Of a stretch of 64,000 nucleotides of DNA, positions 1-64,000 are shown one piece after another. Where the stretch lies: positions 62,001 to 126,000 of the forward strand of contig JAHCJW010000001.1 of the NCBI GenBank assembly GCA_026126125.1. The letters run 5' to 3'. The notes under the pieces were generated by a model, which searched no databases, had not been told where the DNA came from, and saw nothing but the letters and a program-made list of their open reading frames with translations. A program made the position numbers and the translations under genes. Numbering within the stretch: the first letter of the stretch is position 1; every line of letters starts with the position of its first letter. The DNA comes from Devosia sp. (GTDB lineage Bacteria > Pseudomonadota > Alphaproteobacteria > Rhizobiales > Devosiaceae).

Positions 1-259
1 GGCCATCGCGGCGGAGCAGCATGCCCGGCACGTCACCCAGAATGCCCGGCGAGGCCGAGGGGAAAATCCCGGAGGGTGCGATCGTCGATGCGTTTCCGAA
101 GGACGCAGCGTTGCGGAAGGAGACGCCCGGCAGCGGCGGCGTGGGGTCGATGAGCGTGACGTCGCACCCCTCGCGCTGGAGCCACAGCGCGGTGGACAGG
201 CCCACCACGCCGGCCCCGATAACCGCAACCGTCAGCTTGCTGCTGTCGTTTCCATGCAT
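1..259 (-). CDS. FAD-dependent oxidoreductase (DadA-like), N-terminal part, cut by window edge
   Basis: Only the first 86 codons are in the window; the gene continues leftwards. The protein begins MHGNDSSKLTVAVIGAGVVG, where the GAGVVG motif at about residues 15-20 is the Rossmann FAD-binding loop, followed about 20 residues later by an acidic residue (LIDP) that should bind the adenosine ribose. The stretch with RNAASFGNAS a little later is typical of the D-amino-acid dehydrogenase/glycine oxidase (DAO) family. The start is the ATG whose complement lies at 257-259; it is 14 bases downstream of the RidA stop, so the two are probably co-transcribed. RidA plus a DAO-family oxidase makes sense together, because the oxidase releases imines/enamines that RidA hydrolyses. 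The exact substrate cannot be told from this fragment. Confidence 0.75.
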   Translation of the reverse strand, partial: MHGNDSSKLTVAVIGAGVVGLSTALWLQREGCDVTLIDPTPPLPGVSFRNAASFGNASTIAPSGIFPSASPGILGDVPGMLLRRDG

Positions 260-273
260 TGGGGAAAACCCTT

Positions 274-621
274 TTAGATCGCGGCCGTTACGATAATTTC
301 GACATCGTAGCCCTCAGCCGCCGGCGGCACGACGCCCGCCGCGCGCGATGGCTGGTTGTCAGGGTCGACCCATTCCTCCCAGGCTTCATTCATGGCCTCG
401 AAGTGCTTCTGGTCGGAGATCCACACTTCCGCGCGCAGGATCCTGGACTTGTCGGTGCCTGCCTCTTTGAGCCAGCGATCAACCTTTTCGAGGCAAACGC
501 GGGTCTGGTCCTGGATGCTGTCGCCCTTATTGCCGCACATGCCGGCGACATAGGCGATGCCGTTGTGGATGGAGACCATGGAGGTGCGCTTCAGGCGCTC
601 GATGCGTCGGATTTCAGTCAC
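274..621 (-). CDS. RidA/YjgF/UK114 family protein
   Basis: This 115-residue protein has the size and layout of RidA-family trimers, which hydrolyse reactive enamine/imine intermediates to ketoacids in the cytoplasm. Visible family features are the opening sheet (SIHNGIAYVAGMCG), a central helix with QTRVCLEKVDRWLKEAG, and the conserved end section with PSRAAGV followed by VEIIVTAAI. The strictly conserved RidA arginine is plausibly the one in PSRAAG. It lies between the ABC permease gene and the FAD oxidoreductase gene on the same strand, which suggests it detoxifies the oxidase product. It could instead be one of the Rid subfamilies without deaminase activity (Rid4-7). Confidence 0.85.
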   Translation of the reverse strand: MTEIRRIERLKRTSMVSIHNGIAYVAGMCGNKGDSIQDQTRVCLEKVDRWLKEAGTDKSRILRAEVWISDQKHFEAMNEAWEEWVDPDNQPSRAAGVVPPAAEGYDVEIIVTAAI

Positions 622-679
622 TTCAAATTCACCGTCTAACGACCCGCAGGCCCGATTGTTGTTGCAGGATGGGCCTCGG

Positions 680-1489
680 CTAGAGGCGCAGGCTCTTCTG
701 GAAACCCATGACTTTTTCGAGGAATGCCACGATGATGACCGACATCACGATCAGCGCGGTAGCCATCGCGGCCACTGTGGGGTCATCGAAGTCCTTGATG
801 TATTGATAGGCAGCCACCGGCAGCACTTTGGTGCTGTCATTGGTGAGGAATACGGAGATCGAAAAATTGTCGAGCGCCTCGACAAAAACGAATACCGAAG
901 CCGCCAGAATGCCGGATTTGAGCTGCGGCAGAACAATGGCAAAGAAGGTGCGAACCGGGCCGGCGCCAAGATTGCGGGCCGCCTCTTCAATACGAGGATC
1001 AAGACCGAGCAGGTTTGCCGAGAGTGCCCGGATCGAGAAGGGAAGCGCAAACACCAGCATACCCAGGCACAGGCCAAATAGGCCAATGCGCACCCCCATC
1101 GTGGAGAGCAGCGAGAGGAGCGAAACCCCCGTCACCACGCCGGGGATGATCAGCGGCGACAGGATGATCTGCTGAATGATCGCCTTGCCGCGGAACTGGG
1201 AACGGACCAGCGCGTAGCTTGCCGGAATGCCGATGACCAGGCTCAGCGGAGTAACGATCAACGCCATAAGAAACGAGTTCCGGGCGGCGCCCATGAACAG
1301 CTCGGAATTGTAGAAATTCTGGTGCCATTCGAGCGAGAACCCCTGCGGCGGCCATTGGAAATAGCGCGTCGGGCTGAACGAGTGCAGCACGACGAACAAC
1401 ACCGGCAGCAAAAGGAAGATGGTGGCGAGGGTGGCCAGAGCTGTTACGGCGATGCCGAACTTGCTTTCAAAATCACGCCTGAACATCAC
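680..1489 (-). CDS. ABC transporter permease, PotC-type (spermidine/putrescine family)
   Basis: A 269-residue inner-membrane permease with six predicted helices; the first spans about residues 14-36. The cytoplasmic EAA loop, which docks to the ATPase, is clear as EEAARNLGAGPVRTFFAIVL in the second half. Length and loop sequence fit the second permease of polyamine/opine-type importers. Its start overlaps the preceding permease gene by four bases, which implies translational coupling. With the ATPase and binding protein nearby it completes one importer. The substrate is not evident; the neighbouring peptidase, RidA and FAD oxidoreductase point to an amino-acid derivative or small peptide rather than a polyamine. 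That last point is inference. Confidence 0.9.
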   Translation of the reverse strand: MMFRRDFESKFGIAVTALATLATIFLLLPVLFVVLHSFSPTRYFQWPPQGFSLEWHQNFYNSELFMGAARNSFLMALIVTPLSLVIGIPASYALVRSQFRGKAIIQQIILSPLIIPGVVTGVSLLSLLSTMGVRIGLFGLCLGMLVFALPFSIRALSANLLGLDPRIEEAARNLGAGPVRTFFAIVLPQLKSGILAASVFVFVEALDNFSISVFLTNDSTKVLPVAAYQYIKDFDDPTVAAMATALIVMSVIIVAFLEKVMGFQKSLRL

Positions 1490-2343
1490 GATACCGCCTT
1501 CTCGATTTTCTTGGCGACGAAAGAGATCAGCCAGATCGACACGAAGGCGCTGATCAGGAAAACGACGGCGGTCGCTGCCGCATAAGGGATGTCGTATTCG
1601 ACAAACATGCGGTCGTAGATCTGGTTGGCGATCATGCGGACCTTGCCGCCACCGAGCAGCATCGGGAAAAGGAACGAGGCGAGGGCGATGGAGTAGACCA
1701 GCACCAGCGTCACCATCAGCCCCGGCAGCAGCATGGGCATGGTGATGCGCCAGAAGGTGGTGGTGCGGCTGGCGCCAAGGCTTCGTGCCGCTTCTTCCAC
1801 CGAGGGGTTGAGATTGCGCACCGCGCCGATTAGCGTGAATACGGCAAACGGCAGCAAGTAGTGCGCGATGGAGATCCCGACGCCCGACCAGTTATAGAGA
1901 AAACGGATCGGCGCATCGACGATGCCCAGGCTCGTCAGGCCAAGATTGATCAGCCCCTTATTGCCCAAAAGAATAAGCCAGGAATAGGCGCGGGTCACAC
2001 CGCCGGACAGGAAGGTCACGGCGATGGCGAGCATGATCAGATTTCCGATCCATTCGCGCTTGGCCCGTACGATAACCATGGCCATGGGCACCGCCACGCC
2101 AATGGTGATGACCGAAATGACGAAGGATGCCCACAGGGTTGAGAGCAGCACTTCCTGGTTCGAGCCGAAAGAGAGCACGCGCCAGTAGTTGTCGAAGGTC
2201 GGTCCGCCAGCGAATTGGGTGCCCGGAGGGCCCTTGGCGAAAAAGCTGCTGAGAGCGAAATATCCATAGGCCGCGACGATGAAGAGACCAATCACCAAGG
2301 CGGGGGAGATGAGGTATTTGCTGCGATCGCTGGTTTGCGCCAT
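1486..2343 (-). CDS. ABC transporter permease, PotB-type
   Basis: A 285-residue integral membrane protein starting [19 protein letters not shown], with the first helix at about residues 13-32 and a long periplasmic loop before helix 2, as in PotB-type permeases. The EAA motif reads EEAARSLGASRTTTFWRITM and lies at about residues 182-201. The gene abuts the ATPase gene (they share one base at 2343) and overlaps the following permease gene by four bases, so the ATPase and the two permeases form a tight translational block. It is the hetero-partner of the PotC-type permease at 680-1489. Confidence 0.9.
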   Translation of the reverse strand: MAQTSDRSKYLISPALVIGLFIVAAYGYFALSSFFAKGPPGTQFAGGPTFDNYWRVLSFGSNQEVLLSTLWASFVISVITIGVAVPMAMVIVRAKREWIGNLIMLAIAVTFLSGGVTRAYSWLILLGNKGLINLGLTSLGIVDAPIRFLYNWSGVGISIAHYLLPFAVFTLIGAVRNLNPSVEEAARSLGASRTTTFWRITMPMLLPGLMVTLVLVYSIALASFLFPMLLGGGKVRMIANQIYDRMFVEYDIPYAAATAVVFLISAFVSIWLISFVAKKIEKAVS

Positions 2344-3422
2344 CAGTCCCTCAACAGAATGGTGTGAGAGGGATCAAGCACAAGCTTGACGACCTGGCCG
2401 GTGGCAAAGCGCTCGGAGCTGCTGATGCGCGGGGCATTGGCTTCGATCTTCAGACCGTCGATGGCGCAGTGGTAGACGATGCGCTCGCCCAATTCATGGA
2501 TGGATTGGATCGTGGCGGTAATGCCCTGGCGCGGATCCTCGGCGCGGGCCACATCGATATGCGAGGGACGAATCGAGACCTTGCATTCGGAACCGGCCGG
2601 CTTGTTCTGGTTGGTGGGGACGACGACCGGCTGGTTGCCGAGCGTGATCACCACCTCGTTCGCCGTGCTGGAGACGACCTTGCTCGAAAAAATGTTTGGC
2701 ACACCGAGGAAGCGGGCGACAAATTCGGTTTGCGGGCGGTCATAGAGCGCGATCGGAGTATCGAGCTGCTCGATGCGACCGCCGTTCATCACGGCGATGT
2801 AGTCCGAAAGATAAAGCGCTTCGTCCTGGTCGTGGGTCACGAGGATCGAGGTGATGCCCAGCTGGCGCTGCAGATCGCGCAGCTCCGCTTGCAGGCCTTC
2901 GCGCAGGTTCCGGTCAAGCGCACCAAGCGGCTCGTCGAGCAGCAGCAGTTTTGGCTTGATCACCACGGCGCGGGCCAGGGCGACGCGCTGCTGCTGGCCG
3001 CCCGAAAGCTGGCTCGGATGGCGATCCGCGAGATGGGTGAGCTGCACCATTTCAAGTGCTTCGCGCACACGCACCGCCTGCTCTTCCTTGGGTACGCGAC
3101 GCATCTTGAGGCCAAAGGCGACGTTGGACGCCACGGTCATGTGCGGGAACAGGGCATAGTTCTGAAACACCATGCCGATGTCGCGGAAGTTGGGCTCAAC
3201 GTGGCTGATGTCCTTGCCGTCGACCAGGATTTGGCCCGAGGTGACGTTGAGAAAGCCGGCAATCATGCGCAGCACGGTGCTTTTACCGCAGCCCGAAGGG
3301 CCCAGAAGGGTGAGCAGCGAACCGCTTGGCACGTTGAGGTCGAGGTCTCGCACCGCTTCGAAGCTGTGGTACGTCTTGGTCAACTGCGCCAGTTGCAAGG
3401 TACTGCTTTTTAGAGTTTCCAT
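2343..3422 (-). CDS. ABC transporter ATP-binding protein, PotA-type
   Basis: A 359-residue ATPase energising the importer. Walker A (GPSGCGKST) is at about residues 43-51, the Q-loop is in [13 protein letters not shown], the signature is [14 protein letters not shown] at about 140-153, Walker B is [12 protein letters not shown], and the switch histidine is in [10 protein letters not shown]-terminal TOBE region of about 120 residues follows, as in PotA/FbpC/UgpC proteins. It is the first of the three transporter genes on this strand. About 240 bases separate it from the GntR gene upstream, enough for its own promoter, although no clear hexamers were found there. Confidence 0.95.
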
Positions 3423-3662
3423 AGCCGCCGGTTCCGTCGGAAGAGTAAGGGGGAGCGCCCGGACGATTGTCTCGTCCGACCTTGAAGTTCAGTGCGCCTC
3501 ATCGGAGGCCTAGCGGGATGCGGTTGTCTCGGCCGGAGCTGGGGCGGCCCAGCCGCGCTCAGTCAGGTTCTGCCAAGCGGCACACCAGAGCCGTTCGCTC
3601 GTCAGCCGTGACCATTGCCGTGGGCAGGAGGGGCCATGCGGCCGGAGAAGAGAGTTTGTGGT

Positions 3663-4328
3663 TCATTTAGGTCCTGATGGGATTCCGAAGCCGCGGATCA
3701 GATGCGCGCGCATCACTTTTTCGGCTTCGTCAGCGTCTTGCGACCGAATGGCGTTCAGAAGCTGCTTGTGTTCGTCGATTGCCTGGAGCGTGTTCTCACG
3801 GCCCAGAGCCGCCAGATTGGTCTCGCTCATGAAAAATCCGGCGTAATTATCAATGGCGTTCTGCAGTTCAGAGACACCGCAGGCATCGTAGATCCGGTTG
3901 TGGAACGCGGTGTTATTGCGCACACGCTCGGTTCGCGCTTCGATCGGCAAGGCCAGAGCCAGTTCGATCGACGCCTCGAGAAACTCGAAATCGCTTTCGT
4001 TCAGATGCGGTGCCGCCAGCCGTGTTGCGTATCCCTCGAGGGCGATGCGGATGGCCCGGATCCCTTCGAGAGCGGATTTGACGTTGGCGACAACCACGCC
4101 GGAAGACGTCCGCTCGAGCAAGCGATTGCCGATCAGTCGGGTAAAGGCTTCGCGCAGCGGGGTTCGGCTGACGCCGAGCCGCTGCGACATGTCGACCTCG
4201 CGCAGGCGATGGCCTGGCTCCAGACGTCCGTCCAGGATCAGCGACCGGAGAAGTTCATAGACCACATCGGCGGAACTCACTGCCGAGAGCCGGCGTCCAA
4301 CCAATTCGTCAAGTGCATCCACAGTCAT
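3663..4328 (-). CDS. GntR-family regulator with FCD ligand domain
   Basis: A 221-residue DNA-binding protein. The N-terminal winged helix holds the GntR signature: LRSLILDGRLEPGHRLREVD, then LGVSRTPLREAFTRL as the recognition helix at about residues 52-66. The all-helical FCD domain follows (about 90-215), with the metal-ligand pattern seen in FadR/VanR-type proteins (FHNRIYDACG; MRAHLIRGFG near the end). It sits between the M20 peptidase and the ABC ATPase genes on the same strand and is the obvious local regulator. FCD regulators commonly bind TTGTATACAA-like palindromes, which match the repeated TTGTATRCA elements at 5608-5633 and 7194-7237; the effector is probably the imported acid or amino compound (inference). 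Confidence 0.92.
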   Translation of the reverse strand: MTVDALDELVGRRLSAVSSADVVYELLRSLILDGRLEPGHRLREVDMSQRLGVSRTPLREAFTRLIGNRLLERTSSGVVVANVKSALEGIRAIRIALEGYATRLAAPHLNESDFEFLEASIELALALPIEARTERVRNNTAFHNRIYDACGVSELQNAIDNYAGFFMSETNLAALGRENTLQAIDEHKQLLNAIRSQDADEAEKVMRAHLIRGFGIPSGPK

Positions 4329-4415
4329 GCAATATACCCCGTATCTTCGCCGTGAGGTTGTCCAAACGCCACCACCATCACGCGACAGGGGGCAGCCGGC
4401 CTATAAGGCCCAGGC

Positions 4416-5594
4416 TTACCCTTTAGCTGCTTGCTGGCGGTTCTTCCACAATTCAGAGATGAGCGTGGAAAACACCGCCCCGCGCCCGACAAGACTGCTG
4501 ACGACGATGGTTTCATCGCGCGAGCAGATGTCGTTGCAGATCGGACCCAGCCCGTCGATGGTTGGAACGCCCAACGCACCGCAGAAGCTGGCATCCGAGC
4601 CGCCGGAGATATTGGTCAACTCAAAGCAAGGCGCGTCGATTTCGCGAGAGGCCGTTGCAACGATCTCATAAAGAGCCGCCGATTCTGCGGACCTTGCCCA
4701 GGCCGGACGGGTCCAGCCGCCCTTGAGTTCGACCGAAACGCGATCGGTCGCGACCGATGCCACGAGGCCTTCGACGTCCTTTTGCAGCGCTTCAGCCGCT
4801 TCCGGGGTGCGCGCGCGCATGTCGACATGCAACTTGGCATGTCCCGGAATGACCTGACGCGCGTCCCCGCCCTGGAAAATCCCGACATTGACGATAGTGC
4901 CCTGATCGAGCCTGGTCAGCGCTTCGATCTGGGGCACGAGGATCGCCAGCTGACGCACGGCCGAGGCGCCCTTGAGATAGTTCGCAGCCGCATGGGCCGT
5001 GTGGCCCTTGGCCTCGACATAGAAGGCGCCAACGGCGCCGCGCGAGGTGAAATAACCGCCGCCGGGGCGACCTGGCTCAAGGGTCAGAACCCAGTCGGCC
5101 TGCTTGGCATGCGCCTCAATCCAGCCGCGCGACAGCGGGCTGCCAAGCTCTTCGTCGCTGACGACGAGGAATTTGATCTCTTCAAAGTCGGCAAGGCCAG
5201 CCGCGCTCGCGACCTCGATGGCATTGATCGCCAGGACGAGGCCGCCCCGCATATCGCCCACCCCCGGCCCCTCTGCGAGATCGCCGTGGACGGCAAAAGG
5301 CCAGGCTTCGAGCGTGCCGCGCGGCCAAACCGTATCGGCATGACCGAGGATCATCAAACGGCCCTGGCCGTTGCCTTTGCGAACGGCCCACAGGCGGTCG
5401 CCGCGTTCGGGAACCTGCTCATAGTTCAGTTCGAAACCCTGTCTGCTGAGGCGCTCGCCGACCCATTGCGAGGTCCGTGTTACGCCCTCAACGTCGTAGG
5501 ATCCGGCCTCCACGCCGACGAGCTCGGCGATATCTGCCAGCATCGTTTCAAGTCTCTCCGCAAAAATATCGCGGAACTCCCTAGCGGCAACCAT
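4416..5594 (-). CDS. M20 family metallopeptidase (glutamate carboxypeptidase-like)
   Basis: A 392-residue zinc hydrolase of the M20/ArgE/CPG2 family. The start is the ATG at 5594 (MVAAREFRDIFAERL) because it has AAAGGAA about six bases upstream; the open frame continues further upstream but crosses the operator. Metal and catalytic motifs are visible: GHADTVWP (metal His and catalytic Asp), GVGDMRGG (bridging Asp), VVSDEELGS (general-base Glu and metal Glu), and HTAHAAAN in the dimerisation domain. Such enzymes remove a C-terminal glutamate or deacylate N-acyl amino acids. Encoded beside an ABC importer, it probably processes the imported conjugate to a free amino acid that the FAD oxidase then attacks. 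Confidence 0.9.
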   Translation of the reverse strand: MVAAREFRDIFAERLETMLADIAELVGVEAGSYDVEGVTRTSQWVGERLSRQGFELNYEQVPERGDRLWAVRKGNGQGRLMILGHADTVWPRGTLEAWPFAVHGDLAEGPGVGDMRGGLVLAINAIEVASAAGLADFEEIKFLVVSDEELGSPLSRGWIEAHAKQADWVLTLEPGRPGGGYFTSRGAVGAFYVEAKGHTAHAAANYLKGASAVRQLAILVPQIEALTRLDQGTIVNVGIFQGGDARQVIPGHAKLHVDMRARTPEAAEALQKDVEGLVASVATDRVSVELKGGWTRPAWARSAESAALYEIVATASREIDAPCFELTNISGGSDASFCGALGVPTIDGLGPICNDICSRDETIVVSSLVGRGAVFSTLISELWKNRQQAAKG

Positions 5595-5607
5595 GCTTGT
5601 TCCTTTG

Positions 5608-5633
5608 TTGTATGCAGGAATACAAGCATACAA
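5608..5633. promoter_or_regulatory. Candidate GntR (FCD) operator before the M20 peptidase
   Basis: A perfect 8-base inverted repeat, TTGTATGC (5608-5615) and GCATACAA (5626-5633), with 10 bases between, lies 14 bases upstream of the peptidase ATG. Each arm is itself close to the FadR/FCD-type half palindrome TTGTATRCA. Related elements occur at 7194-7237. Binding by the GntR protein encoded at 3663-4328 is inferred. Confidence 0.6.
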
Positions 5634-5786
5634 AAATTCATGATGCAAGTGCGGCGCCTGCTGCTTTCGACTAAAGAAGGGCGCGCTGCGGGCACTGGTG
5701 TGGAGAGGTGCGAAGTCGCGGCCCGCGCTGAACTGGGCAAAAGGGGAGCGCCGCATTTCGGGCGATGCGCTGACCGCTCCTGCAGG

Positions 5787-5820
5787 GCAAAAAGATCAGG
5801 TGGCGCGAGCCACCTGATCT
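5787..5820 (-). terminator. Rho-independent terminator after the binding-protein gene
   Basis: Perfect 12-base stem, AGATCAGGTGGC (5793-5804) and GCCACCTGATCT (5809-5820), with a four-base loop. Read on the minus strand it ends in a run of five T. It separates the binding-protein gene from the M20 peptidase, so the latter probably has its own promoter or relies on read-through. Confidence 0.85.
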
Positions 5821-5845
5821 CCAGAAAGTTCCGCTCGGGACGGAA

Positions 5846-6844
5846 TTAGCGGGCGATTTCGCCGAAGCGAACGGTCCACTCGCTGACATTGTCGTTGACG
5901 AGCTTGCCGTCCATGACGAAGCCGTCACCATCTGCCGGCAGGGCAGCGGCAAGCGCCTCGGGCAGGGCGACGTTCTTGTTGACCGGCGCCATATTCACAC
6001 GGGCCAGCATTTCTTCCTGCGCGCCCTGGGAGATGATGTAGTTGATGAACTGGGCGGCGTCGTCCTGGCTGGCGCCATTGGTCATCATCATCACGTCGAA
6101 ATACATCGGCGCCGGCTTGGGCGCGACCATCTTCATGTTGAGACCTTCCTTGGCGATCGCATTCATATGCGAGCTCTGGCCAATCAGGATCGAGCCTTCA
6201 CCTTGAACGATCGACTGGCGTGCCTGCGAGTCGGACGAGTAATAGAGCGAGACATTGTCATTGAGGCGCTGAAGCGCTTCAAAGCCGGGGTCGAAGTTTT
6301 CCGTGGTGCCGGAATTGATCTGGTTCGCGATCATCAGCAGCGAACCCGAATAGATCGACATGGCCGGAGCGATGATCTGGCTCTTGTATTCCGGCTTCCA
6401 CAGGTCTTCCCAGGAGGTCGGCGGCACCGGCACGGCATCGGCGTTGTACACGATGCCCATCGGGTAATAGTAGATGCCAACCCAGTCTTCCGAGATCGCG
6501 CCCTGGATCAACTCGCCGCTATTGGTCAGCTTGTCCTGAGGGATCTTGACGAAAAGCTGCTGGTCCTGCGCGGCTTGGCTGGCGATGGTGTTGGTGGCGA
6601 ACCACACGTCGACCGACGGGTTGTCGCGTTCCGATTGCAGCTTGACCAGGCCCTCACCCGAAGAGGACTGGGTGACGGCATTTACGCGGATGCCGGTTTC
6701 GGCTTCGAATTGCTGCGAAATCGCCTTGAGGCCATTTTCCCAGGTCGAGCCCCAGATCTGGACAGTGATTTCCTTGTCCTGGGCGAAGGCGGGGCTAGCG
6801 GCCAAAACGACGCCGCATGACAGAAGAAGAGTCTTGATATTCAT
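5846..6844 (-). CDS. ABC transporter periplasmic binding protein, spermidine/putrescine type
   Basis: A 332-residue solute-binding protein. The ATG at 6844 is chosen because it directly precedes a standard Sec signal peptide (MNIKTLLLSCGVVLAASPAFA, cleavage about residue 22); the open frame runs 14 codons further upstream without improving the signal. The mature part begins with ITVQIWGSTWENGLKAI, and ISEDWVGIYYYPMGIVYNAD resembles the PotD/FbpA (type II binding protein) fold. It is the leading gene of the importer system, terminated by a strong hairpin, which should give high binding-protein expression relative to the membrane genes. The ligand is unknown. Confidence 0.9.
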   Translation of the reverse strand: MNIKTLLLSCGVVLAASPAFAQDKEITVQIWGSTWENGLKAISQQFEAETGIRVNAVTQSSSGEGLVKLQSERDNPSVDVWFATNTIASQAAQDQQLFVKIPQDKLTNSGELIQGAISEDWVGIYYYPMGIVYNADAVPVPPTSWEDLWKPEYKSQIIAPAMSIYSGSLLMIANQINSGTTENFDPGFEALQRLNDNVSLYYSSDSQARQSIVQGEGSILIGQSSHMNAIAKEGLNMKMVAPKPAPMYFDVMMMTNGASQDDAAQFINYIISQGAQEEMLARVNMAPVNKNVALPEALAAALPADGDGFVMDGKLVNDNVSEWTVRFGEIAR

Positions 6845-7193
6845 TATTGTCTCATGGGTTCGAGGTGTAACAGCGCCTCCGGACAAACTGCGTGGCTGAC
6901 CATGCAGTTTTAAAAAGGCGCTAGCATGCCGGATCGCGGCTTTCGTTCGACCCTTGAGAGTGCGTGACGTGATCGCCTGCCGATGCGAATCGGCGATAGA
7001 GCGATATCGTCGGAATGGTGGCCTGGCACTTCCCTCCGCCCTGCACCAAAACGCGCTCCCTTAAGTGTCCCTTGCAGCATATCCGGTATCGACCGACACA
7101 ATGGCGATAAAGGCGACCACACATCGCCTTGCCTGGTGAGGGGCGAACAAATTCCGTGACGAGACTCAGGGGTTCCCTCCATACGTGCACACA
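6845..7193. other. Intergenic region upstream of the binding-protein gene
   Basis: No credible coding frame was seen on either strand. It is presumed to be the leader region of the divergent binding-protein gene. The paired direct repeats begin at 7194. From 7238 to 7490 nothing convincing was seen either. Confidence 0.4.
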
Positions 7194-7237
7194 CGGATAC
7201 TTGTATACAGAGCGTACGGCCGGATACTTGCATACAA
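7194..7237. promoter_or_regulatory. Paired GntR-type operator repeats upstream of the binding-protein gene
   Basis: A 16-base direct repeat with a single mismatch: CGGATACTTGTATACA (7194-7209) and CGGATACTTGCATACA (7221-7236), 27 bases apart start to start. The core TTGTATACA/TTGCATACA matches the arms of the 5608-5633 palindrome. The sites lie about 350 bases upstream of the binding-protein ATG and about 250 bases upstream of the divergent small secreted protein. Confidence 0.55.
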
Positions 7238-7490
7238 TTATGCAGGGCGGCAAGAGGAGGATGCGTTGCGCTGGAAAAAAGTGGCGCTGACCGGCGAGCG
7301 CCCAGATCCGCACCGAAATCGCATTTTGGTTTTCTCAACGCCTTCAGGCCGTCGGCCCCCACGTTCAGGGGATGCCGGGCCGCGCAGATGCGATTAGGAT
7401 TGGACGAAACCATGCCGGTGGGCGGGTCGGCCATCTCAGGCAAGGCAGGTTCGATTGGGCCTTTTGGCGTGAAATGGGAAGAGGGACAGG

Positions 7491-7919
7491 ATGAGGGTTG
7501 CTGCTCTGTTGATTGCGGTGGCCGTGCCAAACGCAGCGCTGGCGCAGCAATATGAACCCGCTTCCCTGCTTTATGAGACCTACGGGCTTTGGGGCATGAT
7601 GGATGGCGCCGCCAATTTTTGCTGGAAAACAGCCGATTTCGACGGCGCTTATATGGATGCGTATCTGCAATGGATCGGGCGCAATCTGCCGGTGCGCGAT
7701 GGGCTGGATGGCGTGCTGGCGAGGCTGAACGAGGCGCCGGATTTTGCCAGTGATGCCGAAACGGCGGCCTCGAAAGGGATCGCCGATATTCTGGAGCAGA
7801 CAACCAATCCGGATGAGGTCTGCACTAATTGGCGTGCAGGTACCGAGGCCGGCGCCTACGATGCCGAGATCTATTTGGGCGAGCAATTGGGCTTGCTGCG
7901 TGAGCGCGATGGTATGTGA
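7491..7919 (+). CDS. Small secreted protein of unknown function
   Basis: A 142-residue protein with a Sec signal peptide (MRVAALLIAVAVPNAALAQ, cleavage about residue 18) and a mature domain rich in acidic and aromatic residues. It has two cysteines in the mature part (NFCWKT and EVCTNW), which could form one disulfide in the periplasm. I do not recognise the family. A purine-rich stretch (GGGAAGAGGGACAGG) lies just before the ATG. It stands alone between the ABC importer region (divergent) and an amidohydrolase remnant (convergent). The coding call rests on the signal peptide and codon texture. Confidence 0.65.
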   Translation: MRVAALLIAVAVPNAALAQQYEPASLLYETYGLWGMMDGAANFCWKTADFDGAYMDAYLQWIGRNLPVRDGLDGVLARLNEAPDFASDAETAASKGIADILEQTTNPDEVCTNWRAGTEAGAYDAEIYLGEQLGLLRERDGM

Positions 7920-7965
7920 TGTGACAGAGCGTGGGGCCGTTCGGGTCTCGTCGGCCATATTCTGA

Positions 7966-8223
7966 TCAAACCTGCCTTCCTTCGTCACTAAAGATGATTT
8001 CGCCCTCCAGCCCTGTCTGCCGCAAGGCGAGCCTGTCGTCACCCTCCGCCCAGTCGAAGAAAATCAGGTCGGCCGGCGCCACGCAGGTGCGCAGTGCATC
8101 GCCAGAGCCGGCTAGGAACGGCGTTCCGACCATGGTCACCCGCAGCGCGCCGCCGGCAAAGGGATCGCGTCCGATGAAGGTGACGGGGTTCATCGCCGAC
8201 GCACCCGGTCGCCAGCCAGTCAT
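7966..8223 (-). pseudogene. Remnant: C-terminal tail of an amidohydrolase-superfamily enzyme
   Basis: On the minus strand, about 85 codons read MTGWRPGASAMNPVTFIGRD, then after a divergent stretch APADLIFFDWAEGD and LEGEIIFSDEGRQV before the stop. This is the usual ending of amidohydrolases such as NagA: an 'MNPARFIGR'-like helix, then 'GADLVLFDW', then the last strand 'TIVEGEIVF'. No catalytic TIM-barrel section with metal histidines exists upstream in this frame; the frame instead runs antisense into the NagB-like gene. It looks like the 3' end of a deleted gene that once sat next to the sugar-phosphate isomerase. It could also be a short expressed leftover, but there is no obvious start. 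Confidence 0.5.
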
Positions 8224-8313
8224 CACCGCACCCTCAGTCGCCGAACGGGCTGTGCAACCGGTTGCGCCACGTTTCAAACCTGCTAGCGTCCGCCTGTCAT
8301 CTGGGGAAAGAAC

Positions 8314-9057
8314 GTGCAGATCCATATTCATGACAGCACCGAGCGCATGGCACAATCTGCGGCTGCCGAGGGGCTTGCGGCAATCAAGGCCGCGCTGGCC
8401 GAGAAGGGGGAGGCAAACGTGATTTTTGCCACCGGCGCCAGTCAGTTCGATGTCCTTGCCGCGTTGATGCAGTCGGACCTTGATTTTGCGAAGATCAGAG
8501 CCTTCCACCTCGATGAATATATCGGCCTGCCGTTGAGCCATCCGGCCAGTTTCCGCCGATATCTCATCGATCGCGTCATCGCCAAGGTGCCCGCTTTCAA
8601 GGAGTTTGTTCTTATCGACGGGGAAGCCCCCGATGTTGAGGCAGAAATTGCTCGGGTTTCGGCGGTGATCCTGAAAAATCCCATCGATGTGTGCTTTGCC
8701 GGGATCGGCGAAAACGGCCATCTTGCCTTTAATGATCCTCCGGCCGATTTCGAGACCGAGGCGCCCTATATCAATGTCGAACTGGACGCAGCCTGTCGGC
8801 AACAGCAGTTCGGCGAAGGCTGGTTCGAAACGCTGGATGCGGTACCGCGCCGCGCCATATCGATGTCGGTCCGGCAAATTCTCAAATCGAAGACCATCAT
8901 TCTCACCGTGCCCGATGCGCGCAAGGCCGGGGCCGTTGCGCGCTGCCTTGAGGGGCCGGTGGACACCATGGCGCCGGCCTCCATTGTGCAAACCCACAAC
9001 TCGACCTCGATCCATCTCGATCCGGCGGCCGCATCGCAGTTGAAAAGGCGATACTAA
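8314..9057 (+). CDS. NagB/6-phosphogluconolactonase-family sugar-phosphate isomerase/deaminase
   Basis: A 247-residue protein beginning at a GTG with GGGGAAAG at -4 to -11. Family motifs are clear: FATGASQFDVLAAL (phosphate-binding loop after strand 1), AFHLDEYIGLP (catalytic Asp region of glucosamine-6-phosphate deaminase), FAGIGENGHLAFNDPP (His of the lid/catalytic triad), and a late TIILTVPDARKAGAV. Length and the FHLDEY and GIGENGHLAFNDP motifs favour the deaminase (NagB) branch over lactonase. NagB would convert glucosamine-6-phosphate to fructose-6-phosphate and ammonia. The neighbouring amidohydrolase tail would suit a lost deacetylase partner. No transporter gene adjoins it. Confidence 0.85.
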   Translation: MQIHIHDSTERMAQSAAAEGLAAIKAALAEKGEANVIFATGASQFDVLAALMQSDLDFAKIRAFHLDEYIGLPLSHPASFRRYLIDRVIAKVPAFKEFVLIDGEAPDVEAEIARVSAVILKNPIDVCFAGIGENGHLAFNDPPADFETEAPYINVELDAACRQQQFGEGWFETLDAVPRRAISMSVRQILKSKTIILTVPDARKAGAVARCLEGPVDTMAPASIVQTHNSTSIHLDPAAASQLKRRY

Positions 9058-9171
9058 TCCGCGCCGGCGAAGGTTAGGCAGGTTTTTCCCGAGGGGCTCG
9101 TGGCATCGTCCGTTTTTTGACGCAAGAGATGATCCGCGCCGGAGCAAGAGCAACGCGAGCGCACACCGCTC

Positions 9172-9186
9172 TTCCGCTCTGCGGTT
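9172..9186. promoter_or_regulatory. Candidate IclR operator upstream of paaG-like gene
   Basis: TTCCGCTCTGCGGTT fits the TTCCGC-N3-GCGGAA palindrome with one mismatch. It lies about 100 bases before the paaG-like ATG. Three closer matches occur at 10095, 12478 and 17735. Confidence 0.5.
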
Positions 9187-9285
9187 AGAAGGCCTGCGCA
9201 GGTCAATCCTCTCGCGACTTTGTTCCCGCCCTCGCTTAGAAGCTTGGCATGGAAGCACGGGCCCTGGCCCGCCGGAGGCTCATGC

Positions 9286-10074
9286 ATGTCTGACACTGTC
9301 CTTTCCTCGGTTGATCAGGGCGTCCTGACGCTGACCCTCAACCGGCCCGAAAAGCTCAATGCCTTTACCGACGAAATGCATCTGGCGTTGCGAGCCGGCT
9401 TCCAGAGGGCCCATGATGACGTCGCTATCCGTGCCGTATTGCTGACTGGCGCCGGCAGAGGGTTTTCGGCCGGGCAGGATCTGGGAGACAGGGACCCTCG
9501 GCGCAGCGCCACCCCGCCCGATTTGGGCTATACGATCGGCACATTTTACAATCCGACCGTACGGCTCATGCGCGACCTGCCCAAGCCCGTCATCTGCGCC
9601 GTCAATGGCGTGGCGGCTGGTGCCGGCGCCAATATCGCCCTGGCTTGCGACATCGTGCTGGCGGCAGGTTCGGCCCGCTTCGTCCAGTCCTTCTCCAAGA
9701 TCGGCCTCGGCCCTGATGCCGGGGGCAGTTGGCATCTGGTGCATCGCCTCGGCGAGGCGCGCGCCATGGCCCTGGCCCTGACAGGCGAGCCGCTGTCTGC
9801 CCAGATGGCGGCGGATTGGGGGCTTATCTGGAAAGCGGTTCCGGACGAGGCATTGATGGTCGAGGCGCAGGCCTTGGCAAGTGCACTCGCCGCCGGCCCC
9901 ACTTTGGGACTGGGCCTCACCAAGCAACTGATCCAGGCCGCCGGCGCCAGCAGCTTCGATGCGCAACTCGACCGGGAGCGTGACAGCCAGCGCATCGCCG
10001 GCCACAGCGCCGACTATGCTGAAGGCGTGGTCGCATTCCTCGAAAAGCGCAAGCCACTATTCCGCGGGCGGTGA
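9286..10074 (+). CDS. paaG: PaaG-like enoyl-CoA isomerase (crotonase superfamily)
   Basis: A 262-residue crotonase, exactly the usual PaaG length. The ATG at 9286 has GGAGG seven bases upstream, so the longer open frame is not used. The oxyanion-hole segments read GAGRGFSAGQDLGDR and GVAAGAGANIALACD. Both glutamates used by hydratases are missing (Asn and Ser at those places), while the ARFVQSFSKIGLGPDAGGSW block with its Asp is the PaaG isomerase pattern. In phenylacetate degradation PaaG converts ring-1,2-epoxyphenylacetyl-CoA to oxepin-CoA and isomerises later enoyl-CoA intermediates. It is followed by the paaH-like gene, about 100 bases downstream, with a separate IclR site between. Confidence 0.82.
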   Translation: MSDTVLSSVDQGVLTLTLNRPEKLNAFTDEMHLALRAGFQRAHDDVAIRAVLLTGAGRGFSAGQDLGDRDPRRSATPPDLGYTIGTFYNPTVRLMRDLPKPVICAVNGVAAGAGANIALACDIVLAAGSARFVQSFSKIGLGPDAGGSWHLVHRLGEARAMALALTGEPLSAQMAADWGLIWKAVPDEALMVEAQALASALAAGPTLGLGLTKQLIQAAGASSFDAQLDRERDSQRIAGHSADYAEGVVAFLEKRKPLFRGR

Positions 10075-10094
10075 GGGCTTGAGGGTTAAGATCT

Positions 10095-10109
10095 TTCCGC
10101 ATAGCGGAA
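10095..10109. promoter_or_regulatory. IclR operator candidate before paaH-like gene
   Basis: Perfect palindrome TTCCGC-ATA-GCGGAA, the best copy of the four in this regulon. It is 70 bases before the ATG of the 3-hydroxyacyl-CoA dehydrogenase. Assignment to the IclR protein encoded at 11709-12461 is inferred from shared placement at each transcription-unit head. Confidence 0.65.
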
Positions 10110-10179
10110 GAGTTTTGCCATATTCTCTTTGACCTTGATCGACGTTCACGCTTTTAGAGGGCGGGAACGGAGATCGAAT

Positions 10180-11673
10180 ATGCAGCACAATCTTCCTGAG
10201 ACAATTGGCGTGGCGGGCGCGGGAGCGATGGGCGCCGGTATCGCCGAAATTGCCGCCGCGAGCGGCATCGCCGTGCTCCTGTTCGATGCGCGGCCGGATG
10301 CCGCCAATGCTGCGATCGCTGCCATCCTTGGCCGGGCTGAGAAGCGCGTTCTCTCCGGCAAGCTTGAACAGGGGCAGTTGGACCGCCTCGCTTCAAAGCT
10401 TAAGGCCGTGGAAGCCATCGAGGCGCTTGGCCCTTGCGAGATCATCATCGAGGCGATCGTCGAAGACCTCGAGGCCAAGCGTAATCTGTTCGCGCAGCTT
10501 GAAGATTGCGTGCCCATCGATACGGTGCTGGCCACCAACACCTCGTCGCTGCCGATTGGCGTCGTCGGTGCCAAACTCACCCATCCCGAACGCTTTGCCG
10601 GCCTGCATTTTTTCAATCCTGTGCCGCTGATGAAGCTCGTCGAGATCATTCCGGGTCCGCGCACTGCTGCCGCTACGATGGAAAGGCTCACCGGCTTCTC
10701 CACCCATATCGGCAAGGAGCCGGTCACAGTCCGCGACACGCCGGGATTTCTCGTCAATCTGGGCGGCCGCGCCTTCACCACCGAGGCCCTCGCCATCGTG
10801 CAGGAGAGCGTGGCCACTCCGAGCCAGATCGACGCCATCATGCGCGATTGCTGCGGCTTCCGCATGGGGCCGTTCGAGTTGATGGACCTCACCGGCATGG
10901 ATGTGAACTTCACCGTCAGTACTTTTTTGCATCAGAGCCATTTTGCCGATCCGCGCCTGCGCTCGACACCCCTGCATCGCTACATGCTGGAAACCGGCCA
11001 ACTGGGCCGCAAGACGGGTCGGGGCTTTTACCTTTATGGGGACGATGCCTCCAAGCCGGCTGCCGATATGCCGATCCTGGCCGAGCCCGCCAAGCAGGTG
11101 GTGCTGGGGGAGGAAAGCCCCGAATTGTTCGCCTTCGCCGCGAGCATTGGCGTCGAGGTGCTGATGGCGGATGACGGGGTGGCGCCGATCCTGGCTTTTC
11201 CGCTTGGTGAAGACGTGGCGGCTTATGCGTTGCGCCTCGATCTCGACCTTCGCCGTATCGTGGCTGTCGATCTGGCGTTCGATACGACGCGCCGCGTGAC
11301 GCTGATGAGCGCGGTTTCGGCCGATGCAATGGCGCGCGATGCCGTTGCCGCGGCGATCCTCGGCAGCGGGCGGTCGGTCACGGCAATCAACGACTCCACC
11401 GGCTTTGTCGCGCAGCGCATCGTTGCGATGATCGCCAATCTCGGATGCGAGATGGCGCAGATGAGCCTGGCCGCGCCGGGCGATATCGACAAGGCGATGC
11501 GGCTTGGCCTCAATTATCCGCTGGGGCCGCTGGAATGGGCAGAAAAGCTGAGCCCGCCGCGATTGCTGGCCATTCTGCGCCAGATGCAGGGTTTGAGCGG
11601 AGACGATCGCTATCGGCCCAGCGCCTGGCTTCGCCGCCGCGCCGATCATGGCCTCTCTATCTGGGCCCGGTAA
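10180..11673 (+). CDS. paaH: PaaH-like 3-hydroxyacyl-CoA dehydrogenase
   Basis: A 497-residue NAD-dependent dehydrogenase. The ATG at 10180 follows an AACGGAGA ribosome site. Domain order: Rossmann NAD domain (GVAGAGAMGAGIAEIAAASG, residues 8-27; ATNTSSLPI; HFFNPVPLMKLVE containing the catalytic His), then a C-terminal 3HCDH domain (DTPGFLVN, about residue 190) and a second repeat of it (INDSTGFVAQRIVAMIANLG, about 405-425). The doubled C-terminal domain is the layout of PaaH/PaaC, which oxidises 3-hydroxyadipyl-CoA to 3-oxoadipyl-CoA. It ends inside a hairpin shared with the convergent iclR gene, and an operator-like palindrome lies 70 bases before its start. Confidence 0.85.
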   Translation: MQHNLPETIGVAGAGAMGAGIAEIAAASGIAVLLFDARPDAANAAIAAILGRAEKRVLSGKLEQGQLDRLASKLKAVEAIEALGPCEIIIEAIVEDLEAKRNLFAQLEDCVPIDTVLATNTSSLPIGVVGAKLTHPERFAGLHFFNPVPLMKLVEIIPGPRTAAATMERLTGFSTHIGKEPVTVRDTPGFLVNLGGRAFTTEALAIVQESVATPSQIDAIMRDCCGFRMGPFELMDLTGMDVNFTVSTFLHQSHFADPRLRSTPLHRYMLETGQLGRKTGRGFYLYGDDASKPAADMPILAEPAKQVVLGEESPELFAFAASIGVEVLMADDGVAPILAFPLGEDVAAYALRLDLDLRRIVAVDLAFDTTRRVTLMSAVSADAMARDAVAAAILGSGRSVTAINDSTGFVAQRIVAMIANLGCEMAQMSLAAPGDIDKAMRLGLNYPLGPLEWAEKLSPPRLLAILRQMQGLSGDDRYRPSAWLRRRADHGLSIWAR

Positions 11674-11676
11674 AAC

Positions 11677-11716
11677 CCGAATAGGCCGCGCGGCGAGATC
11701 TGCGCGGCCTATTCGG
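11677..11716. terminator. Bidirectional hairpin between paaH-like and iclR genes
   Basis: A perfect 15-base inverted repeat (CCGAATAGGCCGCGC at 11677-11691 and its complement at 11702-11716) with a 10-base loop. It starts four bases after the paaH stop and contains the iclR stop codon in the opposite arm. No long T-run follows, so termination strength is uncertain. Confidence 0.6.
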
Positions 11717-12461
11717 CCAGCAGCTCCTTGACGGCCTCTTTGAGGATCGGGGCGAGAACTGTCCGCATATTGGCTTCCGATACGCTGCCGGTGGCGAATG
11801 GAATGGTGATCGCTGCCTGTTCATCATTATAGGAAATCCCCATCGCCACCGCTCCGACCCCGCGCTTCCAGCTGTTGCGCGCATAGGCGATGCCGCCATC
11901 GGCGATGCATTGCTCCAATTGGGCGTTGAAGGCGTCGACATTGCCGTTGTGACGATTGAGTTCGGAGCGGACGCGATTGCTCATCGTGCGGCGCTCCCGC
12001 TCGCTCAGGATGCAGAGCGTGGCGATGCCGGCCGCCGAGGTGGCCACCGGCAGGCGTCCGCCCACCGCAAACCGCAGAGCGAAAAGATCAGCGCCAACCT
12101 CCACCTGCACGAAGCTGACATGCAGCTTGTCGCGCACGCACAGTCCCACCGTCTGGCCGGTCTTTTCTGACAGCGTCTTCAGCAGGGGAGTGCAGCGGTC
12201 GATCAGGGCCATGCCCGAGAGGACGGAATAGCCCAGATTGAGCGTCTTGGGCGTCAGTTGATAGGCGCGGCCATTGCCGCTATGGCTGAGATAACCCAGT
12301 TTCATCGCTGTGTAGCTGAGCCGGCTGATCGTCGAGGGCGGTAGCCCGGTGGCGCGGGCCAGATCGCCATTGGTCATCGATTTCTTGTGCTTGGACAGCG
12401 CTTCGAACAGCTGCATGCCTCGCGCAAAAGCTTCCACGAACTGCCGGTCTTCCTGGCTCAC
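11709..12461 (-). CDS. IclR-family transcriptional regulator
   Basis: A 250-residue regulator. I start it at the GTG at 12461 because AGAGGGGG stands seven bases upstream; a longer frame exists but crosses the operator. The N-terminal winged helix carries FVEAFARGMQLFEALSKHKK, then ATGLPPSTISRLSYTAMKLG (recognition helix about residues 44-60). The C-terminal effector domain (about 90-245) has the IclR pattern TGQTVGLCVRD, LPVATSAAGIATL and GIAYARNSWKRGVGAVAMGI. It is divergent from the acyl-CoA ligase operon with a TTCTGC-ACA-GCGGAA site between. It probably controls all four neighbouring units and itself; the ligand is likely the substrate acid or a CoA/ring intermediate. Confidence 0.9.
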   Translation of the reverse strand: MSQEDRQFVEAFARGMQLFEALSKHKKSMTNGDLARATGLPPSTISRLSYTAMKLGYLSHSGNGRAYQLTPKTLNLGYSVLSGMALIDRCTPLLKTLSEKTGQTVGLCVRDKLHVSFVQVEVGADLFALRFAVGGRLPVATSAAGIATLCILSERERRTMSNRVRSELNRHNGNVDAFNAQLEQCIADGGIAYARNSWKRGVGAVAMGISYNDEQAAITIPFATGSVSEANMRTVLAPILKEAVKELLAE

Positions 12462-12477
12462 TGCAATGCCCCCTCTT

Positions 12478-12492
12478 TTCTGCACAGCGGAA
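12478..12492. promoter_or_regulatory. IclR operator candidate in the iclR / acyl-CoA ligase divergent region
   Basis: TTCTGC-ACA-GCGGAA, one mismatch from the perfect palindrome at 10095. It sits just upstream of the iclR ribosome site and about 120 bases before the ligase ATG, placed to control both directions. Confidence 0.6.
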
Positions 12493-12613
12493 AGTAAACT
12501 CACGAATTGGCATTGCATGATGCGGCGCAAAAATCCAGTGTCCGTTGCCAAGCGGACCGGGCAAACGGAGGCCGCAACCCGGATATTCCGGGATGAAGGA
12601 CAAAGAGGAAATC

Positions 12614-14143
12614 ATGCTCACCGGAGACATGCTGCGCCGCTCGGCCGAGCGCTTTCCAGAAAAGAACGCCATCGTCTGGCAGGACCGCACGATCACCTAT
12701 CGCGGTCTGGACCAGGCGGCGAACCGCTTCGCCAATTCGCTTATCGGGCTGGGCCTGCCCAAGGGCGGCAAGGTGGCCATAATCAGCCGCAACCGGCTCG
12801 AATACGGCATCGTCTTCTTCGGCGCGGCCCGTTCGGGCGGCGTTATCGTCAACGTCTCGGTGCTCTATACGCCCGAGGATCTGGTCTATGTGCTCGACAA
12901 GGCCGATGTGGAAATCCTCGTTTATGAGGACATTTTTGCCGAAAAGGTCGCGATCGCGGCCAAGAGCCTGCCGCGCATCCGTCAGTTCATCGTGCTCGGC
13001 GACGCCGCGGGCGAGGAGGGTTTCGACGCCTTGCTCGAAAAGCATTCCGATATGGCGCCCGAGATCGCGCTTTCGGAAGATGACCCGTTCAGCATGACCT
13101 ATACCGGCGGCACGACCGGGCGGCCCAAGGGCGTGCTCGCCAGCCATCGCAATCGCGTGGTCACCGCCCAAACGGTGATGATGCACGAAAATATCGACGA
13201 ACGCGATGTGGTGGGCATCGTCACACCGCTATTCCATGTCGCGGCGCTCAATATCATGTTCCAGCCGGCGGTGCTGGCGGGCGCGACATGCGCTTTCCTG
13301 AGCAAGTGGGATGTTCAGGAATTTGCCCGTATGTCGAAGCGCACCGGCATGACCGCCTGTTTCATGGTGCCCACCCAGGCATCGATGCTGATTTCCGATC
13401 CCGGCTTCGACCCCGAGGATTTCATCCACTGGGAAAAGCTGGCCTTTGCCGGCGCGCCGATGCCCGATTGGGTGCAGCGCGGGCTGATCGAGAAACTGCC
13501 GGCGCTCAAGCTCACCCAGATCTACGGCCAGTCGGAAGTCGGAGTGATCACCGTGCTCGGCCATTGGCATCTGCCCGATCGGCTCGGGTCCATCGGCAAG
13601 CAGGCCTATAATGTGGACCTCGCCCTTCTCGATCCCGACGGCAATCCGGTCAAACCCGGGCAAGTGGGTGAGCTGGTTTCGCGTGGCAGCAATGTCATGC
13701 TCGAATATTATAACGAACCCGAACAGACCGCGAAATTCTTCAAGCATGGCTGGGGTTGGACGGGCGATCTGGCGGTGGCCGATGAGCAGGGTTTCATCAC
13801 CCTGGTAGATCGGTCCAAGGACATGATCATCTCGGGGGGCGAGAACGTCTATCCCAAGGAGATCGAGGACGCCATTTACCGGCTCGATGCCGTGGCGGAA
13901 TGCGCGGTCTTCGGCATTCCCGACGACAAATGGGGCGAGGTGCCCGCCGCCTATGTCCGGCTCAAGCAAGGCGCCAGCCTGAGCGAAGCCCATATCGACG
14001 GGCATTGCGAGCAGACGCTGCCGCGGTTCAAGCGACCGCGCCTCGTCAAGTTCGTCGAGACCTTTCCCAAGACGCCGATCGGCAAGATCCAGAAAAACCT
14101 GTTGCGCGAGCCCTATTGGGCGGCGCGGGAGAAGAAAATATGA
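12614..14143 (+). CDS. Acyl-CoA synthetase (AMP-forming)
   Basis: A 509-residue class I adenylate-forming ligase. The ATG at 12614 follows AGAGGA by five bases. The AMP/phosphate loop is [14 protein letters not shown] at about residues 162-175. Other motifs are IYGQSE (about 302), the adenine/ribose motif GWTGDLAV, the hinge [20 protein letters not shown] at about 398-417, and the C-terminal catalytic lysine in [10 protein letters not shown]. It activates a carboxylic acid to its CoA thioester in the cytoplasm. The substrate class is not evident; as first gene of the operon that also encodes two crotonases, the thiolase and an SDR, it is the likely entry enzyme. It is not a PaaK-type phenylacetate-CoA ligase by motif spacing. 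Its stop overlaps the next start (ATGA). Confidence 0.9.
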
Positions 14144-14949
14144 GCATCGATTTTGACAGCTATCGCCGCCTGAAGTTCGACTGGGCGGACACCGAAATCC
14201 TGCGCATCACCATGGACAATCCGGGTCGATTGAACTCTGCCGATGCGATCATGCATGGCGAGCTGGTGCGGGTCTGGCGCGATATCGATGCGTCCGAGAA
14301 TGTGCGCGCCGTTATCATCCGCGGCGCGGGCGAAGCCTTTTCGTCGGGTGGCGACCTCGACCTGGTCAAGGACATGACCGAGAATTTTCATACCCTGACC
14401 CGCGTCTGGAAGGAGGCGCGGGATCTGGTTTACAACATCATCAACTGCTCCAAACCCATCGTCTCGGCGATGCAGGGGCCGGCGGTCGGTGCGGGCCTGG
14501 TTGCCGGGCTGCTGGCCGATATCTCGATTGCGTCGCGTTCGGCGCGCATTATCGATGGGCATACCCGGCTCGGGGTTGCGGCGGGCGATCACGCCGCCAT
14601 TGTCTGGCCGTTGCTGTGCGGCATGGCCAAGGCCAAGTATTACCTATTGCTGTGCGAGGCGGTGTCCGGCGAAGAGGCGGAGCGCATCGGGCTGATTTCG
14701 CTGTGCACCGAAGATCACGAACTGCACGATAAAGCGCTCGAAGTGGCGCGCAAACTGGCCAAGGGATCGCCCACGGCGATCCGCTGGACCAAATATGCCC
14801 TCAACAATTGGCTGCGCATGGCCGGGCCGACCTTCGATACCTCGCTGGCGCTGGAATTCATGGGCTTTACCGGTCCCGATGCGCGCGAGGGCCTGAGCTC
14901 GCTCAAGGAAAAACGCCGGCCGGACTTTTCCGGCGATTGCCCGCTGTGA
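14140..14949 (+). CDS. Enoyl-CoA hydratase/isomerase-family protein with non-canonical active site
   Basis: A 269-residue crotonase-fold protein, translationally coupled to the ligase by an ATGA overlap. The oxyanion segments are present ([15 protein letters not shown], then [20 protein letters not shown]). Aligning by eye to hydratases, the two catalytic glutamates are absent: Val stands in the GAGLV position and the usual FGQPE block is IDGHTRLG. The following [13 protein letters not shown] segment, with an Asp-His, is shared by a crotonase subgroup of unsettled reaction. It therefore probably isn't a simple hydratase; isomerase, hydrolase or C-C lyase activity is possible. The operon places it right after CoA activation. 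Confidence 0.8.
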
Positions 14950-14957
14950 GCGTTGTC

Positions 14958-16160
14958 ATGAGAGAAGCCTTTATCTGCGCCGGCGTGCGCACTCCTATCG
15001 GCCGTTTTGGGGGCGCTCTGGCCTCCGTCCGGCCCGACGACATGCTCGGCCTCGTGCTGGCGGAAGTGCTCAAGCGCGCGCCGGGGCTCGATCCGGCTGC
15101 CATTGATGACGTCTTTACCGGTTGCGCCAACCAGGCCGGCGAGGACAATCGCAATGTCGCCCGCATGGGCGTGTTGCTTGCCGGGCTGCCGCAAGAAATT
15201 CCCGGCACGACCATCAACCGGCTCTGTGGCTCGGGTCTCGATGCGGTGGGCCTCGCCGCGCGGTCCATTATCGCGGGCGATGCCGAAGTCATCATCGCCT
15301 CGGGCGTTGAAAGCATGACCCGGGCTCCCTTCGTCATGCCCAAGGCGACCAGTGCTTTTTCGCGCAGTGCGGAAATCCACGACACGACCATCGGCTGGCG
15401 TTTCGTCAATGCGGCGCTGAAGCGCCGATATGGCATCGATTCCATGCCGGAAACGGCGGAGAACATTGCCGAGCGGTTCAAGATCGGCCGCGAAGAGCAG
15501 GACGCTTTCGCCTTCCGCAGCCAGCAGCGCACGCTCGCCGCGCAGGCGGGCGGGGTCTTCGATGCAGAAATCACGCCCGTCACCATTCCCCAACGCAAGG
15601 GCGAGGCGATATGCGTGGACCGCGACGAGCATCCCCGTGCGACCAGTCTTGAAAAGCTTGCCGCCCTTCCCACGCCGTTTCGCGAGGGCGGGTCGATAAC
15701 CGCTGGCAATGCGAGCGGCGTCAATGATGGTGCCGCCGCCCTGATCCTCGCTTCTGCCGACGCTGTCAGGCGTTTCGGCCTGACCCCGCTCGCCCGCGTC
15801 ACGGGCATGGCGGCGTCCGGTGTCGAGCCCGCCATCATGGGCATGGGGCCGGTGCCGGCCAGCCAGAAGCTGATGGACCGGCTGGGTCTGTCCATTGCCG
15901 ATTTCAGTCGCATCGAGCTCAACGAAGCTTTTGCCGCCCAGGCCATCGCCTGTCTGCGCGGGTTGGGCCTGCCCGACGACGCGCCGCAGGTGAACCCCAA
16001 TGGCGGCGCCATCGCTCTGGGCCATCCGCTCGGAATGTCGGGCGCGCGCCTCGCGCTGACGGCGGCGCTTGGCCTTGCGCGCGCCGGTGAAGGACGGGCG
16101 CTTTGTACCATGTGCATCGGTGTCGGTCAGGGGATCGCCTTGGCGTTGGAGGCAGCATGA
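14958..16160 (+). CDS. paaJ: 3-oxoadipyl-CoA thiolase (PaaJ/PcaF)
   Basis: A 400-residue thiolase starting [19 protein letters not shown], eight bases after the preceding stop. Long segments match my memory of PaaJ/Pca[32 protein letters not shown] with the nucleophilic Cys at about residue 90, [21 protein letters not shown], the NEAFAAQ motif, [16 protein letters not shown] with the active-site His, and [10 protein letters not shown] with the second Cys. The enzyme cleaves 3-oxoadipyl-CoA (and the dehydrosuberyl analogue) to succinyl-CoA plus acetyl-CoA. This is the clearest pointer to a dicarboxylyl-CoA end product for the pathway. It overlaps the next gene by four bases. Confidence 0.92.
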
Positions 16161-16933
16161 GCGAACAGGATCTGGTTCACCTCGAAAAGCAGGACGGCGT
16201 TGCCGTCATCCGGCTCAATCGCCCGGACGTGCTCAACGCTCTCAACATGCCGCTCCGCCGGCGTGTCGCCGAAGTGTTCGAAAGCTTCAGCGCCCAGGAT
16301 GATGTGCGCGCGGTGGTGCTGACCGGCGACGAACGCGCTTTCGCGGCCGGCGCCGATATTGCCGATATGTCCAAGATCGGCGCGATCGAGATGTATCTGC
16401 GCTATAATGAGCGTATCTGGGGCGCCATCGCCGGTTGTCCCTATCCCGTCATTGCCGCGGTCAACGGCTATGCGTTGGGTGGGGGCATGGAGCTGGCGAT
16501 GCATGCCGACATCATCGTGTCGGGCCGCTCGGCCAAGTTCGGCCAGCCCGAAGTCAAGGTCGGCATCATGCCGGGCGCCGGCGGTACGCAGCGCCTGACC
16601 CGAGCGGTGGGCAAGTTCAATGCGATGCGGCTTTGCCTGACCGGCGAGATCATCAGCGCCGAAAAGGCCCATGCCATGGGCCTGGTCAGCGACCTCGTCG
16701 ATGACGACAAGGTGTTCGACCACGCCATGAGCCTGGCGAAGCAGATCGCATCGCTGCCGCCGATCGCCGTGCAGCAGGTCAAGGAAGTGATCCTGCACGG
16801 ACAGGATGCCTCGCTGGGTGCCGCGCTGGCGCTGGAGCGCAAGGCGCTGCAGATCCTTTTCGCATCCGCCGACAAGCATGAAGGCATGGCCGCTTTCCTG
16901 GAAAAGCGGTCCCCCACCTATATCGGCCGCTAA
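16157..16933 (+). CDS. paaF: Enoyl-CoA hydratase (PaaF-like)
   Basis: A 258-residue crotonase with all canonical hydratase features: oxyanion loops at [14 protein letters not shown] and [15 protein letters not shown], the first catalytic Glu in GGGME and the second in [20 protein letters not shown]. Its length fits PaaF, which hydrates 2,3-dehydroadipyl-CoA to 3-hydroxyadipyl-CoA, the step just before the PaaH-like dehydrogenase. Its ATG overlaps the thiolase stop, so both are translated together. Generic short-chain hydratase activity cannot be excluded, since PaaF and general hydratases are hard to separate by sequence reading alone. Confidence 0.88.
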
Positions 16934-16949
16934 GCGCGGGAGGCAGGAC

Positions 16950-17729
16950 ATGGATCTCGGTATTGCAGGCAAGACCGCCCTCATCCTCGGCGGCAGCAGG
17001 GGCCTCGCCCGCTCCGCGGCCGAACACCTGGCGGCGGCCGGTGTGCGTGTCGCCATCAATGGCAGGGACCAGCAGGCGGGACAGGCCGCCGCCGAGGCGC
17101 TCGGCAATGGCGCCATTTTCGTGCAGGGAGACGTCTCCCAGCCCGGCGTGCTCGAGGCGGTGATCGCGGAGACCGAGCGAGAGTGCGGGCGCGTTTCCAT
17201 CCTGCTCACCAATGCCGGCGGACCGCCGCCCGGGCGCTTTACCGAGCACGGCATCGATGTGTGGCGGCGGGCGCTCGAGGTCAACATGCTCTCGGCCGTG
17301 GAAGCCGCGCAACGCGTGCTCCCGGCCATGCTGGAGGATGGCTTTGGCCGCATCGTCAACATCACCTCCTTTGCCGTCAAGGAACCTTACCCCAATATGG
17401 CGCTGGCCAATTCGGTGCGGGCGGGGCTGACCGGGGCGATGGCCACTTTGGCGCGCGAGGTCGTCGATCGCGGCGTCACCGTCAACAATGTCCTGCCCGG
17501 CTTGATGGCCACCGGCGCCCTCGATCGGGTGATCCGCGCTCGCGCCGCCCGCGACGGGCTTAGTGAAACCGAAGTGGTTGCGGCCATGGAGAAGTCGGTA
17601 CCCGCCGGGCGCTTGGGCCGGGCGGAGGATTTCGGCCCGCTCTGCGCTTTTCTGTGCTCTCGGCATGCGGGCTACATCACCGGACAGAATATCGCCGTCG
17701 ATGGCGGCCTGACCCGTTCTCTGCTGTGA
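16950..17729 (+). CDS. Short-chain dehydrogenase/reductase (SDR)
   Basis: A 259-residue classical SDR with GGGAGG six bases before the ATG. The cofactor loop is GGSRGLARSAA at about residues 14-24, the conserved NAGG is at about 88-91, the catalytic Ser is in IVNITSFAVKEPYPNMALA, and the C-terminal substrate loop ends with YITGQNIAVDGGL. The usual catalytic YxxxK appears altered: after the Ser comes EPYPNMALANSVRAG, where Tyr is displaced and the Lys position is not obvious, a feature of the SDR subgroup with a modified YxxxK. It is the last gene of the ligase operon. Its job might be to oxidise or reduce a hydroxy/keto side chain of the imported acid. Confidence 0.82.
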   Translation: MDLGIAGKTALILGGSRGLARSAAEHLAAAGVRVAINGRDQQAGQAAAEALGNGAIFVQGDVSQPGVLEAVIAETERECGRVSILLTNAGGPPPGRFTEHGIDVWRRALEVNMLSAVEAAQRVLPAMLEDGFGRIVNITSFAVKEPYPNMALANSVRAGLTGAMATLAREVVDRGVTVNNVLPGLMATGALDRVIRARAARDGLSETEVVAAMEKSVPAGRLGRAEDFGPLCAFLCSRHAGYITGQNIAVDGGLTRSLL

Positions 17730-17734
17730 AACTA

Positions 17735-17749
17735 TTCCGCAGTGCAGAA
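17735..17749. promoter_or_regulatory. IclR operator candidate before the importer operon
   Basis: TTCCGC-AGT-GCAGAA, one mismatch from perfect, 77 bases before the ATG of the binding protein. A weaker echo (TGCTGC-ACT-GCGGCT) begins about 18 bases later and may be a second site. It ties the importer to the catabolic genes. Confidence 0.6.
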
Positions 17750-17825
17750 CAGTTTGCTGCACTGCGGCTGTGACTTAAGGGCGCCAAACGCTTAGGGTGG
17801 CGGCTCATAAATTGGGAGGAAACTC

Positions 17826-19022
17826 ATGAAAAGAACTGTATCGTGTCTGGCGATGATGGTGGCTCTGACCACCGCAGCCCATGCGCAAATGGCCAATGAC
17901 GGCATCAAGATCGGCGTGTTGACAGACCAGAGCGGGGTGTTCTCCTCGCTGGCCGGCGCGGGCTCGGTCGTCGCCGCCAACATGGCCGTCGAAGACTTCG
18001 GCGACAAGTTCGGCGTGCCCGTCCAAGTGGTCAGCGCCGACCACCAGAACAAGGCCGACGTCGGCACCCAGATCGCCCGTCAATGGTATGACGTCGAGGG
18101 CGTCGACGTCATCGTTGACGTGCCGAACTCCTCGGTCGTGCTGGCGGTTCAGGAGTTGGCGCGCGAGAAGGACCGGATGCTGATCGCTTCGGGGTCTGGC
18201 ACCGCTGCGCTCACCAATGAAAGCTGCTCGCCCAATGGCATGCACTGGACCTGGGACACCTATGCCGTGGCTGTCTCCACCGGAAAGGCGATGGTTGAGC
18301 AGGGGGGCGACAAATGGTTCTTCCTCACCGCTGACTACGCTTTCGGCCACACCATGCAGAAAGACGTGACCGCCGTTGTCGAAGGCGCCGGCGCCCAGGT
18401 GGTCGGCAGTGTGGTTGCCCCGCTCAATACGGCGGACTTCTCATCCTATCTGCTGCAGGCTCCGGCTGCTGGAGCAAATGTCATTGCTCTGGCCAATGGT
18501 GGCACCGACACCATCAACTCGCTCAAGCAGGCCCAGGAGTTCGGCCTGAACCAGCAGGCGCGCCTCGCCGGTCTCGCCATTTTCCTCACCGACGTGCACT
18601 CGATCGGGCTCGATGCCGCACAGGGGCTTTATCTGACGACCGGCTTCTACTGGGATCGCACCGAGGAGAGCCGGGAATGGTCCAAGCGCTTCTTTGATCG
18701 TCACGGAGCCATGCCGACCATGGCGCAGGCCGGGGTCTATTCGGCGGTCACCCATTATCTCAATGCTATCGCCCAGACCGGTACCGACAGCGCCGCTCCG
18801 GTGATCGCGCAGATGAAGGCCACGCCGGTCAACGACTTCTTTGCGCAGAACGGAACGATCCGCGAGGATGGTCGCATGGTCCACGACATGTACCTGGCCC
18901 AGGTCAAGACCCCTGCGGAATCGAGCGGACCCTGGGATTACTACAAGATCCTCGCGACGGTCCCCGGCGACGAGGCCTTCCGGCCCTTGTCGGAAAGCGC
19001 CTGCCCGCTGGTAAAGCATTAA
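17826..19022 (+). CDS. ABC transporter substrate-binding protein, branched-chain amino acid/aromatic acid type
   Basis: A 398-residue type I periplasmic binding protein. A Sec signal peptide (MKRTVSCLAMMVALTTAAHA) precedes IKIGVLTDQSGVFSSLAGAG, the standard N-terminal strand of the LivJ/Peripla_BP_6 family. A central SGTAALTNESCSPNGMHWTW segment provides ligand contacts. GGGAGG stands a few bases before the start. It is the first of five importer genes, separated from the ATPase gene by a GC hairpin. Homologous proteins near aromatic catabolic genes bind phenylacetate-, benzoate- or phenylpropanoid-like acids, so the ligand is probably a carboxylic acid degraded by the CoA enzymes upstream (inference). 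Confidence 0.9.
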   Translation: MKRTVSCLAMMVALTTAAHAQMANDGIKIGVLTDQSGVFSSLAGAGSVVAANMAVEDFGDKFGVPVQVVSADHQNKADVGTQIARQWYDVEGVDVIVDVPNSSVVLAVQELAREKDRMLIASGSGTAALTNESCSPNGMHWTWDTYAVAVSTGKAMVEQGGDKWFFLTADYAFGHTMQKDVTAVVEGAGAQVVGSVVAPLNTADFSSYLLQAPAAGANVIALANGGTDTINSLKQAQEFGLNQQARLAGLAIFLTDVHSIGLDAAQGLYLTTGFYWDRTEESREWSKRFFDRHGAMPTMAQAGVYSAVTHYLNAIAQTGTDSAAPVIAQMKATPVNDFFAQNGTIREDGRMVHDMYLAQVKTPAESSGPWDYYKILATVPGDEAFRPLSESACPLVKH

Positions 19023-19045
19023 TCCAAAACGACGACTGGCAAAGC

Positions 19046-19066
19046 GCGGGGCCCCAAAGGCCCCGC
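19046..19066 (+). terminator. Intercistronic hairpin between binding-protein and ATPase genes
   Basis: GCGGGGCC (19046-19053), five-base loop, GGCCCCGC (19059-19066). There is no T-run, so it is more likely a 3' stabiliser or attenuator that keeps binding-protein mRNA more abundant than the membrane genes. Confidence 0.5.
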
Positions 19067-19091
19067 CACCCGCCCGTCTGGGAGGCATTTC

Positions 19092-19850
19092 GTGGTAGAT
19101 GACATCGCCCTGAGAGCGTCGGGCCTGATAATGGAATTCAAAGGGTTCCGGGCCGTTGACGGCGTCGACCTGGCTATTCCGCGCGGCACCATCCATGCGT
19201 TGATCGGCCCGAACGGGGCAGGCAAATCCACGTGTTTCAACCTCTTGACCAAGGTGCTGACCCCAACGGCCGGCGCCATCCATTTCGAGGGGCGCGACAT
19301 TACCGGCCTTAGCCCTGCCAATGTGGCGCGGCTGGGCATCGTGCGCTCGTTTCAGATTTCCGCTGTTTTCGGCACCATGACGGTGCTCGAAAATGTCCGC
19401 ATCGCCCTGCAGCGCCACCGCCACGGCGATTCCTGGGATTTCTGGCGTTCAGACCGTGTTTTGGCGCATCTGCACGAGGAAGCTCTGGCGCTGCTCGCCT
19501 CCGTTGGCCTCGCCGACTATGCGGGCCATGTGGCAAACGATCTGCCCTATGGCCGCAAGCGGGCGCTGGAGATTGCCACCACGCTGGCCCTTGAGCCGCG
19601 CGTGTTGCTGCTCGACGAACCCATGGCCGGCATGACCCAGGAAGACGTTACCCGCATATCGGCGCTGATCCGCAAGGTTGCCGTGGGGCGCACCGTGGTG
19701 ATGGTGGAACACAATCTGTCGGTCGTCGCCGACCTTTCGGACCGCATCACCGTGCTGGCACGCGGCAAGATCCTGGCGGAAGGCGAGTATGCCGACGTCG
19801 CGCGCGACCCGCGCGTCATCGAAGCCTATATCGGAGTGGCTCATGCCTGA
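19092..19850 (+). CDS. ABC transporter ATP-binding protein, LivG-type
   Basis: A 252-residue ATPase starting at GTG with GGGAGG about eight bases upstream. Walker A is GPNGAGKST at about residues 40-48, the Q-loop region is RSFQISAVFGTMTV, the signature LPYGRKRALEIATTLA is the LivG-type variant without the usual LSGGQ, Walker B is LLLDEPMAGM, and the switch His is in MVEHNLSVV. The C-terminal helix DPRVIEAYIG is the LivG hallmark. It pairs with the LivF-type ATPase; their genes overlap by eight bases. Confidence 0.95.
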   Translation: MVDDIALRASGLIMEFKGFRAVDGVDLAIPRGTIHALIGPNGAGKSTCFNLLTKVLTPTAGAIHFEGRDITGLSPANVARLGIVRSFQISAVFGTMTVLENVRIALQRHRHGDSWDFWRSDRVLAHLHEEALALLASVGLADYAGHVANDLPYGRKRALEIATTLALEPRVLLLDEPMAGMTQEDVTRISALIRKVAVGRTVVMVEHNLSVVADLSDRITVLARGKILAEGEYADVARDPRVIEAYIGVAHA

Positions 19851-20559
19851 GACGACACCGAATGCCATGCTCGAGGTGCGCGGCCTGCAAGCCTGGTATG
19901 GCGAAAGCCATGTTCTTCACGGCATCGACTTTCATGTGCAGCAGGGCGAGGTCGTCACGCTGCTGGGACGCAACGGCGCCGGCAAGAGCACCACGCTCAA
20001 AACCATCATGGGCATGCTCAAGCGCCGCGAGGGTTCGATAAAATTCCGTGGCCAGGAGCTTGCTGCCGCCACGTCCCGCCACATCGCCCGCGCCGGCATC
20101 GCCTTCTGTCCGGAAGATCGGGGCATTTACTCCAGCCTGACGGTCGAAGAAAATCTGATGCTGCCTCCGGTCGTGGCCGAGGGCGGCATGAGTGTCGCGG
20201 AAATCCACCAGCTGTTTCCCAATCTGGCCGAGAGGCGGCGCAGCCAGGGCACCCGCCTGTCCGGCGGCGAACAGCAGATGCTGGCCATCGGCCGGATTTT
20301 GCGCACGGGGGCGCGGCTGCTTCTGCTCGATGAGCCTACCGAGGGCCTTGCCCCCGTGATCGTCCAGCAGATCGGCGCCATCATCCGCAAGCTCAAGGAG
20401 CGCGGCTACACCGTCGTGCTCGTCGAGCAGAATTTCCATTTCGCCGCAACAGTCGCCGACCGCCACTACGTCATGGATCACGGCGCCATTGTCGACATGA
20501 TCCCCAATAGCGAGATCGACGCGCACGCCGAAAAGCTCAACAGCTATCTCGGGGTCTGA
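19843..20559 (+). CDS. ABC transporter ATP-binding protein, LivF-type
   Basis: A 238-residue ATPase. Its ATG lies inside the end of the LivG-type gene. Motifs: Walker A GRNGAGKST at about residues 40-48, CPEDRGIYSSLTVEENL after the Q-loop, signature RLSGGEQQMLAIGRIL, Walker B LLLLDEPTEGLAP and the switch His region VLVEQNFHFA. The FCPEDRGIY block is diagnostic for the LivF branch. It forms the heterodimeric motor of the importer together with the LivG-type subunit. Confidence 0.95.
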   Translation: MPETTPNAMLEVRGLQAWYGESHVLHGIDFHVQQGEVVTLLGRNGAGKSTTLKTIMGMLKRREGSIKFRGQELAAATSRHIARAGIAFCPEDRGIYSSLTVEENLMLPPVVAEGGMSVAEIHQLFPNLAERRRSQGTRLSGGEQQMLAIGRILRTGARLLLLDEPTEGLAPVIVQQIGAIIRKLKERGYTVVLVEQNFHFAATVADRHYVMDHGAIVDMIPNSEIDAHAEKLNSYLGV

Positions 20560-20568
20560 AAGGCAGTC

Positions 20569-21453
20569 ATGTCCATCTTCAACATACCTATCCAGCTCTT
20601 CTCGACCCAGATCATGCTCGGGCTGATCAATGGCGCCTTCTACGCCATTCTCAGCCTCGGCCTGGCGATCATTTTCGGCCTGCTCAACATCGTCAACTTC
20701 GCCCACGGCGCCTTTTATATGCTCGGCGCCTTTGGCGCGCTGCTGCTGCTCGACCATCTGGGCATCAATTACTGGGCGGCGCTGGTTATCGTGCCGCTGC
20801 TCATCGGCCTGCTCGGCTGCGTCATCGAGCGCTCCGTCCTGCGCTGGATTTATGATCTCGACCATCTCTACGGCATGATCCTGACCTTCGGCATGAGCCT
20901 GGTCATGGTCGGTATTTTCCGCAATATGTATGGCGCGACCGGTCTCGCCTATTCCATGCCCCCCAGCCTGCAGGGCGGTTTCAATCTGGGCTTCATGTAT
21001 CTGCCGGCCTCGCGCGCCTTCGTCATCGTCGCATCGGGGCTGGTCTGCCTGCTCACCTGGCTCGCCATTGAAAAGACCCGTGTCGGTTCCTGGTTGCGCG
21101 CGGCGACGGAAAAGCCGCAACTCACCGAGGCATTCGGCATCAATGTGCCGCTTTTGATCACGCTCACCTATGGTTTCGGCGTGGCGCTGGCGGCCTTTGC
21201 CGGCGTGCTGGCCGCGCCGATATTTTCGGTCAATCCGATGATGGGCAGCGACCTCATCATCGTCGTCTTCGCCGTTGTCGTCATCGGCGGCATGGGCTCG
21301 ATCTCGGGCGCGATCCTGTCCGGCTTCATGCTCGGCCTTGTCGAGGGCGTGACCAAGGTGTTCTGGCCGCAAGCGTCTTCGACCGTGATTTTCGTCATCA
21401 TGGCCATCGTATTGCTTGTGCGTCCGGCGGGTCTTTTCGGAAAGCAGGACTGA
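20569..21453 (+). CDS. ABC transporter permease, LivH-type
   Basis: A 294-residue inner-membrane permease with about eight hydrophobic helices. LINGAFYAILSLGLAIIFGL and NIVNFAHGAFYMLGA near the N terminus are the LivH signature, and AFGINVPLLITLTYGFGVAL plus VVIGGMGSISGAILSG in the second half form the ATPase-docking region. It follows the LivF-type gene by nine bases and precedes the LivM-type gene by one base. Confidence 0.95.
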   Translation: MSIFNIPIQLFSTQIMLGLINGAFYAILSLGLAIIFGLLNIVNFAHGAFYMLGAFGALLLLDHLGINYWAALVIVPLLIGLLGCVIERSVLRWIYDLDHLYGMILTFGMSLVMVGIFRNMYGATGLAYSMPPSLQGGFNLGFMYLPASRAFVIVASGLVCLLTWLAIEKTRVGSWLRAATEKPQLTEAFGINVPLLITLTYGFGVALAAFAGVLAAPIFSVNPMMGSDLIIVVFAVVVIGGMGSISGAILSGFMLGLVEGVTKVFWPQASSTVIFVIMAIVLLVRPAGLFGKQD

Positions 21454-21454
21454 T

Positions 21455-22450
21455 ATGACCGAGATCAATACTTCACACGCGGCCGACACCATCGCGTTCC
21501 CCAAGGGCGAAGCGGCGGCCCTTGGCATGTCGCGCACGCATCTGGTCATGATGGTCGGGCTGGTCGCGCTCGTGGCGATGGCGCCCTTCGCCTTCTACCC
21601 GCTTTTCGTGGTCAAGGTGCTGTGCTTTGCGCTGTTTGCCCTCTCGCTCAATCTGATGCTCGGCAATCTGGGCCTCCTGTCCTTCGGCCATGCCGCCTAT
21701 TTTGGTCTCTCTTCCTATTCGGCGGCCCATGCCGCCAAGGTGATGGGGTTTACGCCGGAACTGGCGATCCTCTTCGGGGTTGTGGTGGCGCTGGTCGTGG
21801 GCGCGGTGATCGGGGCGCTCTCGGTGCGGCGCAAAGGCATCTATTTTGCCATGGTGACGCTCGCCTTTGCCCAGATGGTGTATTTCTTCAGCCTGCAGGC
21901 GCGCTTCACCGGCGGCGAAGACGGCATCCAGCAGGTGCCGCGCGGTCAGCTCTTCGGGCTGATCTCCCTTCAGAACGACATGACCCTTTATGCGCTTGTC
22001 GCGACGCTTTTCGTTCTTGGCGTGCTGGCGCTTTACCGCATCACCTATTCCCCCTTCGGCCACATCCTGCGTTCCATTCGCGACAATGAAGGGCGCGCCA
22101 TTTCGCTGGGTTATCGCGTCAATCTCTATAAATGGCTGGCTTTCGTTCTCGGAGCTGGGTTTGCCGGGCTCGCCGGCGGCATGAAGGCGATCTCTTTCCA
22201 GCTCGCCAGCCTCACCGACGTTTATTGGGGCATGTCCGGCGAAGTTGTGCTGATGGCCCTGATTGGCGGCATGAACACCTTTTTTGGTCCCATCGTCGGC
22301 GCGGCGCTCGTCGTCTGGATGCAGAACGAACTCGCGAGCTTCGGCGCTTGGGTCACTATCGTTCAGGGCCTCGTGTTCATGGTCTGCATCCTGGCATTCC
22401 GCAAAGGTATTTTGGGTACGCTGGGGCAGTTTCTCACGCGTAAGCTATAA
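21455..22450 (+). CDS. ABC transporter permease, LivM-type
   Basis: A 331-residue permease, the partner of the LivH-type subunit. The ATG at 21455 is the first base after the LivH stop plus one; the frame extends upstream inside livH but is not needed. Hydrophobic segments begin about residue 28. LMLGNLGLLSFGHAAYFGLS and the docking loop SPFGHILRSIRDNEGRAISL are LivM-family hallmarks, as is the final ALIGGMNTFFGPIVGAALVV. It closes the five-gene importer operon. Confidence 0.95.
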   Translation: MTEINTSHAADTIAFPKGEAAALGMSRTHLVMMVGLVALVAMAPFAFYPLFVVKVLCFALFALSLNLMLGNLGLLSFGHAAYFGLSSYSAAHAAKVMGFTPELAILFGVVVALVVGAVIGALSVRRKGIYFAMVTLAFAQMVYFFSLQARFTGGEDGIQQVPRGQLFGLISLQNDMTLYALVATLFVLGVLALYRITYSPFGHILRSIRDNEGRAISLGYRVNLYKWLAFVLGAGFAGLAGGMKAISFQLASLTDVYWGMSGEVVLMALIGGMNTFFGPIVGAALVVWMQNELASFGAWVTIVQGLVFMVCILAFRKGILGTLGQFLTRKL

Positions 22451-22505
22451 GCGCGCAACCAACGGGTTCTCGCTGAACCAAAAGCGGCGCGCTTGGGACG
22501 CTCTG

Positions 22506-23534
22506 TCACGAGCGCGCGGTAAAAAGCAGTCGTCCGGTGGCGTCCGTTTCGCAGTCCGCCCGCCCTTCCAGCACCAGCCGGCGCAGATGAGCATGGGCCT
22601 CGGTCAAGCCCAGGATCATGCTCAGGCCTTTGAGCGGCCTGCCAAACATGGTGTGCATCGTGTCGATAATCAGCGTGGGGGCTTTGAGCGACAAGGCCAG
22701 GGTGTCGAGCCGTTCCTGATGATGCCGCGCAATTTCATCGGCTCTTTGCCCCGCATGGAGAAATGCCGGGCCGTGTCCGGGCAGGGCCAGCATGTCTGGA
22801 GGCATGTCGAGCGCCTGTTCGAGATAGTCCAGATAGTGGCCCAGCGGGTCGGCATCCATGGCTGACTGCTCCATACCGATATGCGGCGTTATTTTGGTCA
22901 GCAGTTGATCGCCGACAATGGCCAGGCCATCGCGCTGATTGATCAACATCGCTGGAGCTGGCGAATGGCCGGCGCCGATCTCGACGCGCCAGGAGCCTCC
23001 GCCCAGATCGAGCAGGTCGCCGGCGCGCAGAAAGGTGCACTCCGACGGCAGGCCCGTGGTCAGCTGGTCCGTGGCGCTTTCGGCCAATTGCGCCAAAGCC
23101 GCATCGTCCAGGCCATAGAGGCGAAAATACTCGGTATTGCTGGCGATGGCCGCGGCATCGTGCGGCGCCGCGAGATCCTGGGCATAGTGCCACTCGCGCT
23201 CGGTCATGATCAGCGGTACGCTAAATTGGCGGCTGATAGTGCCGACCTGCCCGATGTGATCGGGATGGAAATGCGTGCAGATGATGCGTGTGATCGGTCC
23301 ATCGAGCTGGGCGACAATCGTTTGCCATTGGCTGGCCGTGTCCGGGTCGGCAAAGCCGGTATCGATAATCGCCCAGCCCGAACCGTCCCGCAACGCCCAG
23401 ATATTGACCCCGCCCATCGGCGCGCCTTGCGACACCGTGCGGAACCAAAGGACATGATCGGAAATGGCGACGCATTCGCCGCGTCCGGGGCCGGCGCCGA
23501 AAGGATGACGATCAGCGTTTTCCAGCAGGGGCAT
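22506..23534 (-). CDS. MBL-fold metallo-hydrolase
   Basis: A 342-residue metallo-beta-lactamase-fold enzyme, convergent with the importer operon. I start it at the ATG at 23534 (MPLLENADRHPFG) with GGAGA upstream; the longer frame has no support. The zinc motif is CTHFHPDHIGQ at about residue 92, a later metal His is in IGAGHSPAPAM, the Asp is in AIVGDQLL, and the last His is in ALPGHGPAF. These define the generic hydrolase group with a C-terminal helical extension. The substrate is unknown. Position beside the CoA pathway allows a thioesterase role, but it is on the other strand and lacks the IclR site, so this is weak. Confidence 0.85.
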   Translation of the reverse strand: MPLLENADRHPFGAGPGRGECVAISDHVLWFRTVSQGAPMGGVNIWALRDGSGWAIIDTGFADPDTASQWQTIVAQLDGPITRIICTHFHPDHIGQVGTISRQFSVPLIMTEREWHYAQDLAAPHDAAAIASNTEYFRLYGLDDAALAQLAESATDQLTTGLPSECTFLRAGDLLDLGGGSWRVEIGAGHSPAPAMLINQRDGLAIVGDQLLTKITPHIGMEQSAMDADPLGHYLDYLEQALDMPPDMLALPGHGPAFLHAGQRADEIARHHQERLDTLALSLKAPTLIIDTMHTMFGRPLKGLSMILGLTEAHAHLRRLVLEGRADCETDATGRLLFTARS

Positions 23535-23760
23535 AGAGGTCTCCGAACAAGATGACCGGCCGCCTGTTGGAGCGACCGGTTCTAGGCAGCATTGGCTGCT
23601 TTTGCGGCAGACGGTGGCGATTGGCAAGGCCACTTTGGCAGTCGGCGGCCCCAGGTGTGAACGTTGTTTTTGCCCACGAAAACGGTGCCGGCTGAGATTT
23701 TGGCCAGGGGCCGGAACCGAGAGCTGGCGACGGCACCGCTGCGCCTTTGGCAGACAGACG

Positions 23761-24678
23761 CTAATGCATTGAGGCCCTGATCGCCGGGATGGCTTCCTTG
23801 GCATGGCTCCGGCCCAGTTCGATCACTTCGGCGGCCCGGTGGAACTCCATTAGGCCGATCTGGCTCAGATTGGGGCGCAGCAGCGCATGGGGCGGCTCGC
23901 CGGCCAGCCGCGAGCGGGTGATCTTGTCCTGCATGATGTTGATGGAATTGGTCAGAACGTCGAAATAGGCCGGGTTCTTCGGCCCGCCCTGCAGGAGCCC
24001 GGGGACGATGCGGGCGAGTTGCCCTTGCAAGGGGCCCGTCATCTGCTCGAGCAGATCGGCCAGCCGCTTGCGTGCCGGCGGGGACGACAGCGGCGCTGCC
24101 GGTTGCGGATCAAGCCGCCGGCCGAGCAGGCCTTCATTCAATGATACGGCAATGGTGAACTCGGACCCCAGCGCCCGGCAGGTGGACACCGGAACCTGAT
24201 TGACCAGCCCGCCATCGATCAGCCAGCGCCCATTGATCTGATAGGGGCTGAAAATGCCGGGAAGGGCGATGGAGGCGCGTATGGCCTCGTCCAGCGCCCC
24301 TTCCTGCAGCCAGATTTCGCGCCCATCGATCAAATCGGTGGCGACGGCGGCGTAGCGCATCGGCAGCGTCTCGATTGCGATATCAAGGCCGCTCTCGCGC
24401 AGCCAGCCCTGAATGCGTTTGCCATCGACCAGCCCGCCATTGCTGATCTGGATATCGATCATGCCGGCGACGACGCGCCAATCCGCCGCCTCGGCCCATT
24501 GCCGCAATTCGGCCAGCCGGCCGGCGGCATAGGCGGCTCCGACCAGCGCCCCCATCGAGGTTCCGGCCACGATATTGGGCTCGATGCCGGCGTCGAGCAG
24601 CGCTTCGATAATGCCGATATGGGCCCAGCCGCGCGCGGCGCCCCCGCCCAATGCCAACCCAATCCTCAACTCAGCCAT
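23761..24678 (-). CDS. Patatin-like phospholipase (RssA-type)
   Basis: A 305-residue lipid acyl hydrolase. The ATG at 24678 follows GGGAGGCG. The oxyanion loop is GLALGGGAARGWAHIG at residues 7-22, the nucleophile elbow is GTSMG with Ser at about residue 42, and the catalytic Asp is in WLIDGGLVNQVPVS at about residue 150. The catalytic dyad is complete. The C-terminal about 100 residues are helical without a recognised domain. RssA-type proteins are cytoplasmic or peripheral; the lipid substrate is unknown. Confidence 0.88.
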   Translation of the reverse strand: MAELRIGLALGGGAARGWAHIGIIEALLDAGIEPNIVAGTSMGALVGAAYAAGRLAELRQWAEAADWRVVAGMIDIQISNGGLVDGKRIQGWLRESGLDIAIETLPMRYAAVATDLIDGREIWLQEGALDEAIRASIALPGIFSPYQINGRWLIDGGLVNQVPVSTCRALGSEFTIAVSLNEGLLGRRLDPQPAAPLSSPPARKRLADLLEQMTGPLQGQLARIVPGLLQGGPKNPAYFDVLTNSINIMQDKITRSRLAGEPPHALLRPNLSQIGLMEFHRAAEVIELGRSHAKEAIPAIRASMH

Positions 24679-24907
24679 GATCGCCTCCCTGGTCGATCCC
24701 CGGGTTCGTATCACCCATTGTGCCATTCTTATGGCTGTGGGGGTGATCTCGACAAGGCAACACATGCAGGCATGGGCGAGGCGTTATGTGCAGCTTTGCC
24801 CTCGCAATCAAGTCAGGGGAAAAGCGTGACCGGGGCGCAACGATGAGGCCGGAACGCAGCTGCCGATGCGGCGTTAACCCCGGCCCGTTCGTTGTGAGGA
24901 TTTCGCC

Positions 24908-25786
24908 GTGCCCGCGTCCCGCCCCATTTGGAAAGGCCAGCTGCGCTTGTCGCTGGTCGCCATTCCCGTCGAATTGTTCAGTGCCGCCCGCACCAATGCC
25001 AAACCGCGCTTCCGGCAGATCCACGAGCCGACGGGAAAGCCGATCCATTATGAGAAAGTGGTGGCCGGGGTCGGTCCGGTGGACAAGGATGAGATCATCA
25101 AGGGCTTCGAGTATGAGAAGGGCGACTATGTCCTGCTCACCGACGACGAGATTGACGCCGTCAGGCTCGAAACCCGCAAGACGCTGGAGCTTACCCAGTT
25201 TGTCGGCGCCTGCGAGATCGATCCGATCTATTATGACAAATCCTATTTCGTCGTGCCGACCGATGAATTGGCCGAAGACGCCTTCCGCGTGATCCGCGAC
25301 GCGCTGCGCAAGACGCAGAAGGTCGGGCTTGGGCAATTGTCGATGCGCGGCAAGGAATATCTGGCGGCCCTAAAACCGAGCGGCACGGGCCTCATGCTCG
25401 AAACGCTGCACTATGAAGACGAAATCCGCAAAGCCGACCCGTTCTTTTCCACCATTTCGGGCAAGAAGGCCGAGGCGGATCTGCTCGATGTCGCTACGGC
25501 GCTGATCGAGAAGAAAACCGCGCCTTTCGATGCGACCGCGTTTAAGGACCATTATCAGAGCGCGCTGCGCGAGCTGATCCAGCGCAAGATGAAGGCGAAG
25601 GGACGCAGGATCACCGCCAGGGACGACGAGGCGCCCGAACGGCCGGGCGGGGAAAATGTCGTGGACCTGATGGCTGCGCTCAAGCAGAGCCTTGAGGGCG
25701 GCAAAACGCCGGCCGATACGGGCAAGAGCGCCGCCCGTCAGAGTGCGATGAAAAAGACGCCCGCAACCCGCCGAAAAGCGGGCTGA
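24908..25786 (+). CDS. ku: Non-homologous end-joining protein Ku
   Basis: A 292-residue Ku homodimer subunit starting at GTG with GAGGA upstream. The start PASRPIWKGQLRLSLVAIPVE is the bacterial Ku opening beta-barrel strand. IHEPTGKPIHYEKVV, EYEKGDYVLLTDDEID and the helical FKDHYQSALRELIQRKM segment match the family. The lysine-rich tail (SAMKKTPATRRKAG) is the usual DNA-binding C terminus. Two bases separate it from ligD, so the pair is one operon for repair of double-strand breaks in non-growing cells. Confidence 0.97.
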   Translation: MPASRPIWKGQLRLSLVAIPVELFSAARTNAKPRFRQIHEPTGKPIHYEKVVAGVGPVDKDEIIKGFEYEKGDYVLLTDDEIDAVRLETRKTLELTQFVGACEIDPIYYDKSYFVVPTDELAEDAFRVIRDALRKTQKVGLGQLSMRGKEYLAALKPSGTGLMLETLHYEDEIRKADPFFSTISGKKAEADLLDVATALIEKKTAPFDATAFKDHYQSALRELIQRKMKAKGRRITARDDEAPERPGGENVVDLMAALKQSLEGGKTPADTGKSAARQSAMKKTPATRRKAG

Positions 25787-25788
25787 CC

Positions 25789-28344
25789 ATGGCGGGCAAG
25801 ACGCAGGATCTGCTCAAGGATTACAAGGCCAAGCGCAATTTCGCCCGCACCCGGGAGCCGGCGGGAGCCGCGCCCAGGGCCGGTCAACCCGAGCGCGGTG
25901 GTTTTGTCGTGCAGAAACACGACGCGACGCGGCTGCATTACGATTTCCGTCTCGAGCTCGATGGTGTGCTCAAGAGCTGGGCCATCACCAAGGGGCCATC
26001 CAACAACCCGGCCGACAAGCGCCTCGCAGTGCGTGTCGAGGATCATCCGCTCGAATACGGCACTTTCGAAGGCACTATTCCCGAGGACGAATATGGCGGC
26101 GGCACGGTCATGCTGTGGGATCGGGGCCGGTGGGAGCCGATCGGCGATCCGCATCAGGGACTGGCGCAAGGTGAGCTCAAATTCCGCCTGTTCGGCGAGC
26201 GGATGAAGGGGGAATATGTTCTGGTCCACATGAAGGGCCGCGACACCAAACGGCGCGCCGGGCCGGATCGGGAAAACTGGCTGCTGATCAAGCATCGCGA
26301 TCCTCACGCGCGCGACAAGGACACCCTTGCTTCCCGCTTTACCCGCTCGGTGGCGAGCGGCCGGGATTTCGCCGGCATCGCTTCGGGGGGTAATCCTCGC
26401 AAGGAAACGGAAATGCCGGCCGACGCCGTCTGGCACTCCGATCCGGAACAGGCCGAAAGAGCCGGCCACAAAACCTCCACCAGCGCCGCGGCGAAACCGG
26501 GCAGGACACCACTCTTTCAGCCCGTGCAACTGGCCACGCTGGTCGACAGCGTCCCGGCCGGGGATGGCTGGCTGTTCGAAATGAAATATGACGGCTATCG
26601 TTGCCTTGCCGCCATCGATGGCGACGCCGTGCGGCTCTACACCCGCAACGGGTTGGACTGGACGGAAAAATTCGGCGCCCTGGTCGAGCCGCTGCAAAGG
26701 CTCAAACTTCGCGCCGCCTTGATCGACGGGGAAATCTGCGCTTTCGATAGCAAAGGCCGCACCGATTTCACCACGCTCAAAACCGTTCTCGCCCATGGCG
26801 GGCGGCTTGAATATTTCGCCTTCGACCTCCTGGAGCTCAATGGCGAGGACTGGAGCGCAAGGCCGCTTTTCGAGCGCAAGTCGGCGCTCGAGAAACTGCT
26901 CGCCGGGGCGGGGCGCACGGACCAGGTACACTATTCCTCCCACGTCGCCGGGCATGGCCAGGAGGTGCTCGATGCCCTGGGCCGCGACGGTCATGAGGGC
27001 GTCATCGCCAAGCGCGCCGCCGATCCCTATCGCGGCGACCGCACCCGCAGCTGGCTCAAGATCAAGCACCTCAAACGGCAGGAACTGGTCATTGGCGGCT
27101 GGTCGCCCTCGAAACGACGCAAGGGCTTCGCCTCGCTGCTCGTGGGCGCCTGGGAGGGCGGTGATCTGGTTTATCGCGGCCGGGTGGGCACTGGCTTCAC
27201 CCAGGAAGTCCTGGAAGAGATCGGCGAAAAACTGCAACGGCTCGAGCGGGCGACCAGCCCCTTCACCGATGCGCCGCAGGAGATCGCGAGCACCGCCCGC
27301 TGGGTGAGGCCCGAGCTCGTGGCCGAAATCGCCTTTGCCGAGCTGACGGGCGACGGTATGCTGCGTCATCCGAGCTTTATCGGCCTGCGCGAAGACAAAC
27401 CCGCCGGGGAGGTCAGCATGGAAAAAGCCGCCAATCTCGATGATGGCGAAGCAGTCGCCGAACGCCTCGGCGTCAGGCTGACATCGCCCGGCCGGGTCGT
27501 CTATCCCGACCAGGGCATCACCAAGGCGCAATTGGTCGCCTATTACGAGGATGTGGCGGCGGCGATGTTGCCCCATATCGAAAACCGGCCGCTCAGCCTT
27601 GTTCGCTGTCCGCAGGGACGGTCCCGGCAATGCTTTTTTCAAAAGCACGACAGCGGCGGCTTTCCAGAGCAATTGCCGTCGCAACCGCTTGTCGAGAAGG
27701 ACGGTGAGAAGCAGGACTATTTCTATCTGACCGACCTTGCCGGCCTCGTCGCGGGCACGCAGATGAACGTGCTGGAATGGCATATCTGGGGGTCGCGTTT
27801 CCCGGCCATCGAAACGCCCGACCGGCTGGTTTTCGACATCGATCCGGACGAAGGCCTCGATTTTTCCGCCATTACCAGTGCCGCCATCGACATTGCCGAT
27901 CGGCTCGCGGCACTGGGCCTGGAAAGCTACCCTCTGGTTTCGGGGGGAAAGGGCATCCATGTGGTGGTGCCGCTCAAGCCCGACCGATCCTGGCCGGACA
28001 TCAAGGCGTTCTGCAGCGCCTTCGCCCACCAATTGGCCGAGAAGGAGCCGCAGCGATTTACCGCCAATCTGTCGAAGGCGCAGCGCAAGGGCCGGATTTT
28101 CATCGACTATCTGCGCAATGAGCGCGGTTCGACGGCGATTTGCCCCTGGTCGGTCCGCTCCCGGCCCGGTGCCCCGGTGGCTGTGCCGGTGAGCTGGGAC
28201 GAAGTGCCGAAGCTCAAGCAAGCCAACGGGTTTTCCCTGGCCGATGCGGCGGCGCGGGCCAAGGGCAAAGTCGCCTGGCCGGGCTATTTCGACCAGCGCC
28301 AGACCCTGACCGCCAAGATGCTCAAGGCGGTGGGAGGCGCTTGA
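25789..28344 (+). CDS. ligD: ATP-dependent DNA ligase LigD (phosphoesterase-ligase-polymerase)
   Basis: An 851-residue three-domain enzyme. Residues about 1-190 are the 3'-phosphoesterase domain (VVQKHDATRLHYDFRLELDG with metal histidines; EDHPLEYGTFEGTIPEDEYG). About 240-540 is the ligase, with the nucleotidyl lysine at about residue 266 in MKYDGYR and motif IDGEICAFD. About 560-851 is the primase-polymerase, with catalytic aspartates in FDIDPDEG at about 681-688 and the VSGGKGIHVV motif. The order PE-ligase-polymerase is common in proteobacteria, whereas mycobacteria begin with the polymerase. All catalytic motifs are intact. Confidence 0.97.
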   Translation: MAGKTQDLLKDYKAKRNFARTREPAGAAPRAGQPERGGFVVQKHDATRLHYDFRLELDGVLKSWAITKGPSNNPADKRLAVRVEDHPLEYGTFEGTIPEDEYGGGTVMLWDRGRWEPIGDPHQGLAQGELKFRLFGERMKGEYVLVHMKGRDTKRRAGPDRENWLLIKHRDPHARDKDTLASRFTRSVASGRDFAGIASGGNPRKETEMPADAVWHSDPEQAERAGHKTSTSAAAKPGRTPLFQPVQLATLVDSVPAGDGWLFEMKYDGYRCLAAIDGDAVRLYTRNGLDWTEKFGALVEPLQRLKLRAALIDGEICAFDSKGRTDFTTLKTVLAHGGRLEYFAFDLLELNGEDWSARPLFERKSALEKLLAGAGRTDQVHYSSHVAGHGQEVLDALGRDGHEGVIAKRAADPYRGDRTRSWLKIKHLKRQELVIGGWSPSKRRKGFASLLVGAWEGGDLVYRGRVGTGFTQEVLEEIGEKLQRLERATSPFTDAPQEIASTARWVRPELVAEIAFAELTGDGMLRHPSFIGLREDKPAGEVSMEKAANLDDGEAVAERLGVRLTSPGRVVYPDQGITKAQLVAYYEDVAAAMLPHIENRPLSLVRCPQGRSRQCFFQKHDSGGFPEQLPSQPLVEKDGEKQDYFYLTDLAGLVAGTQMNVLEWHIWGSRFPAIETPDRLVFDIDPDEGLDFSAITSAAIDIADRLAALGLESYPLVSGGKGIHVVVPLKPDRSWPDIKAFCSAFAHQLAEKEPQRFTANLSKAQRKGRIFIDYLRNERGSTAICPWSVRSRPGAPVAVPVSWDEVPKLKQANGFSLADAAARAKGKVAWPGYFDQRQTLTAKMLKAVGGA

Positions 28345-28463
28345 AGCGTCACTTGTTTTTTAGTGCCTGCCACCGCTGTGAAAACGGCACGGCTCACTTT
28401 GTCCTCGGAAGGCTGTGTCGGCAGGCCCGGGCTATATTTCCGCCTCGCAGCGGCGAAAGGCTT

Positions 28464-28514
28464 GAGCATGTCTTTCGAAAGCGGCCCCGGTTTCGGGATA
28501 AAGAAGCGCGACGC
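28464..28514 (-). repeat. Intergenic repeat copy A (truncated)
   Basis: Starts GAGCATGTCTTTCGAAAG, continues through CCCCGGTTTCGGGATAAAG and ends GCGCGACG. It matches the reverse complement of copy B (34239-34339), with the middle of about 40 bases missing. It lies between ligD and pepT. Confidence 0.7.
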
Positions 28515-28591
28515 CCTTTAAGAAAAGAGTTTCGTCGCGATGGCCCTGCGGCTAAGTCTTTCGCGTCTTTGTTTCTTTTGCGGATTGCCCC

Positions 28592-29824
28592 ATGACCGAT
28601 ACCGTTCTCGACCGTTTCCTGCGCTATGTGGTGATCGATACGCAATCGGACGGCGCGTCGCCGACCCAGCCCTCGACGGCAAAGCAGAAGGATCTGGGCC
28701 ATGTGCTGGTCGCCGAGCTTCTGGCCATGGGCCTTGACGATGCGGCCATGGACGAGAACGGCTATGTCTATGCCACCATCCCGGCCACGACCGACAAGGA
28801 TGTGCCGGTCATCTGCTTTTGCGCCCATATGGATACCGCCCCCGATTTCAGCGGTACCGGCGTCAAGCCGCAGATCGTGCGCAATTACGCCGGTGGCGAT
28901 ATTGGCCTTGTCGGGGACAAGAGCCGGGTGATCCGGGTTGATGAGCATCCCGAACTGGCCAATCAGATCGGCAATGACATTGTCACCTCCGACGGTACGA
29001 CGCTGCTTGGCGCCGATGACAAGGCCGGCGTGGCCGAGATCATGAGCGCGGCGCAGATCCTCGTCTCCGACCCATCCTTGCGCCACGGCACGATCAAACT
29101 CCTGTTCACTCCCGACGAGGAAATCGGTCGCGGCGTCGACAAGGTGGATCTCAACCGCCTAGGCGCGCGCTTCGCCTATACGATGGATGGAGAAACCGCC
29201 GGCACCATCGAGGACGAAACCTTTTCCGCCGATGGGATCGAGATCACCATCACCGGCGCCGCCATGCATCCGGGCTTTGCCAAGGACCGCATGGAAAACG
29301 CCATCAAGATCGCCAGCCGCATCGTGGCTCAGCTTCCCCATGACGTCGCCCCCGAAGGCACCGAAGGCCGCGCGGGGTTCGTGCATCCGGTTGGCATTGC
29401 CGGGTCGATGGAACAGGCGGTGATCACCCTGATCGTGCGCGATTTCGCCGAAGCCGGGCTGGCCGAAAAGCATGCAATGGTGGAAGAGATTGCGCGGGGC
29501 GTCCTCGCCGACTATCCGCGGTCGCATTATCGCATCGCCATCAAGCAGCAGTATCGCAATATGAAGAAGGTGCTCGATCAACACCCGGAAATCGTCGACA
29601 ATGCCGTCGAGGCGATCCGGCGGGCCGGCATGACCCCGGTGCGCGGCTCCATTCGCGGCGGCACCGATGGATCGCGCCTCTCCTTCATGGGCCTGCCCTG
29701 CGCCAATATTTTCGCTGGCGGCCACGCCTTCCATTCGCCGCTCGAATGGGTGAGCCGACAGGATATGGAAAAGGCGGTCGCCACCATTGTCGAGCTGGCG
29801 CGGGTCTGGGAAGAGCGGACCTGA
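28592..29824 (+). CDS. pepT: Peptidase T (tripeptide aminopeptidase)
   Basis: A 410-residue M20B zinc peptidase, the normal PepT length. The start MTDTVLDRFLRYVVIDTQSD matches PepT. Zinc/catalytic motifs are FCAHMDTAPDFSGTGVKP (His and Asp), LLGADDKAGVAEIM (bridging Asp), LLFTPDEEIGRGVDKVD (Glu pair), YTMDGE, and the last His in FAGGHAFHSPLEWV. PepT removes the N-terminal residue from tripeptides in the cytoplasm and in enteric bacteria is FNR-induced. Here no FNR box is visible just upstream. The ribosome site is weak. Confidence 0.96.
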   Translation: MTDTVLDRFLRYVVIDTQSDGASPTQPSTAKQKDLGHVLVAELLAMGLDDAAMDENGYVYATIPATTDKDVPVICFCAHMDTAPDFSGTGVKPQIVRNYAGGDIGLVGDKSRVIRVDEHPELANQIGNDIVTSDGTTLLGADDKAGVAEIMSAAQILVSDPSLRHGTIKLLFTPDEEIGRGVDKVDLNRLGARFAYTMDGETAGTIEDETFSADGIEITITGAAMHPGFAKDRMENAIKIASRIVAQLPHDVAPEGTEGRAGFVHPVGIAGSMEQAVITLIVRDFAEAGLAEKHAMVEEIARGVLADYPRSHYRIAIKQQYRNMKKVLDQHPEIVDNAVEAIRRAGMTPVRGSIRGGTDGSRLSFMGLPCANIFAGGHAFHSPLEWVSRQDMEKAVATIVELARVWEERT

Positions 29825-29880
29825 TCTTTAGCGCATTCGCGGGCGCGGGCTTTCGGCAAGCGCTGCCGCTCGCCGGGCCG

Positions 29881-30240
29881 TCAGGGGGCGACGGTTTTTT
29901 CCAGCTGGCGCAATTCCTGGGCGCCGCTCTGGGCGTGCTGGGCGATGTCCTCGAACAGATGCGCCAGTTCGGAAAAGACGGTGCGGTCCATTTCCTGCCA
30001 GCCGATTTCCTCCAGCTCGGCCAAAAGTTCGACCAGGGCGGCGATGGCCGCCCGGTGCTGGCGCGAGGAGAGAAGATGCCGCCGCGTCTCGCGCTGCCGC
30101 TCCATCTTCACGAAACGCTCCAGCGCCTCGTTGACCCGGCTGCGGCAATCGCAATCGAGTGCGGCGCTGCCGACGATATAGCGGATGCGCTCGATCAGAT
30201 CCTCGGGATCGGCCCGCTCGGCCGGCGCCTCCCGGCTCAT
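29881..30240 (-). CDS. Small helical protein translationally coupled to ubiV, unknown family
   Basis: A 119-residue protein whose ATG overlaps the ubiV stop (ATGA), so it is almost certainly co-translated with the ubiquinone hydroxylation genes. It is predicted wholly helical and charged, with no signal peptide or membrane segment. A DCDCRSR motif at about residues 28-34 is the only cysteine pair and could bind a metal. The ending is EDIAQHAQSGAQELRQLEKT. I do not recognise the family. It may be an accessory to UbiU-UbiV (cluster or electron delivery) or an unrelated passenger. Coding is supported by the coupling and by the absence of stops. Confidence 0.65.
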   Translation of the reverse strand: MSREAPAERADPEDLIERIRYIVGSAALDCDCRSRVNEALERFVKMERQRETRRHLLSSRQHRAAIAALVELLAELEEIGWQEMDRTVFSELAHLFEDIAQHAQSGAQELRQLEKTVAP

Positions 30241-31142
30241 GCCGCGACCCAGTCCATGCCGGGCCGGCCATGCAGGAACCCATTGGCGAAGCGAGCATGC
30301 GGATAGAGGATCGCCAATTGCCGTATGCCCTCTTCGGCGCTGACGAGCCCGTCGCGCACGTCGGCATAGAGCGCGGCGACCGCCACCATGTCGCAATCCT
30401 GAGGCGAGAGGCGCAGATGGGTGATGCCCATGCCGGGCAGCGACGGCAGTTCGGCCAGCAGAACCTGACAATGGCGCGACATGGTCTGCACGCCATTGAC
30501 GGTGAGGAAAGGCTGGCCATCGAGCGTATCGACATCGAGGCCATCCGGTTCCTCGCCGCAGACGAACTGGCAATTGTCCTTGCTGTGGCCCTTGGCCCGG
30601 GCATGGGCGCAGCGGGCGGAAATGGCCAGCGGCAGGCGGCCGAAACCGATCAGTTCATAGTCGAGCTCCGGCGCGCCGGCGGTGATCGCGGCGATGGAGG
30701 CGGCGGGCAGTTCCGGGCCGAGGCAGAGGCGGGTGGCGCCCTGGCGGGCGAGGAGCCGCGCCGTTGCGCCATTATAGACATTGACGAAGGGGCCGATCAG
30801 ATGCGGGCGTCCGGCGAGGAGCCGCAGGGCGGAAAGGTCATTGGCCTCGACCAGCGGCGCTTCGGCGGCGAGCCGGCGGGTGGCCTGGGCCTCGCGTTCC
30901 TGTGTCACCAGCGCCAGCGATGCCAGCGCGACCGATTTGCCGCTGCGCGTCAACCGCTCGACGACTTCGGGGAGGAAGGGCCGGGTGAAGTGGTCCCGCT
31001 TGGAACAGACCACCTCACCCAGCGTTACCGCATCAACATGCCCCGAATCAGCGATGCGGTAATAGAAATCGCGCCATTTTTCGCCCGGCCAGAGATAGGG
31101 GATGGGACCCATGGTGAGCTTGAGCCGGCCGGTCTTGGTCAT
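30237..31142 (-). CDS. ubiV: UbiV, O2-independent ubiquinone hydroxylation (U32 family)
   Basis: A 301-residue protein of the U32 peptidase-like family. The start LKLTMGPIPYLWPGEKWRDF and the early LGEVVCSKRDH are the UbiV pattern. Four cysteines are arranged as the [4Fe-4S] ligands known for UbiV: one in EVVCSKR and three in SARCAHARAKG, KDNCQFVCGEEPDG. UbiV forms a complex with UbiU that hydroxylates the ubiquinone precursor ring without oxygen, using prephenate as hydroxyl donor in E. coli. The gene follows ubiU by three bases. Confidence 0.93.
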   Translation of the reverse strand: MTKTGRLKLTMGPIPYLWPGEKWRDFYYRIADSGHVDAVTLGEVVCSKRDHFTRPFLPEVVERLTRSGKSVALASLALVTQEREAQATRRLAAEAPLVEANDLSALRLLAGRPHLIGPFVNVYNGATARLLARQGATRLCLGPELPAASIAAITAGAPELDYELIGFGRLPLAISARCAHARAKGHSKDNCQFVCGEEPDGLDVDTLDGQPFLTVNGVQTMSRHCQVLLAELPSLPGMGITHLRLSPQDCDMVAVAALYADVRDGLVSAEEGIRQLAILYPHARFANGFLHGRPGMDWVAA

Positions 31143-31145
31143 GGG

Positions 31146-32123
31146 TCACCGCCACTTCTTTTCATAGGCGCCAGATGTGGTGCGCTGGCCTTCGCTGAGC
31201 CGGCGCAATTGCGCCAGTTGGGCCGGGCGCTCGGCGGGCGGGGCCGACAAGGCCTTGCGCAGGCGCGAGACGACTTCGGCGACATAGGCCTTGCCGCGCT
31301 GCCGCCCCTCGATCTTGAGCGCGCTGACCCCGGCGGCGCGCAAGGCCTCGAGATGGTCCATGACGTCGAGACTGACCGGGTCCTCGAACGCATAGGCGTC
31401 TTCCTCGGCAATGAGGAAGCGGCCCTTGCACAAGGTGGGGTAGCCGGCCGGCTCGTCGGCACCGAAACGGTTGATGGTGAAGCCGCCCAGTTCCGACACC
31501 ATGTCGTGGCCCTCCTCCCGATAGCGCACATGACTGGCGGGCGAACACACCCCGTTCATATTGGGTGATTGGCCGGTGATATAGGAGGAGAGCGAGCAGC
31601 GCCCTTCCGCCATGACGCAGAGGCCGCCAAAGGCGAAGACCTCGAGTTCGCAATCGACCTGCCGCGCCAGCGCGGCGATTTCGGCCACGGTCAGCACGCG
31701 CGGCAGCACCAGCCGTTTGGCAGCAAACGTGTCGACGAGGAAATTGACCGCGTCGGCATTGGCCGCCGAGGCCTGCACCGACACATGCAGGCGCTGGTCG
31801 GGATAGGTGGTGGCGACATAGTCCATCAGCGCCATATCGGCCAGGATCAGCGCGTCGGCGCCGAGCGCCACCGCGTCGTCGGCAGCGCGATACCAGACTT
31901 CCTCTTCGCCGGCGCGCATGAAGGTGTTGAGCGCCACAAAGGTCTGCACGCCGCGGGCGCGGCCATGGGCGATGGCGGTGCCCATCTCTTCGGTGGTGAA
32001 ATTGAGGCCGGGGAAATTGCGGGCATTGGTGTCGTTGCGAAAGCCGCAATAGACAGCGTCGGCGCCGGCCTCGACGGCTTCACGATAGGCGGCCGGGGTG
32101 CCGGCGGGACAGATCAGTTCCAT
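31146..32123 (-). CDS. ubiU: UbiU, O2-independent ubiquinone hydroxylation (U32 family)
   Basis: A 325-residue U32-family protein starting MELICPAGTPAAYREAVEAG, preceded by an open frame that is not used. FPGLNFTTEEMGTAI and the NTFMRAGEEEVW segment fit UbiU. The four cluster cysteines are visible: GGLCVMAEGRCSLSSYITG, MNGVCSPA and TLCKGRF. It pairs with UbiV (3-base gap) and follows ubiT by two bases, so ubiT-ubiU-ubiV-small protein read as one operon. It enables ubiquinone synthesis when oxygen-dependent hydroxylases cannot work. Confidence 0.93.
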   Translation of the reverse strand: MELICPAGTPAAYREAVEAGADAVYCGFRNDTNARNFPGLNFTTEEMGTAIAHGRARGVQTFVALNTFMRAGEEEVWYRAADDAVALGADALILADMALMDYVATTYPDQRLHVSVQASAANADAVNFLVDTFAAKRLVLPRVLTVAEIAALARQVDCELEVFAFGGLCVMAEGRCSLSSYITGQSPNMNGVCSPASHVRYREEGHDMVSELGGFTINRFGADEPAGYPTLCKGRFLIAEEDAYAFEDPVSLDVMDHLEALRAAGVSALKIEGRQRGKAYVAEVVSRLRKALSAPPAERPAQLAQLRRLSEGQRTTSGAYEKKWR

Positions 32124-32125
32124 GC

Positions 32126-32620
32126 CTACACCATTCCGGCAAGGGCGCGGGCGCGAATGGCTTCGGCGAGGCGCTGCAGGGGTGGAGCGAAGGGACCGGC
32201 CAGACCCGAGAGATCGCGCGGCAGGTCGAAGCCGCAATCGTCGAGCCCGTTGCGCAGCGCCAGCATTGCCTCCATATCGCCGCTGACCGAGAGGCTGCGC
32301 GAGAAAAACACCGCGTCCCCGTCGATCTGCCCTTCGAGCAGCGCAAGGAGCGTGACGAGGGGCCCCGAAACGGTGGCGGATGCCGGCGGAGCCTTGCCGG
32401 CGCGATAGACGGTGATGTCGGGGCCGGCGGGATAGACGACGAAGCTGAAGCCGAGATCGGTCGGGTCGAAGCGGAAACGGCGGTTCGCATAAGGCCCCAG
32501 CCGGTCGAACAGCCCCGGGTGCCGGGCCAGAACCTGGCGGAACACCAGCGCCACGGCGCGCTGCACCAGGGGCAGCGGCAGGCAGTTGATACTGGCGGCA
32601 AGGGGGCGTGGCAGCTGCAT
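32126..32620 (-). CDS. ubiT: UbiT, SCP2-domain lipid-binding accessory protein
   Basis: A 164-residue protein with an SCP2 lipid-binding fold: LGFSFVVYPAGPDITVYRAG and VSGPLVTLLALLEGQIDGDA followed by LSVSGDMEAML. UbiT helps anaerobic ubiquinone synthesis, probably by presenting the isoprenoid intermediates. I prefer the ATG at 32620 over the one at 32638: GGAAG lies six bases before it, and an activator box at 32679-32692 would place a class II start near 32644, leaving a normal leader only for 32620. It is the first gene of the ubiTUV operon, divergent from the ubiD-like gene. Confidence 0.85.
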   Translation of the reverse strand: MQLPRPLAASINCLPLPLVQRAVALVFRQVLARHPGLFDRLGPYANRRFRFDPTDLGFSFVVYPAGPDITVYRAGKAPPASATVSGPLVTLLALLEGQIDGDAVFFSRSLSVSGDMEAMLALRNGLDDCGFDLPRDLSGLAGPFAPPLQRLAEAIRARALAGMV

Positions 32621-32678
32621 GGTGCGCTTCCGGTTCATGGTCGTGGTGCAACACTAGCCGGCCGCGGCGACCCGGCCT

Positions 32679-32692
32679 TTGCGATAGCGCAA
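32679..32692. promoter_or_regulatory. FNR/NnrR-type box between ubiT and ubiD-like genes
   Basis: TTGCGATAGCGCAA is a perfect TTGCG-N4-CGCAA palindrome, the shape used by NnrR/DNR-type nitric-oxide-responsive Crp/Fnr regulators in alphaproteobacteria (canonical FNR is TTGAT-N4-ATCAA). Its centre is 65 bases from the ubiT ATG, well placed for activation at -41.5. The likely binder is the regulator at 36997-37701. Confidence 0.7.
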
Positions 32693-32726
32693 GGAAGCGC
32701 GATTTTGTCAGCGATAGGGTCGGCGC

Positions 32727-34238
32727 ATGTCGCCCACCCTGCTGCCGCCGCTTCGCACCCCCGTCGCCGAAACCCTTTCGGATTTTCTTGATCTGCTCGA
32801 CGGACGGGGGCTGCTCAAGCGTCTTTCGGCGCCGATTTCGATCCGGCACGATTTGACCGAAATCCACCGACGGGTGCTGGCGGCTGGTGGGCCGGCTCTG
32901 CTGGTCGAACGCCCCGTATTTGCCGATGGCGCGCCCTCGCCCATGCCCATGGTGGTCAATCTTTTCGGCACGGTCGAGCGCGTGGCGCTGGGCATGGGGC
33001 TCGATACAGGTGACCTGCCGGCTTTGGGCGAGGCCATGGCCGATCTGCGCTCGCCCAGGCCCCCGCGCAGCCTTGCCGGCGCCTGGGCGCAGCGCGACCT
33101 GCTGAAGGCCGCGCTCAGCATGCGCACGCGCCCCATGCACCAGCCGCCCTGCCAGGCCGTGATCCGCCAAGGCGACGAGGTCGATCTTGGCACCCTGCCC
33201 ATTCAATGGTGCTGGCCGGGCGAGCCGGCGCCGCTCATCACCTGGCCCCTGGTCATCACCGTGTCTCCGGACGATCCCGACGAGATCAATGTGGGGGTCT
33301 ATCGCATGCAGGTGCTGGGACGAGACCGGGCGATCCTGCGCTGGCTGCCCAGTCGCGGCGGCGCGCGGCATCACCGGCTCTGGCGGGCGCGCGGCAAGGA
33401 CATGCCGGTCGCCGTCGCCATTGGCGCCGATCCGGCGAGCATTCTGGCGGCTGTCATGCCGCTGCCCGATGGGGTCAGCGAATTGAGCTTTGCCGGGGTG
33501 CTGCGCCGCAAGGCGGGGCGCGTGGCGCGTGGGGTCAGTGTCGACCTGCCGGTTCCGGCCGAGGCCGAGATCGTACTCGAAGGCCTGGTTTCAGCCCGTG
33601 AAACCGCTCCCGAAGGGCCCTATGGCGACCATACCGGCTACTATAATGGGGTGGAGCCCTTTCCGGTGATGACGGTGTCCACCCTCACCACGCGCCGCAA
33701 TCCGCTCTATCTCTCCACCTATACCGGCCGTCCGCCCGACGAGCCCTCGCGGCTGGGCGAAGCGATGACGCCGCTGTTCACGCCGCTGGCGCGGCGGCAA
33801 TTCCCCGAAATCACCGATCTGTGGTTGCCGCCCGAGGCCTGCTCCTATCGCGCCATGGTGGTGGCCATCGACAAAACCTATCCCGGTCAGGCCAGACGGG
33901 TGATGATGGGTCTCTGGTCCATGCTGCCGCAATTTTCCATGACCAAGCTGATCATCGCCGTCGATCCCGATATCGATGTGCGCAATTGGCAAGACGTGTT
34001 CTGGGCGCTCTCGACGCGTTTCGATGCGCCACGCGATCTGGTGGTCGTGGCCGATACGCCCATCGACTATCTCGATTTTGCCTCGGCCCATTCAGGTCTC
34101 GGCGGCAAGATGGGGCTCGACGCTACCAACAAGATCGGGCCCGAAACCACCCGCGAATGGGGCAGGCCGCTGGCGATGGGTGCGGAGGTAACGGCGCGCG
34201 TCGATGCCATGTGGCAGTCTCTGGGTCTTCAACCCTAG
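32727..34238 (+). CDS. UbiD-family decarboxylase
   Basis: A 503-residue prenylated-FMN-dependent (de)carboxylase. Motifs: VNLFGTVERVALGMG (N-terminal domain), TWPLVITVSPDD, NVGVYRMQVLGRDRAILRWL, the catalytic E-x-x-E region VSARETAPEGPYGDHTGYYN, and the C-terminal LDATNKIGPETTREWGRP. In ubiquinone synthesis UbiD decarboxylates the octaprenyl-hydroxybenzoate ring; sharing a divergent control region with ubiT makes an anaerobic quinone role the best guess. No ubiX (prFMN synthase) is in the window. A repeat (copy B) begins right after its stop. Confidence 0.88.
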   Translation: MSPTLLPPLRTPVAETLSDFLDLLDGRGLLKRLSAPISIRHDLTEIHRRVLAAGGPALLVERPVFADGAPSPMPMVVNLFGTVERVALGMGLDTGDLPALGEAMADLRSPRPPRSLAGAWAQRDLLKAALSMRTRPMHQPPCQAVIRQGDEVDLGTLPIQWCWPGEPAPLITWPLVITVSPDDPDEINVGVYRMQVLGRDRAILRWLPSRGGARHHRLWRARGKDMPVAVAIGADPASILAAVMPLPDGVSELSFAGVLRRKAGRVARGVSVDLPVPAEAEIVLEGLVSARETAPEGPYGDHTGYYNGVEPFPVMTVSTLTTRRNPLYLSTYTGRPPDEPSRLGEAMTPLFTPLARRQFPEITDLWLPPEACSYRAMVVAIDKTYPGQARRVMMGLWSMLPQFSMTKLIIAVDPDIDVRNWQDVFWALSTRFDAPRDLVVVADTPIDYLDFASAHSGLGGKMGLDATNKIGPETTREWGRPLAMGAEVTARVDAMWQSLGLQP

Positions 34239-34339
34239 AGCGCGTCGCGATCTTTCAGATTCGCTCCCTGCGCTTTAACCCTTTGTTTTTCCGTATGTCT
34301 TTGTCCCGAAACCGGGGCCACTTTCGGGAGACATGCTCT
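34239..34339 (+). repeat. Intergenic repeat copy B (full length)
   Basis: About 100 bases running AGCGCGTCGCGATCTTTCAG, TTCGCTCCCTGCGCTTTAAC, CCTTTGTTTTTCC, CTTTGTCCCGAAACCGG and ending GGGAGACATGCTCT. Copy C (51985-52087) is nearly identical over the whole length. It begins at the ubiD stop codon. It holds no coding frame of interest. Confidence 0.8.
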
Positions 34340-34418
34340 GGCCAGGAGCAGCGCGTCATCTTCGCCATCACCGGCGCCTCGGGCGCCGATTGGCAGGGTT
34401 AACGGGCTCCCGCCCAGT

Positions 34419-34432
34419 TTGCGCCGCGACAA
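34419..34432. promoter_or_regulatory. Imperfect NnrR-type box before the DUF2249 gene
   Basis: TTGCG-CCGC-GACAA matches the NnrR half-site TTGCG and a diverged second half (GACAA; CACAA/CGCAA expected). It lies about 100 bases before the ATG at 34525, compatible with activation from -41.5 and a leader of about 58 bases. Confidence 0.4.
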
Positions 34433-34524
34433 AGTGCGCGCCAGCCAGCCGGCCTAGGATAACAGCATCCGGGCGCCTGGCCGCCGTCCGGTAGCTGTCT
34501 TCCTGAGCGGCCGGGACGAAACCG

Positions 34525-34776
34525 ATGACCGATCAATCCGCCGACCTCCCCTTCATCGACGTGCGCACCGTGCCGCCGCGTGATCGCCATCCGCGCATTT
34601 TCGCCATGGCCAATGCGCTGGCGGTGGGCGAGAGCTTCCTTATCGTCAACGATCACGATCCGCGTCCCCTCCATTACCAGCTGCAGGCCGAATATCCGGG
34701 TCAGTTCTCCTGGGATTATGTCGAGGCGGGCCCGGATGTGTGGCGCGTGCAATTGGGGCGCGCCGTCGCGGCCTGA
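34525..34776 (+). CDS. DUF2249 domain protein
   Basis: An 83-residue single-domain protein. Features: IDVRTVPPRDRHPRIFAMAN, VGESFLIVNDHDPRPLHYQL and FSWDYVEAGPDVWRVQLGR, the classical DUF2249 (TusA-like fold, 'DPRPL' motif) layout. Such proteins are frequent beside nitrite/nitric oxide reductase and hemerythrin genes in denitrifiers, with roles suspected in redox or metal handling. It is the first gene of a small operon ending at 36992, separated from the membrane gene by a hairpin. Confidence 0.85.
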   Translation: MTDQSADLPFIDVRTVPPRDRHPRIFAMANALAVGESFLIVNDHDPRPLHYQLQAEYPGQFSWDYVEAGPDVWRVQLGRAVAA

Positions 34777-34782
34777 GACACA

Positions 34783-34814
34783 AGAAGCCGGCGCCTCTGG
34801 CTGCCGGCTTTCTT
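34783..34814 (+). terminator. Terminator/attenuator after the DUF2249 gene
   Basis: AAGCCGGC (34785-34792), a 10-base loop, GCCGGCTT (34803-34810), then TCTT. Short stem and weak T-run; partial read-through to the next gene is likely, because no promoter is evident in the short gap. Confidence 0.6.
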
Positions 34815-34831
34815 CACAGAGGTTTTGAGCG

Positions 34832-36181
34832 ATGCAAATGGCCTGTATTTCGCGGTGGACCCTCGCTTTTTTCGGCTCGGCGCTCGGTGCGCTCGTTTTG
34901 GCGCTGGCTCTCTTGGCCCTGGGTATCGGCTATCCGTTGGGAAGCCTGGCCGCGCCGGCGACGCTGATCGTCGTGCATCTGGTCGCCATCGGCTGGCTGA
35001 GCCTGCTCATGCTGGGCGCGTTGTTGCAGTTCTTGCCTGTGCTGGTGGGAAAGCCCCTGCGTCTGGCAGGCTTGGCGCCATGGGCCCTCGTTCTGCTCCT
35101 CGTCGGCCTCGTGCTGCTGCTTGGCGGATTTGCCGGTCTTGAGGGCCTGTCCTTGCCCCTCGAATTGCTGCCGCTGGGCGGGCTGATGCTGGTATGTGGC
35201 TTTGCCCTTGCTGCCGTGATCCTGTTTTCAACCCTCTTTTCTGCCGGTTCCCTGCCATTTCCGGCCGGTTTCGTCGCCGTGGCGCTTGGCAGTCTCGTGA
35301 TAACGGTGCTGTTGGGGGAAAGCCTGGCCAGCGCCCTGGCCGGGCTGCTGGGGGGCGATGCCGCAATCGCGCTGATCAATCACGGCGTCGGCCTGCATGC
35401 CGGCTTCGGCCTTGGCGGCTGGCTCACCTTGGCGGCCATGGGGGTCAGCTATCGCCTGGTGTCGATGTTCCTCATTGCGCCCGAGCGCAAAGGTGTCGTG
35501 CCGCACATCGCCTTCTGGGGCGGATTTGCCGCGCTGGCGGCGCTGTGCCTGGCGCTCGGCGTCGTGCTGGTGATCGGCTTGCCTTCGGGACTGGCGCTGG
35601 TGGCGGCAGGGCTGGCGGCGCTGGTCTCGCTCGGCGCCTATGCAAGCGATGTGGTCGCGCTTTATCGCTCGCGCCGCCGGCGGGAGCTGGAATTGCACAC
35701 CCAGGCGGCGATCGCCGCCTTTGCCGCCCTCGGCGCTGGGGCGCTGATGTTGACCGGCGCCTTGTGGAGCGGCAGCGAGGGCGCCCTGGCCGGGGCGGTT
35801 TATCTTCTGGCCCTGGGCTGGCTGGGCGGTCTGGGCCTCGCCATGCTCTACAAGATCGTTCCCTTCCTCACCTGGCTCGAATGCTTTGCCCCCGATATGG
35901 GGCGCCTGCCGACGCCAAGGGTGCAGGATCTCGTTCACGAGGCGCGCGCGCGGGTGTGGTTCTGGGCCTATTTTATCGCTACCGCCCTCACGGTTCTGGC
36001 CCTTATGCTCGATCTTGAACTGGTTTTTCGAGCCGGCGCCGCGCTCCAACTTGTCGCGGTGCTTGGCCTGATCCGACATTTCTACCGGGCGCGGCGTCTC
36101 AGCGACATTTCCGCCCCCTGGCGCAATCAGTCCCCACCCCGGCTGTTCCTGCCGGCAAGCAGGCAAAGGAGCCTCTCATGA
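34832..36181 (+). CDS. Polytopic membrane protein of denitrification type (NnrS/haem-copper-like), function unsure
   Basis: A 449-residue inner-membrane protein with about 12 hydrophobic helices. Conserved-looking histidines sit in LIVVHLVAIGWLSLLMLGAL (helix 2) and LINHGVGLHAGFGLGGWLTL (helix 6), followed by aromatic GVSYRLVSMF and late MLYKIVPFLTWLE. The H-x-x-x-x-GW pattern with PV/PF ends recalls NnrS and haem-copper oxidase subunit I, so haem or copper binding is plausible. Family assignment is not certain. It is flanked by DUF2249 genes and an NnrR-type regulator, suggesting a role under nitrosative or low-oxygen conditions. It overlaps the next gene by four bases. Confidence 0.7.
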   Translation: MQMACISRWTLAFFGSALGALVLALALLALGIGYPLGSLAAPATLIVVHLVAIGWLSLLMLGALLQFLPVLVGKPLRLAGLAPWALVLLLVGLVLLLGGFAGLEGLSLPLELLPLGGLMLVCGFALAAVILFSTLFSAGSLPFPAGFVAVALGSLVITVLLGESLASALAGLLGGDAAIALINHGVGLHAGFGLGGWLTLAAMGVSYRLVSMFLIAPERKGVVPHIAFWGGFAALAALCLALGVVLVIGLPSGLALVAAGLAALVSLGAYASDVVALYRSRRRRELELHTQAAIAAFAALGAGALMLTGALWSGSEGALAGAVYLLALGWLGGLGLAMLYKIVPFLTWLECFAPDMGRLPTPRVQDLVHEARARVWFWAYFIATALTVLALMLDLELVFRAGAALQLVAVLGLIRHFYRARRLSDISAPWRNQSPPRLFLPASRQRSLS

Positions 36182-36681
36182 CCGATCTCGAACTCGATGT
36201 TCGTCCGCTGCTGCGCAATGGCGGCGAGCCTTTCGGCGCCATCATGGCGGCGGTCCAGCGTCTCGAACGCGGCCAGCGTCTGCGGCTCTTCGCCACTTTC
36301 CGGCCCGAGCCCTTGTTCCGCGTCATGGAAAGCAAGGGGTTCGGCTATGAGGCGAGCGAGCTGGATGGGGGCGATTGGCAGGTGGTGTTCACCCCCAAGG
36401 CCAGTGCGGCGCCGGATGGCGTTTCCCAGGCGGACGATCCTGAAACCTGGGACGATCCGGCCCGCTATCTCGATTGCAGCGAGCTGGATCCGCCCGAGCC
36501 CATGGTACGCATCCTCGCCCAGCTCGAAACCATGCAGGAAGGCGAAGTGCTGTTTGCCCTGCTGGGGCGCGAGCCGATCTTTCTCTTTCCCGAATTGCAG
36601 GCACGCGGCCATGCCTTTGTCGGCGATTTCGATGAAACCGGCGCCAGCTATCGGCTGATGGTGCGGGCGGGAGGACGATAA
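36178..36681 (+). CDS. Tandem DUF2249 protein
   Basis: A 167-residue protein with two DUF2249-like units in tandem. The first runs LELDVRPLLRNGGEPFGAIM to DWQVVFTPK (residues 4-75). The second runs YLDCSELDPPEPMVRILAQL to SYRLMVRAGGR (about 97-167). Each has the short beta-alpha-beta unit with a 'RPEPLF/GREPIFLFPE' strand, but the first lacks the DPRPL motif of the 34525 protein. The start overlaps the membrane gene stop by ATGA and its stop shares a base with the next start, so translation is coupled. Function is unknown. Confidence 0.78.
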   Translation: MTDLELDVRPLLRNGGEPFGAIMAAVQRLERGQRLRLFATFRPEPLFRVMESKGFGYEASELDGGDWQVVFTPKASAAPDGVSQADDPETWDDPARYLDCSELDPPEPMVRILAQLETMQEGEVLFALLGREPIFLFPELQARGHAFVGDFDETGASYRLMVRAGGR

Positions 36682-36992
36682 TGAGCGCTCCTGCGCCGGC
36701 GGAGCTGGAGGCCGATATCCGGGCGGCCCTGCGCGCCGTGATCGATCCGGAGCTCGGTCACAACATCGTCGATCTGGGCATGATCTACGATATCGCGGTC
36801 GACGAGGCCGGCGCGGTGGCGGTGCTGATGACGACGACCACGCGCTTCTGTCCGGCCAGCGCTTTTCTCGAGGAGGCGGTGCGCGAACGGCTGGCGGGGG
36901 TGGCTGGGGTCACCTCGGCGGTGGTGGAGCTGACCTATGACCCGCCCTGGACGCCCGAGCGCATGGCTCCCGAGATTGCCCTGCGGTTCTGA
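36681..36992 (+). CDS. MIP18/DUF59 family protein (SufT/PaaD-like)
   Basis: A 103-residue protein with the DUF59 pattern: IRAALRAVIDPELGHNIVDL, GMIYDIAVDEAG, then MTTTTRFCPASAFLEEAVRE containing the conserved Cys-Pro. VELTYDPPWTPERMAPE is the usual ending. Members help assemble or insert Fe-S clusters. Given DUF2249 neighbours and the Fe-S proteins UbiU/UbiV nearby, a maturation job in the same module is reasonable but unproved. It is convergent with the regulator, four bases apart. Confidence 0.9.
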   Translation: MSAPAPAELEADIRAALRAVIDPELGHNIVDLGMIYDIAVDEAGAVAVLMTTTTRFCPASAFLEEAVRERLAGVAGVTSAVVELTYDPPWTPERMAPEIALRF

Positions 36993-36996
36993 AGGG

Positions 36997-37701
36997 TCAG
37001 CCGCGCTCGCCCGCCCCATCGGCCAAAGCGGCGAGGCGGACCTTGTCGCGCACCAGCAGTTTCTGGCGCCCGCCCTTGACGATGCCCTGGCTTTCCCAGG
37101 CGCTGAACAGGCGCGATACCGTGTGCAGCGTGGTGCCGGTCATTTCGGCGACGTCCTGACGCGTCAGCGGAAAATCGATGCGCACCCCGCCATCCTCTGG
37201 CCGCCCGGCCTGCTCGACCAGCCGCAACACGGCGTGGGCGACGCGGCGCTCCACTTCCTGGGTCGACATTTCGCGAATGCGGGTATGGGCTTCCTGCAAG
37301 CGCTGGCCGATGGTGCGCATGGCATTGATCGCGGTGCAGGTTCTGCTCGACCAGCGCCAAACCAGGGCCTCGTTGGGCCAGCTCATGACCAGGCTTTCGG
37401 CGGCGGCAGTTGGCGTGCCGGGATAGTCGTCGCGCTGCAAGGCCTGGGCAAAGCCGAACAGATCTCCCGGATGCACGACGCGCACGATGAGCTGTTGCCC
37501 CTCGGGCGTCACCTGCATCACCTTGAGCCGGCCATGCAGCAACAAAAAGAACCTGGTCGCCTTGTCGCCCTGCTCGAACACGTTTTCGCCAATCACCACC
37601 CGGGGCCTGCGGGCGCGCGCCAGCAGCCGATCGAGATCGGTGTCGTTCATATTGGCGAAAAGCGGCAAGGCCCGCACCAGGCTGCGGTCGATATCGGCCA
37701 A
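36997..37701 (-). CDS. nnrR: Crp/Fnr-family regulator, NnrR-like
   Basis: A 234-residue regulator. The cyclic-nucleotide-type sensor domain (residues about 10-130) holds ENVFEQGDKATRFFLLLHGR, and no N-terminal cysteine cluster like FNR exists. The helix-turn-helix near residues 175-200 reads RQDVAEMTGTTLHTVSRLFS with the E-x-x-x-SR pattern, giving specificity for TTG half-sites. NnrR/DNR proteins sense nitric oxide, probably through haem, and activate denitrification genes. Its family and the perfect TTGCG-N4-CGCAA box at 32679 agree. It could instead be another Crp/Fnr class (FixK-like). Confidence 0.8.
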   Translation of the reverse strand: MADIDRSLVRALPLFANMNDTDLDRLLARARRPRVVIGENVFEQGDKATRFFLLLHGRLKVMQVTPEGQQLIVRVVHPGDLFGFAQALQRDDYPGTPTAAAESLVMSWPNEALVWRWSSRTCTAINAMRTIGQRLQEAHTRIREMSTQEVERRVAHAVLRLVEQAGRPEDGGVRIDFPLTRQDVAEMTGTTLHTVSRLFSAWESQGIVKGGRQKLLVRDKVRLAALADGAGERG

Positions 37702-37802
37702 TGGGAAACCCTCCGGCTTATGACGCAGCTCCCTTACATCATATCGACGCGTCAGGATACCGCCGTCGCTGTCGCAGGCCAGCTATCGGCAGGTGCGCGG
37801 CC

Positions 37803-39650
37803 TCAACGCCAAGCCGCGGCGCGCTCTTTGCGGCGGGGTGTCGCGGCGCGCGGTGTTGCCGCAAGCACGATATCGGCCATGTCGGCGAGATGGGAGGAAC
37901 CGTCCGCCTCGGCGGCAAGCGTGATGACCACGACGTCATAGAGCTCGACCAGGGCCAGCAATAGAGTGCGCACCTGGCGCGCCGAGGCATAAAGCGTGTC
38001 CTGCCGCCCCCAGGGGATCAGGGCGGCTTCGTTTCGTCCGGTGCCGTGCACGATGTCGGCGAAGCGGGCCTGGCCCATCGACAGGTCGCTGATGCCCGGC
38101 GCCGCGCCCCGCCTGCGGCTGGCGGCGTCGATCATCACCACGCGTCGTCCCTCTTGGGCATAGGCCTCCAACAGGTCGCGGGCCCAGGCGCGGGTGTCGG
38201 TGAGAGAACCGGTGGAGCGGATCGCGACGATACGGGCGCTGTCGAGCCCGTCGAGCGGGTCTGGCTGCCGAGGCGCAGGCGCAGGTGCGGCGCGCGGCTT
38301 GGCGGGCGGCTCGGTTTGCGTCGTCTGCACTATGGTGGCGGCATCCACCCATTGCGCTTTGACCGCGACTTCGGGTGGGGCGCTGGTTGCGCCGAACCAG
38401 TTATGCGCGGGCGCAGCGGTGGGCGCGGGCACGGCAGCGGGAACGGTGGGCAGCGGCACCGGCTCGGGGATGGGGGCCGGGCGATGGGGCGGAGGCGCCA
38501 TGTCCATGGGCTGGCCAAAATCAGGGTCCTGGGCCCCGAACAGGTCATCGAGCGGGTGAATGCGTCGAGGCTGGCGCCAGGCAATAAGACCGAGCTGGCC
38601 GAAAAAGGTGAGCCCGCCGGAGAGGGCGAGAGCCCAGGCGGCGCCGACCGGGCGCGGCAAGGCGCTGACTTCAGGCACAGGGGACACACCGATCGAACCG
38701 GTCAGCACAGTGTTGTCGATGGCGATGCTGGCCATTTGCGCGTCATATTCGGCCCGCAATCCCGCTTCGAGCCGCAAGGCGGCCTCGCTATCGGCGCGCA
38801 CGGTGGCGGCCAGTTGCACGGCCTCTCGGCTGATCTCGGCGCTGGCCAGGGCGATCTGTTCGCTCAGCGTGCGCATGGCGGGATGGTTGGCCAGAAGCGT
38901 CACCGCCAGTTTTTCGTGCTCGGCCTCAAGGGCGGCGAGATCGTCTATCCGCCGTCCCAGCCCGGGCAGGCCCTCGGCCTGCAGGGCCAGGGCGGTAAAA
39001 TTGCCGGCGGCGACCAGCGCGTCGATCCGCTCGGCCTTGTCCTCGAGCCGGACGCGGTTTTCCCAGGCCAGCGTCAGCCGCTGCTGCAAGAGGCGCGGAT
39101 CGGCGCCGATCCGCGCCACGGACGGTTCGACTACCGCAAGCCTGGCCGGCTCGCTCTGCGGGGGAGCGGCGGCCGAGACCGGCAGCGGCTCGGGCAGGGT
39201 TTGGGTGTCGTTGGTGTAGCTGGCGGCCACGGCATTGACGATGGCCCCGGCATGGTCGGGCGCCGACGCGATCGCCTCGAGGCGCAGATGGGTTCCTTCC
39301 GGCGCCGGCGCCAAGGTCAGCTGGCGCCGCAGCAGCGCGGTGCTGTCGAGGGTTCCGCCGCCGCTGCGGCGCAGGTCCAGCACCGTCTGGTTGGGCAGGC
39401 GGGAGACGATATCGGCCAATTGGAGCGGGCTCAAAATCTGCTCGATGGCCATTTCGGGCGCATTGTCGGGGGCCAGCGCAATGTCGAGGCGGGCGCGATA
39501 TTGGGTGGGCAGCAATTGCAGCGCCAGGAAGCTCGCGGCCATGGCGAGAGCGGTGACGCCAACAATGCGCGGCAGGCGGGCGAGCGTGCGGGCGATGAAT
39601 CCATCGGCCGGCCGGGACGGGCCGGAATGCTGCTCAAAAAACGTGTTCAT
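37803..39650 (-). CDS. Polysaccharide co-polymerase (GumC/ExoP-like) with degenerate kinase domain
   Basis: A 615-residue Wzz-type protein. A GAGGCAGGCG ribosome site precedes the ATG. Residues about 25-50 form the first membrane helix (IVGVTALAMAASFLALQLLP). A periplasmic coiled-coil section with long Ala/Glu/Leu helices follows (about 100-330), then a second helix near 345-365 and a Pro-rich linker (about 390-470). The last 140 residues resemble the BY-kinase domain: RRVVMIDAASRRRG is Walker A'-like and LYDVVVITLAAEAD Walker B-like. The P-loop GxxxxGK[ST] is replaced by RSTGSLTDTRAW, and there is no C-terminal tyrosine cluster. It should set chain length of an exopolysaccharide but not autophosphorylate. 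Confidence 0.8.
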   Translation of the reverse strand: MNTFFEQHSGPSRPADGFIARTLARLPRIVGVTALAMAASFLALQLLPTQYRARLDIALAPDNAPEMAIEQILSPLQLADIVSRLPNQTVLDLRRSGGGTLDSTALLRRQLTLAPAPEGTHLRLEAIASAPDHAGAIVNAVAASYTNDTQTLPEPLPVSAAAPPQSEPARLAVVEPSVARIGADPRLLQQRLTLAWENRVRLEDKAERIDALVAAGNFTALALQAEGLPGLGRRIDDLAALEAEHEKLAVTLLANHPAMRTLSEQIALASAEISREAVQLAATVRADSEAALRLEAGLRAEYDAQMASIAIDNTVLTGSIGVSPVPEVSALPRPVGAAWALALSGGLTFFGQLGLIAWRQPRRIHPLDDLFGAQDPDFGQPMDMAPPPHRPAPIPEPVPLPTVPAAVPAPTAAPAHNWFGATSAPPEVAVKAQWVDAATIVQTTQTEPPAKPRAAPAPAPRQPDPLDGLDSARIVAIRSTGSLTDTRAWARDLLEAYAQEGRRVVMIDAASRRRGAAPGISDLSMGQARFADIVHGTGRNEAALIPWGRQDTLYASARQVRTLLLALVELYDVVVITLAAEADGSSHLADMADIVLAATPRAATPRRKERAAAWR

Positions 39651-39702
39651 CGCCTGCCTCTTTCAGGCAGAAGGTGACAGAACGTGGTTAATTTTGTGCA
39701 AA

Positions 39703-39725
39703 CCGCCTCGCATTTTGCGAGGCGG
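39703..39725 (-). terminator. Terminator hairpin after padR
   Basis: CCGCCTCGCA (39703-39712), a three-base loop, TGCGAGGCGG (39716-39725): a perfect 10-base stem. On the minus strand a short T tract (TTTGCAC) follows. Confidence 0.65.
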
Positions 39726-39738
39726 AATGCTCACTGCG

Positions 39739-40452
39739 CTAGAGATCGACGTCATCCTCGCCCAGGGCTTCCACCTCGGCGGCGGCACGACGCAGGATCT
39801 CGGCGGTGCGGGCCTGCTGCTCGTCGGAGCCATGGCGGGCCTTTTTGAGCGCCGCCTTCAGCGCCTTGCGGGCCGCGTCGAGTTCGGGCGTGGCGTCGTG
39901 CATCGGTCGATCATGGTCGTGGAAGTCGGCTCGCGGCGCTTCGGGGCGCAGATTGCCGTCCTCGGGATTGGGCCTGTCGCCAAAAGGCCAGTCGGCACGA
40001 ACGAATTCGCGGAAGCGGTTGAACTGCTCGCCGGTGCGGGCAAGAAAATCCAGCGTCGCCGCGATCGCCTCGCGGTTTTCCGCCAGATGGGCGCGGCCGG
40101 TGTCGGTGATGGTATAAAGCTTCTTGTTGCCCTCGGCGCTGGAGGTAACGAAGCCTGCTTCCTCAAGATAGGTCAGGGCCGGATAGACGATACCGGGGCT
40201 GGGCGAATAGACGCCGTTGGATTGCTCCTCCACCGCCTTGATCAGGTCATAGCCGTGGCGCGGCTGCTGCTCGATGAGATAGAGCGCCACCAGCCGCACA
40301 TCGCCCGAGGCCAGCATGCGCCCGATGCGGAAATTGCCGCCCCATTGGCCGAATTCGTCATCGGCCATGTTCTGCACGCGCCCCCAACCTTTGCGCGCCA
40401 TCTGCTCGAAGCGCCGCCAATTGGGTTCGCCGTTACGCCAATAAGAAGACAT
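39739..40452 (-). CDS. PadR-family transcriptional regulator
   Basis: A 237-residue regulator; ATG at 40452 with GGAG upstream. The winged-helix PadR domain lies at about residues 45-125: LYLIEQQPRHGYDLIKAVEE, SPSPGIVYPALTYLEEAGFV and KKLYTITDTGRAHL. The C-terminal helices contain many Ala/Glu/Arg residues and an Arg-Asp-His stretch. PadR repressors bind DNA as dimers and usually self-regulate; the perfect palindrome at 40517-40528 is a candidate. It lies upstream of the co-polymerase gene on the same strand, but a hairpin separates them. Confidence 0.88.
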   Translation of the reverse strand: MSSYWRNGEPNWRRFEQMARKGWGRVQNMADDEFGQWGGNFRIGRMLASGDVRLVALYLIEQQPRHGYDLIKAVEEQSNGVYSPSPGIVYPALTYLEEAGFVTSSAEGNKKLYTITDTGRAHLAENREAIAATLDFLARTGEQFNRFREFVRADWPFGDRPNPEDGNLRPEAPRADFHDHDRPMHDATPELDAARKALKAALKKARHGSDEQQARTAEILRRAAAEVEALGEDDVDL

Positions 40453-40516
40453 TTGTGTATCTCCGATATGTTTTCGTGTCCGTGATATCGAGATCGGGGG
40501 GCGAAGCGGCGGTTTC

Positions 40517-40528
40517 AAGATATATCTT
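40517..40528. promoter_or_regulatory. Candidate PadR autoregulatory palindrome
   Basis: AAGATATATCTT is a perfect 12-base AT-rich palindrome in a GC-rich background, about 65 bases upstream of the padR start. GATATC and GATATG half-sites follow nearer the gene. Confidence 0.4.
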
Positions 40529-40663
40529 ATGAAAGGATCGTGATGTGATCGGCGGAAATGGGTTTTCGTTTTCCGCCCCTCCCATCCAGGCGGCTGCCGA
40601 AAAACAAATCCCCGCTGGCGCGGGGATAAGATCGTATTCGCAATGGAGGGGAAGGGCGGGCCG

Positions 40664-43585
40664 TCAGCGCGGGCGAGAGGCCCATTCGAGCAGGCTGGCC
40701 AGGCTCACAAAGGGAATGGCGGCGTGTTCGGTCAGCCCCGAGGCGCAGGTGGATACCGTCGAGACGCCCAACTCGCACCCCTTGGGAATGTCGTTGCCGA
40801 CGCGGCGCGTGGCGTGGGCATTCAGTTCAGGGATGAACAACCCCTTGTCCCCGGCATAGCCGCAACAGGTGATCGAGGACAATACCGCGATATCCTCGGC
40901 GCAGGCGCGCGCCACCGCCTCGGTTGCCGGCTGCTCGCCCAGACGCTGGGCCGAGCAGTTGTGGTGCACGGCGACGACCGGCAGTTTCTGCGTCAGCGCC
41001 AGGCGCGGCAGCACATGGGCGAGCAGGAATTGCGCGGAATCGGCCACCGCCGCCTCGCCGGGAAATTCCTTCAGATGCTTGGCGCAGGTCGAGGCATCGG
41101 TGACCACCTTCAGCCGCCCGGCGTCGGAGGAGGACGAGAGTTCGCGCTTGAGTTCGCCCCCGACCCGCGCCGCTTCCTCGGGAAAGCCCTTGGACTGGAA
41201 TGGCTGGCCGCAGCATTGGCCGGTCAGATGCTCGGGCATGACGACGTCGTAGCCGGCGCGCTCGAGCAGGGCCAGCATGGCGTCAGGCGTCGAGAGCAGA
41301 TCATGGTCGGTTTTCGGCGCGCCGAACATGCGGCTGGGGCAGGCGGGAAAATAGACGATCTGCTCGCGCCCCGTCTGGGTAATGGGCACGGGAAAGCCGC
41401 TCTTGCGCGGGTCCTGGCGATTGTCGCGCAGCTTGGGTGCGCCGCTGCCGTGATGGAGGGCGCGGGACAGGCGCGGCACGCGCTTGCCGGTGGCGCGGCG
41501 CGCCGTTTCGGTGATGGCCTCGATGGCGGGGGCGGGGATGATGGTGCGGGCCGCATCGGCCAGCGCCACGCCACCGCGCATGAACCGCTCGAGACTGCCG
41601 CGATGGTCGGCGGCAAAGCGCGCCACCGAATGGGCGGTGGCGCCGCGGCGGCGAGCACGCTCGCCGATGATCATGGTGCCGGTCTCGATGCCCACCGGGC
41701 AGCGCAGCGAGCACAGATTGCAGGCGGCGCAGGTGTCGAGGCCAGCATATTGGAAATCGGCCTCGAACCGGGCGAGGCGCGCCGGGTCCTCGCCGGTATG
41801 CCGGAGCCGGGCGCGTTCGCGGGTCACGGCGATGCGCTGGCGCGGGGTCAGCGTCATGTGGTGGCTGGGGCAGGCCGGCTCGCAGAAACCGCATTCGATG
41901 CACAGATCGACCAATTCGTCGGCCAGCGGCATCACCTTGAGGTTCTTGACGTGAATTTTGGCGTCGTCATTGAGCAGCACGCCGGGATTGAGCAGGCGCT
42001 CGGGATCGAAAGCCGCCTTGATGGCGCGCATGATCGCATAGGCCTTGGCGCCCCATTCGGCCTCGACGAAGGGCGCGATGGCGCGTCCGGTGCCGTGCTC
42101 GGCCTTGAGCGAGCCGCCATAGCGCAGCGACACCAGCTGGCTCAGTTCCTGGTTGAAGACGTCGAATTTTTCCGCCGCGCCGGGCTTGGAAAAATCATCG
42201 CCCATCTGGAAATGCAGATTGCCGGCGAGGGCATGGCCAAAGATCACCGCATCGGCATAGCCGTGATCGTCGAGCAAAGCCCGCAGGTCGATGACGAAAT
42301 CGGCCAGGCGCTCGATGGGGGCGGCGACGTCCTCGGTGAGCATGATGCTGCCCTTGGGGCGGGCGGCCCCGGCCGAGGTGAAAAAGCCCTTGCGGATATC
42401 CCACAGGGCGTGGCTGCGGTGTTCGTCGGTGGAAAGCTCGACATGGGTAGCGCCATGGCGGGCGAGCAGCGCCGCGGTCTTTTCCACCTCGGCGGCCAGC
42501 GTCGCCGCGTCGGGCGCGGTCACGTCGATCAACACGGCCGGCGAATTGTCGGTGAGCCAGGGCAGGAGCGGGGCCATCGGCGCCAGATGCTCCACCGTCG
42601 CCAGCGCCCGGCGCTCGATATATTCGGCCGCCGTCACTCCGGTGGTCACCTGCACCCCGCCATTGGCCATTTCGATAATGGCGCGGCCGGCCGATTGCGG
42701 ATCGGGGAAGGGGATGAGCCCGGTGGCCTTGAAGGGGTGTTCGGGCACGGTGTTGTAGGTCACCTCGGAGACGAAGCCGAGCGTGCCTTCCGAGCCGACC
42801 ATCAGGTGGATGAGAATGTCGAGTGGGTCGTGGTAATCGACCAGGGCATTGAGCGAATAGCCGACCGTATTCTTGATCCTGTATTTGTGGCGGATGAGGG
42901 CGGTCAGCTCGGCGTCGGCCATGATGTCGTGGTGGAGGCGGTGGAGTTCCTCCAGCATGCCGGCGTGGCTGCGCCGGAAGGCAGCGCAGCTTTCCGCGTC
43001 GCCGCTGTCGAGCGTCGTGCCGTCGGTGAGCACGATGCGCAGCCGCGCCATGGTGTGATAGGTGTTCTGGGCCACCCCGCAGCACATGCCGGACGAGTTG
43101 TTGTTGACCACGCCGCCGATCTTGCAGGTCGCCTGGCTGGCCGGATCGGGGCCGATCTTGCGGTTGTGCGGCTTGAGCGCGCGATTGGCTTCGGCGACGA
43201 TGATCGCCGGCCCGAGGGTGATCCGGTCGGCGCCGGGATGGATATCGAGCTTGCGCCAGCCATCACCGAGGACGGCGAGGACGCCATCGGTTACCGCCTG
43301 GCCCGAAAGCGAGGTGCCGGCGGCGCGAAAAGTGACCGGCAGACCCTCGGCGCGGGCGGCCTTGAACACTGCGCGCACGTCCTCCTCGGAATTGACGAAG
43401 ACCACCACAGCCGGGATCAGCCGGTAAGAACTGGCGTCCCCGCTCCAGGCATAGGTCATCAGCGGATCGGTATGGATATTGCCGCGGATCTGGCCGCGCA
43501 GGCGCGCGGCAACGCGCTCGCCGGCGGCGAGGCGCTGAGAATCGGGGGCGGTCGGTTGAAGCGAGAAGAAAGGGGCGTGCTGCAT
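40664..43585 (-). CDS. FAD-binding and Fe-S oxidoreductase (D-lactate dehydrogenase-like, fused)
   Basis: A 973-residue multidomain flavo-iron-sulfur dehydrogenase. Residues about 50-270 form the FAD-binding PCMH domain (VTFRAAGTSLSGQAVTDGVL and NNNSSGMCCG). About 300-540 is the FAD-oxidase C-terminal domain. Two [4Fe-4S] motifs follow: CIECGFCEPACP near 605 and TCAACNLCSLRCP near 650. The C-terminal section has two CCG-type cysteine-rich parts (CCGQPF and SITCCGYAGDKGLF). This is the one-chain layout of quinone-linked D-lactate/D-2-hydroxyacid dehydrogenases (Dld-II, YdiJ-like). It probably reduces ubiquinone. The LysR gene stands 69 bases upstream on the same strand. Confidence 0.88.
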   Translation of the reverse strand: MQHAPFFSLQPTAPDSQRLAAGERVAARLRGQIRGNIHTDPLMTYAWSGDASSYRLIPAVVVFVNSEEDVRAVFKAARAEGLPVTFRAAGTSLSGQAVTDGVLAVLGDGWRKLDIHPGADRITLGPAIIVAEANRALKPHNRKIGPDPASQATCKIGGVVNNNSSGMCCGVAQNTYHTMARLRIVLTDGTTLDSGDAESCAAFRRSHAGMLEELHRLHHDIMADAELTALIRHKYRIKNTVGYSLNALVDYHDPLDILIHLMVGSEGTLGFVSEVTYNTVPEHPFKATGLIPFPDPQSAGRAIIEMANGGVQVTTGVTAAEYIERRALATVEHLAPMAPLLPWLTDNSPAVLIDVTAPDAATLAAEVEKTAALLARHGATHVELSTDEHRSHALWDIRKGFFTSAGAARPKGSIMLTEDVAAPIERLADFVIDLRALLDDHGYADAVIFGHALAGNLHFQMGDDFSKPGAAEKFDVFNQELSQLVSLRYGGSLKAEHGTGRAIAPFVEAEWGAKAYAIMRAIKAAFDPERLLNPGVLLNDDAKIHVKNLKVMPLADELVDLCIECGFCEPACPSHHMTLTPRQRIAVTRERARLRHTGEDPARLARFEADFQYAGLDTCAACNLCSLRCPVGIETGTMIIGERARRRGATAHSVARFAADHRGSLERFMRGGVALADAARTIIPAPAIEAITETARRATGKRVPRLSRALHHGSGAPKLRDNRQDPRKSGFPVPITQTGREQIVYFPACPSRMFGAPKTDHDLLSTPDAMLALLERAGYDVVMPEHLTGQCCGQPFQSKGFPEEAARVGGELKRELSSSSDAGRLKVVTDASTCAKHLKEFPGEAAVADSAQFLLAHVLPRLALTQKLPVVAVHHNCSAQRLGEQPATEAVARACAEDIAVLSSITCCGYAGDKGLFIPELNAHATRRVGNDIPKGCELGVSTVSTCASGLTEHAAIPFVSLASLLEWASRPR

Positions 43586-43654
43586 GGGGAGTGACTAACA
43601 TGTTAGCTTGTCGAAGCGAAGCGCCGAGTTGCGGATGGGAGGGTGCGGGCGCGA

Positions 43655-44578
43655 TTATTTTGCTGGCGGAAAGGCGCGGGCGGCCGCTTGCCGGGTCCGC
43701 TCTATCAGCGGCTCGATCCGCTTCTCCCCGCGCCGCTCCTTGAGCACATGGATGCCGACGAGAAACTGCGTTGCCTCGTCCAGCACCTCCAATTGGCGCA
43801 GGCCGAGGGCTTCGAAATGTTCGCGCATGACGTGGGAGTGGGGAAGCACCGCCTCGGTGGCGAGGGTATAATCGACGCAGGCGGCCAGCGAGTTGGAGCC
43901 AAAGACAAAATCGGTCTGCTCAAACAGCGCCTTCATGCGCGAGCGCCAGCGATTGGGATCGAAAAACCGCTGGTGCCGGCTTTCCGGCGGCGTGCTGGTC
44001 ACCATGGGGAAGTGCTCGATCTCCTCGCGCTGGCGCGGTTGGCCCAAAAGGGGATGGCCCGCGCGGACGAAATAGCCGTTATGCACCTCGGTGAGCGGAA
44101 TGAAATCGGTCATGACGGCGGGATTGAGTTCCTTGGTTTCATGCCCGAGGAACAGGGCGATGTCGCCGGACAGCAATTGGTCGAGCAGGTGGAATTGATG
44201 CCCGAGGCTGATCTGGACCGGTGAGCCGGGAAATTCGCGCTGATAGTCAAGGACCATGTCCTTGAGGAACAGGCTCCACCACGAATAGCCCGTGCCGATG
44301 GCCAATCCCTGCTCCATGTCGCGCTTCTGGTCGGCGATGCTCGACAGGGTGTTGTCATAGAGCCGCTGCATCAGCCGCGCATTTTCATAGAGCGTTTCCC
44401 CGTAACGGGTGAGGCGCACCCCGCGCGAGGAGCGCTCGAACAGCGGCGCGCCGATACTCTCCTCGAGCTTGCGCATATTGATGGTCAAGGTGGGCTGGGT
44501 GATCAGCAGCGCCTTGGCGCCGCCGCTGAGCGTGCCGGCATCGGCAACGGCCAGAAATTGGGAAAGCAATTTGTCCAC
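43655..44578 (-). CDS. LysR-family transcriptional regulator
   Basis: A 307-residue LysR regulator. The N-terminal winged helix starts MDKLLSQFLAVADAGTLSGG, with ALLITQPTLTINMRKLEESI as the recognition helix and LFERSSRGVRLTRYGETLYE following (residues about 25-75). The effector domain occupies about 90-300. Unusually for the family it is encoded on the same strand as, not divergent from, the downstream flavo-dehydrogenase. It might regulate that gene or the sugar ABC operon about 430 bases to its right. Confidence 0.9.
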   Translation of the reverse strand: MDKLLSQFLAVADAGTLSGGAKALLITQPTLTINMRKLEESIGAPLFERSSRGVRLTRYGETLYENARLMQRLYDNTLSSIADQKRDMEQGLAIGTGYSWWSLFLKDMVLDYQREFPGSPVQISLGHQFHLLDQLLSGDIALFLGHETKELNPAVMTDFIPLTEVHNGYFVRAGHPLLGQPRQREEIEHFPMVTSTPPESRHQRFFDPNRWRSRMKALFEQTDFVFGSNSLAACVDYTLATEAVLPHSHVMREHFEALGLRQLEVLDEATQFLVGIHVLKERRGEKRIEPLIERTRQAAARAFPPAK

Positions 44579-44792
44579 GGCGCGGCCCGTTTTTGCCCTA
44601 TAGGGAAAATCTATAATAGCGCGATGATTTCATAGTTTTCCAGACGAGATTTTTGGGCCACTGTCTACTTTAGTCGAAAGATGGTTTCGGCGTGACGCTT
44701 GCCTGCGGGCGCGTCCGGGAAACACGAAAGAGCAAGGCATCGGGACGGATCGAAACAGGGGAGCGAAGGGGCCAAATGTGGCTCTCAAGCTT
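44579..44792. other. Left part of the intergenic region before the sugar ABC operon
   Basis: No gene seen. This is the likely promoter area of the lysR gene. The operators and inverted repeat of the ABC operon start at 44793. Confidence 0.4.
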
Positions 44793-44830
44793 CCATACAA
44801 GGCAGATTGCTCGCTTCCTGTCTTGTATGG
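44793..44830. promoter_or_regulatory. Spaced inverted repeat in the ABC operon control region
   Basis: CCATACAAG (44793-44801) and CTTGTATGG (44822-44830): a perfect 9-base inverted repeat with a 20-base spacer. The TTGTATG half resembles the FCD-GntR half-sites at 5608 and 7194, so a second regulator of that class may bind, though no such gene lies nearby. Confidence 0.45.
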
Positions 44831-44836
44831 TAAAGG

Positions 44837-44852
44837 GTAACCGGCTGGTTAT
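44837..44852. promoter_or_regulatory. TetR-type operator candidate 1 (sugar ABC operon)
   Basis: GTAACCGGCTGGTTAT, nearly a perfect palindrome, immediately after the inverted repeat at 44793-44830. It matches the shared consensus GTAACY-N4-RGTKA seen three more times in this window. Confidence 0.55.
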
Positions 44853-44892
44853 TTAGGCTACGAAGTGGCGCCGAAATTCAACAGAACTGACG

Positions 44893-44937
44893 TTGACAAG
44901 AGGGATCAATTTCGCAACTTAGTAACTGGTTGGTGAT
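44893..44937 (+). promoter_or_regulatory. Promoter-like region and TetR-type operator candidate 2
   Basis: TTGACA (44893-44898) is a consensus -35 hexamer. The downstream -10 is poor (TAGTAA, with a long spacer), so start prediction is uncertain. GTAACTGGTTGGTGAT (44922-44937), related to candidate 1, covers the expected start-site zone, which would suit repression. Confidence 0.5.
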
Positions 44938-45011
44938 TTAGCGACGGGGAGGTCGCTCACTGCATTCCGAGCCGGATGTTCCGGAGCGGCCAAATTCATG
45001 GGAGGTTACAC

Positions 45012-46304
45012 ATGACATTTCGTATTGGACGCCGACAGTTCCTCATGGGCAGTTCGGCGCTTATGGCAGCCGGCGCTGTCGGAGCCGGCCCGGCCTGGGC
45101 CCAGGGCACCAATCTGCGCCTGATCTTCTGGGGCGGCCAGAACCGCGCCGACCGCACCTATGGCGTCGCCGATCTTTACCAGGCCGCCTCGGGCAATAGC
45201 GTCGAAGGCGAATTCCTGGCCTGGAATGATTACTGGCCCAAGCTGGCCACGCAGACCGCCGGCGGCAATGCGCCCGACATCATTCAGATGGACTATCGCT
45301 ATATCGTCGAGTACGCCAAGCGCAACGCCATTGCGCCGCTCGATGAGTTCGTCGGTGGCGCGCTTAATCTCGATGGTTTCGATCAGGACCAGCTCGATGG
45401 CGGCAAGGTCGATGGCAAGCTCTATGGCATTTCGCTGGGCGCCAATTCGGTGGCGACCCTGATTAACACCGTCGCCTTCAGTGAAGCGGGCGTGGAGCCG
45501 CCGAACCGCGACTGGACCTATGAAGACATCCTGACCAAGGGCGAGGCTTTCTCCAAGGCCAATGTCCGCGGCGGCATGAAGATGATGTCGGACGCTTCGG
45601 GCACCGAGCCGATGCTCGACAACTGGCTGCGCCAGAAGGGTCTCTCGCTCTATACCGCCGATGGCAAACTCGGCTTCGGCGCCGACGAGATGACCGAGTG
45701 GTTCAAGATGTGGAACGACTTCCGCGCCGCCGGCGTGATCGTCGCGCCCGACGCGCAGGCACTCGATACCGGCCCGCTCGAAACCACCATGCTCGTTGCC
45801 GGCAAGGCGGCCCTGATGCCGTCCAACTCCAACCAGCTCGTCGGCTTCCAGGCCCTGGTTCCCGATCGCCTCGACATGGTCGGCTATCCGCGTCTGGCTC
45901 CGGGCGTCGGCGGCGGTCACTATCGCAAGCCCTCGATGTTCTTCTCGGTGGGCGGCTCGTCCGCCAACAAGGAAGCTGCGGCCTCGTTCCTCAACTTCTT
46001 CATCTCCGATCCGGAAGCGGCCAAGATCCTGGGCGTCGAGCGCGGCATTCCGTGCCTGCCCGCCACCCGCGAGATCGTCGCTCCGACGCTCGACGAGGCC
46101 AATCAGATCGCGCTGAACTTCGTGGCCAATCTGGGTGACCTGCTCGGGCCGTTGCCGCCCTCCCCGCCGGCCGCTGCTGGCGAGATCGACATCTCGCTGC
46201 TGCGCACGCTGAGCCAGGAAGTGGCTTTCGGCGCCCGCTCGCCTGAAGATGCCGGTCCGTATTTCGTCAACGAAGCCACCGCCATCCTCAACCGGGCCAG
46301 CTAA
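45012..46304 (+). CDS. Sugar ABC transporter substrate-binding protein (CUT1), Tat-exported
   Basis: A 430-residue binding protein. The ATG at 45012 has GGGAGG eight bases upstream. A twin-arginine signal, RIGRRQFLMGSSALMAAGAV, stands at residues 4-23 with cleavage after PAWA, so export should use Tat. The mature protein begins LRLIFWGGQNRADRTYGVAD, and ADGKLGFGADEMTEWFKMWN fits the SBP_bac_1 fold. It is the first gene of an operon with two permeases, two oxidoreductases and an ATPase. The sugar is unknown. Tat export of a CUT1 binding protein is somewhat unusual but known in alphaproteobacteria. Confidence 0.92.
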   Translation: MTFRIGRRQFLMGSSALMAAGAVGAGPAWAQGTNLRLIFWGGQNRADRTYGVADLYQAASGNSVEGEFLAWNDYWPKLATQTAGGNAPDIIQMDYRYIVEYAKRNAIAPLDEFVGGALNLDGFDQDQLDGGKVDGKLYGISLGANSVATLINTVAFSEAGVEPPNRDWTYEDILTKGEAFSKANVRGGMKMMSDASGTEPMLDNWLRQKGLSLYTADGKLGFGADEMTEWFKMWNDFRAAGVIVAPDAQALDTGPLETTMLVAGKAALMPSNSNQLVGFQALVPDRLDMVGYPRLAPGVGGGHYRKPSMFFSVGGSSANKEAAASFLNFFISDPEAAKILGVERGIPCLPATREIVAPTLDEANQIALNFVANLGDLLGPLPPSPPAAAGEIDISLLRTLSQEVAFGARSPEDAGPYFVNEATAILNRAS

Positions 46305-46306
46305 GC

Positions 46307-47254
46307 ATGACCGCGCGCTCCTTCGAAACCGGCACTCCCGCGGGGGAGCGCGCGGGCAGTCCTTCGCTCTGGTCCCGCATCTGGCAGCAGGATGCCCCCG
46401 GCTATCTGTTCCTGCTGCCCTGGTTCATCGGTTTTTTCGGCCTCACGCTGGGGCCGATGATCTCTTCGCTCTATCTCAGCTTCACCCATTTCGACCTGTT
46501 GACCGCGCCGCGCTGGGCCGGCCTCGACAATTATGTCCGCATGTTCACCAATGATCCGAAGTTTTCCGCCTCGATGCGGGTGACCATGTTCTTCGTGATC
46601 TTCTCGGTGCCCTTGAAGCTCGCTTTCGCGCTCGGCGTCGCCCTGCTGCTCAATCGCGGCATGAAGGGGCTGCCGCTTTATCGCGCCCTGTTCTATCTGC
46701 CGAGCCTTTTGGGTGCTTCGGTCGCCATCGCCATTCTGTGGCGGCAGATCTTTGCCGGCGACGGCCTCGTGAACAAGTTCCTCGCTTTGTTCGGCATTAT
46801 CGGCCCGAGCTGGATTTCCAACCCCAATTATTCGTTGTGGACGCTGATCGTGCTGTCGATCTGGCAGTTCGGCTCGCCGATGATCATCTTCCTTGCCGGT
46901 CTGAGGCAGATCCCGCAGGACATGTATGAGGCCGCCTCCCTCGATGGCGCCAGCAAGTGGCGGCAGTTCTGGAAGATCACCCTGCCGCTGTTGACCCCGG
47001 TCGTTTTCTTCAACGCCATCATCCAGACCATCGAGGCGTTCAAGAGCTTCACCCCGGCCTTCATCATTTCGGGCGGCACCGGCAACCCGATCAACTCGAC
47101 CCTGTTCTACACGCTCTATCTCTATCAGGAGGCCTTCGGCTTCTTCCGCATGGGCTATGCCTCCGCCCTGGCCTGGGTGCTCCTGGCCCTCGTCGCCATC
47201 TTCACCGCCTTCTCGTTCCTCACCTCGAAATACTGGGTGCATTACGATGACTGA
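46307..47254 (+). CDS. Sugar ABC transporter permease (MalF/UgpA-type)
   Basis: A 315-residue permease with six helices; the first spans about residues 31-53 (GYLFLLPWFIGFFGLTLGPM). The EAA loop reads YEAASLDGASKWRQFWKITL at about residues 207-226. It starts two bases after the binding-protein stop and overlaps the next permease gene by eight bases. It forms the channel with the MalG-type partner and is driven by the MalK-type ATPase at 50250. Confidence 0.95.
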   Translation: MTARSFETGTPAGERAGSPSLWSRIWQQDAPGYLFLLPWFIGFFGLTLGPMISSLYLSFTHFDLLTAPRWAGLDNYVRMFTNDPKFSASMRVTMFFVIFSVPLKLAFALGVALLLNRGMKGLPLYRALFYLPSLLGASVAIAILWRQIFAGDGLVNKFLALFGIIGPSWISNPNYSLWTLIVLSIWQFGSPMIIFLAGLRQIPQDMYEAASLDGASKWRQFWKITLPLLTPVVFFNAIIQTIEAFKSFTPAFIISGGTGNPINSTLFYTLYLYQEAFGFFRMGYASALAWVLLALVAIFTAFSFLTSKYWVHYDD

Positions 47255-48131
47255 CGCGCCCATGAAACTGACCGTCGTCGGGGCGGAAACCCCGCTCTGG
47301 CGCAAGCGTGCGATTTCCATCCTCAGCCACGCGGCGCTGATCGGCGCCTCCATCCTGATGCTCTATCCGCTGTTGTGGATGCTGGCGGCCTCCTTCCGCC
47401 CGGAAAACGAGATCTTCACCTCGGCCAGCATCATTCCCTCGGAATGGAGCATCGACGCCTATTTCCGCGGCTGGAACGGCTTGCGCACCAGCTTCGGGGT
47501 GTTCTTCACCAACAGCTTCATCATCTCGATCCTGTCGGTGGTCGGCAATGTGCTCGCCTGTTCGCTGGCGGCCTTCGCCTTCGCGCGGCTGGAATTTCGC
47601 GGGCGCAGACTGTGGTTCGCGCTGATGCTGATGACGCTGATGCTGCCCTATCAGGTGACGCTGATCCCGCAATATGTGCTGTTCCGCCAGCTGGGCTGGG
47701 TCGATACCTTCCTGCCGCTGATCGTGCCGAAATTCCTCGCCGCCGATGCATTCTTCATCTTCCTCATGGTGCAGTTCTTCCGCGGCATTCCGCGCGAGCT
47801 GGACGAGGCGGCGATGATGGACGGCGCCGGGCCGTGGCGCATCTACTGGAAGATCATGCTGCCCCTGTCGACACCGGTTCTGGCCACGGCCGCCATCTTC
47901 ACCTTCATCTGGACCTGGGACGATTTCTTCGGCCCGCTGATCTATCTCAACCAGATGCGCGACTACACGGTGATGCTCGGCCTTCGCACCTTCACCGACT
48001 CGACCGGTACCTCCGATTATGGTGGGCTGTTCGCCATGAGCGTGCTCAGCCTGGTGCCGATCTTCCTGTTCTTCCTCGTCTTCCAGCGCATGCTCATCGA
48101 GGGCATCGCCACCACCGGTATGAAACGCTAA
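47247..48131 (+). CDS. Sugar ABC transporter permease (MalG/UgpE-type)
   Basis: A 294-residue permease; ATG at 47247 lies inside the end of the MalF-type gene. The first helix (ILSHAALIGASILMLYPLLW) is at about residues 26-45. The EAA loop reads LDEAAMMDGAGPWRIYWKIM at about residues 190-209. The last helix (MSVLSLVPIFLFFLVFQRML) is followed by the family ending EGIATTGMKR. It completes the transmembrane unit. Confidence 0.95.
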   Translation: MTDAPMKLTVVGAETPLWRKRAISILSHAALIGASILMLYPLLWMLAASFRPENEIFTSASIIPSEWSIDAYFRGWNGLRTSFGVFFTNSFIISILSVVGNVLACSLAAFAFARLEFRGRRLWFALMLMTLMLPYQVTLIPQYVLFRQLGWVDTFLPLIVPKFLAADAFFIFLMVQFFRGIPRELDEAAMMDGAGPWRIYWKIMLPLSTPVLATAAIFTFIWTWDDFFGPLIYLNQMRDYTVMLGLRTFTDSTGTSDYGGLFAMSVLSLVPIFLFFLVFQRMLIEGIATTGMKR

Positions 48132-48135
48132 CATT

Positions 48136-49155
48136 ATGTCGCAATTGAAATTTGCCGCCATCGGCATCAACCACGCTCACATCTATGGCCAGGTGGACTG
48201 CCTCAAGCGGGCCGGCGCCGAATTCGTCGCCTTCCACGCGGTGGAAGACGACCTCGCCAAGGCGTTCTCGGAAAAATATCCGGAAGCGCGGCGGGTCAGC
48301 GATCCAAAGGCCATTCTCGAAGACGAGAGCATCGCCATCGTCACCACCGCCGCCATTCCGGGCGACCGGGCAGCGATCGCCCTTAGCGCCATGCGCCACG
48401 GCAAGGATGTGCTCACCGACAAGCCGGGCATGACCACCTTCGCCCAGCTCGACGAGATCAAAAAGGTGCAGAAGGAAACCGGCCGTATCTTCTCGGTGCT
48501 GTATTCCGAGCATTTCGAGGTGCCGGCGGCGGTCGAAGCGGGCAATCTCATCGCCCAGGGCGCCATTGGCGAGGTGGTCAACACCGTCGGCCTCGGCCCC
48601 CATTCGCTGCGCCTCAACAACCGGCCCGACTGGTTTTTCACCCGCAATCGCTATGGCGGTATCCTGTGCGATATCGCCAGTCACCAGTTCGAGCAATTCC
48701 TGTTCTTTTCCAATGCCATGGATGGCGAGGTGGTGTCGGCGAGCGTGTTCAACCGCAACCATCCCCACCGCCCGGGCCTGCAGGATGTCGGCGATGCCCA
48801 TATGCGCACCGACAGGACCACGGGCTATATCCGCGTCGATTGGTTCACGCCCGAGGGCCTGCCGACCTGGGGCGACGGGCGCCTGACCATTCTGGGCACC
48901 GAGGGCTATATCGAGCTCAGGAAATATGTCGATATCGCCGGGCGTCCGGGAGAAAATCACCTGTTCCTCGTCGACAGGAAGGGCACCCGGCATATCGATT
49001 GCGCCAAGGTCGAGCTGCCCTTTGGCCGGCAATTTCTCGACGATGTGCGCAACCGCACCGAGACGGCCATGCCGCAGGAGCGGTGCTACAATGCCATGAA
49101 ACTGGCGCTGACCGCGCAGTCCATGGCCGAACAGGGTACGGAGTGGGCACAATGA
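48136..49155 (+). CDS. Gfo/Idh/MocA-family oxidoreductase
   Basis: A 339-residue NAD(P)-dependent oxidoreductase. The Rossmann start FAAIGINHAHIYGQVDCLKR is degenerate (G-I-N-H-A-H instead of GxGxxG), a pattern shared by a subfamily of sugar dehydrogenases. The family lysine is in DVLTDKPGMTTFAQL at about residue 96. The substrate-domain HS..W FF section SLRLNNRPDWFFTRNRYGGI and the DIASHQFEQFLFF helix carry the catalytic His candidate. It follows the permease by four bases and overlaps the next oxidoreductase by four. It probably oxidises a hydroxyl of the imported sugar or its keto derivative. Confidence 0.88.
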   Translation: MSQLKFAAIGINHAHIYGQVDCLKRAGAEFVAFHAVEDDLAKAFSEKYPEARRVSDPKAILEDESIAIVTTAAIPGDRAAIALSAMRHGKDVLTDKPGMTTFAQLDEIKKVQKETGRIFSVLYSEHFEVPAAVEAGNLIAQGAIGEVVNTVGLGPHSLRLNNRPDWFFTRNRYGGILCDIASHQFEQFLFFSNAMDGEVVSASVFNRNHPHRPGLQDVGDAHMRTDRTTGYIRVDWFTPEGLPTWGDGRLTILGTEGYIELRKYVDIAGRPGENHLFLVDRKGTRHIDCAKVELPFGRQFLDDVRNRTETAMPQERCYNAMKLALTAQSMAEQGTEWAQ

Positions 49156-50237
49156 ACCGGATCTACAACGTCGCTGTTGTCGGCGGCGGCATCGGCCGCA
49201 GCCATATTGTCGAGGGCTATCTGCCCAATGCCGACAAATTCAAGGTTCTGGCGGTTTGCGATCTCAATCCCGAGCGTCTGGAAACGCTGGGTGAGGAGTT
49301 CGGTGTCGAGCGGCGGGTGGCCGATTTCGACGATCTGCTGGCCATGGACGACATCGACGTCATCGATGTGTGCACCCCGCCGGGCGTGCATTTCTCCATG
49401 ATCATGGCGGCGCTCAAGGCCGGCAAGCATGTGGTGTGCGAGAAGCCGCTGGTCGGGTCACTGCGCGATGTCGACGCGGTCATGGCGCAGGAAAAGCTCT
49501 CCGCCGGCAAGCTGATGCCGGTGTTTCAATACCGCTTCGGCGACGGCATCGAGCAGGCCAAGGCCATCATCGATGCCGGCATAGCCGGCAAGCCCTTTGT
49601 CGGCACGGTGGAAACCATGTGGCGGCGGGAAGCGCCCTATTACGCCGTGCCCTGGCGCGGCAAGTGGGCGAGCGAACTGGGCGGCGTGCTGATGGGGCAT
49701 GCCATCCATCCGCACGATATCTTCACCTATCTGATGGGCGATATCTCGCGCGTTTTCGGCCGTGTCGCCACCCGGGTCAATCCGATCGAGGTGGAAGACA
49801 CCATCACCGCATCGCTGGAGATGAAGAGCGGCGCCCTGGCCAGTTTCACCGCCACGCTGGGCTCGTCGGATGAAATCAGCCGTATCCGGCTCTCATTTGA
49901 AAACGTCACCTTCGAAAGCGATCACGCGCCCTATAATCCGGGCAACAAGCCCTGGAAGATCCTGCCGCGCAATGACGAGACGGCGCACAAGATCGACAAG
50001 CTGCTGGCAAACTGGACGCATGTGCCGTCGCGCTTCCAGACCCAGATGGCGCGGTTTTACGATGCGCTCGAAGGCGACGCGCCGCTGCCCGTCACCAGCG
50101 CTGATTCGCGCCGCTCGCTCGAATTGGTGACCGCCTTCTATCATTCCTCGTCCACCCATGAGGACGTTGCCCTTCCGCTCGGACCGGACCATCCGCTCTA
50201 TGAGAGCTGGGTGCCCGCCGCCTTCCGACAGAGCTAG
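49152..50237 (+). CDS. Gfo/Idh/MocA-family oxidoreductase
   Basis: A 361-residue second member of the family. VAVVGGGIGRSHIVEGYLPN (residues 8-27) binds NAD(P), IDVIDVCTPPGVHFSMIM follows, and the catalytic lysine is in HVVCEKPLVGSLRDV at about residue 97. LGGVLMGHAIHPHDIFTYLM contains the His of the active site. The start overlaps the previous stop (ATGA). Together with its neighbour and the third member at 53261 it suggests a multi-step oxidation-reduction route, such as C3-keto formation and reduction of a glycoside or inositol. The exact reaction is not known. Confidence 0.9.
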   Translation: MNRIYNVAVVGGGIGRSHIVEGYLPNADKFKVLAVCDLNPERLETLGEEFGVERRVADFDDLLAMDDIDVIDVCTPPGVHFSMIMAALKAGKHVVCEKPLVGSLRDVDAVMAQEKLSAGKLMPVFQYRFGDGIEQAKAIIDAGIAGKPFVGTVETMWRREAPYYAVPWRGKWASELGGVLMGHAIHPHDIFTYLMGDISRVFGRVATRVNPIEVEDTITASLEMKSGALASFTATLGSSDEISRIRLSFENVTFESDHAPYNPGNKPWKILPRNDETAHKIDKLLANWTHVPSRFQTQMARFYDALEGDAPLPVTSADSRRSLELVTAFYHSSSTHEDVALPLGPDHPLYESWVPAAFRQS

Positions 50238-50249
50238 GAGATCCCGACC

Positions 50250-51305
<1,056 letters not shown>

Positions 51306-51387
51306 GAGCTTCCCCAATAAAGGGAGAATGAGCAATTGTGATCCTTCGCTCGCTATGCTTTGCAGGGCGTCGAGCGGAGGATTGTTC

Positions 51388-51951
51388 GTGTTTCAGATCA
51401 TTTCGGGCGATGGTGCGGTCATTGACTATCAGCGGGTCGGCAGCGGTCCTCTCGCCATTGTCGTTGCCTCGATGAAGCCCGACACGGTGGCGGCCCTGAC
51501 GCGGGCGCTGCTGCGCGGGTTTTCGGTCCTGCTCTATAATCCCGGCGGTCGTGACGATGCCGGGATCCTCGCCGATATCGCCGCGCTGGTCGCGGCGGAG
51601 GGCGGCGCGGCGTTTATCTTTGCCGCAGACGCCGCCAGCGTGCCGGCGCTGGAAGCCGCCGCCGCCCTGCCGCGAAACATTCGCGCGCTGGCGCTCTACC
51701 AGCCCCGGATCGATCCTCTCCGGCGCGCCGAAGCTCCGCCCCTCCATTGGCAGAACGCCATCATGCCGGTCTTGGTGCTCGATGGCGAAAAGGGGCCGGG
51801 AGATGGCGCGGCGCAAGCGGACTGGATGGCGGCAAGCCTGCACAATGGCGAACGGATTACCCTCGCCGATCAGGGCGTCGACTTCGATCCACAAATCATG
51901 GCGCCGCTGCTGACGGTGTTTTTCGAGATGGGCACGGTGCAGGTGCACTGA
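51388..51951 (+). CDS. Degenerate alpha/beta-hydrolase-like protein
   Basis: A 187-residue protein. I choose the GTG at 51388 because GGAGG stands seven bases before it; an ATG at 51328 has a poorly spaced site. The pattern VIDYQRVGSGPLAIVVASMK, LLYNPGGRDDAG, then AALPRNIRALALYQPRID copies an alpha/beta hydrolase, but the nucleophile elbow (normally G-x-S-x-G) reads FAADAAS and no Ser is at the turn. The fold is also short. It is probably not an active hydrolase. It follows the MalK-type gene in the same direction by about 80 bases. Confidence 0.6.
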   Translation: MFQIISGDGAVIDYQRVGSGPLAIVVASMKPDTVAALTRALLRGFSVLLYNPGGRDDAGILADIAALVAAEGGAAFIFAADAASVPALEAAAALPRNIRALALYQPRIDPLRRAEAPPLHWQNAIMPVLVLDGEKGPGDGAAQADWMAASLHNGERITLADQGVDFDPQIMAPLLTVFFEMGTVQVH

Positions 51952-51984
51952 GGGTCAGGGGGGCGGTATCAATTGTGACGCTTA

Positions 51985-52087
51985 AAGCGCGTCGCGTTTC
52001 TTTCAGGTTCGCTCCCTGCGCTTTAACCCTTTGTTTTTCCGCATGTCTTTGTCCCGAAACCGGCGCCATTTTCGGCAGACACGCTCT
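51985..52087 (+). repeat. Intergenic repeat copy C (full length)
   Basis: Same order as copy B (34239-34339): AGCGCGTCGCG, then TCGCTCCCTGCGCTTTAACC, CTTTGTTTTTCCGCATGTC, CCCGAAACCGG and a GCTCT ending. It lies between the hydrolase-like gene and tetR. It may act as a shared 3' end for the two convergent genes. Confidence 0.8.
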
Positions 52088-52093
52088 AGCCTC

Positions 52094-52786
52094 TCACCCG
52101 ATCGGCTTGGTCTTGAGATAGTCGAGCACCATCTGCACCGCGTGGGCTTCGCGTTCCTGCACCATGCTGACACTGGTCAGGTCGCGCTCGAAGATCACCG
52201 AGAGCGTGGCGGTATTGGAGACGTAGAAAAAGCCGAGCGCCGCCACCGAGATATAGAGTTGCACCGGGTCGACATCGCGACGAAAAATCCCGGCGGCATT
52301 GCCCCGCTCGATAATGGCGGCGATCTGCCCGACCAGGGGCGAGTGCAGCGCCTTGATGTCGGGCAAGGTTTTCAAAAACCGCGCATTTTCGATGTTTTCC
52401 GTGCCCAGAAGGCGGGGAAACCAGGGATTGGCGAGAAAATGCCGGAAGGTGAAGCGCACCAGCCGGTCCATGGCCTGTGCCGGGTCATATTGGTCGAGGC
52501 TCAGCGCCCGCTCACCCTGGCGGATCTCCTGGTAGGCGTCGAGCAATACGGCGCGGTAGAGATCCTCCTTGTTGCCGAAATAATGGTAGAGCAGGCGCTT
52601 ATTGGCGCCGGCCCGCTCGGCGATGGCGTCGACCCGCGCGCCTTCGAAACCGCGATCGGCGAATTCCACCCGTCCTGCCGCCAGAATCGAGGCTTTGGTC
52701 TTGGCCGAGTTGCGAGGCCGCCTTGCCGCTGCGGCGTCAGCCGCGCGTTTCGGCGCCGCCACCACGGGTGAAGAGGGCTCTGACAC
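52094..52786 (-). CDS. TetR-family transcriptional regulator
   Basis: A 230-residue TetR regulator. After a low-complexity Ala-rich N terminus (APKRAADAAAARRPRNSAKT) comes the helix-turn-helix FADRGFEGARVDAIAERAGANK (about residues 46-67) followed by RLLYHYFGNKEDLYRAV. The C-terminal ligand domain begins about residue 90. It is convergent with the sugar ABC operon and divergent from the 53261 gene. Four similar palindromes upstream of both operons make it the likely repressor of the whole island; the inducer should be the imported sugar or an early product. Confidence 0.88.
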   Translation of the reverse strand: MSEPSSPVVAAPKRAADAAAARRPRNSAKTKASILAAGRVEFADRGFEGARVDAIAERAGANKRLLYHYFGNKEDLYRAVLLDAYQEIRQGERALSLDQYDPAQAMDRLVRFTFRHFLANPWFPRLLGTENIENARFLKTLPDIKALHSPLVGQIAAIIERGNAAGIFRRDVDPVQLYISVAALGFFYVSNTATLSVIFERDLTSVSMVQEREAHAVQMVLDYLKTKPIG

Positions 52787-52898
52787 GTTTCGATACCGCC
52801 GGACTGAAGATGAGGATGGTGAGGGTGTTCACGAGGCAGATAACAGCACTGATCGGCCGGGTAAAGAACGGGGGCGGGTCGACATGGTTGAAGGCCAG
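52737..52898 (-). pseudogene. Remnant: C-terminal tail of a TctA-type transporter subunit
   Basis: On the minus strand, a frame ending at 52737 reads HVDPPPFFTRPISAVICLVN, then a hydrophobic helix ending SPAVSKRVRALFTRGGGAE. The 'FFTRPISAV' motif followed by one helix is the usual end of the large membrane subunit TctA of tripartite tricarboxylate transporters. The rest of that protein is not upstream. The last 50 bases overlap the start of tetR, so tetR and the transporter may once have been neighbours. Confidence 0.4.
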
Positions 52899-53045
52899 CC
52901 CGCGCCGCCGGGTGCGATAGAGCCCATGGCCTGGACGGTCCCCAGGTTCTGCATCGGCCATCCTCCCAAAAAACTGGTTCCGGCCCGCTCTCCTGGCCCC
53001 TTATCGATGAGCTTGCGATTGGGCTGACAGGGTGTCAAGTCAGAA

Positions 53046-53061
53046 GTAACCATGTGGTGAG
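53046..53061. promoter_or_regulatory. TetR-type operator candidate 3
   Basis: GTAACCATGTGGTGAG fits the GTAACY-N4-RGTKA pattern, most like candidate 2. It lies about 260 bases upstream of the tetR start and 200 bases before the oxidoreductase start. Confidence 0.45.
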
Positions 53062-53185
53062 CATGGACGGCTCCCCCGATGGCGGACAAACCCCGATTGC
53101 TGCCGCGGCTTTCGCCGAGAATCTTTCCCTGTTGCGGCGCGATAGGTGTGGCTTCGGGCCTGTCCCAAATCTCTTTTCCGCCCGC

Positions 53186-53231
53186 TTGACGGGGTCGATT
53201 GGATATGTGTAGTAAGTAACCAATCAGTTAC
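53186..53231 (+). promoter_or_regulatory. Promoter and TetR-type operator candidate 4
   Basis: TTGACG (53186-53191) and TAGTAA (53210-53215), 18 bases apart, resemble -35 and -10 hexamers. GTAACCAATCAGTTAC (53216-53231), with perfect 5-base arms GTAAC/GTTAC, lies directly after, where a repressor would block transcription of the downstream oxidoreductase operon. Confidence 0.55.
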
Positions 53232-53260
53232 AATGTTGCGCGGCCCTGGGAGGATTGAAA

Positions 53261-54412
53261 ATGGCGGAACAACGGATTGGCATCATCATGCACGGTGTCA
53301 CCGGCCGCATGGGGTATAATCAGCACCTGGTGCGCTCGATCCTGGCCATTCGCGATCAGGGGGGCATTGCCCTGGCCAATGGCGACCGGCTGGTGGTCGA
53401 TCCGATCATCGTCGGCCGCGACCGCGACAAGATCGAGCGGCTGGCCAAAAGGCATAATATCGCGCGCTGGGGCACCGATCTCGACGTCGCTCTCGCCAAT
53501 CCCGATGACGCGATCTTTTTCGATGCCGGCACGACGCTGATGCGCGCCGGCCTGCTGGAAAAGGCCCTGGCCGCCGGCAAGCATGTCTATTGCGAAAAGC
53601 CGACCTCCGACGATCTCGAGATCGCGGTAAACCTGGCGAAAACCGCTCGCGCCTCCGGCCTCAAGCACGGCGTGGTGCAGGACAAGCTGTTCCTGCCGGG
53701 CCTGTTGAAGCTCAAAATGCTGCGCGACAGCGGCTTTTTCGGCGACATCCTCTCGGTGCGCGGCGAATTCGGCTATTGGGTATTCGAGGGCGACTGGCAG
53801 AAAGCGCAGCGCCCGAGCTGGAACTATCGCAAGGGCGATGGCGGCGGCATCATTCTCGATATGCTGTGTCACTGGCGCTATGTGCTCGACAATCTCTTCG
53901 GCGAGGTCAAGGCGGTGTCGTGCCTCGGCGCCACCCATATCCCCAGCCGCGTCGATGAAAACGGCCAGCGCTACACGGCCGATACGGACGATGCCGCCTA
54001 TGCCACTTTCGAGCTGGAAGGCGGGGTGATCGCCCAGATCAATTCGAGCTGGACGACCCGCGTCCGCCGCGACGATCTCGTCACCTTCCATGTCGATGGC
54101 ACGCATGGCTCGGCCGTGGCGGGCCTGCACAAATGCTGGACCCAGCATCGGGTCAACACGCCCAAGCCGGTGTGGAACCCCGACCAGCCGCAGACCATGA
54201 ATTTCTTCAATGACTGGGAAGAGGTGCCGGACAATTGGCCGGCCGATAACGGCTTCAAGGTGCAGTGGGAAATGTTCCTGCGCCATGTGGCCGAAGATGC
54301 CGCCTGGCCTTATGGCCTCGAAGCGGGCGCCAAGGGCGTGCAATTGGCCGAACTGGGTCTCAAGAGCTGGGCCGAGCGCCGCTGGCTCGACGTGCCGAAG
54401 CTCGAATTTTGA
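53261..54412 (+). CDS. Gfo/Idh/MocA-family oxidoreductase
   Basis: A 383-residue third member of the family. The ATG at 53261 follows GGGAGG by seven bases. The nucleotide-binding start is IGIIMHGVTGRMGYNQHLVR (residues 6-25). The catalytic Lys is in HVYCEKPTSDDLEIAV at about residue 112. GGGIILDMLCHWRYVLDNLF contains the His. It is longer than the two paralogues and has a distinct central insert. It is the first gene of the DUF993/isomerase operon, just after the promoter with a TetR-type site. Confidence 0.9.
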   Translation: MAEQRIGIIMHGVTGRMGYNQHLVRSILAIRDQGGIALANGDRLVVDPIIVGRDRDKIERLAKRHNIARWGTDLDVALANPDDAIFFDAGTTLMRAGLLEKALAAGKHVYCEKPTSDDLEIAVNLAKTARASGLKHGVVQDKLFLPGLLKLKMLRDSGFFGDILSVRGEFGYWVFEGDWQKAQRPSWNYRKGDGGGIILDMLCHWRYVLDNLFGEVKAVSCLGATHIPSRVDENGQRYTADTDDAAYATFELEGGVIAQINSSWTTRVRRDDLVTFHVDGTHGSAVAGLHKCWTQHRVNTPKPVWNPDQPQTMNFFNDWEEVPDNWPADNGFKVQWEMFLRHVAEDAAWPYGLEAGAKGVQLAELGLKSWAERRWLDVPKLEF

Positions 54413-54418
54413 TCAAAA

Positions 54419-54520
54419 GTCCCCCTCTCCCAAGAGGAGAGGGGGACACCGCGTTTTGAGGCGCTCGATGCTCCCTTCTCCTCGCGTGGGAGAAGGTGGC
54501 GCACAGCGCCGGATGAGGGG
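54419..54520 (+). repeat. Palindromic intergenic repeat inside the DUF993 operon
   Basis: Two hairpins in tandem: GTCCCCCTCTCC / GGAGAGGGGGAC (54419-54430, 54436-54447) and CCTTCTCC / GGAGAAGG (54474-54481, 54489-54496), followed by GGTGGCGCACAGCGCCGGAT and GAGGGG. This CTCTCC...GGAGAAGG...GGATGAGGGG pattern recalls a dispersed palindromic element of alphaproteobacteria. Its GAGGGG end may serve as the ribosome site of the next gene. Confidence 0.65.
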
Positions 54521-54529
54521 TGCCCTTAA

Positions 54530-55699
54530 ATGCCGACCATCAACCTGCCCAATCCCGACCGCTCCATCAGCCCCTATACGCTGACCGGCGATCCCATTCC
54601 CTTCGTCAAGTTCAAGTCGACGGATTTTCCGCGCATCGCCTTTGCCGCCGCCCATGTCGTGGCCGATCCGCTGGCGGACAATGATCCCTGGCTCACCCCG
54701 GCCATCGACTGGGACAAGACCCTGGCCTTCCGGCACCGGCTGTGGGATCTGGGTCTCGGCGTCGCCGAAGCCATGGATACCGCCCAGCGCGGCATGGGGC
54801 TCACCTGGGAGGACGCCAAGGAACTGATCCGCCGCGCCCAGGTTGAAGCGCGCACGCGCGACGACAGCCTTATCGCCTATGGCGCCGGCACCGACCATCT
54901 CGCCCCCGGGCCCGAGGTGACGATCGACCAGATCATCGCCGCCTATGAGGAGCAGGTCGGCTTCGTCGAGGGCCAGGGCGGCCGCGTCATCCTCATGGCC
55001 AGCCGCGCCCTGGCCGCCGCCGCCAAAAGCCCGGACGACTATGCCCGCGTCTATGGCCGTATCCTCTCGCAGGTGCGGCAACCGGTCATCCTGCACTGGC
55101 TGGGTGAAATGTTCGATCCGGCCCTGCAAGGCTATTGGGGCAATATCGACCACGACGTGGCCATGGATGTGTGCCTCGACGTCATCGCCGCCAATGCCGA
55201 CAAGGTGGATGGCATCAAGATTTCCCTGCTCTCGGCGGAAAAGGAAATCGCCATGCGCCGCCGCCTGCCGGAATCGGTGAAAATGTATACCGGAGACGAC
55301 TTCAACTATGCCGAGTTGATCGCCGGCGACGACAAGGGCTATTCGCACGCGCTGCTGGGTATTTTCGACGCCATCGCTCCGGCGGCCTCGGCCGGTCTGG
55401 CTGCGCTCGGGCGCGGCAATAGCAACGCATTCTTTGACCTGCTCGAGCCCACCGTGCCGCTGAGCCGGCACATCTTTGCCGCCCCGACGCGCTTCTACAA
55501 GACCGGCGTGGTCTTCCTCGCCTATCTCAACGGGTTGCAGGATCATTTCGCCATGATTGGCGGCCAGCAATCGACCCGCTCGCTCCAGCATTTGAGCGAA
55601 CTCTTCCGCCTCGCCGACAAGGCGCGCGTGCTGGCCGATCCGGATCTGGCGACGCAAAGGATGCAGGCGGTTCTGGCCGTGCATGGAGTATGGGCATGA
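54530..55699 (+). CDS. DUF993 family protein (dihydrodipicolinate synthase-like)
   Basis: A 389-residue protein starting MPTINLPNPDRSISPYTLTG, recognised as DUF993. It is probably a TIM barrel: successive segments such as GGRVILMASRALAAAAKSPD, QPVILHWLGEMFDPALQGYW and ADKVDGIKISLLSAEKEIAM look like strand-helix pairs, and the lysine in GIKIS could be a Schiff-base residue as in the aldolase/DHDPS family. The reaction is unknown. It is the second gene of the operon, between a Gfo/Idh/MocA dehydrogenase and an isomerase, so it may cleave or dehydrate an oxidised sugar. The downstream gene overlaps by ten bases. Confidence 0.85.
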   Translation: MPTINLPNPDRSISPYTLTGDPIPFVKFKSTDFPRIAFAAAHVVADPLADNDPWLTPAIDWDKTLAFRHRLWDLGLGVAEAMDTAQRGMGLTWEDAKELIRRAQVEARTRDDSLIAYGAGTDHLAPGPEVTIDQIIAAYEEQVGFVEGQGGRVILMASRALAAAAKSPDDYARVYGRILSQVRQPVILHWLGEMFDPALQGYWGNIDHDVAMDVCLDVIAANADKVDGIKISLLSAEKEIAMRRRLPESVKMYTGDDFNYAELIAGDDKGYSHALLGIFDAIAPAASAGLAALGRGNSNAFFDLLEPTVPLSRHIFAAPTRFYKTGVVFLAYLNGLQDHFAMIGGQQSTRSLQHLSELFRLADKARVLADPDLATQRMQAVLAVHGVWA

Positions 55700-56520
55700 C
55701 GGCGCGCGGTATCTCGCTCAATCTCGCCACTACCCGCCAGCAATGGGGCTTTGCCGAAGCGGTCGATGGGTGCCTGCGCGCCGGCATCACCGCCATTTCG
55801 CCCTGGCGCGACCAGATTGCCGCCATCGGGCTCGATGAGGCGGCGCGCATTGTGCGCGCGAATGGATTGCAGGTCACCGGCGTCTGTCGCGGCGGCATGT
55901 TTCCGGCCGACAGCGCCGAAGGCCGGCAAAAGGCCATCGACGACAATCTGCGCGCCATCGACGAGGCCGCCGCGCTCAAGGCCGATTGCCTGGTGCTGGT
56001 GGTGGGCGGCCTGCCGGGCGGCTCGAAGGATATCGTCGGCGCCCGCCATATGGTGAGCGAGGGGATTGCCGCCATGCTGCCGCATGCGCGGGCCTCGGGC
56101 GTCAAAATCGCCATCGAGCCGCTGCATCCGATGTATGCCGCCGACCGCGCCTGCGTGAACACCATCGATCAGGCGCTCGACATCTGTGAAATGCTGGGTG
56201 AAACGGTCGGCGTCGCCATCGACGTCTATCACGTCTGGTGGGACCCCAATCTGGCCGGGGCCATCGCCCGCGCCGGCCGGATGAAGCGCATCTTCGCCCA
56301 CCATATCTGCGACTGGCTGGTGCCGACCAGGGACATGCTGCTCGATCGCGGCATGATGGGCGATGGGGTGATCGACCTGCCCGGCATTCGCAGACAAATC
56401 GAGGACGCCGGCTTTTTCGGCCCGCAGGAGGTCGAGATCTTTTCGCAGGACAATTGGTGGAAGCGGCCCGGCGACGAGGTGCTCGCCACCATCAAGGAGC
56501 GGGTGGCAACCGTCTGCTGA
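55690..56520 (+). CDS. Sugar phosphate isomerase/epimerase (AP-endonuclease 2-type TIM barrel)
   Basis: A 276-residue TIM-barrel protein. GISLNLATTRQQWGFAEAVD starts the barrel; ITAISPWRDQIAAIGLDEAA and VKIAIEPLHPMYAADRACVN give metal-binding Glu and His candidates; GVAIDVYHVWWDPNLAGAIA and QEVEIFSQDNWW give Asp/His/Glu later. This pattern (E-H/D-H-E) is that of IolE/IolI-like isomerases and dehydratases. The start (55690) lies inside the DUF993 gene end; an ATG six bases later is equally possible. A strong terminator follows immediately. Confidence 0.9.
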   Translation: MGMTARGISLNLATTRQQWGFAEAVDGCLRAGITAISPWRDQIAAIGLDEAARIVRANGLQVTGVCRGGMFPADSAEGRQKAIDDNLRAIDEAAALKADCLVLVVGGLPGGSKDIVGARHMVSEGIAAMLPHARASGVKIAIEPLHPMYAADRACVNTIDQALDICEMLGETVGVAIDVYHVWWDPNLAGAIARAGRMKRIFAHHICDWLVPTRDMLLDRGMMGDGVIDLPGIRRQIEDAGFFGPQEVEIFSQDNWWKRPGDEVLATIKERVATVC

Positions 56521-56521
56521 C

Positions 56522-56554
56522 AAAAAAGCCCCGGACCGGCGTCCGGGGCTTTTT
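56522..56554 (+). terminator. Strong rho-independent terminator after the isomerase
   Basis: AAAAAGCCCCGGAC (ending 56536), a four-base loop CGGC, GTCCGGGGCTTTTT (56541-56554). It works in both directions and also ends the DUF2147 gene from the other strand. Confidence 0.95.
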
Positions 56555-56566
56555 GCGCCGTCCCGC

Positions 56567-56953
56567 TTACGAGATGCGCTCATAGGTCAGGGTCTGGCAC
56601 AAAATGCCGCCACGACAGCCGGTAATGGTGATGGTGTCGGGATCGACCTGCTTGACGATGGCCTTGGCCGAGCCGCCGCTCATGGCAATCTGGCCTTCCC
56701 AATGCGAGGGGGCCACCTGTTCGGCCGTTACCACCTGGTGATCGACGAAAGCGAGATTTTCCTCGGTGCGGGAATTGCCCTGCACGTCGTTGAGCACACC
56801 ACACAGCTGGGTGCCGTCCCCGCAGGTGGAAAAGGTGAAGGTGGTGCCCCATTGGTCCTGCCAGACCCCGTCCGGGCCATTGGCCGACTGCGCCAATACC
56901 GGCGCTGCCAGGAAAGCAAGAGCGATGGAGGCAGCCGCAACTGTCTTGAACAT
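56567..56953 (-). CDS. DUF2147 family secreted protein
   Basis: A 128-residue protein with a Sec signal (MFKTVAAASIALAFLAAPVLA, cleavage about residue 21). The start of the mature domain, PDGVWQDQWGTTFTFSTCGD, then TQLCGVLNDVQG and a C-terminal YERIS fit DUF2147 (small lipocalin-like beta-barrel domain). Four cysteines suggest one or two disulfides (STCGDGTQLCG; GCRGGILCQ). The function is unknown. It is convergent with the isomerase gene and shares its terminator. Confidence 0.85.
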   Translation of the reverse strand: MFKTVAAASIALAFLAAPVLAQSANGPDGVWQDQWGTTFTFSTCGDGTQLCGVLNDVQGNSRTEENLAFVDHQVVTAEQVAPSHWEGQIAMSGGSAKAIVKQVDPDTITITGCRGGILCQTLTYERIS

Positions 56954-57168
56954 GATGCTTCTCCAAAAAAGAATTTAAGGGCGCGCAACGCGTTGCGCAG
57001 CGCAATCGGTGCGGTTGTGGAGGAGAAACGTGGCGAGGATGGGGAAGGTTTCCCGCCTGCGACAAATGTGACCAAGCGCGGGTGAGCCCCGAAAAACACC
57101 ATGGCGACAATCGGGCGGAGGTAAATTATGTCCCGATCGGGGCGCCCACAGGGCTATGGCGCGAGGGT

Positions 57169-58362
57169 TCAGCGCGAAAACGTCGCCGCGATTTCGATAT
57201 GGGACGAAAAGACGAACTGGTCGATTGCCACGAGATCGCTCAGCGCAAATCCGGCCGCGACCAGCAGGGCCGCGTCGCGGGCGAAGCTGCGGGCGTCGCA
57301 GGCCACCATCACCACTTTCTTCACTTTCGAAAGCGCGATTTCCTTCACCTGCGCTTCGGCGCCGGCCCGGGGCGGGTCGAGCACCACCGTGTCGAAATCG
57401 AGCTCGAACCGGGTCAGCGGATCGCGGAACAGATCGCGGGCCTTGGCGGTGATGGTCTTGAGGCCCTTGGCGTGGCGGGCGCCCTTGTCCAGCGCCAGAA
57501 TGGCCGGGCGGTCGCTGTCGGCGGCATAGACCGGCGCGGTTTCGGCCAGCCGCAGCGCGAAGGGGCCGAGGCCGCAGAACAGATCGGCGACCGCTTTCGA
57601 CTTGCCCACGGCGCCGATCACATAATCGGCCAGCGCGGCTTCGGCCGCCGCCGTCGCCTGCAGGAAACTGCCGATGGGCAGGTCGACCTGCGCCCGGCCC
57701 ATGGCGATATTGGGCACCTGGCGCTGAAACGCCATTTCGCCGTTCAGCGCCAGTCGCGCCAGGGGCAGTTGTGCGGCGAGTGCCACCAGTTGTTCCGCCC
57801 GGAGGCCCTTGCGCTTGCTTTTGATGCCGACATCGATTCCGGCGTCGCTGGCGGTAAAGCTGACGTCGCATTCGCCGATTTCGGCGCCGATGGCGCGCGC
57901 CATGTCCGGGGCCCGGCCCAGCGCCGGCACCAGGATGGGGCAGGCGTCGAGATCGAGCAGGTCATGGCTTTTGATCCGCATATAGCCGGCGGCGTCCCGG
58001 CGCGCATGCAGCGTCGCCCGTCGCCGCCCGATGCCCCCCGCATCGACGAAGCGCGCGACCCGAGCGTCGATACCGGCGTGGCGCAGCGGGGTTTCGACCA
58101 GCCCGGTCTTGAAATCCACATAAGCAGCGCGCCCCAGATGCTGCAGCTGGCAGCCGCCGCAATTGTCGAAATGCGGACAAAACGGCGTTTCGCGGTCGGG
58201 CGAGGGCGTCAGAACCTCGACCAGCGTGCCCCGCTCGCCCTCATGGGTGATGCGCACCGTTTCGCCGGGCAGCGCGAAAGGCACGAAGACGCGGGTGTCT
58301 CCGACAAGGGCGACGCCCTCGCCCTTGTGGCCGAGATGGGAAATCGTGGTGGTGAGGGTCAT
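57169..58362 (-). CDS. Class I SAM-dependent RNA methyltransferase (RlmD/TrmA-like)
   Basis: A 397-residue RNA (uracil-5)-methyltransferase. An N-terminal TRAM-like OB domain (ISHLGHKGEGVALVGDTRVF, residues 7-26) precedes the cluster motif PFCPHFDNCGGCQLQHL at about 61-77, whose cysteines bind [4Fe-4S]. The SAM-binding DLFCGLGPFALRLAE lies at about 262-276, VLDPPRAG near 325, and the nucleophilic Cys in VVMVACDARSFARD near 352. It methylates U in 23S rRNA or tRNA. No operon partner is close. Confidence 0.92.
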   Translation of the reverse strand: MTLTTTISHLGHKGEGVALVGDTRVFVPFALPGETVRITHEGERGTLVEVLTPSPDRETPFCPHFDNCGGCQLQHLGRAAYVDFKTGLVETPLRHAGIDARVARFVDAGGIGRRRATLHARRDAAGYMRIKSHDLLDLDACPILVPALGRAPDMARAIGAEIGECDVSFTASDAGIDVGIKSKRKGLRAEQLVALAAQLPLARLALNGEMAFQRQVPNIAMGRAQVDLPIGSFLQATAAAEAALADYVIGAVGKSKAVADLFCGLGPFALRLAETAPVYAADSDRPAILALDKGARHAKGLKTITAKARDLFRDPLTRFELDFDTVVLDPPRAGAEAQVKEIALSKVKKVVMVACDARSFARDAALLVAAGFALSDLVAIDQFVFSSHIEIAATFSR

Positions 58363-58432
58363 GGCGATCCGGGGCTTGCTGTCCCGGACCTATTCCATTG
58401 CCGGCAAAAGTGCAAAGCGCTTTTGCCCGGCC

Positions 58433-59419
58433 TCAGATGACGACGCCGTCATGGTCGGGGCGGTCGAACTGCCCGTGCTTGCGGAAGCGCCACATATAGC
58501 TGGGCAGGATCGTGTCCATCGAGGTCGGGGTGATGCCGAAGGCGGCAAGGGTGCGCTTGTCCTTGATCGCCTCATCGGACACCACATTGTCCTGGCCCAG
58601 AAGCTCGACCTGGTCGGCGGTGATCAGGGGCTTGAAGGGCAGAATGGCGAAAGGCAGGGCAAAGAGCTTGGCGATGCCGGCCGGCAAGGGCAGCAGCGGC
58701 CGCTTGCGCGCCGCTTCGCGCAGGATGCGCTCGAGCAGCGCCTTGTGCGTTTCGACATCGGGGCCGCCCAGCTCGTAGATGCGGCCGGTCTTGACCTCGC
58801 CATCGGCCGCCTTGGCGATGGCCTCGGCGACATCGCCGACATAGACCGGCTGGAAGCGCGATTGCCCGCCGATTAGCGGCATTATCGGGAAAAGACGCGC
58901 CAGCGTGCCCATCAGGTTGAAATAGCCATCGCCCTGGCCGAACATCAGCGAGGGGCGCAGGATCACCGCCTGCGGATAGGCTTCGAGCACGGCGGCTTCG
59001 CCTTCGAGCTTGCTCCTGGCGTAGTTGCTGACCCCGGCGGCCGTGTCGACGCCGAGCGCCGAGACATGCACCAGCGCCTTGGCCCCGGCCGCCTGGGCGG
59101 CGCGGGCGACATTGGCGGCGCCTTCGCTGTTGACGGCATCAAAGCTCTGCTTGGCCTTTTCAAAGCCGACACCGACGAGGTTGATGACGATATCGGCGCC
59201 GGCCACCGCCCGCGCGACCGAGGCGGGATTGCGCAGATTGGCCTGGATCGGCACGATCTGGCCGACATTGCCCAGCATCTTGGCGCGGCCGGCCAGGTCG
59301 GGACGGCGCACCGCCACCCGCACGCGATAACCGCGCCGGGCCAGCAATTGCACCAGATGCGTGCCCAAAAATCCCGAACCGCCGAATACGGTGACGAGTT
59401 TGGGGGAAAAGCGATCCAT
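58433..59419 (-). CDS. NAD-dependent epimerase/NDUFA9-like protein
   Basis: A 328-residue atypical SDR. The ATG at 59419 has a GGAG upstream. The Rossmann loop is VTVFGGSGFLGTHLVQLLAR at residues 9-28. It follows the NDUFA9 pattern, with VVAGADIVINLVGVGFEK in the middle and the YARSKLEGEAAVLEAYPQAV block containing YxxxK. In alphaproteobacteria such proteins resemble complex I assembly/accessory subunit NDUFA9. The gene is 70 bases from the RNA methyltransferase start and reads in the same direction. Confidence 0.88.
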   Translation of the reverse strand: MDRFSPKLVTVFGGSGFLGTHLVQLLARRGYRVRVAVRRPDLAGRAKMLGNVGQIVPIQANLRNPASVARAVAGADIVINLVGVGFEKAKQSFDAVNSEGAANVARAAQAAGAKALVHVSALGVDTAAGVSNYARSKLEGEAAVLEAYPQAVILRPSLMFGQGDGYFNLMGTLARLFPIMPLIGGQSRFQPVYVGDVAEAIAKAADGEVKTGRIYELGGPDVETHKALLERILREAARKRPLLPLPAGIAKLFALPFAILPFKPLITADQVELLGQDNVVSDEAIKDKRTLAAFGITPTSMDTILPSYMWRFRKHGQFDRPDHDGVVI

Positions 59420-59580
59420 GGCAGGGCTCCGGCGGGGCAAGTGAGGCACGGGTTTCGCTCCGCTTCTAGCGCAGCCGGGCCGCCGCTGTCGAGGGCGAGC
59501 GGGCCGAACGGCGTGATCGGGCACCCCCTTGACTCGGTGGATATTTTGTTCTGTTTTTGTTCAACAAAGGAGATCAGCTC

Positions 59581-59943
59581 ATGAGTACAGCGCGCGATTA
59601 CGCCGGACAATGCCATTGCGGCGCCGTCCGTTATACGGTCCATACCGATCTGTCGGGGCTGGGCGACTGCAATTGTTCGCGCTGCCGGCGGCTGGGCTGG
59701 GTGATGCAGTCGGTGCCGGCCAGCGATTTTACCCTGCTTGCGGGCGAAGAGGCGCTCACCCGCTATGGTTTCAACACTGACAAGATCGACCATCTGTTCT
59801 GCCGGGTCTGCGGCATCGAATCCTTTGCCCGCGGCACCGACGGGCAGGGAAATATGCTTTACATGGTCAATGTGAACTGTCTCGAAGGCGTGCCGCCGAT
59901 CGATCGCAGCGCGATCAAACACTGGGACGGTGCAAACTTTTAA
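59581..59943 (+). CDS. GFA family protein (glutathione-dependent formaldehyde-activating-like)
   Basis: A 120-residue zinc protein of the GFA/CENP-V fold. The ATG at 59581 follows AAAGGAG. Zinc motifs are QCHCGAVRYTV (residues 11-21), DCNCSRCRRLG (about 31-41) and FCRVCGIESFAR near 80. CxC, CxxC and CxxC spacings are complete. Members bind glutathione or act on thiol adducts; the exact reaction is unknown. It lies between the NDUFA9-like gene (divergent) and tRNA-Leu. Confidence 0.92.
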   Translation: MSTARDYAGQCHCGAVRYTVHTDLSGLGDCNCSRCRRLGWVMQSVPASDFTLLAGEEALTRYGFNTDKIDHLFCRVCGIESFARGTDGQGNMLYMVNVNCLEGVPPIDRSAIKHWDGANF

Positions 59944-59961
59944 AAACGTTCACAATGGCGA

Positions 59962-59990
59962 TTGACATTGCCCCATGGGGGCCCTAGTTA
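59962..59990 (+). promoter_or_regulatory. tRNA-Leu promoter
   Basis: TTGACA (59962-59967), a 17-base spacer and TAGTTA (59985-59990) make a near-consensus sigma-70-type promoter, ending 10 bases before the tRNA. Confidence 0.75.
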
Positions 59991-60000
59991 CACCCCCGTC

Positions 60001-60085
60001 GCCCAGATGGCGGAATTGGTAGACGCGCACGGTTCAGGTCCGTGTGCCGCAAGGCGTGAAGGTTCGAGTCCTTTTCTGGGCACCA
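60001..60085 (+). tRNA. tRNA-Leu (CAG anticodon)
   Basis: Acceptor stem GCCCAGA (60001-60007) pairs with TCTGGGC (60075-60081), then A and an encoded CCA (60083-60085). The anticodon stem is CACGG/CCGTG with loop TTCAGGT, anticodon CAG, reading CUG leucine codons. A long variable arm (TGCCGCAAGGCG) is as expected for a class II tRNA. The T-loop is GGTTCGAGTCC. It is the only RNA gene seen. No integrase gene or att repeat is visible beside it. Confidence 0.97.
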
Positions 60086-60092
60086 ATTTCCT

Positions 60093-60137
60093 GCAAAAGC
60101 CGTGTAACCTCAAAAGGTTGCACGGCTTTTGCTTTTT
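60093..60137 (+). terminator. tRNA-Leu terminator
   Basis: An 18-base stem: left arm 60093-60110 (GCAAAAGCCGTGTAACCT), four-base loop, right arm 60115-60132, with one G-T wobble, followed by five T. A classical rho-independent terminator for the tRNA. Confidence 0.95.
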
Positions 60138-60186
60138 CGGCCGTCCGTCCTCGCTCGCTGTTCTGGTCCCGGTTGGCTCTGGCCGT

Positions 60187-60786
60187 TCAAGGCTCATCGA
60201 ATTTGAGGGTCGAGCGTCCGCTGGTCAGATCGGTGACCATCCTGGCGAGGGTGTCGGCTGTGGTTTTGGGCAGCGTAATCGCCAGCGTGACGCCCTGGGC
60301 ATGAAAGAGCGGCGCCGCCAGCTCGACGCCGGCCACGGCGCCGAGGCGGGATTGCAGCAAGGTCAATTCGCCGAAGCCGCATTCGAGCCGGGCCGCAACC
60401 GTTTCGATCAGCGGCAGGGTTTCGGCGCCGCGCAGGCCGAGCGCGGCGGTGCCGCCATAGGCGCGGATCAAGCCGCCGCTGCCCAAGAGCGTGCCCCCGA
60501 ACCAGCGCGAAACGAGGACGGCCACGCGGTCGAGCGCCTGTCCGTCGATGGCCTGTAGAATCGGCTTGCCGGCCGTGCCGCCCGGTTCGCCATCGTCGCT
60601 GAAGCGATAGTTTTGCCCGATTCGCCAGGCCCAGCAATTGTGCCCGGCCGTGGCGTCGGCATGGCTGGCGATGAAGGCTTTGGCCTCCGCTTCGCTGCCG
60701 ACCGGCCCGGCATGGGCGAGGAACCGGCTTTTCTTGATTTCCTGTCGGGCCTCGACCGGGGCGCGCAATGTGCTGAAACGGCTCAT
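60187..60786 (-). CDS. IMPACT (YigZ) family protein
   Basis: A 199-residue protein. The ATG at 60786 (MSRFSTLRAPVEARQEIKKS) has GGGGAC upstream. Family motifs: KKSRFLAHAGPV near residue 20, HNCWAWRIGQN near 49-59, FSDDGEPGGTAGKPILQAID near 61-80, VLVSRWFGGTLLGSGGLIRA near 87-106. Length fits YigZ (two domains, the second ferredoxin-like). The bacterial function is not settled; the mammalian relative regulates GCN2. It is convergent with tRNA-Leu. Confidence 0.92.
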   Translation of the reverse strand: MSRFSTLRAPVEARQEIKKSRFLAHAGPVGSEAEAKAFIASHADATAGHNCWAWRIGQNYRFSDDGEPGGTAGKPILQAIDGQALDRVAVLVSRWFGGTLLGSGGLIRAYGGTAALGLRGAETLPLIETVAARLECGFGELTLLQSRLGAVAGVELAAPLFHAQGVTLAITLPKTTADTLARMVTDLTSGRSTLKFDEP

Positions 60787-60797
60787 GCCGTCCCCAT

Positions 60798-60876
60798 AGA
60801 GCATGTCTGCCGCAAGGGGGAACCGGTTTTTGGGAAAAAGCCAGGCGGGGAGCTGATCGGAAAGAAACGCGACGCG
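60798..60876 (-). repeat. Intergenic repeat copy D (diverged)
   Basis: Begins AGAGCATGTCTGCCGCAAGG, continues GGGGAACCGGTTTTTGGGAA and ends AAAGAAACGCGACGCG. Same orientation as copy A (reverse of B and C). The middle part, TTTAACCCTTTG of copy B, is replaced by unrelated sequence. Confidence 0.6.
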
Positions 60877-60914
60877 GTTGCAGGCGAGCGGGCCAAAGGG
60901 GCAGGCCCGCTGCC

Positions 60915-62330
60915 TCAATGCGCGTTCTGGCGGGTGCGCGGGGAGAAGATGGTCAGCAGGATGATCCAGCAATCGAGCAGCAGCGACCAGTTCTCGGTGT
61001 AATAGAGATCGTGCAGCGTGCGCCCCTCGATCTTGTCCTGGGTCGAGGTGTCGCCGCGAGAGCCATTGACCTGGGCCCAGCCGGTAATGCCGGGCTTGAT
61101 GCGCTGGCGCTGGGCGTAGAGCTCGAACTTGCCCGACAATTCATCGTCATGGGAAATGGCGTGCGGGCGGGGGCCGACAAGGCTCATCTCGCCGCGCAGT
61201 ACATTGATCAGCTGCGGCAGTTCGTCGATGCTGGTGCGGCGGATGAACCGGCCGATCGCGGTGATGCGCGGATCGTTTTCCTGCGCCTGGCGCATGGCGC
61301 GGCCATCTTCCATCACCCGCATCGAGCGGAATTTGTAGATGTAGAAATTCCTCCCGTTAAAGCCCCGGCGCTCCTGGCGATAGAGGGCCGGCCCGGAGCT
61401 GGTGAGGCGGATGGCGAGGGCGACGGCCAGCAGCAGCGGCGAGAGCGCCAGAAGGCCGAGCGAAGCGAGGACGACATCGAAACTGCGCTTGAGGAAGCGG
61501 CCGGTGTCGTTGAGCGGCGTGCTCAGCACCCGCAGCGAGTTCACCGATCCGAGCGGCACGATATCGACCATGTTGATGGCGCGATCCTGTACGACGGATC
61601 TTGGATAGAGCAGCACGTTGAGGGCGAAGGGCCGGCAGGGCGCGACGATTTCGCTCACCGCCTCGAGATTGTCGAGATCGCCGACCAGCAGCACGTGCTG
61701 GCAGTTCTTGTCGATGCAGCTGCGGGCGAAATTGGCGATGATCTCGGGCGAAGGCAGATGGCCGGCAATGCCATCGGGCAGGGTGAGGCTGGTGACCACC
61801 TGCCCGCCCTGCTGCCAGATGCGCGGATCGACGCGCAGCCCGTTTACCGCCGATTGATCGCCGATGACGCCGAAGCGTTCGACCTGCAGCTGGCCCTGCG
61901 CCAGCATTTTTGCCAGCTGGCGATAAAGGGCGACGCGCAGCGCGGTCAGCAGGGCGGGGGTGATGAACAGCCAGACCCAGAAGGTGCGGCCCCAGACCAG
62001 GTTCCAGCGCGACGCGGCCAGCGCCACGAGAAAGGCGAGGGCCGCCGCCACCGGCCAGCTGAACACGGCATGCAGCGCATAAGGCTGGCGCAAATCGGCG
62101 TAGGCGAGGAATTTGCGGGCCGCGCGCGCCGAGGCAATCCCATAGACGAGCCCCGCCGTCGCGGCCACGGCCAGCACGACCAGCGGTTCGTGGGCGTAGG
62201 ACAGCATCAGGCTCAGCAGCGCCGCGGCAAGTCCCTCGAACGCTCCGAGGCCGTTGCTCAGCGTCGCGCGGCTCGGCATTTGAAAACGCCGTCGCCGCCG
62301 GGCTTCTGCCTGTGCCACTGGAAGTGTCAT
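60915..62330 (-). CDS. Exopolysaccharide priming glycosylphosphotransferase (WcaJ/ExoY-type)
   Basis: A 471-residue membrane enzyme; ATG at 62330 with no clear ribosome site. About four or five N-terminal helices (to residue about 150) precede a CoA-binding-like middle section. The catalytic C-terminal third starts at [20 protein letters not shown] (about residue 257), then [59 protein letters not shown] and the ending of the sugar transferase family. It transfers a sugar-1-phosphate to undecaprenyl phosphate, starting exopolysaccharide synthesis. The co-polymerase at 37803 and the flippase at 63274 fit the same process. Confidence 0.9.
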
Positions 62331-62522
62331 CGATTGTTTGCCAAAATTCAGGTGCCGCTCGCTATCAGAATTAGCATTGCTTCGCCCTCGCGCGGGCAAA
62401 AAGCTGGCGTTGCGGTTAATATCCTCATCTTGCCGAGAATTTTAAGGTTGATGCGAGGTTTTTCGACGCTTTTTGTTCGCCGGTGCTATTGCAGGGCGGA
62501 AAGATTTCGTGGGGGAAGGCAT

Positions 62523-63179
62523 TTGTATTCTTCTCAGGATTTGCATCCATTTTTATCTATTTCCATTCTGGCCGGCCCGGGCGTGCTGGTGCCGCGTCCT
62601 GAGACGGAGCTGCTGGGCCGTACGGCCATTGATCTCATCGCCGGGCGCGATATGCCCGTGGTCATCGACATGTGCTGCGGCTCGGGCAATCTCGGGCTTG
62701 CCATTGCCCATGCCCGTCCCGATGCCGAGGTTTATCTCAGCGATCTGACCGACGAGACGGTGGCGCAGGCGCGCGCCAATGCCGAGCGGCTCGCTCTGGC
62801 CGGGCGGGTGCAGGTGGGCCAAGGCGACCTCTTCGCCGGGGTGGCGCCGCTGCTCGGCGGGCGTCGGGCCGATCTCGTCGTGTGCAATCCGCCCTATATC
62901 TCGAGCGGGAAGCTCGCCGCCGAATCCGCCCATCTTCTCGACAACGAACCGCGTGAAGCCTTCGATGGCGGCGCCTATGGCATCGCCATCCACCAACGCC
63001 TGATCGCCGAAGCGCCCGATCATCTGCGCCCGGGCGGCTGGCTGACCTGCGAGTTCGGCCTGGGCCAGGATCGGCAGATGGCGCTGCTTCTCAAGCGCAG
63101 CGGCCGTTATGACGCGGTCGAATTCGTCAATGACGATTTGGGTCAACCGCGCGTCGTTCAGGCGCGCGTGCACGCATAA
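62523..63179 (+). CDS. HemK-like N5-glutamine methyltransferase domain protein
   Basis: A 218-residue SAM methyltransferase. I start it at the TTG at 62523: GGGGGAAGG stands just before it, and the protein then begins YSSQDLHPFLSISILAGPG; an in-frame ATG at 62451 lacks such a site. Motifs: GVLVPRPETELLGRTAIDLI (HemK-type segment before the methyltransferase fold), VVIDMCCGSGNLGLAIAHAR (SAM site), ADLVVCNPPYISSGKL with the NPPY motif of amino-group methylation, and the end FVNDDLGQPRVVQARVHA. It lacks the N-terminal helical bundle of PrmC, so it is not the ordinary release-factor methylase. Beside exopolysaccharide genes it may modify a sugar or protein. Confidence 0.75.
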   Translation: MYSSQDLHPFLSISILAGPGVLVPRPETELLGRTAIDLIAGRDMPVVIDMCCGSGNLGLAIAHARPDAEVYLSDLTDETVAQARANAERLALAGRVQVGQGDLFAGVAPLLGGRRADLVVCNPPYISSGKLAAESAHLLDNEPREAFDGGAYGIAIHQRLIAEAPDHLRPGGWLTCEFGLGQDRQMALLLKRSGRYDAVEFVNDDLGQPRVVQARVHA

Positions 63180-63273
63180 CCCTGAAAAGCGCGCGTTAAC
63201 GCCGTTTCGGACTTGCAGGACCACTGGCAGCCCGATTGTGGCATAAGCGCCCTCAGTCCGCTGTAAATTGGCG

Positions 63274-64000
63274 ATGTCCATGCCCGTCCTGTCGCGTTTG
63301 CGCAAATTACTGCCTTTGGGCCTTTCCTATCTGGCATCGGGCGGCAGCCTCATGGTGTCCAGCGCCGCGCAATTGCTGACATTCGCCATTCTGGCGCGCG
63401 CGCTCGGGGTCGAGGAGTTCAGCCTTTTCATCGCGGTGACGGCGGTGACCGCCGTGGCGATCCAGATCTGCGGTCTTGGCGCCCAGGAGGCCCTGGTGCG
63501 CCGGGTGGCGCGCGAGCGCCATCTCTATCCCGTCTTTTTGAGCCATAATCTTCTGCTCTCGGGGATCAGCGGCGCGCTGCTCATGCTTTTGGGCCTGTTG
63601 ATCCTGCCGGTCCTTCTGCCGCTTTCCCCCGAACCCGCGATCAATCTTGGACTTTTCGCCCTGCTGCTGGGCGCCAATATCGTGCTGGCGCGCATCGTGC
63701 TTCTGGCCGAGCAGATCTTTATCGCCCACTCCAATTTCGCCGCCGCCAATCGTAATGTCGTGCTGTTTGCCCTCGGGCGGCTGGCAGCGGCGGTTCTGGC
63801 CTGCCTGGTGTTCGGTGCCGACACTCTTGCCGAATGGATCATCTGGTCGTTCGGCGCCCATGTGGTGATCGCGCTGTTCAGCGTGCGTTCGGTCCTGCCG
63901 CTGGGCCTGCCGCATTTTGCCGTCCGCTGGGAAGAGGTGAAGAACGGCTTGCTCTTCTCCACGCCGTTCATCCTCAGAGCGCTCCGGCAAAACGTCGATC
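63274..64000 (+). CDS. Wzx/MATE-type lipopolysaccharide flippase, N-terminal part, cut by window edge
   Basis: The first 242 codons of a polytopic membrane protein are visible; the 3' end lies outside. Helices begin at LLPLGLSYLASGGSLMVSSA, then LLTFAILARALGVEEFSLFI and AVTAVTAVAIQICGLGAQEA, with the 'A..LGVEEFSLF' motif typical of Wzx flippases and the polysaccharide biosynthesis/O-antigen family. The start may be 63274 or 63280 (MSM... or MPVLSRLRKL); no clear ribosome site decides. It follows the methyltransferase and presumably belongs to the exopolysaccharide locus continuing to the right. Confidence 0.8.
   Translation, partial: MSMPVLSRLRKLLPLGLSYLASGGSLMVSSAAQLLTFAILARALGVEEFSLFIAVTAVTAVAIQICGLGAQEALVRRVARERHLYPVFLSHNLLLSGISGALLMLLGLLILPVLLPLSPEPAINLGLFALLLGANIVLARIVLLAEQIFIAHSNFAAANRNVVLFALGRLAAAVLACLVFGADTLAEWIIWSFGAHVVIALFSVRSVLPLGLPHFAVRWEEVKNGLLFSTPFILRALRQNVD

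Follow-up and report, generated by a model that had tools for sequence, protein, structure and literature searches.

Members of the DHDPS/N-acetylneuraminate lyase superfamily (DapA, NanA, KDG aldolase, KDA dehydratase and KdgD) have a barrel fold and the place of the lysine in common with proteins of the DUF993 family, which form a Pfam family of their own (PF06187) and are about 100 residues longer than DapA, with about 14% sequence identity to it. Three types of pathway bear comparison with the locus described here. The oxidative uronate pathway comprises uronate dehydrogenase, galactarolactone cycloisomerase, KdgD and a semialdehyde dehydrogenase; inositol (iol) catabolism pairs a Gfo/Idh/MocA dehydrogenase with a PF01261 barrel; and 3-keto-glycoside pathways are represented by ThuAB, the levoglucosan enzyme Lgd and BT2158/BT2159. 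A proposed xylose pathway is carried by pAO1. In Sinorhizobium meliloti, solved structures exist for two proteins of the group SMc04130-SMc0413x, SMc04132 (DUF993; 4dnh, released in 2012) and SMc04130 (TIM barrel; 3ju2). We found no function for these S. meliloti genes in the literature, no description of structures 4dnh or 3ju2/3qc0, and no published reaction for DUF993, in agreement with the preliminary description, which held that the family had no settled reaction.

The locus lies in a window of 64 kb, by which we mean the whole stretch of DNA analysed, and consists of a nine-gene unit and one TetR gene:

45012-46304, plus strand: ABC solute-binding protein (SBP), CUT1 type (PF13416, E = 1.1e-24)
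46307-47254, plus strand: ABC permease 1 (PF00528, E = 1.3e-15)
47247-48131, plus strand: ABC permease 2 (PF00528, E = 3e-19)
48136-49155, plus strand: Gfo/Idh/MocA oxidoreductase GFO1 (PF22725, E = 1.1e-15; 3u3x, E = 4.2e-146)
49152-50237, plus strand: Gfo/Idh/MocA oxidoreductase GFO2 (PF01408, E = 3.1e-24)
50250-51305, plus strand: MalK/UgpC-type ABC ATPase with OB/TOBE domains (PF00005, PF08402, PF17912)
51328-51951: short ORF 3' of the ATPase gene, no Pfam or NCBIfam match
52094-52786, minus strand: TetR-family regulator (PF00440, E = 8e-17; PF17938, E = 1.4e-41)
53258-54412, plus strand: Gfo/Idh/MocA dehydrogenase GFO3 (3oqb, E = 2e-182)
54530-55699, plus strand: DUF993 protein, predicted class I (Schiff-base) aldolase (PF06187, E = 5.7e-188; 4dnh, E = 4e-194)
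55690-56520, plus strand: xylose-isomerase-like TIM barrel, presumed metal-dependent isomerase/epimerase (PF01261, E = 7.5e-40)

The ATPase scores above the NCBIfam cut-off for the UgpC subfamily (468 versus 432 bits). GFO3 may start at a TTG at 53255 or at the ATG at 53258. The TIM barrel matches the solved structures 3qc0/3ju2 with an E-value of about 1e-140. The SBP resembles binders of pectin fragments, and its nearest solved relative is YesO (5z6b, 205 bits, residues 30-428). Since a relative of the short ORF was found, at an E threshold of 1e-20, only in locus L037 (63% identity) among 100 loci, many of which end before that point, we did not count this ORF as part of the core. The Pfam matches of the eleven proteins scanned (TetR included) contain no kinase family, which bears out the earlier claim that the locus has no sugar kinase.

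The same genes occur in the pSymB cluster of S. meliloti strain Ak57; two further genes, one enolase-superfamily-like and the other a fourth of the Gfo/Idh/MocA type, are present in many rhizobial relatives but absent from the window. Analogs of oxidative uronate pathway parts (epimerase-fold, enolase-like and DHDPS-fold proteins, aldehyde dehydrogenase) are present in some DUF993 loci but not in the window's cluster, where the core is Gfo/Idh/MocA plus DUF993 plus the xylose-isomerase-like barrel. The locus resembles iol clusters in this pairing of a PF01261 barrel and a dehydrogenase of the Gfo/Idh/MocA type, but IolA, IolB, IolC and IolD are not among its Pfam or NCBIfam matches. It resembles 3-keto-glycoside pathways in having an ABC importer, Gfo/Idh/MocA dehydrogenases and a TIM barrel, but differs in having DUF993 at its centre.

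The preliminary description called DUF993 aldolase-like and pointed to its GIKIS region as the place to look for a Schiff-base lysine, and our results support both points. By structure modelling and Foldseek searches, DUF993 is a (beta/alpha)8 barrel superposable on DHDPS (mean pLDDT of the model 78.6, which is middling; loop 83-89 is below 50). HHalign, using a profile of the window's protein and 45 of 64 divergent representatives (those of 375-400 residues, without L251 and with kdgD and L253 added), aligned K230 of GIKIS with the Schiff-base lysine of DapA on strand 6, so that an imine at K230 is predicted. Both K230 and the other active-site-like residues are invariant across the 64 divergent DUF993 sequences. 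The pyruvate/keto-acid-binding marks of the DHDPS family proper (PF00701) are a GTTGE/GSTGE element and a tyrosine on strand 5. In the HHalign alignment the GTTGE element of DapA faces DTAQR in DUF993, and its strand-5 Tyr faces H189 (HWLG). These replacements rule out DUF993 as a DHDPS, NanA or KDG aldolase proper and make it unlikely that the protein recognises a 2-keto acid in the usual way; PF00701 was not reported for DUF993 by hmmscan at an E threshold of 0.001, though the folds match.

In this superfamily the presence of the lysine is not enough to tell an aldolase from a dehydratase, and Schiff-base dehydration is the main rival to cleavage at the DUF993 step. DUF993 would then act on a keto sugar acid as a dehydratase or hydratase, like 2-keto-3-deoxyarabonate dehydratase or KdgD, yielding a keto-deoxy acid with no C-C cleavage at this point. 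The common superfamily and lysine are consistent with such a role, and the Foldseek matches include 7c0d, 3fkk (KDA dehydratase) and 5hwj (keto-deoxygalactarate dehydratase), the Foldseek and VIA lists covering one domain type each, with families missing there possibly matching as well. A kdgD gene and a mandelate-racemase-family gene also lie near the DUF993 triad in Palleronia. However, the KdgD of locus L131 retains GGTGE and the strand-5 Tyr (VMVYN), whereas DUF993 has DTAQR and H189, and we consider dehydration possible but less likely than cleavage.

All three oxidoreductases have a Rossmann domain and a GFO_IDH_MocA C-terminal domain by Pfam; at its N terminus GFO3 scores 24.1 bits against a cut-off of 24, and at its C terminus 87.6 and 54.0 bits. 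The catalytic lysine of an EKP motif and an Asp/His pair are characteristic of Gfo/Idh/MocA dehydrogenases, and in GFO3 the corresponding K114, D201 and H205 are conserved in 97% or more of 31 sequences (the window's and 30 of 37 cluster members, those of 340-430 residues). Likewise the TIM barrel, besides matching the PF01261 profile, has the E-D-H-E metal ligand set of xylose-isomerase-like isomerases/epimerases: E143, D178, H205 and E249 are present in 97% or more of 39 sequences (the window's and 38 of 42 cluster members, those of 240-330 residues).

The dehydrogenases raise the question of a 3-keto-glycoside pathway, in which Gfo/Idh/MocA enzymes would oxidise C3 of a glycoside, a TIM barrel or a Gfo/Idh-type lyase would eliminate the aglycone, and DUF993 would only process the released 3-keto sugar. 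In favour of it, GFO2 has 3q2k, 3q2i and DgpA (7xr9) as its nearest solved structures, it reaches the glucuronide 3-dehydrogenase 8tdi, and it matches the inositol dehydrogenase (IolG) and levoglucosan dehydrogenase profiles at 113 and 90 bits. A ThuA-family gene is present in locus L094. All these profile scores are nevertheless far below the family cut-offs, and GFO1 and GFO2 reach only 20-29 bits against the BT_2158/BT_2159 profiles (cut-offs 750 and 650), where GFO3 is not listed. No known keto-glycoside lyase was recognised among the neighbours scanned, and we found no paper in literature searches on 3-dehydrogenases and keto-glycosides. Moreover, in several DUF993 loci TTT-type importers replace the sugar importer, suggesting that free acids, too, are substrates of the core. 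We therefore regard this pathway, as a whole, as rather improbable, but GFO1 and GFO2 may work on a glycoside ahead of GFO3, instead of all three forming one chain.

A specific inositol route, as the preliminary description had entertained, was not supported. Here GFO3 would make an inosose, DUF993 would open its ring by retro-aldol cleavage to a 5-keto-hexose, and the TIM barrel would isomerise the product. L-glucose/scyllo-inositol dehydrogenases are among the relatives of GFO3, GFO1, GFO2 and GFO3 match the IolG profile (41, 113 and 58 bits), and the TIM barrel matches IolO (32 bits), but with NCBIfam cut-offs of 355 and 300 bits this similarity is weak and family-wide only. Among those neighbours that were annotated or scanned we recognised no other inositol-pathway gene, and the likeness of the SBP to pectin-fragment binders also speaks against this route, which we consider very unlikely.

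The two gene sets, importer operon and GFO3-DUF993-TIM operon, are each preceded by an operator-like motif:

44835-44854: degenerate palindrome 1 upstream of the importer operon, one mismatch to GTAAC-N6-GTTAC (44837-44852), matrix score 15.3
44920-44939: degenerate palindrome 2 upstream of the importer operon, matrix score 17.2
53044-53063: weak extra site nearer the TetR start, matrix score 10.8
53214-53233: palindrome upstream of the GFO3-DUF993-TIM operon, exact GTAAC-N6-GTTAC at 53216-53231, matrix score 30.0 bits

Gene calls and motif searches thus confirm the earlier picture of two operons around one TetR gene with operator-like sites in common. With one mismatch or fewer, GTAAC-N6-GTTAC has 2 matches compared to 0.18 expected, and 1 of 100 shuffles had two or more. 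Using a matrix built from 33 different exact palindromes of the best 80 of at least 589 loci (including importer-side sites of L083 and L084), with mononucleotide shuffling as control, these four sites were the top four in the whole window; the fifth (6.3 bits) overlaps the 53214 site. The sequence AGTAACYNNNNRGTTAC is present 1.2-1.4 kb from DUF993 in 22 of 23 genomes of the same genus, and the matrix scan of 57 related loci placed a site before the SBP gene in 56. The exact palindrome is absent from 13 of the best 80 loci (two of these, L038 and L044, are cut short), and the matrix scan found no site in 34 of 53 external representatives, which are loci outside the training set. At locus L092 a methionine-synthase-like gene stands at an operator, and at L050 there is no site, at the threshold used, before DUF2264, a family absent from the window's genome. 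Of the same 80 loci, 76 have a TetR relative no more than 12 kb away from DUF993. A conserved palindrome before both operons is the pattern of a TetR regulon, and TetR, presumably a ligand-responsive repressor of both operons, is predicted to bind it. TetR as the binding protein is an inference, since the cluster of locus L254 has the palindrome and a LacI gene but lacks a TetR relative in its vicinity.

To place the locus among its relatives we grouped neighbouring genes by our own ORF calling and BLAST; genes outside the named clusters were judged by eye from sequence starts, and part of them were Pfam-scanned. The close set, being the best 80 of at least 589 confirmed stretches, leans to Devosia and Rhizobium. 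The 64 divergent loci, with mutual DUF993 identity below 78%, come from 153 loci longer than 5 kb. Some loci end at contig ends (for example L044 and L183). Both GFO3 and TIM lie beside DUF993, within 3.5 kb, in 72 of the best 80 loci. Co-occurrence with Gfo/Idh/MocA and the isomerase in other genomes, together with the common operator motif, supports the claim of one linked pathway. So does a proteomic co-expression module in S. meliloti that contains the counterparts of both operons (PMC12542648), but weakly, since this module is broad, large and defined by PhaR. Neither partner is near DUF993 in 17 of the 64 divergent loci, by a 3.5-kb rule that overlooks a TIM gene set apart from DUF993 by other genes (L096, L237). 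DUF993 is accompanied in 11 of the 17 by SDR, GMC, aldehyde dehydrogenase, CoA-transferase, enoyl-CoA hydratase or glycerate kinase genes; other loci keep TIM, with SDR and acyl-CoA enzymes instead of GFO3. Such partnerless loci, and the position of DUF993 beside a polyketide synthase in Streptomyces, might suggest that DUF993 has no catalytic role of its own in a sugar pathway here and that the two operons merely have a common regulator, but its invariant active-site-like residues, the frequent presence of both partners and the tight operon, in which the DUF993 and TIM genes overlap by 10 bases, make this highly improbable.

We find it quite plausible, with the balance about even, that the unit imports a compound of the uronate or sugar-acid type and oxidises it to a keto sugar, that DUF993 cleaves this as a class I aldolase, and that the TIM barrel then probably isomerises one fragment. 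The context points to uronate or sugar-acid chemistry over inositol. TetR would leave the operator-like sites on binding the substrate or a product of the pathway. GFO1 and GFO2 would carry out early steps, perhaps on an imported glycoside, and GFO3 would form a ketone with NAD(P). The ketone would form an imine with K230, and the C-C bond beta to the imine would break by retro-aldol reaction. More tentatively, a C6 2- or 5-keto acid might give two C3 pieces of the tartronate-semialdehyde, hydroxypyruvate or glyceraldehyde kind. Two C3 pieces would account for the glycerate kinase genes near DUF993 in 10 of the 64 divergent loci; there is no glycerate kinase relative near any of the 80 closest loci (best 80 of at least 589), and the window's genome has one such gene, on a different contig from the DUF993 cluster. 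Plain sugar cleavage leaves unexplained the loci without GFO3 and TIM and those with SDR and acyl-CoA enzymes; the CoA-transferase, enoyl-CoA hydratase and acyl-CoA dehydrogenase of CoA-type DUF993 clusters do not fit it. Relatives of GFO1 away from DUF993 did not indicate a substrate. We considered 4-O-methylglucuronate because of methionine-synthase-like, PhyH and DUF2264 neighbours, and found no direct evidence for it.

The DUF993 family is large, with at least 8000 matches among the candidates scored, and occurs in 36 of 37 genomes of the genus Devosia. As a tentative wider view, which we rate as possible but somewhat doubtful, DUF993 may found a new family of class I aldolases that has dropped pyruvate chemistry and splits keto sugar acids supplied by Gfo/Idh/MocA or short-chain dehydrogenases. 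It would belong to an operator-marked, modular, kinase-free pathway that rhizobia, Devosia and other proteobacteria have in common, whose importers and front ends can be swapped and which serves plant or root compounds of the uronic-acid type, some of them possibly methylated. The motif, the genes that recur beside DUF993 and the comparison of active sites give this domain a claim that can be put to the test, on which keto sugar it cleaves and whether it does so via K230. If the claim is true, DUF993 is an aldolase not tied to pyruvate, and its substrate would likely point to a carbon source on which Devosia as a genus and many rhizobia draw.

The island's genes were located by ORF listing and profile scans. 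Every gene named in the preliminary description is present where it had been placed, and its statement that the island lacks a sugar kinase also holds, as none of the 11 island proteins scanned has a kinase match. The features are:

40664-43585: flanking FAD/Fe-S oxidase gene, outside the island
43655-44578: flanking LysR gene, outside the island
45012-51305: importer operon encoding the ABC solute-binding protein (SBP), two permeases, the Gfo/Idh/MocA oxidoreductases GFO1 and GFO2, and a UgpC/MalK-type ATPase
52094-52786, minus strand: TetR gene
53216-53231: palindrome GTAAC-N6-GTTAC, directly before GFO3
53258-56520: second operon, comprising the third Gfo/Idh/MocA gene (GFO3), DUF993 and the gene for a xylose-isomerase-like barrel (TIM)

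The DUF993 and TIM genes overlap by 10 bases. Relatives of the LysR and oxidase genes sit elsewhere in several Devosia loci, and we left both genes out of the unit; in this neighboring region (40664-44578), the oxidase is a large FAD-linked protein that contains Fe-S and cysteine-rich domains, and its gene adjoins the LysR gene. The spacer between GFO3 and DUF993 (54413-54529) is 117 bases long and contains strong hairpins (fold z-score -5.4). Its positions 58-110 match 21 other places in the same genome at 78-90% identity, which suggests that the operon contains a dispersed palindromic repeat here. In some relatives, such as L092 and L171, the gap is just a few bases.

GFO3 and TIM are frequent partners of DUF993. 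Among 80 close DUF993 loci (the best 80 of at least 589 matches), GFO3 lies within 3.5 kb of DUF993 in 78, TIM in 73, and both in 72. Because of this co-occurrence, the earlier proposal that DUF993 acts in a linked pathway with Gfo/Idh/MocA enzymes and the isomerase stands. In a divergent set of 64 representatives with less than 78% identity, taken from 153 loci, GFO3 is present in 40, TIM in 44, both in 37 and neither in 17. DUF993 frequently, though not always, has the importer, GFO1 and GFO2 as neighbors. Many of the rhizobial loci have additional genes for an enolase-superfamily-like protein and for a fourth member of the Gfo/Idh/MocA family. The former, exemplified by the gene adjoining DUF993 in L167 (11053-12459), resembles the enolase superfamily by eye but has no Pfam or NCBIfam match at E 0.001; the S. 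meliloti gene in this position is annotated as a mandelate racemase, and relatives are near 21 of the best 80 loci and 17 of the 64 divergent ones. The latter, which follows TIM in many rhizobial loci (in L171 at 13038-14285), has matches in 50 of 251 loci, many of which are short, and contains a Cys-rich CxxCPHxxECPYF stretch that is, to our knowledge, unusual in this family.

The closest relatives of the window's DUF993, among the matches listed, are from Devosia. DUF993 is present in 36 of 37 genomes of the genus (the sole negative genome is 62% complete) and in 5 of 24 from other families of the order. In wider draws, each of which counts the centre genome, it was found in 25 of 289 genomes for the class, 42 of 397 for the phylum, and 18 of 247 (17 above the cut-off) for the phylum of an Acidobacteriaceae genome; it is absent from all 14 control genomes. 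Plasmids also carry it (147 of 72,556 records), including those of Sinorhizobium, Rhizobium, Paraburkholderia, Arthrobacter and Streptomyces. The Acidobacteriota draw contains a distant branch (L212-L222, with longer stretches in L229-L234; 262-278 bits; 36% identity in L232), and 6 of its 11 members have one TGA inside the matched frame. On a Streptomyces yangpuensis plasmid (L129, 9998-11188), a divergent DUF993 (43%) is flanked by a mycofactocin-coupled SDR gene and by monooxygenase and type I polyketide synthase genes, an arrangement that may point to a biosynthetic role for this family member.

The nearest relative of the SBP is YesO (205 bits), with 2uvg/2uvh, which we take to be TogB, lower down; YesO and TogB bind pectin fragments. 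DUF2264 genes are near 25 of the best 80 loci, and one, in divergent orientation, adjoins the GFO3-DUF993-TIM triad of an actinobacterial plasmid, together with a glycerate kinase gene. The nearest solved relatives of DUF2264, which presumably belongs to GH154, are two glucuronate dehydratases and then a beta-galactosidase. GH154 enzymes are proposed as uronate dehydratases (PMC12269599). In other contexts, DUF993 occurs with kdgD and a mandelate-racemase-family gene, and gluconolactonase and TTT genes accompany relatives of GFO1 and GFO2. Together, these likenesses and contexts lead us to favor uronates or sugar acids as the probable substrate class. The window's genome has no DUF2264, and its one MOFRL-type glycerate kinase is on another contig.

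Two observations count against cleavage by DUF993 as a predicted class I aldolase. No glycerate kinase is near any of the best 80 loci, and 11 of the 17 representatives that lack both GFO3 and TIM instead have SDR, GMC or CoA-enzyme genes, clusters that the cleavage model leaves unexplained. DUF993 may alternatively be a Schiff-base dehydratase. A second kind of cluster, seen in S. meliloti pSymA (L127, 3167-11143), L243, L246 and L254, combines DUF993 with genes for CoA-transferase, enoyl-CoA hydratase, acyl-CoA dehydrogenase, SDR, aldo/keto reductases, Dabb or glycerate kinase, and bears the same palindromic motif.

Of 23 same-genus genomes searched, 22 contain the pattern AGTAACYNNNNRGTTAC (one copy in 21, two in one), with a copy 1.2-1.4 kb from DUF993 in all 22; the 14 genomes of other genera have none. 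Reversing the pattern as a control produced 13 matches, spread over 8 of the 37 genomes. The exact palindrome is in 67 of the best 80 loci. A matrix built from 33 distinct exact palindromes of these loci detects a site ahead of the SBP gene in 56 of 57 loci; in the exception, L094, the SBP match is just 38% identical and the site falls instead between the TetR gene and one for a permease. Of 53 representatives that were not used to train the matrix, 19 contain 40 sites and 34 have none, and five dinucleotide shuffles of these sequences yielded none. In various loci, sites precede genes for a tripartite-tricarboxylate-type importer, a second TIM-barrel protein, and DHDPS-like, epimerase-like, enolase-like and CoA-transferase proteins, including in the CoA-type clusters of S. 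meliloti pSymA and Sagittula. A single signature thus marks a system of exchangeable modules in some of the DUF993 family, and we infer that the island's TetR binds the palindrome.

In S. meliloti, SMc04132 is the DUF993 protein of structure 4dnh, and product names and conserved order suggest that SMc04133, SMc04135 and SMc04138/SMc04139 correspond to GFO3, SBP and GFO1/GFO2. All five are in co-expression module 6 (Table 2 of PMC12542648), which comprises proteins whose levels fall on phaR deletion in a phbC background and that were seen exclusively in TY medium. This membership fits shared control of the two operons, weakly so because module 6 also includes many further proteins and is a reflection of PhaR (PMC12542648). 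SMc04130 is the TIM protein, and SMc04134, the apparent TetR, is assigned a regulatory role by a computed network (PMC11387232).

We found no mention of DUF993, PF06187 or pfam06187 in the literature searched and, judging by titles and abstracts, no report of a DUF993 reaction; the one paper that contains the string 4DNH has a title on another subject. The system is predicted to join oxidation to aldol cleavage without phosphorylation, on the basis of an uncharacterized branch of the DHDPS superfamily.
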